Assembly: GCF_022682495.2 (NCBI RefSeq) | Contig: NW_026527566.1 | Location: forward strand, 136,501-200,500 | Length of the DNA stretch: 64,000 nt | Direction of reading: 5' to 3' | Source: Desmodus rotundus | Taxonomy: Eukaryota > Chordata > Mammalia > Chiroptera > Phyllostomidae | The notes under the pieces: generated by a model | What the model was told of the DNA's origin: nothing | Database searches by the model: none | The model's input: the letters and a program-made list of their open reading frames with translations, nothing else | Position numbers and translations under genes: made by a program | Shown here: positions 1-64,000 of the stretch, in pieces | How positions within the stretch are numbered: position 1 is the first letter of the stretch | Layout of the letters: every line of letters begins with the position of its first letter

Positions 1-599
1 CTATCTATCTACTTGCTTCAGAGCCTCGTGGTTCTCCCATTTACTTCAGAGCCGTGAGGTCTACTCATCTCTATGGCTGCCGGGCCTAGGTTTAAATCCC
101 AGCGCCCATCTTCCTTTGCAGCCCATTTCTGACTCCTCCTACAGTCAGCTACACCTGCCAGCATCCCCGTATTCTTCCAGCTTTACCGGGCTGCCATAGT
201 AAGTCTGGGCAGATGTGGCCCCATGGCATGGAGCCAATCATCTCCAAGCTCTCACGCAGGCCCTGTAACCAGGGGGAGTTGCTTCCCAGTCCCATCCTGG
301 GTGGAATTTGGTCCCATCCCCCTGGCTCAAAGCATGGCCACAGCTACTTAACACATCCATGAAACCAGTTAAAGGTTATAGATATATTAAATGACTGTGC
401 CAGGGGTTAGCTGCAAAGCTCTTGCTACCCAAAACAGCTCTGAATGGCCCTGTTCCATGTGTCCCATCCCCCCTGGCTCAGGCTTGTGGGGGTGAGGACA
501 TCCTACATACATTTTTCTAATATTTCCTGGACACCCCAAGTCCTGGACCCCATTACAAATCCCTTCTTGGGGCCCTCCTCTTGGCTGCACCCTGCTTCA
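1..599 (-). repeat. 3' LTR (partial, U3 side)
   Basis: This segment is homologous to 9370-9973, the U3 side of the right-hand LTR. On the minus strand it opens with TG at 599, directly after the polypurine tract. An inverted CCAAT box (ccaat on plus, 234-238) is conserved with the other LTR (9611-9615). Positions about 18-65 hold two to three degenerate copies of the same 27-32 bp motif that is expanded in the right LTR. The rest of the LTR, including its polyadenylation region, lies left of the window. Confidence 0.9.
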
Positions 600-600
600 A

Positions 601-610
601 TCCCTCCTTT
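601..610 (-). other. Polypurine tract (plus-strand primer site)
   Basis: On the minus strand this reads AAAGGAGGGA, followed by one T and then the TG that opens the LTR. A purine run immediately before the 3' LTR is where retroviruses prime plus-strand DNA synthesis. Its position fixes the inner LTR boundary at 599/600. Confidence 0.8.
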
Positions 611-2776
611 CAGATTTACAACCACTTTATAATCATATAAAGGACAATGGACGAAGGTCTCGTCTTCTTGTAACTGCTTCCGGCTGGACGTGGATGTCGT
701 CCTACCTAACCTTGGGTCAGTGGTGCCCTGAAAGGGGGTGCAGCACGGAGGGAGTCCTTCCTGTAAGGGGAAGGACCTCACAGAATCCAAGTTAGTTGGC
801 TGTCACTGCAAAGTTGCAGGCTCGGTGTCCAAAGGCTGGCATTACTGGACAGTTGGCATCCTTGTCGTATTCTGGAGGTGACAGATTTGGCAAGAGAGTT
901 GGAAGGCACAATTAAATCATAATCACTGAATAACAAAGGCAGGCACCTAGGTAAAGAATGGCTTATCTGGAGGAAGGTGTACAAGCATGCTACACCTATC
1001 CAAAACCCTTGTGGCTCACTACACTTCACTCGGCTGAGGGGAATATATCAGGATTTCCCTCCTTTCAGATCTCTGGGCCCTTTCTGTCCAGGCTATTTGG
1101 ACACAAAAGGGAAAATCAGCTCTGAAGTGAAGCCCACAGACTGCCCGACCCCTTCACCAACCCAACCACCTAGTTCAACCAAACCGTTGAGTCTCAGGGG
1201 GTGATGATGAAGGTGGGCTCCTTAAGTGAGGCCTATATTGCAACCATTCTCTCAGGTAATGAGGTCATAGGCATACGTCCTATGAAAACAGAAGAACACA
1301 CAGGTTAATTCACTCAACAATCCCCAAACCAGTCTCTGTGCCTGCGAGACTGTCTTTTGGGAAGACATCCAGTTGCAAGGCCCTTGCTGCAATGCCATCT
1401 AACAATGGCAATTTGACAGGCCCTTCGTGCCTGCAAATTGAACATCTTCAGTGATGTTACAAACCCAGTTTCAACTTTCAAATGAAACCAAACTTCCAAG
1501 ATAGTTAGCTGCACAATTCCGATATCCAATACTGAGCATTGTGATTTTCCTTAGACCATGATTTTTCTCCTTAAAATCACCCTCGTCATTATTAAAGCTA
1601 CTACTTTGAGTCCAACTTTTAATTTTGCCTGTTTGTTTGCATAAACACACCAAGAGCAGCCTGGATCACCTATGATCTTTAAGTTCGCTTTGCTGGAACT
1701 CACACAGGGAACCTTTAGACTGACTTTTCAGTCCGCCCCTCAGGGCACAGAAGCAGAGCCACACATCCGCCACCTGGCTTCGCCTGTACCAGTCGTTTCC
1801 CTCAAATCCTTGAGGCTTCCATTGTGCCTACAGGTTCCTTTTTAGCCATCTTTCAGGAAAGCAACCTTCGTTCCTTCCCTGGAAAGACTGCCATGAACCG
1901 CACAACCAACCAAGGTACCAGGCTTCTTCTCGTGGGCTTTTGCTAGCTTCACAAGTCAATCCCAGTTCCTCAGGGCTTCCTGGTGACGACCAGAACCCAG
2001 ACATGCCTCCTTCAGGCGTGACATTCCAGTCAAAGTACTGGTTAACAAACCACCATTAATGACTGGTCTTAGTGGATTTATGCAGAGAAACCTTATGTCA
2101 TCACTCACTCCTTCAGAATGCCAAATTCTGGAGGGATCAGGTAGGGAGAAAAATACCAAGTACGATGGAAAATCCTTTCCCTTCTGATATCCACCAAGAT
2201 TGCATTTCTGTGCCTTATACCTTCCATTACTAACCCCACATAATTTCTTTCCAAAACTTTCATGCCCTTCAGTTCCGGTCTCTTGGCAGAGACATGCTCC
2301 TTTGCCTCAGGCTGAAACACTTATCAGGCCCAAATGACCCTTCCTGGGTCCTCAGTGGCAAAGGCATGCTCCCCAACCGGCTACAGGTGACCTTAACCAG
2401 GTCTTCAGGTGACCCTATATGGGTCTTCAGGTGACCTTAACCAGGTCTTCAGGTGCAGAGGATTTCTGATCAGAAACACAACCAGTGGCACAGACTTGCC
2501 TTTCAGGTCCGGTCTCTTGGCAGAGACATGCTCCTTTGCCTGACCCTTCCTGGGTCCCGAGTGGCAAACGCATTCTCCCCAACCGGTTACAGGCGACCTT
2601 CACTAGGTCTTCAGGTGACCTTACCAGGTCTTCAGGTACAGAGGGTTTTCGATCAGAAACAGAAACACAACCAGTGGCACATACATGCCCTTTCCCACAC
2701 TGGGAAGGACTATACTTAAACTCAGTAGTTAAACTCAGTATCTGGTATAAACATTTACGTGAAATAACAAACACTG
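611..2776 (-). other. Region between pol and 3' LTR; no env recognised
   Basis: This is where a gammaretrovirus would carry env, about 2.2 kb. I find no surface or transmembrane envelope signature on the minus strand: no fusion-peptide/heptad/CX6CC arrangement, and no open frame longer than about 120 codons. The stretch is visibly less GC-rich than the satellite to the right. It contains a 234-bp tandem duplication (2275-2689). It may be a degraded env, a deletion filled by unrelated sequence, or an element that never had env; these cannot be told apart by eye. Confidence 0.7.
2275..2689. repeat. 234-bp tandem duplication with nested 22-bp repeats
   Basis: The motif ccggtctcttggcagagaca starts at 2275 and again at 2509, a period of 234 bp. 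The second copy is shorter because of internal deletions and ends near 2689. Inside the first copy, a 22-bp unit beginning aggtgacc recurs at 2385, 2407 and 2429, with a partial copy at 2451. The repeat lies in the non-coding part of the provirus between pol and the 3' LTR. Confidence 0.88.
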
Positions 2777-3243
2777 TCACCCTGTATCGGGGTTCACTGT
2801 CTTTTTCCGGAAGAGAAATTTCAAACCTTCCTCTGGAGTGCAGGTCCAGCTTTCCCTTTCCGCCTCAGCTGCAGCAGGAGGGTCTACGTCTCCCTTAGGT
2901 GGAGCCCGTTTTACCCGTGTGTGGTGAATCCAGGGCTTAATTCTCATCAGCTTTAGGGAGGAATGCGTTGTCAATAGGACATCGTAGGGACCAGTCCATT
3001 GTTCAGACAGCTGCTGTTCAGGGCCTTGAGTCTTCCAGGTCTTTAGTAGGACTTGGTCCCCTGGCTGGAACGGGTGCAGGGGCTCGTCAGAGGGGTAGAC
3101 AGACCTGCAATGAGCAAACTTGTGCAAAATGGTTAGTGTTTGCCCTAAATGCTGTACATATTGCTTAATTCTTGCCTCATGCTCCAAATCTAGAGGGGGT
3201 GTACCTAAAACAGAAATTCGGAGGGGTTTCCCATAAACTATGG
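2777..3243 (-). pseudogene. pol: Integrase C-terminal domain (frameshifted tail of pol)
   Basis: This open frame ends at 2777-2779 and continues integrase in a different frame from the preceding pol segment. It carries the WTGPYDV stretch, the GPY/F module typical of gammaretroviral and related integrase C-termini, which binds DNA and, in MLV, chromatin-associated BET proteins. The shift from the main pol frame falls at about 3241-3246: the main frame hits TAG at 3238-3240, while this frame stays open and reads smoothly into the domain. The first codon of the clean open frame is not an ATG, as expected for an internal pol segment. The proline/alanine- and charge-rich tail after the GPY module is normal in kind. 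Confidence 0.86.
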
Positions 3244-5493
3244 GAAGGGCTCAGTTTTAAGCCCACTTCTGGGTGCCACTCTGATTCGGAGCAGAGCGAT
3301 AGGGAGTGCTTGGTCCCACTTTAAATGTGTTTCCTGGCATATTTTTGCCAAGGTCTTCTTTATGGTGTGATTCATTTTCTCAGTCTTTCCGGTGGACTGA
3401 GGTCTCCAAGATGCATGCAATTTCCATTGTATCTGCAATGCCTGCCCAAACTTCTGGGAGATTTCTGAAGTGAACGATGGTCCATTGTCGCTTTGAATGC
3501 TCTGGGGAAGTCCAAACCTGGGAATTATTTCTTTAAGCAACAGTTTTGCCACCTCAGTTGCCTTTTCAGTCCTGGTGGGGTACACCTCTACCCATCCAGA
3601 AAAAGTATCCACAAAGACCAACAGGAATCTGAAATTTCCCGTTGTTTTAGGCATTTGTGTAAAGTCCACCTGCCAGTCTTCGAATGGGCACATCCCTTTG
3701 TATTGTACTCCCTTTTCCGTGGGAGCATGCTCTGTTTTGGGATTGTTCTTAGCACATATCTGACAGGCTTGGCTGATCCTATGGACAGTCTTTTGCAAAT
3801 AAGGGCCCTTCAAATGTGGCCTAATGAAGTCCATTAGAGCATCCCTTCCATAATGAGTCCCTTCATGGAGGTGCTTGAGGACGGGATACACTAGAGCCTC
3901 TGGGAGTAAAATCATACCATGGGCATTGACCCTCCACATAGAATTAGGATCAGTGTTAGTGAATCCCCATTCACGGGCCCGTTCCTCATCCTGTTCTGTG
4001 TAATGAGGTTTAAACTCTGACAAGTCCAGATGGGGAACCAGTGCTGCTAGGCATGGCTGCTTCTTGGCTGCCTGTCTTGCTGCTCTGTCAGCAACTTGGT
4101 TTCCCTGACTGGTTTGGGAACCATCCCTCTGGTGCCCTGGGCAGTGCATTATAGCAACCCGGTCCGGTACATTCACTGCCTCCAGCAACTGTAAAATCAC
4201 CTCCGCGTGTTTTACACCCTTGTTCCCCAAGGTTAAAAGTCCTCTCTCTCTCCATATTGCTCCATGGGCATGCACTACCATGAAGGCATACTTGGAGTCT
4301 GTATATATGTTAACTTTCTTTCCTTGGGAGAGCAGTAAGGCTCTTGTAAGGGCTATCAGTTCAGCCTTTTGTGCTGAGGTTCCTGGCATAAGGCCTTGGG
4401 CTTCTATTACTTTGTCTGCAGTGGCCACCGCATACCCCGCTCGTCGCTGGCCATTGTCCATGAAGCTGCTCCCGTCTGTATACAGCTCCCAGTCCAGCGA
4501 CGCCAGCGGCTGGTCCATCAGATCTGGCCTGCTAGAATAAACTTGGTCAATTATTTCCACGCATTCATGCGCAAGGGTGGAGTCCCCTTCCACATCTGGG
4601 AGTAGGGTGGCTGGGTTCAGGGTTGTAGTGGTCTGCAAGGTAACATTTGGATTGTCCAACAAAATGGCCTGGTATTTTCCCATACGCCCTGCCGTCAGCC
4701 AATATCCTCCTCTCTGTTCTAGCAGAGTCAGAACCTGATGTGGCACCAACAGTGTAGTAGGTTGTCCCAAGGTAAACTTCTCAGCTTCCTGTAAGATGTC
4801 ACAGGTGGCTGCTACTACCCGGAGGCACGATGGCCATCCTTTCGTTGTGTGATCCAGCTTCTTTGATAGATAGGCTATGGGCCGGGGAATATTCCCCAGG
4901 GTCTGGGTTAGCACCCCCAGTCCTATCCCCTGCCTTTCATGGATATACAATTTGAAAGGCTTCTGTAAGTCCGGCAGTCCTAATGCAGGGGCCGAAGCTA
5001 GCTTCTCCTTCAAGGTGTCAAATGCTACCTGGCAATCCCTTGTCCATTCAAGGGGTTCAGAGCCCAGTCCTTTTAAGGAATTATACAGTGGCTTTGCTAT
5101 GAGTCCAAAGTTTGGAATCCAAATTCGGCAAAACCCCGTAATTCCCAAGAATCCACGAAGCTGCCTTCGATTTTCTGGGATTTTTAGCGTAGCAATGGCT
5201 TGCTTTCTATCTGCCATTAGGCTTCTGGTACCCTGTTTTAGTTGGAATCCCAGATATGCCACTTCCTGTTTGCAGATTTGGGCCTTATGAGGTGACACTT
5301 TATATCCCCTCTTCGCCAAATGATTCAGGACTGTGATGGTGTTGTGCAAACAGTCCTCGTAGTTTCTGCTGGCTATTAACAGGTCATCGACATATTGCAA
5401 AAGAACTCCTGATCGCAACTGAACATCCCTCAAGTCTTTCGCCAGCACTTCCCCAAATATAGTTGGGGAGTTCTTAAATCCTTGTGGCAGCAC
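3238..5493 (-). pseudogene. pol: Pol: reverse transcriptase (C-terminal part), RNase H, integrase
   Basis: This is a 751-codon open frame. RT fingers/palm continues from the upstream fragment with LPQGF, then the catalytic YVDD box (residues 34-37, genome 5383-5394), thumb and connection. RNase H occupies about residues 335-485 with acidic residues D340, E378, D399 and D469. Integrase has an N-terminal HHCC zinc site (H543, H547, C577, C580) and a core with D610, D669 and E705; the last two are separated by 35 residues, the DX35E spacing. All of these catalytic residues are present. The frame begins right after a TAG at 5497-5499 and ends at TAG 3238-3240, where a frameshift displaces the C-terminal domain. 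GTG at 5493 is not a genuine start; the fragment belongs to a Gag-Pol polyprotein. Confidence 0.96.
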
Positions 5494-5496
5494 AGT

Positions 5497-6426
5497 CTAG
5501 CAATATTGGAGTGTGGCTTTAGTCTCTGGGTTCTGCCACTCAAAAGCAAACAGTTGCTGAGACTGCTCATCTATTGGGATGCAGAAAAAGGCATCCTTCA
5601 AGTCCAGGACTGAGAACCACTTGCTATCCCCAGGCACCATAGTCAACAGTGTGTAAGGGTTAGGCACAGTAGGGTGAATGTCCTGGACAATGTCACTGAT
5701 GGCCCTGAGATCCTGTACAAACCGATACTCATCTGAGTGTGGCTTTTTGACTGGTAAAATGGGAGTGTTGTAGGGTGACCGGCAAGGCCGAATTAATCCT
5801 GATTTCAAAAACTTCTGCAACACTGGCTGGATTCCCTCTAAAGCCTCCTTTTTGAGGGGATACTGCTTCTTTCGTGGGACCCGTGCCCCTTCTTTTAGAT
5901 ATATCTTTATAGGTTGTACATTAACCGCTTTACCTGGCGTTCCGTCAGCCCAAACAGTTTGATCGACCTGTTCACAGATCTCAGGTGGGAAGGGTTCACC
6001 TCCAGGGCCTCCAGGACAAGCCAGGAAAGCCTGAAGCTGGAGGGCATTCTCCAGCGGGACCTCCACACACAGCTGCTTTCGCTTGGGGGAAAAGGTTATT
6101 TGTGCATGCAGTTTACAAAGCAAATCTCGGCCCAACAATGGAATGGGACAATCAGGCATATAGAGAAAACTATGTGTAAGCTTTTGACCCCCAAGCTGGC
6201 ATTCCAGAGGTTGCAGGAATGTCTGTTTTTGTACCTGGCCAGACACACCAGTAACTGTTACTTCATTTGAGGTTTTTCCTGTTAATTTTGTGTTCAACAC
6301 TGAGTATGTGGCTCCCGTATCTACAAGAAAGTCAATTGGCTTGTTCCCCACAGTCACTTGTACCCAGGGCTCCTGTGGGGAAATGGTAATAGGTCGGGAG
6401 ATGTCCCATGGAGCCCCTGGGCCTCC
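5497..6426 (-). pseudogene. pol: Pol: protease and N-terminal reverse transcriptase, ended by a nonsense codon
   Basis: This frame opens directly after the gag TGA at 6427-6429 and is in the same frame as NC. The aspartic protease active-site motif DTGA lies at 6310-6321, and the LLGRDLL segment typical of retroviral proteases follows. A linker leads into RT fingers (YPLKKEAL, then LVKKP-like and LDLKDAFF motifs; the first catalytic RT aspartate is in the LDLKD stretch). Translation stops at TAG 5497-5499, just before LPQGF of the palm, so RT is cut in two although the frame is unchanged. Protease and the first RT half are otherwise uninterrupted. The stretch has no ATG of its own, in keeping with expression by readthrough from gag. 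Confidence 0.95.
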
Positions 6427-6429
6427 TCA
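6427..6429 (-). other. In-frame TGA between gag and pol (probable readthrough stop)
   Basis: NC ends in TGA, and protease continues in the same frame with no upstream start codon. This is the gammaretroviral arrangement in which Pol is made by suppression of the gag stop. The following bases, GGAGGCCCAGGGGC on the minus strand, are purine- and G-rich, as in the readthrough context of that group. Known examples mostly use UAG; here it is UGA. A pseudoknot was not verified. Confidence 0.7.
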
Positions 6430-7122
6430 CTCTTTATCATCCTCCGTTTTCTGCTTCACCGTTACTCGGTATGGACTTTTACTCCTACTTTCCCTTTGGC
6501 GATTTGGGCACTCATTTCTCCAGTGACCCTCCTCCTTACAATGGGCACATTGATTGATGCCTCTTGGGCCTTTCTTCTTCTCCTTAGGGCCCCTTTTTCC
6601 ACCAGCATGGTAGCGGGCACCTAAAGAGTTTCCTGTCTCTGCCCTAGGGTCCTGCTTCTTTTGGCTTCCCTGGGCCATTTCCAAAAACACTGTGGCCCGT
6701 TTTGCCTTTCCTGCTTCCCGGGCATTGTAGACTTTAAATGCTATGTCCACCAGCTGGGAAGGGCTCATTCCCAGTACTCCATCTACACGCTGAAGTTTGT
6801 TCCTAATGTCCGGGGCACTCTGCCCAATAAAAGTCATGTTTACCATCCTCACGTTTTCTGGTGCCTCTGGGTCAGCATCAGTGTACTTCCTATAAGCCTG
6901 ATAGATCCTTTCTAGAAATTCAGAAGGATCCTCATCTGCCTTCTGCTGGAGAGTCTGTATCACATTCAAGCTCCTCTGTTTGGGCACTCCTTTCCTAAGC
7001 CCTTCCAATATGCACCTTCTGTAATGCTTCAAAGAGGCTAGGCCACCTCTACTATTCGGGTCCCACTTAGGGTCCACCCGAGGAATTGCCTCAGCTGGGT
7101 CAAGGATTCCCTGGGTGTCTTC
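6427..7122 (-). pseudogene. gag: Gag: capsid C-terminal domain and nucleocapsid
   Basis: The frame is open from about 7125 to the TGA at 6427. The first part holds the capsid C-terminal region, with the end of the major-homology-like stretch and helices of the dimerisation domain (for example EDPSEFLERIYQAYRKYT). Next comes a charged, coiled stretch, then a lysine/arginine-rich nucleocapsid with one CCHC zinc knuckle, CAHCKEEGHWRNEC (6508-6549), matching CX2CX4HX4C. A single knuckle is typical of gammaretroviral NC; it binds the packaging signal of genomic RNA. The fragment is out of frame with the capsid N-terminal segment, the shift lying at about 7121-7128. Confidence 0.92.
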
Positions 7123-7816
7123 ATCGTGGAGCCTCCTGATTAGCCCTATTCAGAACTAATCGTCTTTCGTCTGCTGTTAGCAAAATGTTCAGGAGGGCCT
7201 GTACATCTGCCCAATTCGGGTGGTGAGTGGCAAAAATAGAGGCAACAAGATCCGCCACTTTCTGAGGGTCATCTCTATATGAGGGGTTGAAATTCTTCCA
7301 ATTTAGTAAGTCCGAAGTGGAGAACGGAGTATGGGCCCAGTAATAGCCAGCAGGCTGGCCTTCTTCATTTACTCCGCCTATCGGGTATTGCCTCAAAGGG
7401 TATTGGCTGGCTACACCTTTGGAGGTTCTCTGGTTGTATAAGGTGCCCTGGCAAGTTCGGGGGGGTGAGAGATATTCCTCAACACATGGAGATGGAACAG
7501 TTGGTTTTGCAGTTCCCACTTCAGGGTCAGTTATAGGAGGAGACAGTACTGAAGTGGCTCCTGCCTGAGGAGGGGAAGGTACCACTGCACTGGCAGTCCC
7601 TATCACCTGTGAGGCCAGAGGTGTAAAAACCTCCACCGACTGTGGGGGCGGGAGCGCCGCGGAGGCCCCTCCCGTCTGCAAGGGGTGAAGCACCATGGAG
7701 GTCCCTCCAGTCTGCAGAGGGAACGGGGCAGGGCCGGTCCCTCCCACCTGGGAGGGCGGCAAAGCAACGGAGGCCCCTCCCGTCTGCAGAGGGAACGGAG
7801 CCCCACCGGCCTCCAC
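7121..7816 (-). pseudogene. gag: Gag: proline-rich linker and capsid N-terminal domain
   Basis: The proximal half consists of 12-residue repeats rich in P, G, A and S (such as PLQTGGASAALP). The distal half contains a gammaretroviral capsid N-terminal signature: a YYWAHTPFSTSDLLNWKNFN stretch, followed by a helix ending in LLNILLTADERR. The frame ends at TGA 7121-7123, where a frameshift separates it from the capsid C-terminal domain. Upstream, the matching frame is lost at an 11-bp tandem duplication (7808-7829). No PPxY or PTAP/PSAP late-budding motif is visible in the linker. The apparent start codon at 7816 is not an ATG initiator. Confidence 0.9.
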
Positions 7817-8511
7817 CAGGCCTCCACCACCTGCGAGAACGGCAACTCCGTGGAGGCCCCCGCCACCCGCAGGGGGCGAGGATCAGTGCTGGAGACCTCT
7901 GTCACCTGCAGTGGGGAGGGAGCCGCGGCGGGCCCCACTCCCGGGGAAGGTAGCGACACCACCGATGTCCCTCCTCCTGGGGAGGGTTCATTCCCTGGGT
8001 TCAGAGCATTAATGAGGTTTATCTCCTCATTATCTTTCTCCTCCTGCGTTCTACTATCAGGGAGGGGTTTCGAGACCACCTTCTCCTTCTGCACCATTAC
8101 ACGCTTCTCTGTCTCTGGCATAAGGCTATTGTGCAATATTATAAATGCATTAAGGTAGTGGAGTTCTTCCGAGAGTTCCCGCCTTCGGCAGTACTGTTTC
8201 AACCTCATAATAATACAATAACTCAAGGAACCATTCACAGGCCACACCATCTCATCACTCAAAACATAAGTAGGCCACACTGTGTTACAATAATAAACCA
8301 ATAACTGCTTACTCAAGGGATTCTTATCTGTCGACTTAGAGCAGTAGTTCTCCCAATCCCTTAGAATTCTGCCCAGTGGGCTCCACTCAGGTACGGGCTC
8401 AGAACAACGTGTATAGTTCCAACAAAGCATGCAAAGATTCAGAGCAAGAAGAATACAGATGACATATAGACAGGGTATTTCCCCAGCTATTGTCCACAAC
8501 TCCAACCCCAT
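7603..8511 (-). pseudogene. gag: Gag: matrix domain with hydrophobic N-terminal extension
   Basis: The first ATG in this frame is at 8509-8511 and encodes M-G-L-E, so glycine is available at position 2. Residues 12-31 from that start form an uninterrupted hydrophobic stretch (IPCLYVICILLALNLCMLCW) followed at once by an N-Y-T glycosylation sequon. The gammaretroviral matrix-like domain begins near residue 45 (WSPLGRILRDWENY) and includes YYCNTVWPTYVLS and a second sequon, NGS. A charged segment and the start of the proline-rich linker follow. After the 11-bp duplication at 7808-7829 this frame reads unrelated residues to TGA at 7603. The frame is also open upstream of the ATG to about 8550. 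The roughly 45-residue extension before matrix is longer than in usual gammaretroviral Gag. Confidence 0.82.
7630..7925 (-). repeat. 36-bp in-frame minisatellite in gag linker
   Basis: The motif gtctgca recurs at 7674, 7710 and 7782 (36 and 72 bp apart), with a diverged copy between. On the minus strand this gives 12-residue units such as PLQTGGASVALP, PSQVGGTGPAPF, PLQTGGTSMVLH and PLQTGGASAALP, with weaker units on both sides. The 36-bp period preserves frame, so length change here would be tolerated by a living virus. The 11-bp duplication at 7808-7829 inside it does not preserve frame. Confidence 0.8.
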
Positions 8512-8719
8512 TATTCCAAAACAGTTACCAGAAAAGAAATTCTCAACCAAAACACTTTCGCGTCCCTGTTCCCTTCTCCGTTCGGTTTCCTTTTCACCTT
8601 TCCCGGCGTGATTAGGCGGCCGATGCCCTCAGGAGCGCAGAGAAACTCTCAGAGACTGGGAAAACTCCGAAGTCTCTCTCTCCCACACCGGAGGGGGTCG
8701 GTCTGCCACGGGCAATTAT
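8512..8719 (-). other. Proviral leader (between primer binding site and gag)
   Basis: About 200 bp between the primer binding site and the first gag ATG. Packaging and dimerisation signals and a splice donor would be expected here; I could not recognise any of them with confidence. Part of the stretch, up to about 8550, is in frame with gag. Confidence 0.6.
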
Positions 8720-8737
8720 GTCCCATCTGGGTCGCCA
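8720..8737 (-). other. Primer binding site, arginine tRNA type
   Basis: The minus strand reads TGGCGACCCAGATGGGAC, starting with the TGG that pairs with the CCA end of a tRNA. It sits at the inner edge of the right LTR and upstream of gag. From memory, the closest mammalian tRNA 3' end is tRNA-Arg(CCU), with two mismatches; other arginine isoacceptors match less well. The location and TGG start are firm, while the tRNA identity is tentative. Confidence 0.75.
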
Positions 8738-8916
8738 AAAAACCGTTACAGAGCAGAGGGGGTGGGGGTGGTTCACGATAAATTATTACAGAAAGGATTC
8801 CACCTTTCTGTCTCTGGAGGTTCCTTCCCCCACGCCCACCTGCTAGGTTCGCAATGCCCGCCGCCAGAGGAAAGACGTCTCTCAATGCCACAGACTGGTG
8901 AAAAGGAAAGGAATTG

Positions 8917-8922
8917 TTTATT
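8917..8922 (-). promoter_or_regulatory. LTR polyadenylation signal AATAAA
   Basis: AATAAA on the minus strand, within the LTR about 180 bp before the primer binding site. It is followed by a pyrimidine-rich stretch with CA about 17-20 bases downstream, a usable cleavage site. This is the right distance for the end of R in a class I LTR. Confidence 0.7.
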
Positions 8923-9250
8923 TAAAAGTTACACAAACTTAGAATAATGACCTAATGTCTTCAATAAGATACTAAAGTCCTCTAGAACACCCACAGATGC
9001 ACAGTCCTTCCCTCTCCCTGTGCCCAATCCGGGGTACCGTATCTCAGGAAAAGAAGTAGAAGTCCATGATTCAGGCTCCCGGCACCATCAGCTGGGTGGC
9101 TGCTGCAATCTCCAGTTAATCCAAAGCCATGTGGCACCTTCTCATGGCCCACCAGCAAGAGTCCTCTCTCCCCTTTCTCTATGGCTGCAAAGTCTCTCCT
9201 GCTGCCTAAGCCGCGTGGCAAGAAGAAGCACTCCAAAACCTCTTTACTCT

Positions 9251-9452
9251 CCTTCAGAACCGCGTGGTCATTTTCCCTATTTACTTTGGAGCCGCGTGGT
9301 CTCCTCCTTCTCCCCCAAAACCTTGTAGCCCTCCCCTACTACTATGGAGCCGCGTGGTCTCTTCTTTACTTCAGAGCCGCATGATCTATCCTTTACTTCA
9401 GAGCCGCACGGTCTCTCCTTCCCTTCAGAGCCGCATGGTCTCTCCTCCTATG
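9251..9452. repeat. 27-32 bp tandem repeats inside the LTR
   Basis: A motif close to cttcagagccgcatggtctc recurs with gccgc (or accgc) at about 9259, 9291, 9349, 9376, 9403 and 9431; spacings are 27-32 bp and one gap of two units. The left LTR retains the equivalent of the last copies at about 18-65. Repeats of this kind in U3/R are often enhancer repeats, but no specific factor is implied here. Confidence 0.8.
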
Positions 9453-9973
9453 GCTGCCGGGCCTAGGTTTAAATCCCAGTTCCCATCTTCCTTTGCAGCC
9501 CATTTCCGACTCCTCCTACAGTCAGCTACACCTGCCAGCATCCCCGTATTCTTCCAGCTTTACTGGGCTGCCACAGTAAGTCTGGGCAGGTGTGGCCCCA
9601 TGGCTTGGAGCCAATCATCTCCAAGCTCTCATGCAGGCCCTGTAACCAGGGGGAGTTGCTTCCAGTCCCATGTTGGGTGGAAGCCACTCCCATCTCCCTG
9701 GCTCAAAGCAGGGCCACAGCTATTTAATATATCCATGAAACCAGTTAAAGGTTATAGATATGTTAAATGACTGCCAGGAGTTAGCTACAAAGCTGTTGCT
9801 ACCCAAAACAGCTCTGAATGGCCCTGTTCCATGTGTCCCATCCCCCCTGGCTCAGGCCTGTAGGGGTGAGGATATCCTATATACATTTTTCTAATGTTTC
9901 CTGGACACCCCGAGTCCTGGACCCCATTACAAATACCTTCTTGGGGCCCTCCTCTTGGCTGCACCCTGCTTCA

Positions 9974-10210
9974 CGGGCACCTGGCATACGTGGAGGCAAA
10001 CCCGCAGACACCTCTGGCCCGAACCCACCACTGCGAAGATCCCCCCTTTCTTCCATTCGTAAAGGGATCCTCCTTGAGGAGTGGAGGAACATAGGGAGGC
10101 CCCCAGGAGAGGGCTTTTCTCCGAGCCGCGACTGGCTTCTTTCGGGCCAAACGTGGGCCGCGCGTGCCCACTCAGGCTCCCCACCACAAGCCTCCCTCGG
10201 GTCACAGGAC
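9974..10210. repeat. Edge satellite monomer 1, truncated at the provirus
   Basis: The sequence starts in mid-monomer with cgggcacctggcatacgtgg, which is identical to the interior of the monomer at about 14085. It continues through the hairpin site (10046-10090) to the start of the first minisatellite block. The left part of this monomer is missing at the LTR boundary and would be expected beyond the other end of the provirus, outside the window. Confidence 0.85.
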
Positions 10211-10486
10211 CCAACCTTGAGGTGTTTCCTGACCCACCCTTGGGGGGTCACGTCACCCACCCCTGAGGGGTCACGTGACCCACCCTTGAGGGGTCTCGTG
10301 ACTCACCCTTGAGGTCAAGTGACCCACCCCTGAGGGGTCTCGTGACCCATCCCTGAGGGGTCTCGTGAACCACCCTTGAGAGGTCACGTGACCCACCCCG
10401 AGGGGTCACGTGACCTACCCTTTTGGGGTCACGTGACCCACACTTGAGGGGTCACATGACCCACCTTGAGAGGTCACAGCAGTTTT
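10211..10486. repeat. CACGTG minisatellite, block 1
   Basis: Tandem units of about 25 bp of the form ggggtcacgtgacccaccct, with degenerate units carrying gtctcgtgac or gtcacatgac. Four intact CACGTG cores are present. The block ends with ttgagaggtcacagcag, which starts the next monomer core. Confidence 0.9.
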
Positions 10487-11021
10487 ACAGGGTCCCTGCG
10501 CACCTGTTCGGGGAAACAGAAGCCCTCCCTGCCACTCAGAGGACCGCACGATTTCCCACAGGCCACACTGCCTAGCAGCACCTTCAGCCCCGCACAGACC
10601 GTGTGCTAAGGACAGACTTGGGTACCGGGGGCATGGGCGGGGGATTTCCCATGGAACTCTCTAAGGGCCCGGCGCCCTGTGTGGCCGGGGGAGTGCCCAT
10701 GCCGTTCCTTGACCCCGCAGGACACTTGCATCCAGCAATAAGCAGCCCTCTGCCTCCACGGGGCACAAACACCTGGGCCCGTTGTGCGAGCACCTGGCGT
10801 ACGTGCAGGCAAACCCGCAGACCCCTCTGGCCCGAACCCACCACTGCGAAGATCCCCCTTTTCTTCGATCCGTAAAGGGGTCCTCCTTGAGGAGTGGAGG
10901 GACATGGGGAGGCCCCCAGGAGATGGCTATTCTCCAAGCCGCGGCTGGCTGGTTTCGGCCTATACGTGGGCCGCGCGTGCGCACTCAGGCTCCCCACCAC
11001 AAGCCTCCCTCCGGTCACGGG
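10487..11021. repeat. Edge satellite core 2
   Basis: A core of about 535 bp running from ttttacagggtccctgcgca to the next minisatellite. It aligns with main-array monomers at both ends but lacks their extra segment of about 430 bp. The hairpin site is a quasi-palindrome (ttcttcgatccg ... ggagtggaggga), not a perfect palindrome. Confidence 0.85.
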
Positions 11022-11402
11022 ACTCACCCTTGAGGTGGCTCCTGACCCACCCTGGAGGAGTCACGTCACCCACCCCTGAGGGGTCACGAGACCCACCCCT
11101 GAGGGGTCACGTGACGCACCCCTGAGGGGTCACGTGACCCACCCCTGAGGGGTCACGTGACCCACCCCTGAGGGGTCACATGACCCACCCCTGAGGGGTC
11201 ACATGACCCAACCCTGAGGGGTCACGTGACCCACCCCTGAGGGGTCACATGACGCACCCCTGAGGGGTCACGTGACCCACCCTTGAGGAGTCTCGTGACC
11301 CACCCTTTTGGGGTCACGTGTCCCACCCTTCAGTGGTCTCGTGACCCACCTTTTTGGGGTCACGTGTCCCGCCCTCGAGGGGTCACATGACCCACCTTGA
11401 GA
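11022..11402. repeat. CACGTG minisatellite, block 2
   Basis: The most regular block, with near-identical 25-bp units (gaggggtcacgtgacccacc) and seven CACGTG cores, plus variants with gtcacatgac and gtctcgtgac. It occupies the same point in the monomer as blocks 1, 3 and 4. Confidence 0.92.
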
Positions 11403-11953
11403 GGTCACAGCAGTTTTACAGGGTCCCTGCGCACCTGTTCGGGGAAACAGAAGCCCTCCCTGCCACTCAGAGGACCGCACGATTTCCCACAGGCCACACT
11501 GCCTAGCAGCACCTTCAGCCCCGCACAGACAGTGTGCTAAGGACAGACTTGGGTACTGGGGGCATGGGCGGGGGATTTCCCATGGAACTCTCTAAGGGCC
11601 CGGCGCCCTGTGTGGCCGGGGGAGTGCCCATGCCGTTCCTTGACCCCGCAGGACACTTGCATCCAGCAATAAGCAGCGCTCTGCCTCCACGGGGCTCAAA
11701 CACCTGGGCCCGGTGTGCGGGCACCTGGCGTACGTGGAGGCAAACCCGCCGACCCCTCTGGCCCGAACCCACCACTGCCAAGATCCCCCTTTTCTTCCAT
11801 CCATAAAGGGGTCACGCTTGAGGAGTGGAAGAACATGGGGAGGCCCCCAGGAGATGGCTTTTCTCCGAGCCGCGGCTGGCTGGCTTCGGGCCTATACGTG
11901 GGCCGCGCGTGCGCACTCAAGCTCCCCACCACAAGCCTCCCTCGGGTCACGGG
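11403..11953. repeat. Edge satellite core 3
   Basis: A core of about 550 bp, nearly identical to core 4 and very close to core 2. The quasi-palindrome at its hairpin site is ttcttcca ... tggaagaa, with a mismatched interior. Confidence 0.85.
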
Positions 11954-12242
11954 ACTCACCCTTGAGGTGTCTCCTGACCCAACCCTGAGGGGTCACGTGG
12001 CCCACCCTGAGGGGTCACGTGACCCAACCCTGAGTGGTCACGTGACCCAACCCTGAGGGTCTCGTGACCCACCCCTGAGGGGTCACGTGACCCACCCCTG
12101 AGGGGTCACATGACCCGCCCCTGAGGGGTCACATGACCCACTCTTGAGGAGTCTCGTGACCCACCCTTGAGGGGTCCCGTGACCCACCCTTGGGAGGTCA
12201 CCTGCCCCACCCTTGAGGGGTCACATGACCCACCTTGAGAGG
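11954..12242. repeat. CACGTG minisatellite, block 3
   Basis: About eleven 25-bp units with four CACGTG cores. Toward the right the units decay to gtctcgtgac, gtcccgtgac and gtcacctgcc. It ends at the standard ttgagaggtcacagcag junction. Confidence 0.9.
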
Positions 12243-12812
12243 TCACAGCAGTTTTACAGGGTCCCTGCGCACCTGTTCGGGGAAACAGAAGCCCTCCCTG
12301 CCACTCAGAGGACCGCGCGATTTCCCACAGGCCACACTGCCTAGCAGCACCTTCAGCCCCGCACAGACCGTGTGCTAAGGACAGACTTGGGTACCGGGGG
12401 CATGGGCGGGGGATTTCCCATGGAACTCTCTAAGGGCCCGGCGCCCTGTGTGGCCGGGGGAGTGCCCATGCCGTTCCTTGACCCCGCAGGACACTTGCAT
12501 CCAGCAATAAGCAGCCCTCTGCCTCCACGGGGCTCAAACACCTGGGCCCGGTGTGCGGGCACCTGGCGTACGTGGAGGCAAACCCGCCGACCCCTCTGGC
12601 CCGAACCCACCACTGCCAAGATCCCCCTTTTCTTCCATCCGTAAAGGGGTCACGCTTGAGGAGTGGAAGAACATGGGGAGGCCCCCAGGAGATGGCTTTT
12701 CTCCGAGCCGCGCCTGGCTCGTTTCGGGCCTATATGTGGGCCGCGCATACGCACTCAGGCTCCCAAGCACACACCTCCCTCGGCTCACCTGACCCACCCT
12801 TTAGAGGTCACG
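12243..12812. repeat. Edge satellite core 4 with a vestigial minisatellite
   Basis: Very close to core 3 in its left part. At its right end the minisatellite is reduced to about one unit (ctcacctgacccaccctttagaggtcac, about 12783-12811) before the next core begins. This single-unit state is the nearest in the edge region to main-array monomers, which have no minisatellite. Confidence 0.82.
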
Positions 12813-13355
12813 GCAGTTCCACAGGGTCCCTGGGCACCTGTCCGTGGACACAGGAGCCCTCCCTGCCACCTAGAGGACCACGCGATTTCCGCTGGGGAAC
12901 ACTGCCCAGAAGCACTCCCAGCCTCGCACAGACACTGTGCGCAGGATAGACTTGTGGACCAGGGGCCTGGGCCGGGAATTTTCCAGGGAACTCTCTAAAG
13001 GCCAGGTGCCCTCTGTCGCCCTGGGAGTGCCCACGCCCTCCCTTAACCCTGCAGGACACTATCATCCAGCAATAAGGAGCCCTCTGCCTCCACGGGGCTC
13101 AAACACCAGGGCCGGTTGTGCGAGCACCTGGCGTACGTGCAGGCAAACCCGCAGACCCCTCTGGCCCGAACCCACCACTGCGAAGATCCCCCTTTTCTTC
13201 CATCCGTAAAGGGGTCCTCCTTGAGGAGTGGAGGGACATGGGGAGGCCCCCAGGAGATGGCTTCTCTCCGAGCCGCGGCTGGCTGGTTTCGGGCCTATAC
13301 GTGGGCCGCGCGGGCGCACTCAGGCTCCCCACCACAAGCCTCCCTCGGGTCACGG
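12813..13355. repeat. Edge satellite core 5
   Basis: A core of 543 bp, more diverged in its left half than cores 2-4. Its length sets the estimate of the ancestral monomer without minisatellite: a main-array monomer of 972 bp is about 430 bp longer. Confidence 0.83.
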
Positions 13356-13762
13356 GACTCACCCTTGAGGTGTCTCCTGACCCACCCTGGAGGAGTCACG
13401 TCACCCACCCCTGAGGGGTCTCGTGAACCGCCCCTGAGGGGTCACGTGACCCACCCTTGAGGAGTCTCGTGACCCACCCTTTTGGGGTCACGTGACCCAC
13501 CCTTTGAGGTGTCTCGTGACCCACCCCTTTGGGGTCACGTGACCCGCCCCGAGGGGTCACGTGACCCAGCCCTGAGTGGTCACGTGACCGAACCCTGAGG
13601 GGTCTCGTGACCCACCCCTGAGGCGTCACGTGACCCACACCTGAGGGGTCACATGACCCGACCCTGAGGGGTCACGTGACCCACCCTTGAGGAGTCTCGT
13701 GACCCACACTTTTGGGGTCACGTGACCCACCCTTGAGGGGTCACATGACCCACCTTGAGAGG
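13356..13762. repeat. CACGTG minisatellite, block 4
   Basis: The longest block, about 16 units of 25 bp with eight CACGTG cores. Two unit types alternate in places, one with the gtcacgtgac centre and one with gtctcgtgac, giving a hint of a 50-bp supra-period. Confidence 0.9.
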
Positions 13763-14320
13763 TCACAGCAGTTTTACAGGGTCCCTGCGCACCTGTTCGG
13801 GGAAACAGAAGCCCTCCCTGCCACTCAGAGGACCGCACGATTTTCCACAGGCCATACTGCCTAGCAGCACCTTCAGCCCCACACAGACCGTGTGCTAAGG
13901 ACAGACTTCGGTACCGGGGGCATGGGCGGGGGATTTCCCATGGAACTCTCTAAGGGCCCGGCGCCCTGTGTGGCCGGGGGAGTGCCCATGCCGTTCCTTG
14001 ACCAGCAGGACACTTGCATCCAGCAATAAGCAGCCCTCTGCCTCCACAGGGCTCAAACACCTGGGCCGAGTGTGCGGGCACCTGGCATACGTGGAGGCAA
14101 ACCCGCCGACCCCTCTGGCCCGAACCCACCACTGCGAAGATCCCCCTATTCTTCCATCCGTAAAGGGGTCACTCTTGAGGAGTGGAAGAACATGGGGAGT
14201 ACCCCAGGAGATGGCTTTTGTCCGAGCCGCGGCTGGGTGGTTTCGGGCCAAGAGGCGGGGCCGCGCAGGCACAAGCAGGCCCCACCCCAAGAGCATCCCT
14301 CCGGGCAACGTGCCCCCCCC
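13763..14320. repeat. Transition monomer (edge type to main-array type)
   Basis: The left part matches edge cores 2-4, including the quasi-palindrome ttcttcca (14149-14156) and tggaagaa (14183-14190). From about 14236 (gggccaagaggcggggccgc) to 14320 it matches main-array monomers. It has neither the extra 430-bp segment nor the minisatellite, so it looks like a recombinant between the two classes. Confidence 0.82.
14149..14190. repeat. Quasi-palindrome at the hairpin site of the transition monomer
   Basis: Arms ttcttcca and tggaagaa pair perfectly, but the interior (tccgtaaagggg against cttgaggag) does not. The same imperfect form occurs in edge cores 3 and 4. It occupies the exact site of the perfect palindrome in class P monomers and shares its left half with it. 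Confidence 0.9.
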
Positions 14321-14532
14321 TTGAGATATCAGGCCAGGTCCACAGGGTCCCTGGGCTGGTGTCAGTGTTAACGGAGGCCCTCCCTGCCACCCACAGGACC
14401 GCGCGTTTTCCCGTGGACCACACTTCCCAGCAGCTCTCCCACTCCCGCAGAGGCAGAGTGCCAGGAAAGAACTAGGGACCTGGTGCCTGGAAGAGGGGCC
14501 GGCCACGGTTCCGCGCCAGGTGGAGCGGTTCC

Positions 14533-14547
14533 GGGCGGGCGGGCGGG
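14533..14547 (+). other. G-quadruplex motif / GC-box cluster in the monomer
   Basis: GGGCGGGCGGGCGGG: four G3 runs with single-base loops, also overlapping GGGCGG boxes of the Sp1 type. It lies in the 430-bp segment that edge cores lack. It recurs in most class P and class L monomers; some copies read gagcgggcgggcggg and lose one run, and class A-type segments carry gggcgggcccgggcgggcggg instead. Confidence 0.85.
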
Positions 14548-14642
14548 ACCCTCGATGAAGGACCGGTTCTCCCTTGGGGAGTCTGGCCTGTGCCCCGCCT
14601 GGAAGGCTAAGAGCCTTGCTTCGCCTGCAAAGCCCCCACCCT

Positions 14643-14657
14643 GCCACAAGGCGGCAG
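14643..14657 (+). promoter_or_regulatory. CTCF-like motif in the monomer (weak candidate)
   Basis: gccacaaggcggcag resembles the CTCF core consensus CCASYAGRKGGCRS with two mismatches. It is repeated in class P monomers and lies in the 430-bp added segment. Variant copies read ccccgaggcggcaaa. Motif similarity only; no binding is implied. Confidence 0.3.
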
Positions 14658-15112
14658 ACTTGGACCCAGCCGCTTCAACCCTCCAGTCTCTGCGGAACCA
14701 CCCAAAAATGGAGTGTGACCGCTGCGATCTCAGTCCCCCAGAGCTCGAACCCCCACCTCTGTGAGGGAATCGGCGACCTCCGGTCCTTGGCGTCCGCAAA
14801 AGGCATTCACCTGCAGTGAACCTGGGCCTCGGGCGAGCACGGCCAGGCCCCATGGTAGGAGCCCGGGGAGGCAATGGCAGCCTCTGCGGCCAGGCCTCGG
14901 ACTCTCCCCGGGGCTCTCTCGGGTCCCAGGCGCCCTCTCTCGCCCGGGGAGTGCCCACGCCGTCCCCTGACCCCCGCAGGACGCCTGCATCCCGCCATAA
15001 GCGGCCCACCTCGTCCATGGAGCTGGGACACATGGGGCCGGGGTGCGAGCAACTGGCCTACGTGGCTGCAAACCCGCAGACCCCTCCGTCCCGTCCCCAC
15101 CACTGCGAAGAT

Positions 15113-15168
15113 CCCCCTGTTCTTCCATCCGTAAAGGGGTCCCCCTTTACGGATGGAAGAACAGGGGG
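15113..15168. repeat. 56-bp perfect palindrome, first copy (class P hairpin)
   Basis: Two 27-bp arms flank a 2-base loop. The centre reads GTAAAGGGG-TC-CCCCTTTAC and the outer ends are CCCCCTGTTC and GAACAGGGGG. The arms are exact reverse complements. The same structure recurs once in every class P monomer (for example about 17057, 18029, 24648, 41808, 62809), so it is a fixed part of the repeat unit. Confidence 0.97.
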
Positions 15169-18100
15169 GAGGCCCTCAGGAGATGGCTTTTGCCCGAGCC
15201 GCGGCTGGGTGGTTTCGGGCCAAGAGACGGGGCCGCGCAGGCGCAAGCAGGCCCCACCCCAAGAGCATCCCTCCGGGCAACGTGCCCCCCCCTTGAGATA
15301 TCAGGCGTGGTCCACAGGGTCCCTGGGCTGGTGTCAGAGTTAACTGAGGCCCTCCCTGCCACCCAGAGGACGGCGCGTTTTCCCGTGGACCACACTTGCC
15401 AGGCCGTCTCCCACCCCGCCAGAGGCAGAGTGCCAGGGAAGAGCTAGGGACCTGGGGCAGGGAAGAGGGGCCGGCCACGGTTCCGGGCCAGGTGGGGCGG
15501 GCCCGGGCGGGCGGGACCCACGCCCAGGGACCGGGTCTCCCTGGGGGTCTCGGGCCTGAGACCTGCCTGGGGGGCTAAGAGTCTCTCTTGGCTCATACGG
15601 CCCCACCCTGCCCCGAGGCGGAAAACTTGGACCGAGACGCTTCTACTCTCTAAAGTCTGGGCTGAACTTTGCGAGAAGGGACTGTGTGCGCTGCGACCTG
15701 GGTCCCACAGAGCTCGAACCCCCCTCCCCGTGAAGGGATCCGCGGCCTGTGGTCCCTGGTGTCCGCAAAAGGCATTCACCTGCGGAGAACCTGGGCCCAG
15801 GTGAGCGGGACCAGGTCCCACGGCAGGAGCCTGGGGAGGCCACTGGTGCCCCGGGGGCCAGGACTGGGCATTTTCCCGGGTGCTCTCTCGTGTCCCAGGC
15901 GCCCCCTCTCGCCCTGGGAGTGCCCACGCCGTCCCCTGACCCCCGCAGGACGCCTGCATCCCGCCATAAGCGGCCCACCTCGTCCATGGAGCTGGGACAC
16001 ATGGGGCCGGGGTGCGAGCAACTGGCCTACGTGGCTGCAAACCCGCAGGCCCCGCCGTCCCGTCCCCACCACTGCGAAGATCCCCCTTTTCTTCCATCCG
16101 TAAAGGGGTCCCCCTTTACGGATGGAAGAACAGGGGGGAGGCCCCCAGGAGATGGCTTTTGTCCGAGACGCGGCTGGGAGGTTTGGGGCCAAGAGGCGGG
16201 GCCGCGCAGGCGCAAGCAGGCCCCACCCCAAGAGCATCCCTCCGGGCAACGTGCCCCCACCTTGAGATATCAGGCCAGGTCCACAGGGTCCCTGGGCTGG
16301 TGTCAGAGTTAACGGAGGCCCTCCCTGCGACCCAGAGGACCGCGCGTTTTCCCGTGGACCACACTTCCCAGCAGCTCTCCCACCCCCGCAGAGGCAGAGT
16401 GCCAGGAAAGAACTAGGGACCTGGTGCCTGGAAGAGGGGCCAGCCACGGTTCCGCGCCAGGTGGAGCGGTTCCGGGCGGGCGGGCGGGACCCTCGACCAA
16501 GGACCGGTTCTCCCTTGGGGAGTCTGGCCTGTGCCCCGCCTGGGAGGCCAAGAGCCTTGCTTCGCCTGCAAAGCCCCCACCCTGCCACAAGGCGGCAGAC
16601 TTGGACCCAGCCACTTCAACCCTCCAGTCTCTGCGGAACCACCCAAAAATGGAGTGTGACCGCTGCGGCCTCAGTCCCCCAGAGCTCGAACCCCCACCTC
16701 TGTGAGGGAATCGGCGACCTCCTGTCCTTGGCGTCCGCAAAAGGCATTCACCTGCGGTGAACCTGGGCCTCGGGCGAACACGGTCAGGCCCCATGGTAGG
16801 AGCCCGGGGAGGCAATGGCAGCCTCTGCGGCCAGGCCTCGGACTCTCCCCGGGGCTCTCTCGGGTCCCAGGCGCCCTCTCTCGCCCGGGGAGTGCCCACA
16901 CCGTCCCCTGTCCCCCGCAGGACGCCTGCATCCCGCCATAAGCGGCCCACCTCGTCCATGGAGCTGGGACACATGGGGCCGGGCTGCGAGCAACTGGCCT
17001 GTGTGGTTGCAAACCCGCAGAACCCTCTGTCCCGTCCCCACCACTGCGAAGATCCCCCTGTTCTTCCATCCGTAAAGGGGTCCCCCTTTACGGATGGAAG
17101 AACAGGGGGGAGGCCCCCAGGAGATGGCTTTTGTCCGAGACGCGGCTGGGAGGTTTGGGGCCAAGAGGCGGGGCCGCGCAGGCCCAAGCAGGCCCCACCC
17201 CAAGAGCATCCCTCCGGGCAACGTGCCCCCCCCTTGAGATATCAGGCCAGGTCCACAGGGTCCCTGGGCTGGTGTCAGAGTTAACGGAGGCCCTCCCTGC
17301 CACCCAGAGGACTGCGCGTTTTCCCGTGGACCACACTTCCCAGCAGCTCTCCCACCCCCGCAGAGGCAGAGTGCCAGGAAAGAACTAGGGACCTGGTGCC
17401 TGGAAGAGGGGCCAGCCACGGTTCCGCGCCAGGTGGAGCGGTTCCGGGCGGGCGGGCGGGACCCTCGACCAAGGACCGGTTCTCCCTTGGGGAGTCTGGC
17501 CTGTGCCCCGCCTGGGAGGCCAAGAGCCTTGCTTCGCCTTTAAAGCCCCCACCCTGCCACAAGGCGGCAGACTTGGACCCAGCCACTTCAACTCTCCAGT
17601 CTCTGCGGAACCACCCAAAAATGGAGTGTGACCGCTGCGGCCTCAGTCCCCCAGAGCTCGAACCCCCACCTCTGTGAGGGAATCGGCGACCTCCTGTCCT
17701 TGGCGTCCGCAAAAGGCATTCACCTGCGGTGAACCTGGGCCTCGGGCGAACACGGTCAGGCCCCATGGTAGGAGCCCGGGGAGGCAATGGCAGCCTCTGC
17801 GGCCAGGCCTCGGACTCTCCCCGGGGCTCTCTCGGGTCCCAGGCGCCCTCTCTCGCCCGGGGAGTGCCCACACCGTCCCCTGTCCCCCGCAGGACGCCTG
17901 CATCCCGCCATAAGCGGCCCACCTCGTCCATGGAGCTGGGACACATGGGGCCGGGCTGCGAGCAACTGGCCTGTGTGGTTGCAAACCCGCAGAACCCTCC
18001 GTCCCGTCCCCACCACTGCGAAGATCCCCCTGTTCTTCCATCCGTAAAGGGGTCCCCCTTTACGGATGGAAGAACAGGGGGGAGGCCCCCAGGAGATGGC

Positions 18101-18991
18101 TTTTGTCCGAGACGCGGCTGGGAGGTTTGGGGCCAAGAGGCGGGGCCGCGCAGGCGCAAGCAGGCCCCACCCCAAGAGCATCCCTCCGGGCAACGTGCCC
18201 CCCCCTTGAGATATCAGGCCAGGTCCACAGGGTCCCTGGGCTGGTGTCAGTGTTAACGGAGGCCCTCCCTGCCACCCACAGGACCGCGCGTTTTCCCGTG
18301 GACCACACTTCCCAGCAGCTCTCCCACCCCCGCAGAGGCAGAGTGCCAGGAAAGAACTAGGGACCTGGTGCCTGGAAGAGGGGCCGGCCACGGTTCCGCG
18401 CCAGGTGGAGCGGTTCCGGGCGGGCGGGCGGGACCCTCGACCAAGGACCGGTTCTCCCTTGGGGAGTCTGGCCTGTGCCCCGCCTGGGAGGCCAAGAGCC
18501 TTGCTTCGCCTGCAAAGCCCCCACCCTGCCACAAGGCGGCAGACTTGGACCCAGCCGCTTCAACCCTCCAGTCTCTGAGGAACCACCCAAAAATGGAGTG
18601 TGACCGCTGCGACCTCAGTCCCCCAGAGCCCGAACCCCCACCTCTGTGAGGGAATCGGCGACCTCCTGTCCTTGGCGTCCGCAAAAGGCATTCACCTGCG
18701 GTGAACCTGGGCCTCGGGCGAACACGGCCAGGCCCCATGGTAGGAGCCCGGGGAGGCAATGGCAGCCTCTGCGGCCAGGCCTCGGACTCTCCTCGGGGCT
18801 CTCTCGGGGCACGGGCACCCTCTCTCGCCTAGAGAGTGCCCACGCCGTGCCTTGAGCCCCGCGAGACACCTGCTTCCCGTGATAAGAGGCCCCCTGCCTC
18901 CGTGGAGCTTGGAACTCTGGGGCCGGGCTGCGGGTCCCTGGGCTAAGTGGCTGGAAGCGCGCAGACCCCTCCGTCCCGACCGCCCAACTGC

Positions 18992-19006
18992 GAAGGACAG
19001 GGGGGA
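18992..19006. repeat. Excised hairpin site, first class L monomer
   Basis: Here gcgaaggacagggggg replaces the whole palindrome. Compared with class P, 49 bp between two GAAG direct repeats are absent, one GAAG flanking the left arm and one inside the right arm. The same scar occurs in all 13 monomers of 924-925 bp (for example about 21835, 23706, 26575, 35173). Confidence 0.9.
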
Positions 19007-19930
19007 GGCCCCCAGGAGATGGCTTTGTTCAGAGCCACGGCTGGCCGGTTTCGGGCCAAGACGCGGGACCCGGCACGCTCAGGACAGGCAGCCTCAGCAC
19101 AAGCCTCCCTCGGGGCAACGGGCCCCACCCTGGACATATCAGGCCTGCTTCACAGGGTCCCTGGGGTCGTGTCCGTGGAACTGGAAGCTCTCCCCGCCAC
19201 CCAGAGGTCCGTTCCTTTTCCCGTGGACCACACTTGCCAGCCCGTCTTACACCCCGCCAGAGGCAGAGTGCCAGGGAAGAGCTAGGGACCCGGGGCCTCG
19301 ATGAGGGGCGGGCCAGGGTTCCACGCCTGGTGGGCAGGGGCCCGGGCGGGCCGGACCCACGCCCAGGGACCCCGTCTCCAGGGGGGACTCGGGCCTGAGA
19401 CCTGCCTGGGGGGCTATGAGTCTTTCCTGGCTCAATCGGCCCCACCCTGCCCCCAGGCGGGAAACGTGCACCGAGACGCTTCTACTCTCTAAAGTCTGGG
19501 CTGGACTTCGCGAGAAGGGACTGTGTCCACTGGGACCCGGGTCCCACAGAGCTCGAACCCCCCTCCCCGTGAAGGCATCCGCGGCCTGTGGTCCCTGGTG
19601 TCCGCAAAAGGCATTCACCTGCGGAGAACCTGGGCCCAGGTGAGCGGGACCAGGCCCCACGGCAGGAGCCTGGGGAGGCCACTGGAGCCCCGGGGGCCAG
19701 GGCTGGGCATTTTCCCGGGTGCTCTCTCGGGTCCCAGGCGCCCTCTCTCGCCCGGGGAGTGCCCACGCCGTCCCCTGACCCCCGCAGGACGCCTGCATCT
19801 CGCCATAAGCGGCCCACCTCGTCCATGGAGCTGGGACACATGGGGCCGGGGTGCGAGGAACTGGCCTACGTGGCTGCAAACCCGCAGACCCCTCCGTCCC
19901 GTCCCCACCACTGCGAAGATCCCCCTGTTC

Positions 19931-19956
19931 TTCCATCCGTAAAGGGGTCCCCGGGA
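19931..19956. repeat. One-armed hairpin site, first class A monomer
   Basis: The left arm (tcttccatccgtaaagggg) is intact, but the sequence jumps from tcccc straight to gggaggccc, missing 22 bp of the right arm. This accounts for the 948-bp class. It recurs at about 22790, 27530, 31343, 36130, 39945, 45655, 46605, 51387, 55206 and 60911. Confidence 0.9.
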
Positions 19957-22900
19957 GGCCCCCAGGAGATGGCTTTTGTCCGAGACGCGGCTGGGTGGTT
20001 TCGGGCCAAGAGGCGGGGCCGCGCAGGCGCAAGCAGGCCCCACCCCAAGAGCATCCCTCCGGGCAACGTGCCCCCCCCTTGAGATATCAGGCGTGGTCCA
20101 CAGGGTCCCTGGGCTGGTGTCAGAGTTAACTGAGGCCCTCCCTGCCACCCAGAGGACGGCGCGTTTTCCCGTGGACCACACTTGCCAGGCCGTCTCCCAC
20201 CCCGCCAGAGGCAGAGTGCCAGGGAAGAGCTAGGGACCTGGGGCAGGGAAGAGGGGCCGGCCACGGTTCCGGGCCAGGTGGGGCGGGCCCGGGCGGGCGG
20301 GACCCACGCCCAGGGACCGGGTCTCCCTGGGGGTCTCGGGCCTGAGACCTGCCTGGGGGGCTAAGAGTCTCTCTTGGCTCATACGGCCCCACCCTGCCCC
20401 GAGGCGGAAAACTTGGACCGAGACGCTTCTACTCTCTAAAGTCTGGGCTGAACTTTGCGAGAAGGGACTGTGTGCGCTGCGACCTGGGTCCCACAGAGCT
20501 CGAACCCCCCCTGCCCGTGAAGGGATCCGCGGCCTGTGGTCCCTGGTGTCCGCAAAAGGCATTCACCTGCGGAGAACCTGGGCCCAGGTGAGCGGGACCA
20601 GGTCCCACGGCAGGAGCCTGGGGAGGCCACTGGTGCCCCGGGGGCCAGGACTGGGCATTTTCCCGGGTGCTCTCTCGTGTCCCAGGCGCCCCCTCTCGCC
20701 CTGGGAGTGCCCACGCCGTCCCCTGACCCCCGCAGGACGCCTGCATCCCGCCATAAGCGGCCCACCTCGTCCATGGAGCTGGGACACATGGGGCCGGGGT
20801 GCGAGCAACTGGCCTACGTGGCTGCAAACCCGCAGGCCCCGCCGTCCCGTCCCCACCACTGCGAAGATCCCCCTTTTCTTCCATCCGTAAAGGGGTCCCC
20901 CTTTACGGATGGAAGAACAGGGGGGAGGCCCCCAGGAGATGGCTTTTGTCCGAGACGCGGCTGGGAGGTTTGGGGCCAAGAGGCGGGGCCGCGCAGGCGC
21001 AAGCAGGCCCTCCCCAAGAGCATCCCTCCGGGCAACGTGCCCTCCCCTTGAGATATCAGGCCAGGTCCACAGGGTCCCTGGGCTGGTGTCAGTGTTAACG
21101 GAGGCCCTCCCTGCCACCCAGAGGACCGCGCGTTTTCCCGTGGACCACACTTCCCAGCAGCTCTCCCACCCCCGCAGAGGCAGAGTGCCAGGAAAGAACT
21201 AGGGACCTGGTGCCTGGAAGAGGGGCCGGCCACGGTTCCGCGCCAGGTGGAGCGGTTCCGGGCGGGCGGGCGGGACCCTCGACCAAGGACCGGTTCTCCC
21301 TTGGGGAGTCTGGCCTGTGCCCCGCCTGGGAGGCCAAGAGCCTTGCTTCGCCTGCAAAGCCCCCACCCTGCCACAAGGCGGCAGACTTGGACCCAGCCGC
21401 TTCAACCCTCCAGTCTCTGCGGAACCACCCAAAAATGGAGTGTGACCGCTGCGGCCTCAGTCCCCCAGAGCTCGAACCCCCACCTCTGTGAGGGAATCGG
21501 CGACCTCCTGTCCTTGGCGTCCGCAAAAGGCATTCACCTGCGGTGAACCTGGGCCTCAGGCGAGCACGGCCAGGCCCCATGGTAGGAGCCCGGGGAGGCA
21601 ATGGCAGCCTCTGCGGCCAGGCCTCGGACTCTCCCCGGGGCTCTCTCGGGGCACGGGCACCCTCTCTCGCCTAGAGAGTGCCCACGCCGTGCCTTGAGCC
21701 CCGCGAGACACCTGCTTCCCGTGATAAGAGGCCCCCTGCCTCCGTGGAGCTTGGAACTCTGGGGCCGGGCTGCGGGTCCCTGGGCTAAGTGGCTGGAAGC
21801 GCGCAGACCCCTCCGTCCCGACCGCCCAACTGGGAAGGACAGGGGGGAGGCCCCCAGGAGATGGCTTTGTTCAGAGCCGCGGCTGGCCGGTTTCGGGCCA
21901 AGACGCGGGACCCGGCAGGCTCAGGACAGGCAGCCCCAGCACAAGCCTCCCTCGGGGCAACGGGCCCCACCCTGGACATATCAGGCCTGCTTCACAGGGT
22001 CCCTGGGGTCGTGTCCGTGGAACTGGAAGCTCTCCCCGCCACCCAGAGGTCCGTTCCTTTTCCCGTGGACCACACTTGCCAGCCCGTCTTACACCCCGCC
22101 AGAGGCAGAGTGCCAGGGAAGAGCTAGGGAACCGGGACCTCGATGAGGGGCGGGCCAGGGTTCCACGCCTGGTGGGCAGGGGCCCGGGCGGGCCGGAACC
22201 ACGCCCAGGGACCCCGTCTCCAGGGGGGACTCGGGCCTGAGACCTGCCTGGGGGGCTATGAGTCTTTCCTGGCTCAATCGGCCCCACCCTGCCCCGAGGC
22301 GGCAAACGTGCACCGAGACGCTTCTACTCTCTAAAGTCTGGGCTGGACTTCGCGAGAAGGGACTGTGTCCACTGGGACCCGGGTCCCACAGAGCTCGAAC
22401 CCCCCTCCCCGTGAAGGCATCCGCGGCCTGTGGTCCCTGGTGTCCGCAAAAGGCTTTCACCTGCGGATAACCTGGGCCCAGGTGAGCGGGACCAGGCTCC
22501 ACGGCAGGAGCCTGGGGAGGCCACTGGAGCCCCGGGGGCCAGGGCTGGGCATTTTCCCGGGTGCTCTCTCGGGTCCCAGGAGCCCTCTCTCGCCCGGGGA
22601 GTGCCCACGCCGTCCCCTGACCCCCGCAGGACGCCTGCATCCCGCCATAAGCGGCCCACCTCGTCCATGGAGCTGGGACACATGGGGCCGGGGTGCGAGG
22701 AACTGGCCTACGTGGCTGCAAACCCGCAGACCCCTCCGTCCCGTCCCCACCACTGCGAAGATCCCCCTGTTCTTCCATCCGTAAAGGGGTCCCCGGGAGG
22801 CCCCCAGGAGATGGCTTTTGTCCGAGACGCGGCTGGGAGGTTTCGGGCCAAGAGGCGGGGCCGCGCAGGCGCAAGCAGGCCCCACCCCAAGAGCATCCCT

Positions 22901-25900
22901 CCGGGCAACGTGCCCCCCCCTTGAGATATCAGGCCAGGTCCACAGGGTCCCTGGGCTGGTGTCAGAGTTAACGGAGGCCCTCCCTGCCACCCAGAGGACC
23001 GCGCGTTTTCCCATGGACCACACTTGCCAGGCTGTCTCCCACCCCGCCAGAGGCAGAGTGCCAGGGAAGAGCTAGGGACCTGGGGCCGGGAAGAGGGGCC
23101 GGCCACGGTTCCGCGCCAGGTGGAGCGGTTCCGGGCGGGCGGGCGGGACCCTCGACCAAGGACCGGTTCTTCCTTGGGGAGTCTGGCCTGTGCCCCGCCT
23201 GGGAGGCCAAGAGCCTTGCTTCGCCTGCAAAGCCCCCACCCTGCCACAAGGCGGCAGACTTGGACCCAGCCGCTTCAACCCTCCAGTCTCTGCGGAACCA
23301 CCCAAAAATGGAGTGTGACCGCTGCGACCTCAGTCCCCCAGAGCTCGAACCCCCACCTCTGTGAGGGAATCGGCGACCTCCTGTCCTTGGCGTCCGCAAA
23401 AGGCATTCACCTGCGGTGAACCTGGGCCTCGGGCGAGCACGGCCAGGCCCCATGGTAGGAGCCCGGGGAGGCAATGGCAGCCTCTGCGGCCAGGCCTCGG
23501 ACTCTCCCCGGGGCTCTCTCGGGGCACGGGCACCCTCTCTCGCCTAGAGAGTGCCCACGCCGTGCCTTGAGCCCCGCGAGACACCTGCTTCCCGTGATAA
23601 GAGGCCCCCTGCCTCCGTGGAGCTTGGAACTCTGGGGCGGGCTGCGGGTCCCTGGGCTAAGTGGCTGGAAGCGAGCAGACCCCTCCGTCCCGACCGCCCA
23701 ACTGGGAAGGACAGGGGGGAGGCCCCCAGGAGATGGCTTTGGTCAGAGCCGCTGCTGGCCGGTTTCGGGCCGAGACGCGGGACCCGGCAGGCTCAGGACA
23801 GGCAGCCCCAGCACAAGCCTCCCTCGGGGCAACGGGCCCCACCCTGGACATATCAGGCCTGCTTCACAGGGTCCCTGGGGTCGTGTCGGTGGAACTGGAA
23901 GCTCTCCCCGCCACCCAGAGGTCCGTTCCTTTTCCCGTGGACCACACTTGCCAGCCCGTCTCCCACCCCGCCAGAGGCAGAGTGCCAGGGAAGAGCTAGG
24001 GACCCGGGGCCTCGATGAGGGGCGGACCAGGGTTCCGCGCCTGGTGGGCAAGGGCCCGGGCGGGCGGGACCCAAGCCAAGGGACCGGGTCTCCCTGGGGG
24101 TCTCGGGCCTGAGACCTGGCTGGGGGGCTAAGAGTCTCTCTTGGCTCAAACGGCCCCACCCTGCCCCGAGGCGGAAAACTTGGACCGAGACGCTTTTACT
24201 CTCTAAAGTCTGGGCTGAACTTTGCGAAAAGGGACTGTGTGCGCTGCGACCTGGGTCCCACAGAGCTCGAACCCCCCCTGCCCGTGAAGGGATCCGCTGC
24301 CTGTGGTCCCTGGTGTCCGCAAAAGGTATTCACCTGCGGAGAACCTGGGCCCAGGTGAGCGGGACCAGGCCCCACGGCAGGAGCCTGGGGAGGCCACTGG
24401 AGCCACGGGGGCCAGGGCTGGGCATTTTCCCGGGTGCTCTCTCGGGTCCCAGGCGCCCTCTCTCGCCCGGGGAGTGCCCACGCCGTCCCCTGACCCCCGC
24501 AGGACGCCTGCATCCCGCCATAAGCGGCCCACCTCGTCCATGGAGCTGGGACACATGGGGCCGGGGTGCGAGCAACTGGCCTACGTGGCTGCAAACCCGC
24601 AGACCCCTCCGTCCCGTCCCCACCACTGCGAAGATCCCCCTGTTCTTCCATCCGTAAAGGGGTCCCCCTTTACGGATGGAAGAACAGGGGGGAGGCCCCC
24701 AGGAGATGGCTTTTGTCCGAGACGCGGCTGGGAGGTTTGGGGCCAAGAGGCGGGGCCGCGCAGGCCCAAGCAGGCCCCACCCCAAGAGCATCCCTCCGGG
24801 CAACGTGCCCCCCCCTTGAGATATCAGGCCAGGTCCACAGGGTCCCTGGGCTGGTGTCAGAGTTAACGGAGGCCCTCCCTGCCACCCAGAGGACTGCGCG
24901 TTTTCCCGTGGACCACACTTCCCAGCAGCTCTCCCACCCCCGCAGAGGCAGAGTGCCAGGAAAGAACTAGGGACCTGGTGCCTGGAAGAGGGGCCAGCCA
25001 CGGTTCCGCGCCAGGTGGAGCGGTTCCGGGCGGGCGGGCGGGACCCTCGACCAAGGACCGGTTCTCCCTTGGGGAGTCTGGCCTGTGCCCCGCCTGGGAG
25101 GCCAAGAGCCTTGCTTCGCCTTTAAAGCCCCCACCCTGCCACAAGGCGGCAGACTTGGACCCAGCCACTTCAACTCTCCAGTCTCTGCGGAACCACCCAA
25201 AAATGGAGTGTGACCGCTGCGGCCTCAGTCCCCCAGAGCTCGAACCCCCACCTCTGTGAGGGAATCGGCGACCTCCTGTCCTTGGCGTCCGCAAAAGGCA
25301 TTCACCTGCGGTGAACCTGGGCCTCGGGCGAACACGGTCAGGCCCCATGGTAGGAGCCCGGGGAGGCAATGGCAGCCTCTGCGGCCAGGCCTCGGACTCT
25401 CCCCGGGGCTCTCTCGGGTCCCAGGCGCCCTCTCTCGCCCGGGGAGTGCCCACACCGTCCCCTGTCCCCCGCAGGACGCCTGCATCCCGCCATAAACGGC
25501 CCACCTCGTCCATGGAGCTGGGACACATGGGGCCGGGCTGCGAGCAACTGGCCTGTGTGGTTGCAAACCCGCAGAACCCTCCGTCCCGTCCCCACCACTG
25601 CGAAGATCCCCCTGTTCTTCCATCCGTAAAGGGGTCCCCCTTTACGGATGGAAGAACAGGGGGGAGGCCCCCAGGAGATGGCTTTTGTCCGAGACGCGGC
25701 TGGGAGGTTTGGGGCCAAGAGGCGGGGCCGCGCAGGCGCAAGCAGGCCCCACCCCAAGAGCATCCCTCCGGGCAACGTGCCCCCCCCTTGAGATATCAGG
25801 CCAGGTCCACAGGGTCCCTGGGCTGGTGTCAGTGTTAACGGAGGCCCTCCCTGCCACCCACAGGACCGCGCGTTTTCCCGTGGACCACACTTCCCAGCAG

Positions 25901-28900
25901 CTCTCCCACCCCCGCAGAGGCAGAGTGCCAGGAAAGAACTAGGGACCTGGTGCCTGGAAGAGGGGCCGGCCACGGTTCCGCGCCAGGTGGAGCGGTTCCG
26001 GGCGGGCGGGCGGGACCCTCGACCAAGGACCGGTTCTCCCTTGGGGAGTCTGGCCTGTGCCCCGCCTGGGAGGCCAAGAGCCTTGCTTCGCCTGCAAAGC
26101 CCCCACCCTGCCACAAGGCGGCAGACTTGGACCCAGCCGCTTCAACCCTCCAGTCTCTGAGGAACCACCCAAAAATGGAGTGTGACCGCTGCGACCTCAG
26201 TCCCCCAGAGCCCGAACCCCCACCTCTGTGAGGGAATCGGCGACCTCCTGTCCTTGGCGTCCGCAAAAGGCATTCACCTGCGGTGAACCTGGGCCTCGGG
26301 CGAACACGGCCAGGCCCCATGGTAGGAGCCCGGGGAGGCAATGGCAGCCTCTGCGGCCAGGCCTCGGACTCTCCTCGGGGCTCTCTCGGGGCACGGGCAC
26401 CCTCTCTCGCCTAGAGAGTGCCCACGCCGTGCCTTGAGCCCCGCGAGACACCTGCTTCCCGTGATAAGAGGCCCCCTGCCTCCGTGGAGCTTGGAACTCT
26501 GGGGCCGGGCTGCGGGTCCCTGGGCTAAGTGGCTGGAAGCGCGCAGACCCCTCCGTCCCGACCGCCCAACTGCGAAGGACAGGGGGGAGGCCCCCAGGAG
26601 ATGGCTTTGTTCAGAGCCACGGCTGGCCGGTTTCGGGCCAAGACGCGGGACCCGGCACGCTCAGGACAGGCAGCCTCAGCACAAGCCTCCCTCGGGGCAA
26701 CGGGCCCCACCCTGGACATATCAGGCCTGCTTCACAGGGTCCCTGGGGTCGTGTCCGTGGAACTGGAAGCTCTCCCCGCCACCCAGAGGTCCGTTCCTTT
26801 TCCCGTGGACCACACTTGCCAGCCCGTCTTACACCCCGCCAGAGGCAGAGTGCCAGGGAAGAGCTAGGGACCCGGGGCCTCGATGAGGGGCGGGCCAGGG
26901 TTCCACGCCTGGTGGGCAGGGGCCCGGGCGGGCCGGACCCACGCCCAGGGACCCCGTCTCCAGGGGGGACTCGGGCCTGAGACCTGCCTGGGGGGCTATG
27001 AGTCTTTCCTGGCTCAATCGGCCCCACCCTGCCCCCAGGCGGGAAACGTGCACCGAGACGCTTCTACTCTCTAAAGTCTGGGCTGGACTTCGCGAGAAGG
27101 GACTGTGTCCACTGGGACCCGGGTCCCACAGAGCTCGAACCCCCCTCCCCGTGAAGGCATCCGCGGCCTGTGGTCCCTGGTGTCCGCAAAAGGCATTCAC
27201 CTGCGGAGAACCTGGGCCCAGGTGAGCGGGACCAGGCCCCACGGCAGGAGCCTGGGGAGGCCACTGGAGCCCCGGGGGCCAGGGCTGGGCATTTTCCCGG
27301 GTGCTCTCTCGGGTCCCAGGCGCCCTCTCTCGCCCGGGGAGTGCCCACGCCGTCCCCTGACCCCCGCAGGACGCCTGCATCTCGCCATAAGCGGCCCACC
27401 TCGTCCATGGAGCTGGGACACATGGGGCCGGGGTGCGAGGAACTGGCCTACGTGGCTGCAAACCCGCAGACCCCTCCGTCCCGTCCCCACCACTGCGAAG
27501 ATCCCCCTGTTCTTCCATCCGTAAAGGGGTCCCCGGGAGGCCCCCAGGAGATGGCTTTTGTCCGAGACGCGGCTGGGTGGTTTCGGGCCAAGAGGCGGGG
27601 CCGCGCAGGCGCAAGCAGGCCCCACCCCAAGAGCATCCCTCCGGGCAACGTGCCCCCCCCTTGAGATATCAGGCGTGGTCCACAGGGTCCCTGGGCTGGT
27701 GTCAGAGTTAACTGAGGCCCTCCCTGCCACCCAGAGGACGGCGCGTTTTCCCGTGGACCACACTTGCCAGGCCGTCTCCCACCCCGCCAGAGGCAGAGTG
27801 CCAGGGAAGAGCTAGGGACCTGGGGCAGGGAAGAGGGGCCGGCCACGGTTCCGGGCCAGGTGGGGCGGGCCCGGGCGGGCGGGACCCACGCCCAGGGACC
27901 GGGTCTCCCTGGGGGTCTCGGGCCTGAGACCTGCCTGGGGGGCTAAGAGTCTCTCTTGGCTCATACGGCCCCACCCTGCCCCGAGGCGGAAAACTTGGAC
28001 CGAGACGCTTCTACTCTCTAAAGTCTGGGCTGAACTTTGCGAGAAGGGACTGTGTGCGCTGCGACCTGGGTCCCACAGAGCTCGAACCCCCCTCCCCGTG
28101 AAGGGATCCGCGGCCTGTGGTCCCTGGTGTCCGCAAAAGGCATTCACCTGCGGAGAACCTGGGCCCAGGTGAGCGGGACCAGGTCCCACGGCAGGAGCCT
28201 GGGGAGGCCACTGGTGCCCCGGGGGCCAGGACTGGGCATTTTCCCGGGTGCTCTCTCGTGTCCCAGGCGCCCCCTCTCGCCCTGGGAGTGCCCACGCCGT
28301 CCCCTGACCCCCGCAGGACGCCTGCATCCCGCCATAAGCGGCCCACCTCGTCCATGGAGCTGGGACACATGGGGCCGGGGTGCGAGCAACTGGCCTACGT
28401 GGCTGCAAACCCGCAGGCCCCGCCGTCCCGTCCCCACCACTGCGAAGATCCCCCTTTTCTTCCATCCGTAAAGGGGTCCCCCTTTACGGATGGAAGAACA
28501 GGGGGGAGGCCCCCAGGAGATGGCTTTTGTCCGAGACGCGGCTGGGAGGTTTGGGGCCAAGAGGCGGGGCCGCGCAGGCGCAAGCAGGCCCCACCCCAAG
28601 AGCATCCCTCCGGGCAACGTGCCCCCACCTTGAGATATCAGGCCAGGTCCACAGGGTCCCTGGGCTGGTGTCAGAGTTAACGGAGGCCCTCCCTGCGACC
28701 CAGAGGACCGCGCGTTTTCCCGTGGACCACACTTCCCAGCAGCTCTCCCACCCCCGCAGAGGCAGAGTGCCAGGAAAGAACTAGGGACCTGGTGCCTGGA
28801 AGAGGGGCCAGCCACGGTTCCGCGCCAGGTGGAGCGGTTCCGGGCGGGCGGGCGGGACCCTCGACCAAGGACCGGTTCTCCCTTGGGGAGTCTGGCCTGT

Positions 28901-29601
28901 GCCCCGCCTGGGAGGCCAAGAGCCTTGCTTCGCCTGCAAAGCCCCCACCCTGCCACAAGGCGGCAGACTTGGACCCAGCCACTTCAACCCTCCAGTCTCT
29001 GCGGAACCACCCAAAAATGGAGTGTGACCGCTGCGGCCTCAGTCCCCCAGAGCTCGAACCCCCACCTCTGTGAGGGAATCGGCGACCTCCTGTCCTTGGC
29101 GTCCGCAAAAGGCATTCACCTGCGGTGAACCTGGGCCTCGGGCGAACACGGTCAGGCCCCATGGTAGGAGCCCGGGGAGGCAATGGCAGCCTCTGCGGCC
29201 AGGCCTCGGACTCTCCCCGGGGCTCTCTCGGGTCCCAGGCGCCCTCTCTCGCCCGGGGAGTGCCCACACCGTCCCCTGACCCCCGCAGGACGCCTGCATC
29301 CCGCCATAAGCGGCCCACCTCGTCCATGGAGCTGGGACACATGGGGCCGGGCTGCGAGCAACTGGCCTGTGTGGTTGCAAACCCGCAGAACCCTCCGTCC
29401 CGTCCCCACCACTGCGAAGATCCCCCTGTTCTTCCATCCGTAAAGGGGTCCCCCTTTACGGATGGAAGAACAGGGGGGAGGCCCCCAGGAGATGGCTTTT
29501 GTCCGAGACGCGGCTGGGAGGTTTGGGGCCAAGAGGCGGGGCCGCGCAGGCGCAAGCAGGCCCCACCCCAAGAGCATCCCTCCGGGCAACGTGCCCCCCC
29601 C

Positions 29602-32600
29602 TTGAGATATCAGGCCAGGTCCACAGGGTCCCTGGGCTGGTGTCAGTGTTAACGGAGGCCCTCCCTGCCACCCACAGGACCGCGCGTTTTCCCGTGGACC
29701 ACACTTCCCAGCAGCTCTCCCACCCCCGCAGAGGCAGAGTGCCAGGAAAGAACTAGGGACCTGGTGCCTGGAAGAGGGGCCGGCCACGGTTCCGCGCCAG
29801 GTGGAGCGGTTCCGGGCGGGCGGGCGGGACCCTCGACCAAGGACCGGTTCTCCCTTGGGGAGTCTGGCCTGTGCCCCGCCTGGGAGGCCAAGAGCCTTGC
29901 TTCGCCTGCAAAGCCCCCACCCTGCCACAAGGCGGCAGACTGGACCCAGCCGCTTCAACCCTCCAGTCTCTGAGGAACCACCCAAAAATGGAGTGTGACC
30001 GCTGCGACCTCAGTCCCCCAGAGCCCGAACCCCCACCTCTGTGAGGGAATCGGCGACCTCCTGTCCTTGGCGTCCGCAAAAGGCATTCACCTGCGGTGAA
30101 CCTGGGCCTCGGGCGAACACGGCCAGGCCCCATGGTAGGAGCCCGGGGAGGCAATGGCAGCCTCTGCGGCCAGGCCTCGGACTCTCCTCGGGGCTCTCTC
30201 GGGGCACGGGCACCCTCTCTCGCCTAGAGAGTGCCCACGCCGTGCCTTGAGCCCCGCGAGACACCTGCTTCCCGTGATAAGAGGCCCCCTGCCTCCGTGG
30301 AGCTTGGAACTCTGGGGCCGGGCTGCGGGTCCCTGGGCTAAGTGGCTGGAAGCGCGCAGACCCCTCCGTCCCGACCGCCCAACTGCGAAGGACAGGGGGG
30401 AGGCCCCCAGGAGATGGCTTTGTTCAGAGCCACGGCTGGCCGGTTTCGGGCCAAGACGCGGGACCCGGCACGCTCAGGACAGGCAGCCTCAGCACAAGCC
30501 TCCCTCGGGGCAACGGGCCCCACCCTGGACATATCAGGCCTGCTTCACAGGGTCCCTGGGGTCGTGTCCGTGGAACTGGAAGCTCTCCCCGCCACCCAGA
30601 GGTCCGTTCCTTTTCCCGTGGACCACACTTGCCAGCCCGTCTTACACCCCGCCAGAGGCAGAGTGCCAGGGAAGAGCTAGGGACCCGGGGCCTCGATGAG
30701 GGGCGGGCCAGGGTTCCACGCCTGGTGGGCAGGGGCCCGGGCGGGCCGGACCCACGCCCAGGGACCCCGTCTCCAGGGGGGACTCGGGCCTGAGACCTGC
30801 CTGGGGGGCTATGAGTCTTTCCTGGCTCAATCGGCCCCACCCTGCCCCCAGGCGGGAAACGTGCACCGAGACGCTTCTACTCTCTAAAGTCTGGGCTGGA
30901 CTTCGCGAGAAGGGACTGTGTCCACTGGGACCCGGGTCCCACAGAGCTCGAACCCCCCTCCCCGTGAAGGCATCCGCGGCCTGTGGTCCCTGGTGTCCGC
31001 AAAAGGCATTCACCTGCGGAGAACCTGGGCCCAGGTGAGCGGGACCAGGCCCCACGGCAGGAGCCTGGGGAGGCCACTGGAGCCCCGGGGGCCAGGGCTG
31101 GGCATTTTCCCGGGTGCTCTCTCGGGTCCCAGGCGCCCTCTCTCGCCCGGGGAGTGCCCACGCCGTCCCCTGACCCCCGCAGGACGCCTGCATCTCGCCA
31201 TAAGCGGCCCACCTCGTCCATGGAGCTGGGACACATGGGGCCGGGGTGCGAGGAACTGGCCTACGTGGCTGCAAACCCGCAGACCCCTCCGTCCCGTCCC
31301 CACCACTGCGAAGATCCCCCTGTTCTTCCATCCGTAAAGGGGTCCCCGGGAGGCCCCCAGGAGATGGCTTTTGTCCGAGACGCGGCTGGGTGGTTTCGGG
31401 CCAAGAGGCGGGGCCGCGCAGGCGCAAGCAGGCCCCACCCCAAGAGCATCCCTCCGGGCAACGTGCCCCCCCCTTGAGATATCAGGCGTGGTCCACAGGG
31501 TCCCTGGGCTGGTGTCAGAGTTAACTGAGGCCCTCCCTGCCACCCAGAGGACGGCGCGTTTTCCCGTGGACCACACTTGCCAGGCCGTCTCCCACCCCGC
31601 CAGAGGCAGAGTGCCAGGGAAGAGCTAGGGACCTGGGGCAGGGAAGAGGGGCCGGCCACGGTTCCGGGCCAGGTGGGGCGGGCCCGGGCGGGCGGGACCC
31701 ACGCCCAGGGACCGGGTCTCCCTGGGGGTCTCGGGCCTGAGACCTGCCTGGGGGGCTAAGAGTCTCTCTTGGCTCATACGGCCCCACCCTGCCCCGAGGC
31801 GGAAAACTTGGACCGAGACGCTTCTACTCTCTAAAGTCTGGGCTGAACTTTGCGAGAAGGGACTGTGTGCGCTGCGACCTGGGTCCCACAGAGCTCGAAC
31901 CCCCCCTGCCCGTGAAGGGATCCGCGGCCTGTGGTCCCTGGTTTCCGCAAAAGGCATTCACCTGCGGAGAACCTGGGCCCAGGTGAGCGGGACCAGGTCC
32001 CACGGCAGGAGCCTGGGGAGGCCACTGGTGCCCCGGGGGCCAGGACTGGGCATTTTCCCGGGTGCTCTCTCGTGTCCCAGGCGCCCTCTTTCGCCCTGGG
32101 TGTGCCCACGCCGTCCCCTGACCCCCGCAGGACGCCTGCATCCCGCCATAAGCGGCCCACCTCGTCCATGGAGCTGGGACACATGGGGCCGGGGTGCGAG
32201 CAACTGGCCTACGTGGCTGCAAACCCGCAGACCCCTCCGTCCCGTCCCCACCACTGCGAAGATCCCCCTGTTCTTCCATCCGTAAAGGGGGACCCCTTTA
32301 TGGATGGAAGAACAGGGGGGAGGCCCCCAGGAGATGGCTTTTGTCCGAGACGCGGCTGGGAGGTTTGGGGCCAAGAGGCGGGGCCGCGCAGGCGCAAGCA
32401 GTCCCCACCCCAAGAGCATCCCTCCGGGCAACGTGCCCCCCCCTTGAGATATCAGACCAGGTCCACAGGGTCCCTGGGCTGGTGTCAGAGTTAACGGAGG
32501 CCCTCCCTGCGACCCAGAGGACCGCGCGTTTTCCCGTGGACCACACTTCCCAGCAGCTCTCCCACCCCCGCAGAGGCAGAGTGCCAGGAAAGAACTAGGG

Positions 32601-35600
32601 ACCTGGTGCCTGGAAGAGGGGCCAGCCACGGTTCCGCGCCAGGTGGAGCGGTTCCGGGCGGGCGGGCGGGACCCTCGACCAAGGACCGGTTCTCCCTTGG
32701 GGAGTCTGGCCTGTGCCCCGCCTGGGAGGCCAAGAGCCTTGCTTCGCCTGCAAAGCCCCCACCCTGCCACAAGGCGGCAGACTTGGACCCAGCCACTTCA
32801 ACCCTCCAGTCTCTGCGGAACCACCCAAAAATGCAGTGTGACCGCTGCGACCTCAGTCCCCCAGAGCTCGAACCCCCACCTCTGTGAGGGAATCCGCGAC
32901 CTCCTGTCCTTGGCGTCCGCAAAAGGCATTCACCTGCGGTGAACCTGGGCCTCGGGCGAACACGGTCAGGCCCCATGGTAGGAGCCCGGGGAGGCAATGG
33001 CAGCCTCTGCGGCCAGGCCTCGGACTCTCCCCGGGGCTCTCTCGGGTCCCAGGCGCCCTCTCTCGCCCGGGGAGTGCCCACACCGTCCCCTGACCCCCGC
33101 AGGACGCCTGCATCCCGCCATAAGCGGCCCACCTCGTCCATGGAGCTGGGACACATGGGGCCGGGGTGCGAGCAACTGGCCTATGTGGCTGCAAACCCGC
33201 AGACCCCTCCGTCCCGTCCCCACCACTGCGAAGATCCCCCTGTTCTTCCATCCGTAAAGGGGGACCCCTTTACGGATGGAAGAACAGGGGGGAGGCCCCC
33301 AGGAGATGGCTTTTGTCCGAGCCGCGGCTGGGTGGTTTCGGGCCAAGAGGCGGGGCCGCGCAGGCGCAAGCAGGCCCCACCCCAAGAGCATCCCTCCGGG
33401 CAACGTGCCCCCCCCTTGAGATATCAGGCCAGGTCCACAGGGTCCCTGGGCTGGTGTCAGAGTTAACGGAGGCCCTCCCTGCCACCCAGAGGACCGCGCG
33501 TTTTCCCGTGGACCACACTTGCCAGGCTGTCTCCCACCCCGCCAGAGGCAGAGTGCCAGGGAAGAGCTAGGGACCTGGGGCCGGGAAGAGGGGCCGGCCA
33601 CGGTTCCGCGCCAGGTGGAGCGGTTCCGAGCGGGCGGGCGGGACCCTCGACCAAGGACCGGTTCTCCCTTGGGGAGTCTGGCCTGTGCCCCGCCTGGGAG
33701 GCCAAGAGCCTTGCTTCGCCTGCAAAGCCCCCACCCTGCCACAAGGCGGCAGACTTGGACCCAGCCACTTCAACCCTCCAGTCTCTGCGGAACCACCCAA
33801 AAATGGAGTGTGACCGCTGCGGCCTCAGTCCCCCAGAGCTCGAACCCCCACCTCTGTGAGGGAATCGGCGACCTCCTGTCCTTGGCGTCCGCAAAAGGCA
33901 TTCACCTGCGGTGAACCTGGGCCTCGGGCGAACACGGTCAGGCCCCATGGTAGGAGCCCGGGGAGGCAATGGCAGCCTCTGCGGCCAGGCCTCGGACTCT
34001 CCCCGGGGCTCTCTCGGGTCCCAGGCGCCCTCTCTCGCCCGGGGAGTGCCCACACCGTCCCCTGACCCCCGCAGGACGCCTGCATCCCGCCATAAGCGGC
34101 CCACCTCGTCCATGGAGCTGGGACACATGGGGCCGGGCTGCGAGCAACTGGCCTGTGTGGTTGCAAACCCGCAGAACCCTCCGTCCCGTCCCCACCACTG
34201 CGAAGATCCCCCTGTTCTTCCATCCGTAAAGGGGTCCCCCTTTACGGATGGAAGAACAGGGGGGAGGCCCCCAGGAGATGGCTTTTGTCCGAGACGCGGC
34301 TGGGAGGTTTGGGGCCAAGAGGCGGGGCCGCGCAGGCGCAAGCAGGCCCCACCCCAAGAGCATCCCTCCGGGCAACGTGCCCCCCCCTTGAGATATCAGG
34401 CCAGGTCCACAGGGTCCCTGGGCTGGTGTCAGTGTTAACGGAGGCCCTCCCTGCCACCCACAGGACCGCGCGTTTTCCCGTGGACCACACTTCCCAGCAG
34501 CTCTCCCACCCCCGCAGAGGCAGAGTGCCAGGAAAGAACTAGGGACCTGGTGCCTGGAAGAGGGGCCGGCCACGGTTCCGCGCCAGGTGGAGCGGTTCCG
34601 GGCGGGCGGGCGGGACCCTCGACCAAGGACCGGTTCTCCCTTGGGGAGTCTGGCCTGTGCCCCGCCTGGGAGGCCAAGAGCCTTGCTTCGCCTGCAAAGC
34701 CCCCACCCTGCCACAAGGCGGCAGACTTGGACCCAGCCGCTTCAACCCTCCAGTCTCTGAGGAACCACCCAAAAATGGAGTGTGACCGCTGCGACCTCAG
34801 TCCCCCAGAGCCCGAACCCCCACCTCTGTGAGGGAATCGGCGACCTCCTGTCCTTGGCGTCCGCAAAAGGCATTCACCTGCGGTGAACCTGGGCCTCGGG
34901 CGAACACGGCCAGGCCCCATGGTAGGAGCCCGGGGAGGCAATGGCAGCCTCTGCGGCCAGGCCTCGGACTCTCCTCGGGGCTCTCTCGGGGCACGGGCAC
35001 CCTCTCTCGCCTAGAGAGTGCCCACGCCGTGCCTTGAGCCCCGCGAGACACCTGCTTCCCGTGATAAGAGGCCCCCTGCCTCCGTGGAGCTTGGAACTCT
35101 GGGGCCGGGCTGCGGGTCCCTGGGCTAAGTGGCTGGAAGCGCGCAGACCCCTCCGTCCCGACCGCCCAACTGCGAAGGACAGGGGGGAGGCCCCCAGGAG
35201 ATGGCTTTGTTCAGAGCCACGGCTGGCCGGTTTCGGGCCAAGACGCGGGACCCGGCACGCTCAGGACAGGCAGCCTCAACACAAGCCTCCCTCGGGGCAA
35301 CGGGCCCCACCCTGGACATATCAGGCCTGCTTCACAGGGTCCCTGGGGTCGTGTCCGTGGAACTGGAAGCTCTCCCCGCCACCCAGAGGTCCGTTCCTTT
35401 TCCCGTGGACCACACTTGCCAGCCCGTCTTACACCCCGCCAGAGGCAGAGTGCCAGGGAAGAGCTAGGGACCCGGGGCCTCGATGAGGGGCGGGCCAGGG
35501 TTCCACGCCTGGTGGGCAGGGGCCCGGGCGGGCCGGACCCACGCCCAGGGACCCCGTCTCCAGGGGGGACTCGGGCCTGAGACCTGCCTGGGGGGCTATG

Positions 35601-38600
35601 AGTCTTTCCTGGCTCAATCGGCCCCACCCTGCCCCCAGGCGGGAAACGTGCACCGAGACGCTTCTACTCTCTAAAGTCTGGGCTGGACTTCGCGAGAAGG
35701 GACTGTGTCCACTGGGACCCGGGTCCCACAGAGCTCGAACCCCCCTCCCCGTGAAGGCATCCGCGGCCTGTGGTCCCTGGTGTCCGCAAAAGGCATTCAC
35801 CTGCGGAGAACCTGGGCCCAGGTGAGCGGGACCAGGCCCCACGGCAGGAGCCTGGGGAGGCCACTGGAGCCCCGGGGGCCAGGGCTGGGCATTTTCCCGG
35901 GTGCTCTCTCGGGTCCCAGGCGCCCTCTCTCGCCCGGGGAGTGCCCACGCCGTCCCCTGACCCCCGCAGGACGCCTGCATCTCGCCATAAGCGGCCCACC
36001 TCGTCCATGGAGCTGGGACACATGGGGCCGGGGTGCGAGGAACTGGCCTACGTGGCTGCAAACCCGCAGACCCCTCCGTCCCGTCCCCACCACTGCGAAG
36101 ATCCCCCTGTTCTTCCATCCGTAAAGGGGTCCCCGGGAGGCCCCCAGGAGATGGCTTTTGTCCGAGACGCGGCTGGGTGGTTTCGGGCCAAGAGGCGGGG
36201 CCGCGCAGGCGCAAGCAGGCCCCACCCCAAGAGCATCCCTCCGGGCAACGTGCCCCCCCCTTGAGATATCAGGCGTGGTCCACAGGGTCCCTGGGCTGGT
36301 GTCAGAGTTAACTGAGGCCCTCCCTGCCACCCAGAGGACGGCGCGTTTTCCCGTGGACCACACTTGCCAGGCCGTCTCCCACCCCGCCAGAGGCAGAGTG
36401 CCAGGGAAGAGCTAGGGACCTGGGGCAGGGAAGAGGGGCCGGCCACGGTTCCGGGCCAGGTGGGGCGGGCCCGGGCGGGCGGGACCCACGCCCAGGGACC
36501 GGGTCTCCCTGGGGGTCTCGGGCCTGAGACCTGCCTGGGGGGCTAAGAGTCTCTCTTGGCTCATACGGCCCCACCCTGCCCCGAGGCGGAAAACTTGGAC
36601 CGAGACGCTTCTACTCTCTAAAGTCTGGGCTGAACTTTGCGAGAAGGGACTGTGTGCGCTGCGACCTGGGTCCCACAGAGCTCGAACCCCCCCTGCCCGT
36701 GAAGGGATCCGCGGCCTGTGGTCCCTGGTTTCCGCAAAAGGCATTCACCTGCGGAGAACCTGGGCCCAGGTGAGCGGGACCAGGTCCCACGGCAGGAGCC
36801 TGGGGAGGCCACTGGTGCCCCGGGGGCCAGGACTGGGCATTTTCCCGGGTGCTCTCTCGTGTCCCAGGCGCCCTCTTTCGCCCTGGGTGTGCCCACGCCG
36901 TCCCCTGACCCCCGCAGGACGCCTGCATCCCGCCATAAGCGGCCCACCTCGTCCATGGAGCTGGGACACATGGGGCCGGGGTGCGAGCAACTGGCCTACG
37001 TGGCTGCAAACCCGCAGACCCCTCCGTCCCGTCCCCACCACTGCGAAGATCCCCCTGTTCTTCCATCCGTAAAGGGGGACCCCTTTATGGATGGAAGAAC
37101 AGGGGGGAGGCCCCCAGGAGATGGCTTTTGTCCGAGACGCGGCTGGGAGGTTTGGGGCCAAGAGGCGGGGCCGCGCAGGCGCAAGCAGGCCCCACCCCAA
37201 GAGCATCCCTCCGGGCAACGTGCCCCCCCCTTGAGATATCAGGCCAGGTCCACAGGGTCCCTGGGCTGGTGTCAGAGTTAACGGAGGCCCTCCCTGCGAC
37301 CCAGAGGACCGCGCGTTTTCCCGTGGACCACACTTCCCAGCAGCTCTCCCACCCCCGCAGAGGCAGAGTGCCAGGAAAGAACTAGGGACCTGGTGCCTGG
37401 AAGAGGGGCCAGCCACGGTTCCGCGCCAGGTGGAGCGGTTCCGGGCGGGCGGGCGGGACCCTCGACCAAGGACCGGTTCTCCCTTGGGGAGTCTGGCCTG
37501 TGCCCCGCCTGGGAGGCCAAGAGCCTTGCTTCGCCTGCAAAGCCCCCACCCTGCCACAAGGCGGCAGACTTGGACCCAGCCACTTCAACCCTCCAGTCTC
37601 TGCGGAACCACCCAAAAATGCAGTGTGACCGCTGCGACCTCAGTCCCCCAGAGCTCGAACCCCCACCTCTGTGAGGGAATCCGCGACCTCCTGTCCTTGG
37701 CGTCCGCAAAAGGCATTCACCTGCGGTGAACCTGGGCCTCGGGCGAACACGGTCAGGCCCCATGGTAGGAGCCCGGGGAGGCAATGGCAGCCTCTGCGGC
37801 CAGGCCTCGGACTCTCCCCGGGGCTCTCTCGGGTCCCAGGCGCCCTCTCTCGCCCGGGGAGTGCCCACACCGTCCCCTGACCCCCGCAGGACGCCTGCAT
37901 CCCGCCATAAGCGGCCCACCTCGTCCATGGAGCTGGGACACATGGGGCCGGGGTGCGAGCAACTGGCCTATGTGGCTGCAAACCCGCAGACCCCTCCGTC
38001 CCGTCCCCACCACTGCGAAGATCCCCCTGTTCTTCCATCCGTAAAGGGGGACCCCTTTACGGATGGAAGAACAGGGGGGAGGCCCCCAGGAGATGGCTTT
38101 TGTCCGAGCCGCGGCTGGGTGGTTTCGGGCCAAGAGGCGGGGCCGCGCAGGCGCAAGCAGGCCCCACCCCAAGAGCATCCCTCCGGGCAACGTGCCCCCC
38201 CCTTGAGATATCAGGCCAGGTCCACAGGGTCCCTGGGCTGGTGTCAGAGTTAACGGAGGCCCTCCCTGCCACCCAGAGGACCGCGCGTTTTCCCGTGGAC
38301 CACACTTGCCAGGCTGTCTCCCACCCCGCCAGAGGCAGAGTGCCAGGGAAGAGCTAGGGACCTGGGGCCGGGAAGAGGGGCCGGCCACGGTTCCGCGCCA
38401 GGTGGAGCGGTTCCGAGCGGGCGGGCGGGACCCTCGACCAAGGACCGGTTCTCCCTTGGGGAGTCTGGCCTGTGCCCCGCCTGGGAGGCCAAGAGCCTTG
38501 CTTCGCCTGCAAAGCCCCCACCCTGCCACAAGGCGGCAGACTTGGACACAGCCGCTTCAACCCTCCAGTCTCTGCGGAACCACCCAAAAATGGAGTGTGA

Positions 38601-39128
38601 CCGCTGCGACCTCAGTCCCCCAGAGCTCGAACCCCCACCTCTGTGAGGGAATCGGCGACCTCCTGTCCTTGGCGTCCGCAAAAGGCATTCACCTGCGGTG
38701 AACCTGGGCCTCGGGCGAGCACGGCCAGGCCCCATGGTAGGAGCCCGGGGAGGCAATGGCAGCCTCTGCGGCCAGGCCTCGGACTCTCCCCGGGGCTCTC
38801 TCGGGGCACGGGCACCCTCTCTCGCCTAGAGAGTGCCCACGCCGTGCCTTGAGCCCCGCGAGACACCTGCTTCCCGTGATAAGAGGCCCCCTGCCTCCGT
38901 GGAGCTTGGAACTCTGGGGCCGGGCTGCGGGTCCCTGGGCTAAGTGGCTGGAAGCGCGCAGACCCCTCCGTCCCGACCGCCCAACTGCGAAGGACAGGGG
39001 GGAGGCCCCCAGGAGATGGCTTTGTTCAGAGCCGCGGCTGGCCGGTTTCGGGCCAAGACGCGGGACCCGGCAGGCTCAGGACAGGCAGCCCCAGCACAAG
39101 CCTCCCTCGGGGCAACGGGCCCCACCCT
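29602..39128. repeat. 4,787-bp sub-repeat (five monomers) in tandem
   Basis: Monomer starts 30526, 31474, 32444 and 33416 recur at 35313, 36261, 37231 and 38203, all offset by 4,787 bp. The two five-monomer blocks are very similar, including the rare GA-loop hairpins at 32264/37051 and 33236/38023. They diverge toward 33.8/38.6 kb. The same pair is carried again in copy 2 of the 15,260-bp repeat. Confidence 0.85.
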
Positions 39129-42100
39129 GGACATATCAGGCCTGCTTCACAGGGTCCCTGGGGTCGTGTCCGTGGAACTGGAAGCTCTCCCCGCCACCCA
39201 GAGGTCCGTTCCTTTTCCCGTGGACCACACTTGCCAGCCCGTCTTACACCCCGCCAGAGGCAGAGTGCCAGGGAAGAGCTAGGGAACCGGGGCCTCGATG
39301 AGGGGCGGGCCAGGGTTCCACGCCTGGTGGGCAGGGGCCCGGGCGGGCCGGACCCACGCCCAGGGACCCCGTCTCCAGGGGGGACTCGGGCCTGAGACCT
39401 GCCTGGGGGGCTATGAGTCTTTCCTGGCTCAATCGGCCCCACCCTGCCCCGAGGCGGCAAACGTGCACCGAGACGCTTCTACTCTCTAAAGTCTGGGCTG
39501 GACTTCGCGAGAAGGGACTGTGTCCACTGGGACCCGGGTCCCACAGAGCTCGAACCCCCCTCCCCGTGAAGGCATCCGCGGCCTGTGGTCCCTGGTGTCC
39601 GCAAAAGGCTTTCACCTGCGGATAACCTGGGCCCAGGTGAGCGGGACCAGGCTCCACGGCAGGAGCCTGGGGAGGCCACTGGAGCCCCGGGGGCCAGGGC
39701 TGGGCATTTTCCCGGGTGCTCTCTCGGGTCCCAGGAGCCCTCTCTCGCCCGGGGAGTGCCCACGCCGTCCCCTGACCCCCGCAGGACGCCTGCATCCCGC
39801 CATAAGCGGCCCACCTCGTCCATGGAGCTGGGACACATGGGGCCGGGGTGCGAGGAACTGGCCTACGTGGCTGCAAACCCGCAGACCCCTCCGTCCCGTC
39901 CCCACCACTGCGAAGATCCCCCTGTTCTTCCATCCGTAAAGGGGTCCCCGGGAGGCCCCCAGGAGATGGCTTTTGTCCGAGACGCGGCTGGGAGGTTTGG
40001 GGCCAAGAGGCGGGGCCGCGCAGGCGCAAGCAGGCCCCACCCCAAGAGCATCCCTCCGGGCAACGTGCCCCCCCCTTGAGATATCAGGCCAGGTCCACAG
40101 GGTCCCTGGGCTGGTGTCAGAGTTAACGGAGGCCCTCCCTGCCACCCAGAGGACCGCGCGTTTTCCCGTGGACCACACTTGCCAGGCTGTCTCCCACCCC
40201 GCCAGAGGCAGAGTGCCAGGGAAGAGCTAGGGACCTGGGGCCGGGAAGAGGGGCCGGCCACGGTTCCGCGCCAGGTGGAGCGGTTCCGGGCGGGCGGGCG
40301 GGACCCTCGACCAAGGACCGGTTCTTCCTTGGGGAGTCTGGCCTGTGCCCCGCCTGGGAGGCCAAGAGCCTTGCTTCGCCTGCAAAGCCCCCACCCTGCC
40401 ACAAGGCGGCAGACTTGGACCCAGCCGCTTCAACCCTCCAGTCTCTGCGGAACCACCCAAAAATGGAGTGTGACCGCTGCGACCTCAGTCCCCCAGAGCT
40501 CGAACCCCCACCTCTGTGAGGGAATCGGCGACCTCCTGTCCTTGGCGTCCGCAAAAGGCATTCACCTGCGGTGAACCTGGGCCTCGGGCGAGCACGGCCA
40601 GGCCCCATGGTAGGAGCCCGGGGAGGCAATGGCAGCCTCTGCGGCCAGGCCTCGGACTCTCCCCGGGGCTCTCTCGGGGCACGGGCACCCTCTCTCGCCT
40701 AGAGAGTGCCCACGCCGTGCCTTGAGCCCCGCGAGACACCTGCTTCCCGTGATAAGAGGCCCCCTGCCTCCGTGGAGCTTGGAACTCTGGGGCGGGCTGC
40801 GGGTCCCTGGGCTAAGTGGCTGGAAGCGAGCAGACCCCTCCGTCCCGACCGCCCAACTGGGAAGGACAGGGGGGAGGCCCCCAGGAGATGGCTTTGGTCA
40901 GAGCCGCTGCTGGCCGGTTTCGGGCCGAGACGCGGGACCCGGCAGGCTCAGGACAGGCAGCCCCAGCACAAGCCTCCCTCGGGGCAACGGGCCCCACCCT
41001 GGACATATCAGGCCTGCTTCACAGGGTCCCTGGGGTCGTGTCGGTGGAACTGGAAGCTCTCCCCGCCACCCAGAGGTCCGTTCCTTTTCCCGTGGACCAC
41101 ACTTGCCAGCCCGTCTCCCACCCCGCCAGAGGCAGAGTGCCAGGGAAGAGCTAGGGACCCGGGGCCTCGATGAGGGGCGGACCAGGGTTCCGCGCCTGGT
41201 GGGCAAGGGCCCGGGCGGGCGGGACCCAAGCCAAGGGACCGGGTCTCCCTGGGGGTCTCGGGCCTGAGACCTGGCTGGGGGGCTAAGAGTCTCTCTTGGC
41301 TCAAACGGCCCCACCCTGCCCCGAGGCGGAAAACTTGGACCGAGACGCTTTTACTCTCTAAAGTCTGGGCTGAACTTTGCGAAAAGGGACTGTGTGCGCT
41401 GCGACCTGGGTCCCACAGAGCTCGAACCCCCCCTGCCCGTGAAGGGATCCGCTGCCTGTGGTCCCTGGTGTCCGCAAAAGGCATTCACCTGCGGAGAACC
41501 TGGGCCCAGGTGAGCGGGACCAGGTCCCACGGCAGGAGCCTGGGGAGGCCACTGGTGCCCCGGGGGCCAGGACTGGGCATTTTCCCGGGTGCTCTCTCGT
41601 GTCCCAGGCGCCCTATTTCGCCCTGGGTGTGCCCACGCCGTCCCCTGTCCCCCGCAGGACGCCTGCATCCCGCCATAAGCGGCCCACCTCGTCCATGGAG
41701 CTGGGACACATGGGGCCGGGGTGCGAGCAACTGGCCTACGTGGCTGCAAACCCGCAGACCCCTCCGTCCCGTCCCCACCACTGCGAAGATCCCCCTGTTC
41801 TTCCATCCGTAAAGGGGTCCCCCTTTACGGATGGAAGAACAGGGGGGAGGCCCCCAGGAGATGGCTTTTGTCCGAGACGCGGCTGGGAGGTTTGGGGCCA
41901 AGAGGCGGGGCCGCGCAGGCGCAAGCAGGCCCCACCCCAAGAGCATCCCTCCGGGCAACGTGCCCCCCCCTTGAGATATCAGGCCAGGTCCACAGGGTCC
42001 CTGGGCTGGTGTCAGAGTTAACGGAGGCCCTCCCTGCCACCCAGAGGCCCGCGCGTTTTCCCGTGGACCACACTTGCCAGGCCGTCTCCCACCCCGCCAG

Positions 42101-45100
42101 AGGCAGAGTGCCAGGGACGAACTAGGGACCTGGGGCCGGGAAGCAGGGCCGGCCACGGTTCCGGGCCAGGTGGGGCGGGCCCGGGCGGGCGGGACCCACG
42201 CCCAGGGACCGGGTCTCCCTGGGGGTCTCGGGCCTGAGACCTGCCTGGGGGGCTAAGAGTCTCTCTTGGCTCAAACGGACCCACCCTGCCCCGAGGCGGA
42301 AAACTTGGAACGAGACGCTTCTACTCTCTAAAGTCTGGGCTGAACTTTGCGAGAAGGGACTGTGTGCGCTGCGACCTGGGTCCCACAGAGCTCGAAACCC
42401 CCCTGCCCGTGAAGGGATCCGCGGCCTGTGGTCCCTGGTGTCCGCAAAAGGCATTCACCTGCGGAGAAACTGGGCCCAGGTGAGCGGGACCAGGCCCCAC
42501 GGCAGGAGCCTGGGGAGGCCACTGGAGCCCCGGGGGCCAGGGCTGGGCATTTTCCCGGGTTCTCTCTTGGGTCCCAGGCGCCCTCTCTCACCCGGGGAGT
42601 GCCCACGCCGTCCCCTGACCCCCGCAGGACGCCTGCATCCCGCCATAAGCGGCCCACCTCGTCCATGGAGCTGGGACACATGGGGCCGGGGTGCGAGCAA
42701 CTGGCCTACGTGGCTGCAAACCCGCAGACCCCTCCGTCCCGTCCCCACCACTGCGAAGATCCCCCTGTTCTTCCATCCGTAAAGGGGTCCCCCTTTACGG
42801 ATGGAAGAACAGGGGGGAGGCCCCCAGGAGATGGCTTTTGTCCGAGACGCGGCTGGGAGGTTTCGGGGCAAGAGGCGGGGCCGCGCAGGCGCAAGCAGGC
42901 CCCACCCCAAGAGCATCCCTCCGGGCAACGTGCCCCCCCCTTGAGATATCAGGCCAGGTCCACAGGGTCCCTGGGCTGGTGTCAGAGTTAACGGAGGCCC
43001 TCCCTGCCACCCAGAGGACCGCGCGTTTTCCCGTGGACCACACTTGCCAGGCTGTCTCCCACCCCGCCAGAGGCAGAGTGCCAGGGAAGAGCTAGGGACC
43101 TGGGGCCGGGAAGAGGGGCCGGCCACGGTTCCCCGCCAGGTGGAGCGGTTCCGAGCGGGCGGGCGGGACCCTCGACCAAGGACCGGTTCTCCCTTGGGGA
43201 GTCTGGCCTGTGCCCCGCCTGGGAGGCTAAGAGCCTTGCTTCGCCTGCAAAGCCCCCACCCTGCCACAAGGCGGCAGACTTGACCCAGCCGCTTCAACCC
43301 TCCAGACTCTGCGGAACCACCCAAAAATGGAGTGTGACCGCTGCGACCTCAGTCCCACAGAGCTCGAACCCCCACCTCTGTGAGGGAATCGGCGACCTCC
43401 GTCCTTAGCGTCCGCAAAAGGCATTAATCTGCGGTGAACCTGGGCCTCGGGCGAACACGGCCAGGCCCCATGGTAGGAGCCCGGGGAGGCAATGGCAGCC
43501 TCTGCGGCCAGGCCTCGGACTCTCCCCGGGGCTCTCTCGGGTCCCAGGCGCCCTCTCTCGCCGGGGAGTGCCCCCGCCGTCCCCTGACCCCCGCAGGACG
43601 CCTGCATCCCGCCATAAGCGGCCCACCTCGTCCATGGACCTGGGACACATGGGGCCGGGTGCGAGCAACTAGCCTACGTGGCTGCAAACCCGCAGACCCC
43701 TCCGTCCCGTCCCCACCACTGCGAAGATCCCCCTGTTCTTCCATCCGTAAAGGGGTCCCCCTTTATGGATGGAAGAACAGGGGGGAGGCCCCCAGGAGAT
43801 GGCTTTTGTCCGAGCCGCGGCTGGGTGGTTTCGGGCCAAGAGGCGGGGCCGCGCAGGCGCAAGCAGGCCCCACCCCAAGAGCATCCCTCCGGGCAACGTG
43901 CCCCCCCCCCCTTGAGATATCAGGCCAGGTCCACAGGGTCCCTGGGCTGGTGTCAGAGTTAACGGAGGCCTTCCCTGCCACCCAGAGGACCGCGCGTTTT
44001 CCCGTGGACCACACTTCCCAGCAGCTCTCCCACCCCCGCAGAGGCAGAGTGCCAGGAAAGAACTAGGGACCTGGTGCCTGGAAGAGGGGCCGGCCACGGT
44101 TCCGCCCCAGGTGGAGCGGTTCCGGGCGGGCGGGCGGGACCCTCGACCAAGGACCGGTTCTCCCTTGGGGAGTCTGGCCTGTGCCCCGCCTGGGAGGCCA
44201 AGAGCCTTGCTTCGCCTGCAAAGCCCCCACCCTGCCACAAGGCGGCAGACTTGGACCCAGCCGCTTCAACCCTCCAGTCTCTGCGGAACCACCCAAAAAT
44301 GGAGTGTGACCGCTGCGACCTCAGTCCCCCAGAGCTCGAACCCCCACCTCTGTGAGGGAATCGGCGACCTCCTGTCCTTGGCGTCCGCAAAAGGCATTCA
44401 CCTGCGGTGAACCTGGGCCTCGGGCGAGCACGGCCAGGCCCCATGGTAGGAGCCCGGGGAGGCAATGGCAGCCTCTGCGGCCAGGCCTCGGACTCTCCCC
44501 GGGGCTCTCTCGGGGCACGGGCACCCTCTCTCGCCTAGAGAGTGCCCACGCCGTGCCTTGAGCCCCGCGAGACACCTGCTTCCCGTGATAAGAGGCCCCC
44601 TGCCTCCGTGGAGCTTGGAACTCTGGGGCCGGGCTGCGGGTCCCTGGGCTAAGTGGCTGGAAGCGCGCAGACCCCTCCGTCCCGACCGCCCAACTGCGAA
44701 GGACAGGGGGGAGGCCCCCAGGAGATGGCTTTGTTCAGAGCCGCGGCTGGCCGGTTTCGGGCCAAGACGCGGGACCCGGCAGGCTCAGGACAGGCAGCCC
44801 CAGCACAAGCCTCCCTCGGGGCAACGGGCCCCACCCTGGACATATCAGGCCTGCTTCACAGGGTCCCTGGGGTCGTGTCCGTGGAACTGGAAGCTCTCCC
44901 CGCCACCCAGAGGTCCGTTCCTTTTCCCGTGGACCACACTTGCCAGCCCGTCTTACACCCCGCCAGAGGCAGAGTGCCAGGGAAGAGCTAGGGACCCGGG
45001 GCCTCGATGAGGGGCGGGCCAGGGTTCCACGCCTGGTGGGCAGGGGCCCGGGCGGGCCGGACCCACGCCCAGGGACCCCGTCTCCAGGGGGGACTCGGGC

Positions 45101-46514
45101 CTGAGACCTGCCTGGGGGGCTATGAGTCTTTCCTGGCTCAATCGGCCCCACCCTGCCGCGAGGCGGCAAACGTGCACCGAGACGCTTCTACTCTCTAAAG
45201 TCTGGGCTGGACTTCGCGAGAAGGGACTGTGTCCACTGGGACCTGGGTCCCACAGAGCTCGAACCCCCCTCCCCGTGAAGGCATCCGCGGCCTGTGGTCC
45301 CTGGTGTCCGCAAAAGGCATTCACCTGCGGAGAACCTGGGCCCAGGTGAGCGGGACCAGGCCCCACGGCAGGAGCCTGGGGAGGCCACTGGAGCCCCGGG
45401 AGCCAGGGCTGGGCATTTTCCCGGGTGCTCTCTCGGGTCCCAGGCGCCCTCTCTCGCCCGGGGAGTGCCCACGCCGTCCCCTGACCCCCGCAGGACGCCT
45501 GCATCCCGCCATAAGCGGCCCACCTCGTCCATGGAGCTGGGACACATGGGGCCGGGGTGCGAGGAACTGGCCTACGTGGCTGCAAACCCGCAGACCCCTC
45601 CGTCCCGTCCCCACCACTGCGAAGATCCCCCTGTTCTTCCATCCGTAAAGGGGTCCCCGGGAGGCCCCCAGGAGATGGCTTTTGTCCGAGACGCGGCTGG
45701 GAGGTTTGGGGCCAAGAGGCGGGGCCGCGCAGGCGCAAGCAGGCCCCACCCCAAGAGCATCCCTCCGGGCAACGTGCCCCCCCCTTGAGATATCAGGCCA
45801 GGTCCACAGGGTCCCTGGGCTGGTGTCAGAGTTAACGGAGGCCCTCCCTGCCACCCAGAGGACCGCGCGTTTTCCCGTGGACCACACTTGCCAGGCTGTC
45901 TCCCACCCCGCCAGAGGCAGAGTGCCAGGGAAGAGCTAGGGACCTGGGGCCGGGAAGAGGGGACGGCCACGGTTCCGCGCCAGGTGGAGCGGTTCCGGGC
46001 GGGCGGGCGGGACCCTCGACCAAGGACCGGTTCTCCCTTGGGGAGTCTGGCCTGTGCCCCGCCTGGGAGGCTAAGAGCCTTGCTTCGCCTGCAAAGCCCC
46101 CCCCCTGCCACAAGGCGGCAGACTTGGACCCAGCCGCTTTAACCCTCCAGTCTCTGCGGAACCACCCAAAAATGGAGTGTGACCGCTGCGACCTCAGTCC
46201 CACAGAGCTCGAACCCCCACCTCTGTGAGGGAACCGGCGACCTCCGTCCTTGGCGTCCGCAAAAGGCATTCACCTGCGTTGAACCTGGGCCTCGGGCGAA
46301 CACGGTCAGGCCCCATGGTAGGAGCCCGGGGAGGCAATGGCAGCCTCTGCGGCCAGGCCTCGGACTCTCCCCGGGGCTCTCTCGGGTCCCAGGCGCCCTC
46401 TCTCGCCCGGGGAGTGCCCCCGCCGTCCCCTGACCCCCGCAGGACGCCTGCATCCCGCCATAAGCGGCCCACCTCGTCCATGGAGCTGGGACACATGGGG
46501 CCGGGGTGCGAGCA
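31255..46514. repeat. 15,260-bp higher-order repeat, copy 1
   Basis: A block of 16 monomers with the length order 970, 972, 972, 925, 948, 970, 972, 925, 948, 924, 971, 970, 971, 925, 948, 949, counted from 31474. Every monomer start recurs exactly 15,260 bp to the right. The left limit is set by the difference gcgaggaactgg (about 31255) versus gcgagcaactgg at the equivalent point near 46515. Confidence 0.93.
33236..33291. repeat. Palindrome with flipped loop (GA instead of TC)
   Basis: The arms are as in class P, but the centre reads GTAAAGGGG-GA-CCCCTTTAC, the reverse complement of the TC version. The same GA loop occurs at about 32264, 37051, 38023, 47524, 48496, 52311 and 53283. The copies at 32264, 37051, 47524 and 52311 also have one arm mismatch (tttatgg). 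Confidence 0.93.
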
Positions 46515-49500
46515 ACTGGCCTACGTGGCTGCAAACCCGCAGACCCCTCCGTCCCGTCCCCACCACTGCGAAGATCCCCCTGTTCTTCCATCCGTAAAGG
46601 GGTCCCCGGGAGGCCCCCAGGAGATGGCTTTTGTCCGAGACGCGGCTGGGTGGTTTCGGGCCAAGAGGCGGGGCCGCGCAGGCGCAAGCAGGCCCCACCC
46701 CAAGAGCATCCCTCCGGGCAACGTGCCCCCCCCTTGAGATATCAGGCGTGGTCCACAGGGTCCCTGGGCTGGTGTCAGAGTTAACTGAGGCCCTCCCTGC
46801 CACCCAGAGGACGGCGCGTTTTCCCGTGGACCACACTTGCCAGGCCGTCTCCCACCCCGCCAGAGGCAGAGTGCCAGGGAAGAGCTAGGGACCTGGGGCA
46901 GGGAAGAGGGGCCGGCCACGGTTCCGGGCCAGGTGGGGCGGGCCCGGGCGGGCGGGACCCACGCCCAGGGACCGGGTCTCCCTGGGGGTCTCGGGCCTGA
47001 GACCTGCCTGGGGGGCTAAGAGTCTCTCTTGGCTCATACGGCCCCACCCTGCCCCGAGGCGGAAAACTTGGACCGAGACGCTTCTACTCTCTAAAGTCTG
47101 GGCTGAACTTTGCGAGAAGGGACTGTGTGCGCTGCGACCTGGGTCCCACAGAGCTCGAACCCCCCCTGCCCGTGAAGGGATCCGCGGCCTGTGGTCCCTG
47201 GTTTCCGCAAAAGGCATTCACCTGCGGAGAACCTGGGCCCAGGTGAGCGGGACCAGGTCCCACGGCAGGAGCCTGGGGAGGCCACTGGTGCCCCGGGGGC
47301 CAGGACTGGGCATTTTCCCGGGTGCTCTCTCGTGTCCCAGGCGCCCTCTTTCGCCCTGGGTGTGCCCACGCCGTCCCCTGACCCCCGCAGGACGCCTGCA
47401 TCCCGCCATAAGCGGCCCACCTCGTCCATGGAGCTGGGACACATGGGGCCGGGGTGCGAGCAACTGGCCTACGTGGCTGCAAACCCGCAGACCCCTCCGT
47501 CCCGTCCCCACCACTGCGAAGATCCCCCTGTTCTTCCATCCGTAAAGGGGGACCCCTTTATGGATGGAAGAACAGGCGGGAGGCCCCCAGGAGATGGCTT
47601 TTGTCCGAGACGCGGCTGGGAGGTTTGGGGCCAAGAGGCGGGGCCGCGCAGGCGCAAGCAGTCCCCACCCCAAGAGCATCCCTCCGGGCAACGTGCCCCC
47701 CCCTTGAGATATCAGACCAGGTCCACAGGGTCCCTGGGCTGGTGTCAGAGTTAACGGAGGCCCTCCCTGCGACCCAGAGGACCGCGCGTTTTCCCGTGGA
47801 CCACACTTCCCAGCAGCTCTCCCACCCCCGCAGAGGCAGAGTGCCAGGAAAGAACTAGGGACCTGGTGCCTGGAAGAGGGGCCAGCCACGGTTCCGCGCC
47901 AGGTGGAGCGGTTCCGGGCGGGCGGGCGGGACCCTCGACCAAGGACCGGTTCTCCCTTGGGGAGTCTGGCCTGTGCCCCGCCTGGGAGGCCAAGAGCCTT
48001 GCTTCGCCTGCAAAGCCCCCACCCTGCCACAAGGCGGCAGACTTGGACCCAGCCACTTCAACCCTCCAGTCTCTGCGGAACCACCCAAAAATGCAGTGTG
48101 ACCGCTGCGACCTCAGTCCCCCAGAGCTCGAACCCCCACCTCTGTGAGGGAATCCGCGACCTCCTGTCCTTGGCGTCCGCAAAAGGCATTCACCTGCGGT
48201 GAACCTGGGCCTCGGGCGAACACGGTCAGGCCCCATGGTAGGAGCCCGGGGAGGCAATGGCAGCCTCTGCGGCCAGGCCTCGGACTCTCCCCGGGGCTCT
48301 CTCGGGTCCCAGGCGCCCTCTCTCGCCCGGGGAGTGCCCACACCGTCCCCTGACCCCCGCAGGACGCCTGCATCCCGCCATAAGCGGCCCACCTCGTCCA
48401 TGGAGCTGGGACACATGGGGCCGGGGTGCGAGCAACTGGCCTATGTGGCTGCAAACCCGCAGACCCCTCCGTCCCGTCCCCACCACTGCGAAGATCCCCC
48501 TGTTCTTCCATCCGTAAAGGGGGACCCCTTTACGGATGGAAGAACAGGGGGGAGGCCCCCAGGAGATGGCTTTTGTCCGAGCCGCGGCTGGGTGGTTTCG
48601 GGCCAAGAGGCGGGGCCGCGCAGGCGCAAGCAGGCCCCACCCCAAGAGCATCCCTCCGGGCAACGTGCCCCCCCCTTGAGATATCAGGCCAGGTCCACAG
48701 GGTCCCTGGGCTGGTGTCAGAGTTAACGGAGGCCCTCCCTGCCACCCAGAGGACCGCGCGTTTTCCCGTGGACCACACTTGCCAGGCTGTCTCCCACCCC
48801 GCCAGAGGCAGAGTGCCAGGGAAGAGCTAGGGACCTGGGGCCGGGAAGAGGGGCCGGCCACGGTTCCGCGCCAGGTGGAGCGGTTCCGAGCGGGCGGGCG
48901 GGACCCTCGACCAAGGACCGGTTCTCCCTTGGGGAGTCTGGCCTGTGCCCCGCCTGGGAGGCCAAGAGCCTTGCTTCGCCTGCAAAGCCCCCACCCTGCC
49001 ACAAGGCGGCAGACTTGGACCCAGCCACTTCAACCCTCCAGTCTCTGCGGAACCACCCAAAAATGGAGTGTGACCGCTGCGGCCTCAGTCCCCCAGAGCT
49101 CGAACCCCCACCTCTGTGAGGGAACCGGCGACCTCCTGTCCTTGGCGTCCGCAAAAGGCATTCACCTGCGGTGAACCTGGGCCTCGGGCGAACACGGTCA
49201 GGCCCCATGGTAGGAGCCCGGGGAGGCAATGGCAGCCTCTGCGGCCAGGCCTCGGACTCTCCCCGGGGCTCTCTCGGGTCCCAGGCGCCCTCTCTCGCCC
49301 GGGGAGTGCCCACACCGTCCCCTGACCCCCGCAGGACGCCTGCATCCCGCCATAAGCGGCCCACCTCGTCCATGGAGCTGGGACACATGGGGCCGGGCTG
49401 CGAGCAACTGGCCTGTGTGGTTGCAAACCCGCAGAACCCTCCGTCCCGTCCCCACCACTGCGAAGATCCCCCTGTTCTTCCATCCGTAAAGGGGTCCCCC

Positions 49501-52500
49501 TTTACGGATGGAAGAACAGGGGGGAGGCCCCCAGGAGATGGCTTTTGTCCGAGACGCGGCTGGGAGGTTTGGGGCCAAGAGGCGGGGCCGCGCAGGCGCA
49601 AGCAGGCCCCACCCCAAGAGCATCCCTCCGGGCAACGTGCCCCCCCCTTGAGATATCAGGCCAGGTCCACAGGGTCCCTGGGCTGGTGTCAGTGTTAACG
49701 GAGGCCCTCCCTGCCACCCACAGGACCGCGCGTTTTCCCGTGGACCACACTTCCCAGCAGCTCTCCCACCCCCGCAGAGGCAGAGTGCCAGGAAAGAACT
49801 AGGGACCTGGTGCCTGGAAGAGGGGCCGGCCACGGTTCCGCGCCAGGTGGAGCGGTTCCGGGCGGGCGGGCGGGACCCTCGACCAAGGACCGGTTCTCCC
49901 TTGGGGAGTCTGGCCTGTGCCCCGCCTGGGAGGCCAAGAGCCTTGCTTCGCCTGCAAAGCCCCCACCCTGCCACAAGGCGGCAGACTTGGACCCAGCCGC
50001 TTCAACCCTCCAGTCTCTGAGGAACCACCCAAAAATGGAGTGTGACCGCTGCGACCTCAGTCCCCCAGAGCCCGAACCCCCACCTCTGTGAGGGAATCGG
50101 CGACCTCCTGTCCTTGGCGTCCGCAAAAGGCATTCACCTGCGGTGAACCTGGGCCTCGGGCGAACACGGCCAGGCCCCATGGTAGGAGCCCGGGGAGGCA
50201 ATGGCAGCCTCTGCGGCCAGGCCTCGGACTCTCCTCGGGGCTCTCTCGGGGCACGGGCACCCTCTCTCGCCTAGAGAGTGCCCACGCCGTGCCTTGAGCC
50301 CCGCGAGACACCTGCTTCCCGTGATAAGAGGCCCCCTGCCTCCGTGGAGCTTGGAACTCTGGGGCCGGGCTGCGGGTCCCTGGGCTAAGTGGCTGGAAGC
50401 GCGCAGACCCCTCCGTCCCGACCGCCCAACTGCGAAGGACAGGGGGGAGGCCCCCAGGAGATGGCTTTGTTCAGAGCCACGGCTGGCCGGTTTCGGGCCA
50501 AGACGCGGGACCCGGCACGCTCAGGACAGGCAGCCTCAGCACAAGCCTCCCTCGGGGCAACGGGCCCCACCCTGGACATATCAGGCCTGCTTCACAGGGT
50601 CCCTGGGGTCGTGTCCGTGGAACTGGAAGCTCTCCCCGCCACCCAGAGGTCCGTTCCTTTTCCCGTGGACCACACTTGCCAGCCCGTCTTACACCCCGCC
50701 AGAGGCAGAGTGCCAGGGAAGAGCTAGGGACCCGGGGCCTCGATGAGGGGCGGGCCAGGGTTCCACGCCTGGTGGGCAGGGGCCCGGGCGGGCCGGACCC
50801 ACGCCCAGGGACCCCGTCTCCAGGGGGGACTCGGGCCTGAGACCTGCCTGGGGGGCTATGAGTCTTTCCTGGCTCAATCGGCCCCACCCTGCCCCCAGGC
50901 GGGAAACGTGCACCGAGACGCTTCTACTCTCTAAAGTCTGGGCTGGACTTCGCGAGAAGGGACTGTGTCCACTGGGACCCGGGTCCCACAGAGCTCGAAC
51001 CCCCCTCCCCGTGAAGGCATCCGCGGCCTGTGGTCCCTGGTGTCCGCAAAAGGCATTCACCTGCGGAGAACCTGGGCCCAGGTGAGCGGGACCAGGCCCC
51101 ACGGCAGGAGCCTGGGGAGGCCACTGGAGCCCCGGGGGCCAGGGCTGGGCATTTTCCCGGGTGCTCTCTCGGGTCCCAGGCGCCCTCTCTCGCCCGGGGA
51201 GTGCCCACGCCGTCCCCTGACCCCCGCAGGACGCCTGCATCTCGCCATAAGCGGCCCACCTCGTCCATGGAGCTGGGACACATGGGGCCGGGGTGCGAGG
51301 AACTGGCCTACGTGGCTGCAAACCCGCAGACCCCTCCGTCCCGTCCCCACCACTGCGAAGATCCCCCTGTTCTTCCATCCGTAAAGGGGTCCCCGGGAGG
51401 CCCCCAGGAGATGGCTTTTGTCCGAGACGCGGCTGGGTGGTTTCGGGCCAAGAGGCGGGGCCGCGCAGGCGCAAGCAGGCCCCACCCCAAGAGCATCCCT
51501 CCGGGCAACGTGCCCCCCCCTTGAGATATCAGGCGTGGTCCACAGGGTCCCTGGGCTGGTGTCAGAGTTAACTGAGGCCCTCCCTGCCACCCAGAGGACG
51601 GCGCGTTTTCCCGTGGACCACACTTGCCAGGCCGTCTCCCACCCCGCCAGAGGCAGAGTGCCAGGGAAGAGCTAGGGACCTGGGGCAGGGAAGAGGGGCC
51701 GGCCACGGTTCCGGGCCAGGTGGGGCGGGCCCGGGCGGGCGGGACCCACGCCCAGGGACCGGGTCTCCCTGGGGGTCTCGGGCCTGAGACCTGCCTGGGG
51801 GGCTAAGAGTCTCTCTTGGCTCATACGGCCCCACCCTGCCCCGAGGCGGAAAACTTGGACCGAGACGCTTCTACTCTCTAAAGTCTGGGCTGAACTTTGC
51901 GAGAAGGGACTGTGTGCGCTGCGACCTGGGTCCCACAGAGCTCGAACCCCCCCTGCCCGTGAAGGGATCCGCGGCCTGTGGTCCCTGGTTTCCGCAAAAG
52001 GCATTCACCTGCGGAGAACCTGGGCCCAGGTGAGCGGGACCAGGTCCCACGGCAGGAGCCTGGGGAGGCCACTGGTGCCCCGGGGGCCAGGACTGGGCAT
52101 TTTCCCGGGTGCTCTCTCGTGTCCCAGGCGCCCTCTTTCGCCCTGGGTGTGCCCACGCCGTCCCCTGACCCCCGCAGGACGCCTGCATCCCGCCATAAGC
52201 GGCCCACCTCGTCCATGGAGCTGGGACACATGGGGCCGGGGTGCGAGCAACTGGCCTACGTGGCTGCAAACCCGCAGACCCCTCCGTCCCGTCCCCACCA
52301 CTGCGAAGATCCCCCTGTTCTTCCATCCGTAAAGGGGGACCCCTTTATGGATGGAAGAACAGGGGGGAGGCCCCCAGGAGATGGCTTTTGTCCGAGACGC
52401 GGCTGGGAGGTTTGGGGCCAAGAGGCGGGGCCGCGCAGGCGCAAGCAGGCCCCACCCCAAGAGCATCCCTCCGGGCAACGTGCCCCCCCCTTGAGATATC

Positions 52501-55500
52501 AGGCCAGGTCCACAGGGTCCCTGGGCTGGTGTCAGAGTTAACGGAGGCCCTCCCTGCGACCCAGAGGACCGCGCGTTTTCCCGTGGACCACACTTCCCAG
52601 CAGCTCTCCCACCCCCGCAGAGGCAGAGTGCCAGGAAAGAACTAGGGACCTGGTGCCTGGAAGAGGGGCCAGCCACGGTTCCGCGCCAGGTGGAGCGGTT
52701 CCGGGCGGGCGGGCGGGACCCTCGACCAAGGACCGGTTCTCCCTTGGGGAGTCTGGCCTGTGCCCCGCCTGGGAGGCCAAGAGCCTTGCTTCGCCTGCAA
52801 AGCCCCCACCCTGCCACAAGGCGGCAGACTTGGACCCAGCCACTTCAACCCTCCAGTCTCTGCGGAACCACCCAAAAATGCAGTGTGACCGCTGCGACCT
52901 CAGTCCCCCAGAGCTCGAACCCCCACCTCTGTGAGGGAATCCGCGACCTCCTGTCCTTGGCGTCCGCAAAAGGCATTCACCTGCGGTGAACCTGGGCCTC
53001 GGGCGAACACGGTCAGGCCCCATGGTAGGAGCCCGGGGAGGCAATGGCAGCCTCTGCGGCCAGGCCTCGGACTCTCCCCGGGGCTCTCTCGGGTCCCAGG
53101 CGCCCTCTCTCGCCCGGGGAGTGCCCACACCGTCCCCTGACCCCCGCAGGACGCCTGCATCCCGCCATAAGCGGCCCACCTCGTCCATGGAGCTGGGACA
53201 CATGGGGCCGGGGTGCGAGCAACTGGCCTATGTGGCTGCAAACCCGCAGACCCCTCCGTCCCGTCCCCACCACTGCGAAGATCCCCCTGTTCTTCCATCC
53301 GTAAAGGGGGACCCCTTTACGGATGGAAGAACAGGGGGGAGGCCCCCAGGAGATGGCTTTTGTCCGAGCCGCGGCTGGGTGGTTTCGGGCCAAGAGGCGG
53401 GGCCGCGCAGGCGCAAGCAGGCCCCACCCCAAGAGCATCCCTCCGGGCAACGTGCCCCCCCCTTGAGATATCAGGCCAGGTCCACAGGGTCCCTGGGCTG
53501 GTGTCAGAGTTAACGGAGGCCCTCCCTGCCACCCAGAGGACCGCGCGTTTTCCCGTGGACCACACTTGCCAGGCTGTCTCCCACCCCGCCAGAGGCAGAG
53601 TGCCAGGGAAGAGCTAGGGACCTGGGGCCGGGAAGAGGGGCCGGCCACGGTTCCGCGCCAGGTGGAGCGGTTCCGAGCGGGCGGGCGGGACCCTCGACCA
53701 AGGACCGGTTCTCCCTTGGGGAGTCTGGCCTGTGCCCCGCCTGGGAGGCCAAGAGCCTTGCTTCGCCTGCAAAGCCCCCACCCTGCCACAAGGCGGCAGA
53801 CTTGGACACAGCCGCTTCAACCCTCCAGTCTCTGCGGAACCACCCAAAAATGGAGTGTGACCGCTGCGACCTCAGTCCCCCAGAGCTCGAACCCCCACCT
53901 CTGTGAGGGAATCGGCGACCTCCTGTCCTTGGCGTCCGCAAAAGGCATTCACCTGCGGTGAACCTGGGCCTCGGGCGAGCACGGCCAGGCCCCATGGTAG
54001 GAGCCCGGGGAGGCAATGGCAGCCTCTGCGGCCAGGCCTCGGACTCTCCCCGGGGCTCTCTCGGGGCACGGGCACCCTCTCTCGCCTAGAGAGTGCCCAC
54101 GCCGTGCCTTGAGCCCCGCGAGACACCTGCTTCCCGTGATAAGAGGCCCCCTGCCTCCGTGGAGCTTGGAACTCTGGGGCCGGGCTGCGGGTCCCTGGGC
54201 TAAGTGGCTGGAAGCGCGCAGACCCCTCCGTCCCGACCGCCCAACTGCGAAGGACAGGGGGGAGGCCCCCAGGAGATGGCTTTGTTCAGAGCCGCGGCTG
54301 GCCGGTTTCGGGCCAAGACGCGGGACCCGGCAGGCTCAGGACAGGCAGCCCCAGCACAAGCCTCCCTCGGGGCAACGGGCCCCACCCTGGACATATCAGG
54401 CCTGCTTCACAGGGTCCCTGGGGTCGTGTCCGTGGAACTGGAAGCTCTCCCCGCCACCCAGAGGTCCGTTCCTTTTCCCGTGGACCACACTTGCCAGCCC
54501 GTCTTACACCCCGCCAGAGGCAGAGTGCCAGGGAAGAGCTAGGGAACCGGGGCCTCGATGAGGGGCGGGCCAGGGTTCCACGCCTGGTGGGCAGGGGCCC
54601 GGGCGGGCCGGACCCACGCCCAGGGACCCCGTCTCCAGGGGGGACTCGGGCCTGAGACCTGCCTGGGGGGCTATGAGTCTTTCCTGGCTCAATCGGCCCC
54701 ACCCTGCCCCGAGGCGGCAAACGTGCACCGAGACGCTTCTACTCTCTAAAGTCTGGGCTGGACTTCGCGAGAAGGGACTGTGTCCACTGGGACCCGGGTC
54801 CCACAGAGCTCGAACCCCCCTCCCCGTGAAGGCATCCGCGGCCTGTGGTCCCTGGTGTCCGCAAAAGGCTTTCACCTGCGGATAACCTGGGCCCAGGTGA
54901 GCGGGACCAGGCTCCACGGCAGGAGCCTGGGGAGGCCACTGGAGCCCCGGGGGCCAGGGCTGGGCATTTTCCCGGGTGCTCTCTCGGGTCCCAGGAGCCC
55001 TCTCTCGCCCGGGGAGTGCCCACGCCGTCCCCTGACCCCCGCAGGACGCCTGCATCCCGCCATAAGCGGCCCACCTCGTCCATGGAGCTGGGACACATGG
55101 GGCCGGGGTGCGAGGAACTGGCCTACGTGGCTGCAAACCCGCAGACCCCTCCGTCCCGTCCCCACCACTGCGAAGATCCCCCTGTTCTTCCATCCGTAAA
55201 GGGGTCCCCGGGAGGCCCCCAGGAGATGGCTTTTGTCCGAGACGCGGCTGGGAGGTTTGGGGCCAAGAGGCGGGGCCGCGCAGGCGCAAGCAGGCCCCAC
55301 CCCAAGAGCATCCCTCCGGGCAACGTGCCCCCCCCTTGAGATATCAGGCCAGGTCCACAGGGTCCCTGGGCTGGTGTCAGAGTTAACGGAGGCCCTCCCT
55401 GCCACCCAGAGGACCGCGCGTTTTCCCGTGGACCACACTTGCCAGGCTGTCTCCCACCCCGCCAGAGGCAGAGTGCCAGGGAAGAGCTAGGGACCTGGGG

Positions 55501-58500
55501 CCGGGAAGAGGGGCCGGCCACGGTTCCGCGCCAGGTGGAGCGGTTCCGGGCGGGCGGGCGGGACCCTCGACCAAGGACCGGTTCTTCCTTGGGGAGTCTG
55601 GCCTGTGCCCCGCCTGGGAGGCCAAGAGCCTTGCTTCGCCTGCAAAGCCCCCACCCTGCCACAAGGCGGCAGACTTGGACCCAGCCGCTTCAACCCTCCA
55701 GTCTCTGCGGAACCACCCAAAAATGGAGTGTGACCGCTGCGACCTCAGTCCCCCAGAGCTCGAACCCCCACCTCTGTGAGGGAATCGGCGACCTCCTGTC
55801 CTTGGCGTCCGCAAAAGGCATTCACCTGCGGTGAACCTGGGCCTCGGGCGAGCACGGCCAGGCCCCATGGTAGGAGCCCGGGGAGGCAATGGCAGCCTCT
55901 GCGGCCAGGCCTCGGACTCTCCCCGGGGCTCTCTCGGGGCACGGGCACCCTCTCTCGCCTAGAGAGTGCCCACGCCGTGCCTTGAGCCCCGCGAGACACC
56001 TGCTTCCCGTGATAAGAGGCCCCCTGCCTCCGTGGAGCTTGGAACTCTGGGGCGGGCTGCGGGTCCCTGGGCTAAGTGGCTGGAAGCGAGCAGACCCCTC
56101 CGTCCCGACCGCCCAACTGGGAAGGACAGGGGGGAGGCCCCCAGGAGATGGCTTTGGTCAGAGCCGCTGCTGGCCGGTTTCGGGCCGAGACGCGGGACCC
56201 GGCAGGCTCAGGACAGGCAGCCCCAGCACAAGCCTCCCTCGGGGCAACGGGCCCCACCCTGGACATATCAGGCCTGCTTCACAGGGTCCCTGGGGTCGTG
56301 TCGGTGGAACTGGAAGCTCTCCCCGCCACCCAGAGGTCCGTTCCTTTTCCCGTGGACCACACTTGCCAGCCCGTCTCCCACCCCGCCAGAGGCAGAGTGC
56401 CAGGGAAGAGCTAGGGACCCGGGGCCTCGATGAGGGGCGGACCAGGGTTCCGCGCCTGGTGGGCAAGGGCCCGGGCGGGCGGGACCCAAGCCAAGGGACC
56501 GGGTCTCCCTGGGGGTCTCGGGCCTGAGACCTGGCTGGGGGGCTAAGAGTCTCTCTTGGCTCAAACGGCCCCACCCTGCCCCGAGGCGGAAAACTTGGAC
56601 CGAGACGCTTTTACTCTCTAAAGTCTGGGCTGAACTTTGCGAAAAGGGACTGTGTGCGCTGCGACCTGGGTCCCACAGAGCTCGAACCCCCCCTGCCCGT
56701 GAAGGGATCCGCTGCCTGTGGTCCCTGGTGTCCGCAAAAGGCATTCACCTGCGGAGAACCTGGGCCCAGGTGAGCGGGACCAGGTCCCACGGCAGGAGCC
56801 TGGGGAGGCCACTGGTGCCCCGGGGGCCAGGACTGGGCATTTTCCCGGGTGCTCTCTCGTGTCCCAGGCGCCCTATTTCGCCCTGGGTGTGCCCACGCCG
56901 TCCCCTGTCCCCCGCAGGACGCCTGCATCCCGCCATAAGCGGCCCACCTCGTCCATGGAGCTGGGACACATGGGGCCGGGGTGCGAGCAACTGGCCTACG
57001 TGGCTGCAAACCCGCAGACCCCTCCGTCCCGTCCCCACCACTGCGAAGATCCCCCTGTTCTTCCATCCGTAAAGGGGTCCCCCTTTACGGATGGAAGAAC
57101 AGGGGGGAGGCCCCCAGGAGATGGCTTTTGTCCGAGACGCGGCTGGGAGGTTTGGGGCCAAGAGGCGGGGCCGCGCAGGCGCAAGCAGGCCCCACCCCAA
57201 GAGCATCCCTCCGGGCAACGTGCCCCCCCCTTGAGATATCAGGCCAGGTCCACAGGGTCCCTGGGCTGGTGTCAGAGTTAACGGAGGCCCTCCCTGCCAC
57301 CCAGAGGCCCGCGCGTTTTCCCGTGGACCACACTTGCCAGGCCGTCTCCCACCCCGCCAGAGGCAGAGTGCCAGGGACGAACTAGGGACCTGGGGCCGGG
57401 AAGCAGGGCCGGCCACGGTTCCGGGCCAGGTGGGGCGGGCCCGGGCGGGCGGGACCCACGCCCAGGGACCGGGTCTCCCTGGGGGTCTCGGGCCTGAGAC
57501 CTGCCTGGGGGGCTAAGAGTCTCTCTTGGCTCAAACGGACCCACCCTGCCCCGAGGCGGAAAACTTGGAACGAGACGCTTCTACTCTCTAAAGTCTGGGC
57601 TGAACTTTGCGAGAAGGGACTGTGTGCGCTGCGACCTGGGTCCCACAGAGCTCGAAACCCCCCTGCCCGTGAAGGGATCCGCGGCCTGTGGTCCCTGGTG
57701 TCCGCAAAAGGCATTCACCTGCGGAGAAACTGGGCCCAGGTGAGCGGGACCAGGCCCCACGGCAGGAGCCTGGGGAGGCCACTGGAGCCCCGGGGGCCAG
57801 GGCTGGGCATTTTCCCGGGTTCTCTCTTGGGTCCCAGGCGCCCTCTCTCACCCGGGGAGTGCCCACGCCGTCCCCTGACCCCCGCAGGACGCCTGCATCC
57901 CGCCATAAGCGGCCCACCTCGTCCATGGAGCTGGGACACATGGGGCCGGGGTGCGAGCAACTGGCCTACGTGGCTGCAAACCCGCAGACCCCTCCGTCCC
58001 GTCCCCACCACTGCGAAGATCCCCCTGTTCTTCCATCCGTAAAGGGGTCCCCCTTTACGGATGGAAGAACAGGGGGGAGGCCCCCAGGAGATGGCTTTTG
58101 TCCGAGACGCGGCTGGGAGGTTTCGGGGCAAGAGGCGGGGCCGCGCAGGCGCAAGCAGGCCCCACCCCAAGAGCATCCCTCCGGGCAACGTGCCCCCCCC
58201 TTGAGATATCAGGCCAGGTCCACAGGGTCCCTGGGCTGGTGTCAGAGTTAACGGAGGCCCTCCCTGCCACCCAGAGGACCGCGCGTTTTCCCGTGGACCA
58301 CACTTGCCAGGCTGTCTCCCACCCCGCCAGAGGCAGAGTGCCAGGGAAGAGCTAGGGACCTGGGGCCGGGAAGAGGGGCCGGCCACGGTTCCCCGCCAGG
58401 TGGAGCGGTTCCGAGCGGGCGGGCGGGACCCTCGACCAAGGACCGGTTCTCCCTTGGGGAGTCTGGCCTGTGCCCCGCCTGGGAGGCTAAGAGCCTTGCT

Positions 58501-61500
58501 TCGCCTGCAAAGCCCCCACCCTGCCACAAGGCGGCAGACTTGACCCAGCCGCTTCAACCCTCCAGACTCTGCGGAACCACCCAAAAATGGAGTGTGACCG
58601 CTGCGACCTCAGTCCCACAGAGCTCGAACCCCCACCTCTGTGAGGGAATCGGCGACCTCCGTCCTTAGCGTCCGCAAAAGGCATTAATCTGCGGTGAACC
58701 TGGGCCTCGGGCGAACACGGCCAGGCCCCATGGTAGGAGCCCGGGGAGGCAATGGCAGCCTCTGCGGCCAGGCCTCGGACTCTCCCCGGGGCTCTCTCGG
58801 GTCCCAGGCGCCCTCTCTCGCCGGGGAGTGCCCCCGCCGTCCCCTGACCCCCGCAGGACGCCTGCATCCCGCCATAAGCGGCCCACCTCGTCCATGGACC
58901 TGGGACACATGGGGCCGGGTGCGAGCAACTAGCCTACGTGGCTGCAAACCCGCAGACCCCTCCGTCCCGTCCCCACCACTGCGAAGATCCCCCTGTTCTT
59001 CCATCCGTAAAGGGGTCCCCCTTTATGGATGGAAGAACAGGGGGGAGGCCCCCAGGAGATGGCTTTTGTCCGAGCCGCGGCTGGGTGGTTTCGGGCCAAG
59101 AGGCGGGGCCGCGCAGGCGCAAGCAGGCCCCACCCCAAGAGCATCCCTCCGGGCAACGTGCCCCCCCCCCCTTGAGATATCAGGCCAGGTCCACAGGGTC
59201 CCTGGGCTGGTGTCAGAGTTAACGGAGGCCTTCCCTGCCACCCAGAGGACCGCGCGTTTTCCCGTGGACCACACTTCCCAGCAGCTCTCCCACCCCCGCA
59301 GAGGCAGAGTGCCAGGAAAGAACTAGGGACCTGGTGCCTGGAAGAGGGGCCGGCCACGGTTCCGCCCCAGGTGGAGCGGTTCCGGGCGGGCGGGCGGGAC
59401 CCTCGACCAAGGACCGGTTCTCCCTTGGGGAGTCTGGCCTGTGCCCCGCCTGGGAGGCCAAGAGCCTTGCTTCGCCTGCAAAGCCCCCACCCTGCCACAA
59501 GGCGGCAGACTTGGACCCAGCCGCTTCAACCCTCCAGTCTCTGCGGAACCACCCAAAAATGGAGTGTGACCGCTGCGACCTCAGTCCCCCAGAGCTCGAA
59601 CCCCCACCTCTGTGAGGGAATCGGCGACCTCCTGTCCTTGGCGTCCGCAAAAGGCATTCACCTGCGGTGAACCTGGGCCTCGGGCGAGCACGGCCAGGCC
59701 CCATGGTAGGAGCCCGGGGAGGCAATGGCAGCCTCTGCGGCCAGGCCTCGGACTCTCCCCGGGGCTCTCTCGGGGCACGGGCACCCTCTCTCGCCTAGAG
59801 AGTGCCCACGCCGTGCCTTGAGCCCCGCGAGACACCTGCTTCCCGTGATAAGAGGCCCCCTGCCTCCGTGGAGCTTGGAACTCTGGGGCCGGGCTGCGGG
59901 TCCCTGGGCTAAGTGGCTGGAAGCGCGCAGACCCCTCCGTCCCGACCGCCCAACTGCGAAGGACAGGGGGGAGGCCCCCAGGAGATGGCTTTGTTCAGAG
60001 CCGCGGCTGGCCGGTTTCGGGCCAAGACGCGGGACCCGGCAGGCTCAGGACAGGCAGCCCCAGCACAAGCCTCCCTCGGGGCAACGGGCCCCACCCTGGA
60101 CATATCAGGCCTGCTTCACAGGGTCCCTGGGGTCGTGTCCGTGGAACTGGAAGCTCTCCCCGCCACCCAGAGGTCCGTTCCTTTTCCCGTGGACCACACT
60201 TGCCAGCCCGTCTTACACCCCGCCAGAGGCAGAGTGCCAGGGAAGAGCTAGGGACCCGGGGCCTCGATGAGGGGCGGGCCAGGGTTCCACGCCTGGTGGG
60301 CAGGGGCCCGGGCGGGCCGGACCCACGCCCAGGGACCCCGTCTCCAGGGGGGACTCGGGCCTGAGACCTGCCTGGGGGGCTATGAGTCTTTCCTGGCTCA
60401 ATCGGCCCCACCCTGCCGCGAGGCGGCAAACGTGCACCGAGACGCTTCTACTCTCTAAAGTCTGGGCTGGACTTCGCGAGAAGGGACTGTGTCCACTGGG
60501 ACCTGGGTCCCACAGAGCTCGAACCCCCCTCCCCGTGAAGGCATCCGCGGCCTGTGGTCCCTGGTGTCCGCAAAAGGCATTCACCTGCGGAGAACCTGGG
60601 CCCAGGTGAGCGGGACCAGGCCCCACGGCAGGAGCCTGGGGAGGCCACTGGAGCCCCGGGAGCCAGGGCTGGGCATTTTCCCGGGTGCTCTCTCGGGTCC
60701 CAGGCGCCCTCTCTCGCCCGGGGAGTGCCCACGCCGTCCCCTGACCCCCGCAGGACGCCTGCATCCCGCCATAAGCGGCCCACCTCGTCCATGGAGCTGG
60801 GACACATGGGGCCGGGGTGCGAGGAACTGGCCTACGTGGCTGCAAACCCGCAGACCCCTCCGTCCCGTCCCCACCACTGCGAAGATCCCCCTGTTCTTCC
60901 ATCCGTAAAGGGGTCCCCGGGAGGCCCCCAGGAGATGGCTTTTGTCCGAGACGCGGCTGGGAGGTTTGGGGCCAAGAGGCGGGGCCGCGCAGGCGCAAGC
61001 AGGCCCCACCCCAAGAGCATCCCTCCGGGCAACGTGCCCCCCCCTTGAGATATCAGGCCAGGTCCACAGGGTCCCTGGGCTGGTGTCAGAGTTAACGGAG
61101 GCCCTCCCTGCCACCCAGAGGACCGCGCGTTTTCCCGTGGACCACACTTGCCAGGCTGTCTCCCACCCCGCCAGAGGCAGAGTGCCAGGGAAGAGCTAGG
61201 GACCTGGGGCCGGGAAGAGGGGACGGCCACGGTTCCGCGCCAGGTGGAGCGGTTCCGGGCGGGCGGGCGGGACCCTCGACCAAGGACCGGTTCTCCCTTG
61301 GGGAGTCTGGCCTGTGCCCCGCCTGGGAGGCTAAGAGCCTTGCTTCGCCTGCAAAGCCCCCCCCCTGCCACAAGGCGGCAGACTTGGACCCAGCCGCTTT
61401 AACCCTCCAGTCTCTGCGGAACCACCCAAAAATGGAGTGTGACCGCTGCGACCTCAGTCCCACAGAGCTCGAACCCCCACCTCTGTGAGGGAACCGGCGA

Positions 61501-61774
61501 CCTCCGTCCTTGGCGTCCGCAAAAGGCATTCACCTGCGTTGAACCTGGGCCTCGGGCGAACACGGTCAGGCCCCATGGTAGGAGCCCGGGGAGGCAATGG
61601 CAGCCTCTGCGGCCAGGCCTCGGACTCTCCCCGGGGCTCTCTCGGGTCCCAGGCGCCCTCTCTCGCCCGGGGAGTGCCCCCGCCGTCCCCTGACCCCCGC
61701 AGGACGCCTGCATCCCGCCATAAGCGGCCCACCTCGTCCATGGAGCTGGGACACATGGGGCCGGGGTGCGAGCA
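46515..61774. repeat. 15,260-bp higher-order repeat, copy 2
   Basis: Directly adjacent to copy 1. Three single-base differences from copy 1 were found: 47577 C for G at 32317, 49125 C for T at 33865, and 50539 G for A at 35279. Similarity ends between 61774 and about 61870, where this copy runs into an intact palindrome while the copy-1 equivalent (about 46605) is one-armed. Confidence 0.93.
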
Positions 61775-62015
61775 ACTGGCCTACGTGGCTGCAAACCCGC
61801 AGACCCCTCCGTCCCGTCCCCACCACTGCGAAGATCCCCCTGTTCTTCCATCCGTAAAGGGGTCCCCCTTTACGGATGGAAGAACAGGGGGGAGGCCCCC
61901 AGGAGATGGCTTTTGTCCGAGCCGCGGCTGGGTGGTTTCAGGCCAAGAGGCGGGGCCGCGCAGGCGCAAGCAGGCCCCACCCCAAGAGCATCCCTCCGGG
62001 CAACGTGCCCCCCAC

Positions 62016-64000
62016 TTGAGATATCAGGCCAGGTCCACAGGGTCCCTGGGCTGGTGTCAGAGTTAACGGAGGCCCTCCCTGCCACCCAGAGGCCCGCGCG
62101 TTTTCCCGTGGACCACACTTGCCAGGCCGTCTCCCACCCCGCCAGAGGCAGAGTGCCAGGGACGAACTAGGGACCTGGGGCCGGGAAGCAGGGCCGGCCA
62201 CGGTTCCGGGCCAGGTGGGGCGGGCCCGGGCGGGCGGGACCCACGCCCAGGGACCGGGTCTCCCTGGGGGTCTCGGGCCTGAGACCTGCCTGGGGGGCTA
62301 AGAGTCTCTCTTGGCTCAAACGGACCCACCCTGCCCCGAGGCGGAAAACTTGGAACGAGACGCTTCTACTCTCTAAAGTCTGGGCTGAACTTTGCGAGAA
62401 GGGACTGTGTGCGCTGCGACCTGGGTCCCACAGAGCTCGAAACCCCCCTGCCCGTGAAGGGATCCGTGGCCTGTGGTCCCTGGTGTCCGCAAAAGGCATT
62501 CACCTGCGGAGAAACTGGGCCCAGGTGAGCGGGACCAGGCCCCACGGCAGGAGCCTGGGGAGGCCACTGGAGCCCCGGGGGCCAGGGCTGGGCATTTTCC
62601 CGGGTTCTCTCTTGGGTCCCAGGCGCCCTCTCTCGCCCGGGGAGTGCCCACGCCGTCCCCTGACCCCCGCAGGACGCCTGCATCCCGCCATAAGCGGCCC
62701 ACCTCGTCCATGGAGCTGGGACACATGGGGCCGGGGTGCGAGCAACTGGCCTACGTGGCTGCAAACCCGCAGACCCCTCCGTCCCGTCCCCACCACTGCG
62801 AAGATCCCCCTGTTCTTCCATCCGTAAAGGGGTCCCCCTTTACGGATGGAAGAACAGGGGGGAGGCCCCCAGGAGATGGCTTTTGTCCGAGACGCGGCTG
62901 GGAGGTTTCGGGCCAAGAGGCGGGGCCGCGCAGGCGCAAGCAGGCCCCACCCCAAGAGCATCCCTCCGGGCAACGTGCCCCCCCCTTGAGATATCAGGCC
63001 AGGTCCACAGGGTCCCTGGGCTGGTGTCAGAGTTAACGGAGGCCCTCCCTGCCACCCAGAGGACCGCGCGTTTTCCCGTGGACCACACTTGCCAGGCTGT
63101 CTCCCACCCCGCCAGAGGCAGAGTGCCAGGGAAGAGCTAGGGACCTGGGGCCGGGAAGAGGGGCCGGCCACGGTTCCCCGCCAGGTGGAGCGGTTCCGAG
63201 CGGGCGGGCGGGACCCTCGACCAAGGACCGGTTCTCCCTTGGGGAGTCTGGCCTGTGCCCCGCCTGGGAGGCTAAGAGCCTTGCTTCGCCTGCAAAGCCC
63301 CCACCCTGCCACAAGGCGGCAGACTTGACCCAGCCGCTTCAACCCTCCAGACTCTGCGGAACCACCCAAAAATGGAGTGTGACCGCTGCGACCTCAGTCC
63401 CACAGAGCTCGAACCCCCACCTCTGTGAGGGAATCGGCGACCTCCGTCCTTAGCGTCCGCAAAAGGCATTAATCTGCGGTGAACCTGGGCCTCGGGCGAA
63501 CACGGCCAGGCCCCATGGTAGGAGCCCGGGGAGGCAATGGCAGCCTCTGCGGCCAGGCCTCGGACTCTCCCCGGGGCTCTCTCGGGTCCCAGGCGCCCTC
63601 TCTCGCCGGGGAGTGCCCCCGCCGTCCCCTGACCCCCGCAGGACGCCTGCATCCCGCCATAAGCGGCCCACCTCGTCCATGGACCTGGGACACATGGGGC
63701 CGGGTGCGAGCAACTAGCCTACGTGGCTGCAAACCCGCAGACCCCTCCGTCCCGTCCCCACCACTGCGAAGATCCCCCTGTTCTTCCATCCGTAAAGGGG
63801 TCCCCCTTTATGGATGGAAGAACAGGGGGGAGGCCCCCAGGAGATGGCTTTTGTCCGAGCCGCGGCTGGGTGGTTTCGGGCCAAGAGGCGGGGCCGCGCA
63901 GGCGCAAGCAGGCCCCACCCCAAGAGCATCCCTCCGGGCAACGTGCCCCCCCCCCCCTTGAGATATCAGGCCAGGTCCACAGGGTCCCTGGGCTGGTGTC
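62016..64000. repeat. Array continuation, 4,785-bp offset match
   Basis: The last two monomers match 57.2-59.2 kb at an offset of 4,785 bp (62986 with 58201; 63958 with 59172), including the deletion giving gacttgacccagc and the extended C run before ttgagatatc. The array continues beyond the window. Confidence 0.85.

Follow-up and report, generated by a model that had tools for sequence, protein, structure and literature searches.

The window that we analysed is a stretch of 64,000 nucleotides from Desmodus rotundus (C429:136501-200500; genome of 2.12 Gb in 574 contigs). It opens with an endogenous retrovirus-like element, read as retroviral by eye, whose ends (3-599 and 9384-9973) share 91.3% identity over 597 bp and resemble an LTR pair. 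Immediately abutting this element, at 9974, begins a repeat that forms long head-to-tail arrays at high copy number, identifying it as satellite DNA. The satellite superfamily is G+C-rich and is represented in the window by two families: E, at the array edge, with an imperfect inverted repeat, and P, with a monomer of about 970 bp that carries a perfect palindrome at the same site. Positions within monomers are given below as alignment columns, in which the palindrome occupies columns 199-254, and loci fetched from the genome carry L numbers. The features are as follows, in window coordinates.

1-9973, minus strand: endogenous retrovirus-like element
9974-14913, plus strand: E-family edge monomers, four of the six with a 23-bp subrepeat (GGTCACGTGACCCACCC...), and a recombinant monomer
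10028-10119, plus strand: E-form site in an edge monomer shortened by the element at 1-9973
10841-10932, plus strand: E-form site, edge monomer
13175-13266, plus strand: E-form site, edge monomer
14142-14197, plus strand: E-type quasi-palindrome of the transition monomer
14194-14219, plus strand: E-to-P family junction interval of the transition monomer, between informative columns 251 and 278
14914-64000, plus strand: P-family array, a mixed higher-order arrangement of TC, GA, D1 and D2 monomers
15113-15139, plus strand: left arm of the first perfect palindrome (P form)
15140-15141, plus strand: the asymmetric centre, TC (2 bp), in place of which other monomers have the inverted GA
15142-15168, plus strand: right arm, exact reverse complement of 15113-15139
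17054-17109, plus strand: TC-centred P palindrome of reference monomer A (972 bp; core at 16855)
18799-19721, plus strand: D2 monomer with the palindrome deleted (923 bp, about 76% identity to A over the left core)
19908-19960, plus strand: D1 form, right arm with a 22-bp deletion (280 exact copies genome-wide)
32264-32319, plus strand: palindrome with inverted centre GA and a C-to-T change in the right arm (paired position 19/9)
33236-33291, plus strand: palindrome with inverted centre GA

The site at 15113-15168 is, as originally predicted, a perfect 56-bp palindrome with exact 27-bp arms around a 2-bp centre. Folded as single-stranded DNA it reached -33.2 kcal/mol, compared to a shuffled mean of -11.8 (z -8.9), and none of 200 shuffles folded as well. 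E sites at 14132-14206 and 13178-13253 gave -13.7 kcal/mol (z -2.3) and -13.4 kcal/mol (z -0.6), respectively. The imperfect inverted repeat at 14149-14190 is likewise real: of its 27 pairs, 6 are mismatched and 2 are wobbles, and the eight E monomers that we tabulated contained 5-8 mismatches and 1-4 wobbles. A search for structured RNA returned no Rfam match at gathering score in the window. Some E variants (L009, L027, L029 and the window edge monomers) carry a small hairpin in the region of the right arm, either CTCCTTGAGGAG or CTCCCTGGGGAG, and by eye these two differ by a two-sided change. E monomers also contain a 23-bp minisatellite, GGTCACGTGACCCACCCYTGAG, at 10199-10477, 11013-11408, 11944-12246 and 13347-13766, which is itself based on the palindrome GGTCACGTGACC; Tandem Repeats Finder (TRF) called it neither in P monomers of the window nor in the E monomer of 565 bp that lies at 12424.

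The P-family array is not uniform. By hand count, the 57 satellite cores in the window comprise 20 with a TC-centred palindrome, 8 with a GA-centred palindrome, 11 of the D1 form, in which the right arm is partly lost, 13 of the D2 form, in which the site is almost wholly lost, and 5 of the E form; a sixth E site, at 10028, lies outside these cores, in the monomer shortened by the retrovirus-like element. Two tail types, about 77% identical to each other over columns 549-972, are joined to heads that are about 95% identical in the A and beta monomers, indicating that P monomers are mosaics. Non-satellite DNA of about 240 bp separates two monomer pieces within the C4 array (L012, 5977-6216). 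Genome-wide, the P core has 16,019 exact copies, a pattern that also catches GA-centred copies on the other strand, and the E core has 15,587; the left arm plus TC, TTCTTCCATCCGTAAAGGGGTC, has 37,516. The suggestion that the P form had been amplified to dozens of monomers therefore falls far short, and the two forms are marks of two diverged and very large satellite families. Long G+C-rich palindromes are difficult to sequence, and such difficulty could in principle have generated the different forms as sequencing or assembly artefacts at hairpins. This is highly improbable, because the forms recur with near-identical flanks on many contigs and chromosome-scale sequences. The listed P and E sites and the fetched loci include both chromosome-scale and small contigs.

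The transition monomer, which had been taken as an intermediate between the two forms, proved to be an E/P recombinant at the edge of the array. It is E-type up to column 251 (14193) and P-type from column 278 (14220). Thirty-five informative sites up to column 251 match E, two others fit neither family, and all 37 informative sites from column 278 to column 532 match P. As a recombinant, this monomer is uninformative on any intermediate state.

The original prediction held that an E-type quasi-palindrome had been converted into the P form by a single template switch, replacing the right half with the complement of the left, and had then been amplified. The observation behind it is nearly accurate, since fixed differences between E and P number five in the right arm and one in the left; the exception is column 205, where E has T and P has G, so that the left arm also changed. 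We found no excess of E/P differences in the right arm: the five differences compare with a mean of 4.0, and 167 of 437 27-bp windows have at least five. The numbers of fixed differences in the right and left arms therefore fit drift of the right arm in E better than the origin of P by a burst of change.

Phylogenetic comparison of the flanks also argues against a single recent conversion. The E/P trees were unrooted, contained no outgroup species, and were built separately for the left and right flanks; in each, E formed one clade apart from P. When L038a-e from C1:122.63 Mb and more P and E lineages were added to the left-flank tree, E was one clade among P-type lineages, with ultrafast bootstrap values of 93 when the E3 lineage was included and 100 when it was removed. 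E3 (L029_1293, L034 and L035; C1:53.64-53.85 Mb) is a third imperfect lineage whose left flank mixes E and P states. The midpoint of the left-flank tree separated L038a, L038b and L038e, the three most diverged P-like relics, from all other sequences, and the most diverged isolated copies that we read were P-like. Old copies that bear the palindrome are, within this one genome, the counterpart of the result by which the original prediction was to be refuted in related species. The tree based on 549 columns excludes five rows that were mosaic or short, and two rows, L032_1049 and L029_1293, are poorly aligned past column 384 and distort both that tree and the root of the right-flank tree. A nonreversible root test placed the root at relic L038a on a near-zero branch, with low AU values for the other listed roots, but base decay confounds this result, since copies that stand alone should lose G+C and CpG, and we give it no weight. 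P is also present in lineages as far from monomer A as E is, divergence over columns 0-384 reaching about 27% among P lineages (L030, L031, the second L033 monomer and D2).

It is nevertheless conceivable that the E-type quasi-palindrome was ancestral, and that one left-over-right template switch in the stem lineage of P preceded the radiation and amplification of P. The separation of E and P into different clades of the flank trees means that a single change would cover both states, and template switches that convert imperfect into perfect inverted repeats have been described (PMC8604942). We regard this order of events as rather unlikely, given the missing excess of right-arm differences, the change in the left arm, the P-like relics that lie farther from A than E does, and the position of the left-flank midpoint among P-type copies. 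The case for an ancestral E is thus weakened, as far as trees lacking a true outgroup root allow, and E is more likely the derived form, with P ancestral, on these unrooted trees.

The P palindrome is old, and its arms have been conserved. Of the P monomers, twelve that could be scored in full, 0-23.6% diverged from A in the left flank, retained 24-27 of 27 Watson-Crick pairs. Among isolated relics that are 29-39% diverged, L038b had 4 mismatches in 25 pairs, L038a had 3 mismatches and 3 wobbles in 27, and L038e had 7 mismatches and 3 wobbles in 24; for L038d, scoring was limited to 3 pairs. Across seven P lineages the arms showed pairwise differences of 5.6% and 6.9%, where the mean was 20.8%, and not one of the 438 27-bp windows in the flanks was as low, so that the arms are more alike than the divergence of the flanks allows. 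The recent effect is weaker: in 89 distinct young A-class monomers, arm diversity was 0.0095 and 0.0074 versus 0.0235 in the flanks, and 16% and 8% of flank windows were as low. Among 13 E monomers, with a window mean of 17.0%, the left arm was moderately conserved (6.6%; 17 of 438 windows as low), and the right arm showed no special conservation (14.3%; 183 of 438).

The left arm is also conserved between the families, differing by 10.0% between P and E compared to a mean of 28.8%, with only 2 of 438 windows as low. Arm-to-arm copying cannot account for this conservation, because the E left arm has no perfect partner; a constraint on the sequence itself, or local conversion, is indicated. One possible form of constraint is selection on a protein-binding dyad, in which the palindrome would be a putative binding site for a centromere or heterochromatin factor that keeps the arms alike, rather than a by-product of mutation. 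The families differ least in the left arm and in the neighbouring 27-bp windows at columns 189-216 and 243-270 (11% versus a mean of 28.8%), which speaks for such a site. However, 24 of the 52 array monomers in the window (11 D1 and 13 D2) have no intact site and have been amplified all the same, the CENP-B box motif, NTTCGNNNNANNCGGGN, has no match on either strand of the window, and binding would not be expected to invert the centre exactly. We therefore consider a binding dyad a doubtful explanation of the arms.

The centre of the palindrome records inversion. Our comparison covered the 137 monomers of 900-1000 bp with either a TC or a GA centre, monomers with other centres or deletions being set aside, and the GA centre is known only from the loci analysed. 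TC was present in 115 of these monomers, and its exact reverse complement, GA, in 22. GA occurs in several flank backgrounds, and one GA monomer differs from one TC monomer at only 2 of about 900 flank bases. The flank tree requires at least nine changes between TC and GA, four of which are forced by the starred branches alone, a pattern of exact and recurrent spacer inversion. Control SNPs of similar frequency (n=28) required a mean of 4.6 changes, and only one reached nine or more; that SNP, with 12 changes, exceeds the centre. The excess of homoplasy at the centre thus looks real but is modest, since the tree was partly built from the control SNPs, and their own counts are lowered as a result. 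A single-base centre also occurs in the C4 array, as T in four and as A in two of the scored monomers. Arm pair 23 was A.T in ten cases and G.C in three, in addition to two unpaired types; this is the sole compensatory pair and reflects one or a few branches.

Ordinary conversion and unequal exchange among monomers might make the site uniform and spread TC and GA over different backgrounds without any hairpin. Monomers are indeed mosaic, control SNPs also require several changes (mean 4.6), and GA could have spread by gene conversion among monomers. These processes alone cannot, however, produce an inverted centre or alter both sides of an arm pair within one lineage, and they leave unexplained both why the arms evolve about three times more slowly than the flanks across families about 20% apart and why homoplasy at the centre is about twice that of the controls. 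An account that dispenses with hairpins is accordingly quite improbable.

Homogenised arms and an exact inversion of a 2-bp centre are published footprints of template switching between inverted-repeat arms (PMC8604942), and template switching has also been proposed to create and maintain hairpins (PMC8794818). There is good evidence for repeated, hairpin-type self-copying of an old palindromic satellite element. The original prediction of template switching is thus supported for the kind of process, of which both footprints are present, and not for one recent event; it was right about the type of mechanism and probably wrong about direction and time scale. We propose that the 56-bp palindrome is an old component of the satellite superfamily, and that its near-perfect arms may be maintained as one arm is copied again and again from the other, through hairpin template switching or an equivalent hairpin or cruciform repair, a process that would occasionally invert the asymmetric centre as well. 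The hairpin-prone site would also break or recombine, so that family junctions, block ends and internal deletions would gather inside this site or along its 3' edge. The imperfect form at the array edge belongs to a sister family, E, that most likely arose through loss of the right-arm match. With moderate confidence, we favour this reading of an old, self-copying and fragile palindrome, with E as a derived sister family and the transition monomer at 14149 as a recombinant. We infer that the copying is done by template switching of a polymerase, and not by cruciform resolution or by selection, although cruciform resolution would likewise invert the centre. The small CTCCTTGAGGAG and CTCCCTGGGGAG hairpins of E variants are possibly products of the same process at a smaller scale.

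Several breakpoints in the satellite lie near the palindrome. Six family junctions could be placed within columns 0-549, a set that omits two possible L037 boundaries, and four of the six lie at columns 246-278, the 3' edge of the palindrome: the window junction (13943), L027_7620 and L009_9117 at columns 251-278, and L023_6293 at 246-277. The other two are at columns 153-173 (L035_8095) and about 434-464 (L036_2822). The idea that all junctions fall at the palindrome was rejected at four of six, once more boundaries had been fetched. We also scanned loci L009-L042 and the window for edges at which the satellite meets more than 150 bp of other sequence, with positions expressed in the frame of the best-matching monomer. 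The eight edges are at 622 and 93 (L012), 220-230 (L030), 263 and 59 (L034), 46 (L038), 226 (L041) and 133 (window). Two of these edges, on C1 at 18.99 and 41.44 Mb, are block ends at the palindrome axis, and their flanks have no significant similarity to each other. The sequence beside satellite blocks presumably resembles mammalian interspersed repeats. The locus at C1:122.63 Mb has parts of two monomers in opposite orientation on either side of the palindrome, an inverted duplication centred there, and a second inverted junction in this locus lies away from the palindrome. For a zone of 84 of 972 bp, chosen after the data were seen, probability values were 0.0007 for four of six junctions and 0.026 for three of eight edges; with a 549-bp target they were 0.006 and 0.11.

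These positions suggest that the palindrome may attract breakpoints, and we infer that it is their cause; homology may also steer recombination, because some of the longest stretches identical between E and P lie in the breakpoint zone. A bolder extension would make the palindrome the engine of the satellite: its hairpin would break and restart replication, thereby renewing the arms, flipping the centre, seeding new arrays and inverted duplications, and setting array boundaries, so that the satellite would spread partly through a self-repairing fragile site. We consider this speculative and, on balance, improbable.

Such a mechanism has been described for genes of yeast and for RNA hairpins, and the D. 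rotundus palindrome is an example in a high-copy satellite. Among the reports consulted in part, a close likeness is to inverted-repeat template switching in Saccharomyces (PMC8604942), where arms are perfect in some sequences and imperfect in relatives, changes are multinucleotide, and 2-bp spacers undergo exact, recurrent inversion; in SPO75, a two-base spacer on perfect arms flips repeatedly. The Saccharomyces cases are in genes and have arms of 7-16 bp, whereas here the arms are 27 bp long, the setting is a satellite of about 16,000 copies, and breakpoints occur at the site. The maintenance of RNA hairpins by template switching (PMC8794818) is similar in that a stem is copied from side to side and the loop is inverted, but those stems belong to RNA genes and the window matches no Rfam family. 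The inverted duplication centred on a palindrome in L038 (1342-1750) resembles one described in E. coli (PMC3315005), although that was an assay and ours is an old evolutionary trace, with flanks 71% identical over 138 bp. Quasi-palindrome mutations in yeast (PMC3820800) also extend identity between imperfect arms, whereas the perfect state here looks old and is probably ancestral. Judged by titles and the opening lines of abstracts, none of the papers listed on satellite palindromes and cruciforms or on template switching in satellites describes such an element, and the part of the satellite paper PMC12467311 that we compared, by description rather than by sequence, names no unit of about 970 bp.

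The earlier papers considered here base their inference of hairpin-driven template switching on RNA genes or on scattered single loci. The single genome of D. rotundus offers about 16,000 copies of one palindrome with known flanks, a centre that records inversion, lineages of various ages, deletion products and junctions. With so many copies in known contexts, the rates of arm renewal, centre flipping and breakage are countable, and the satellite copies make it possible to ask whether the limits of satellite arrays are set by fragile palindromes.
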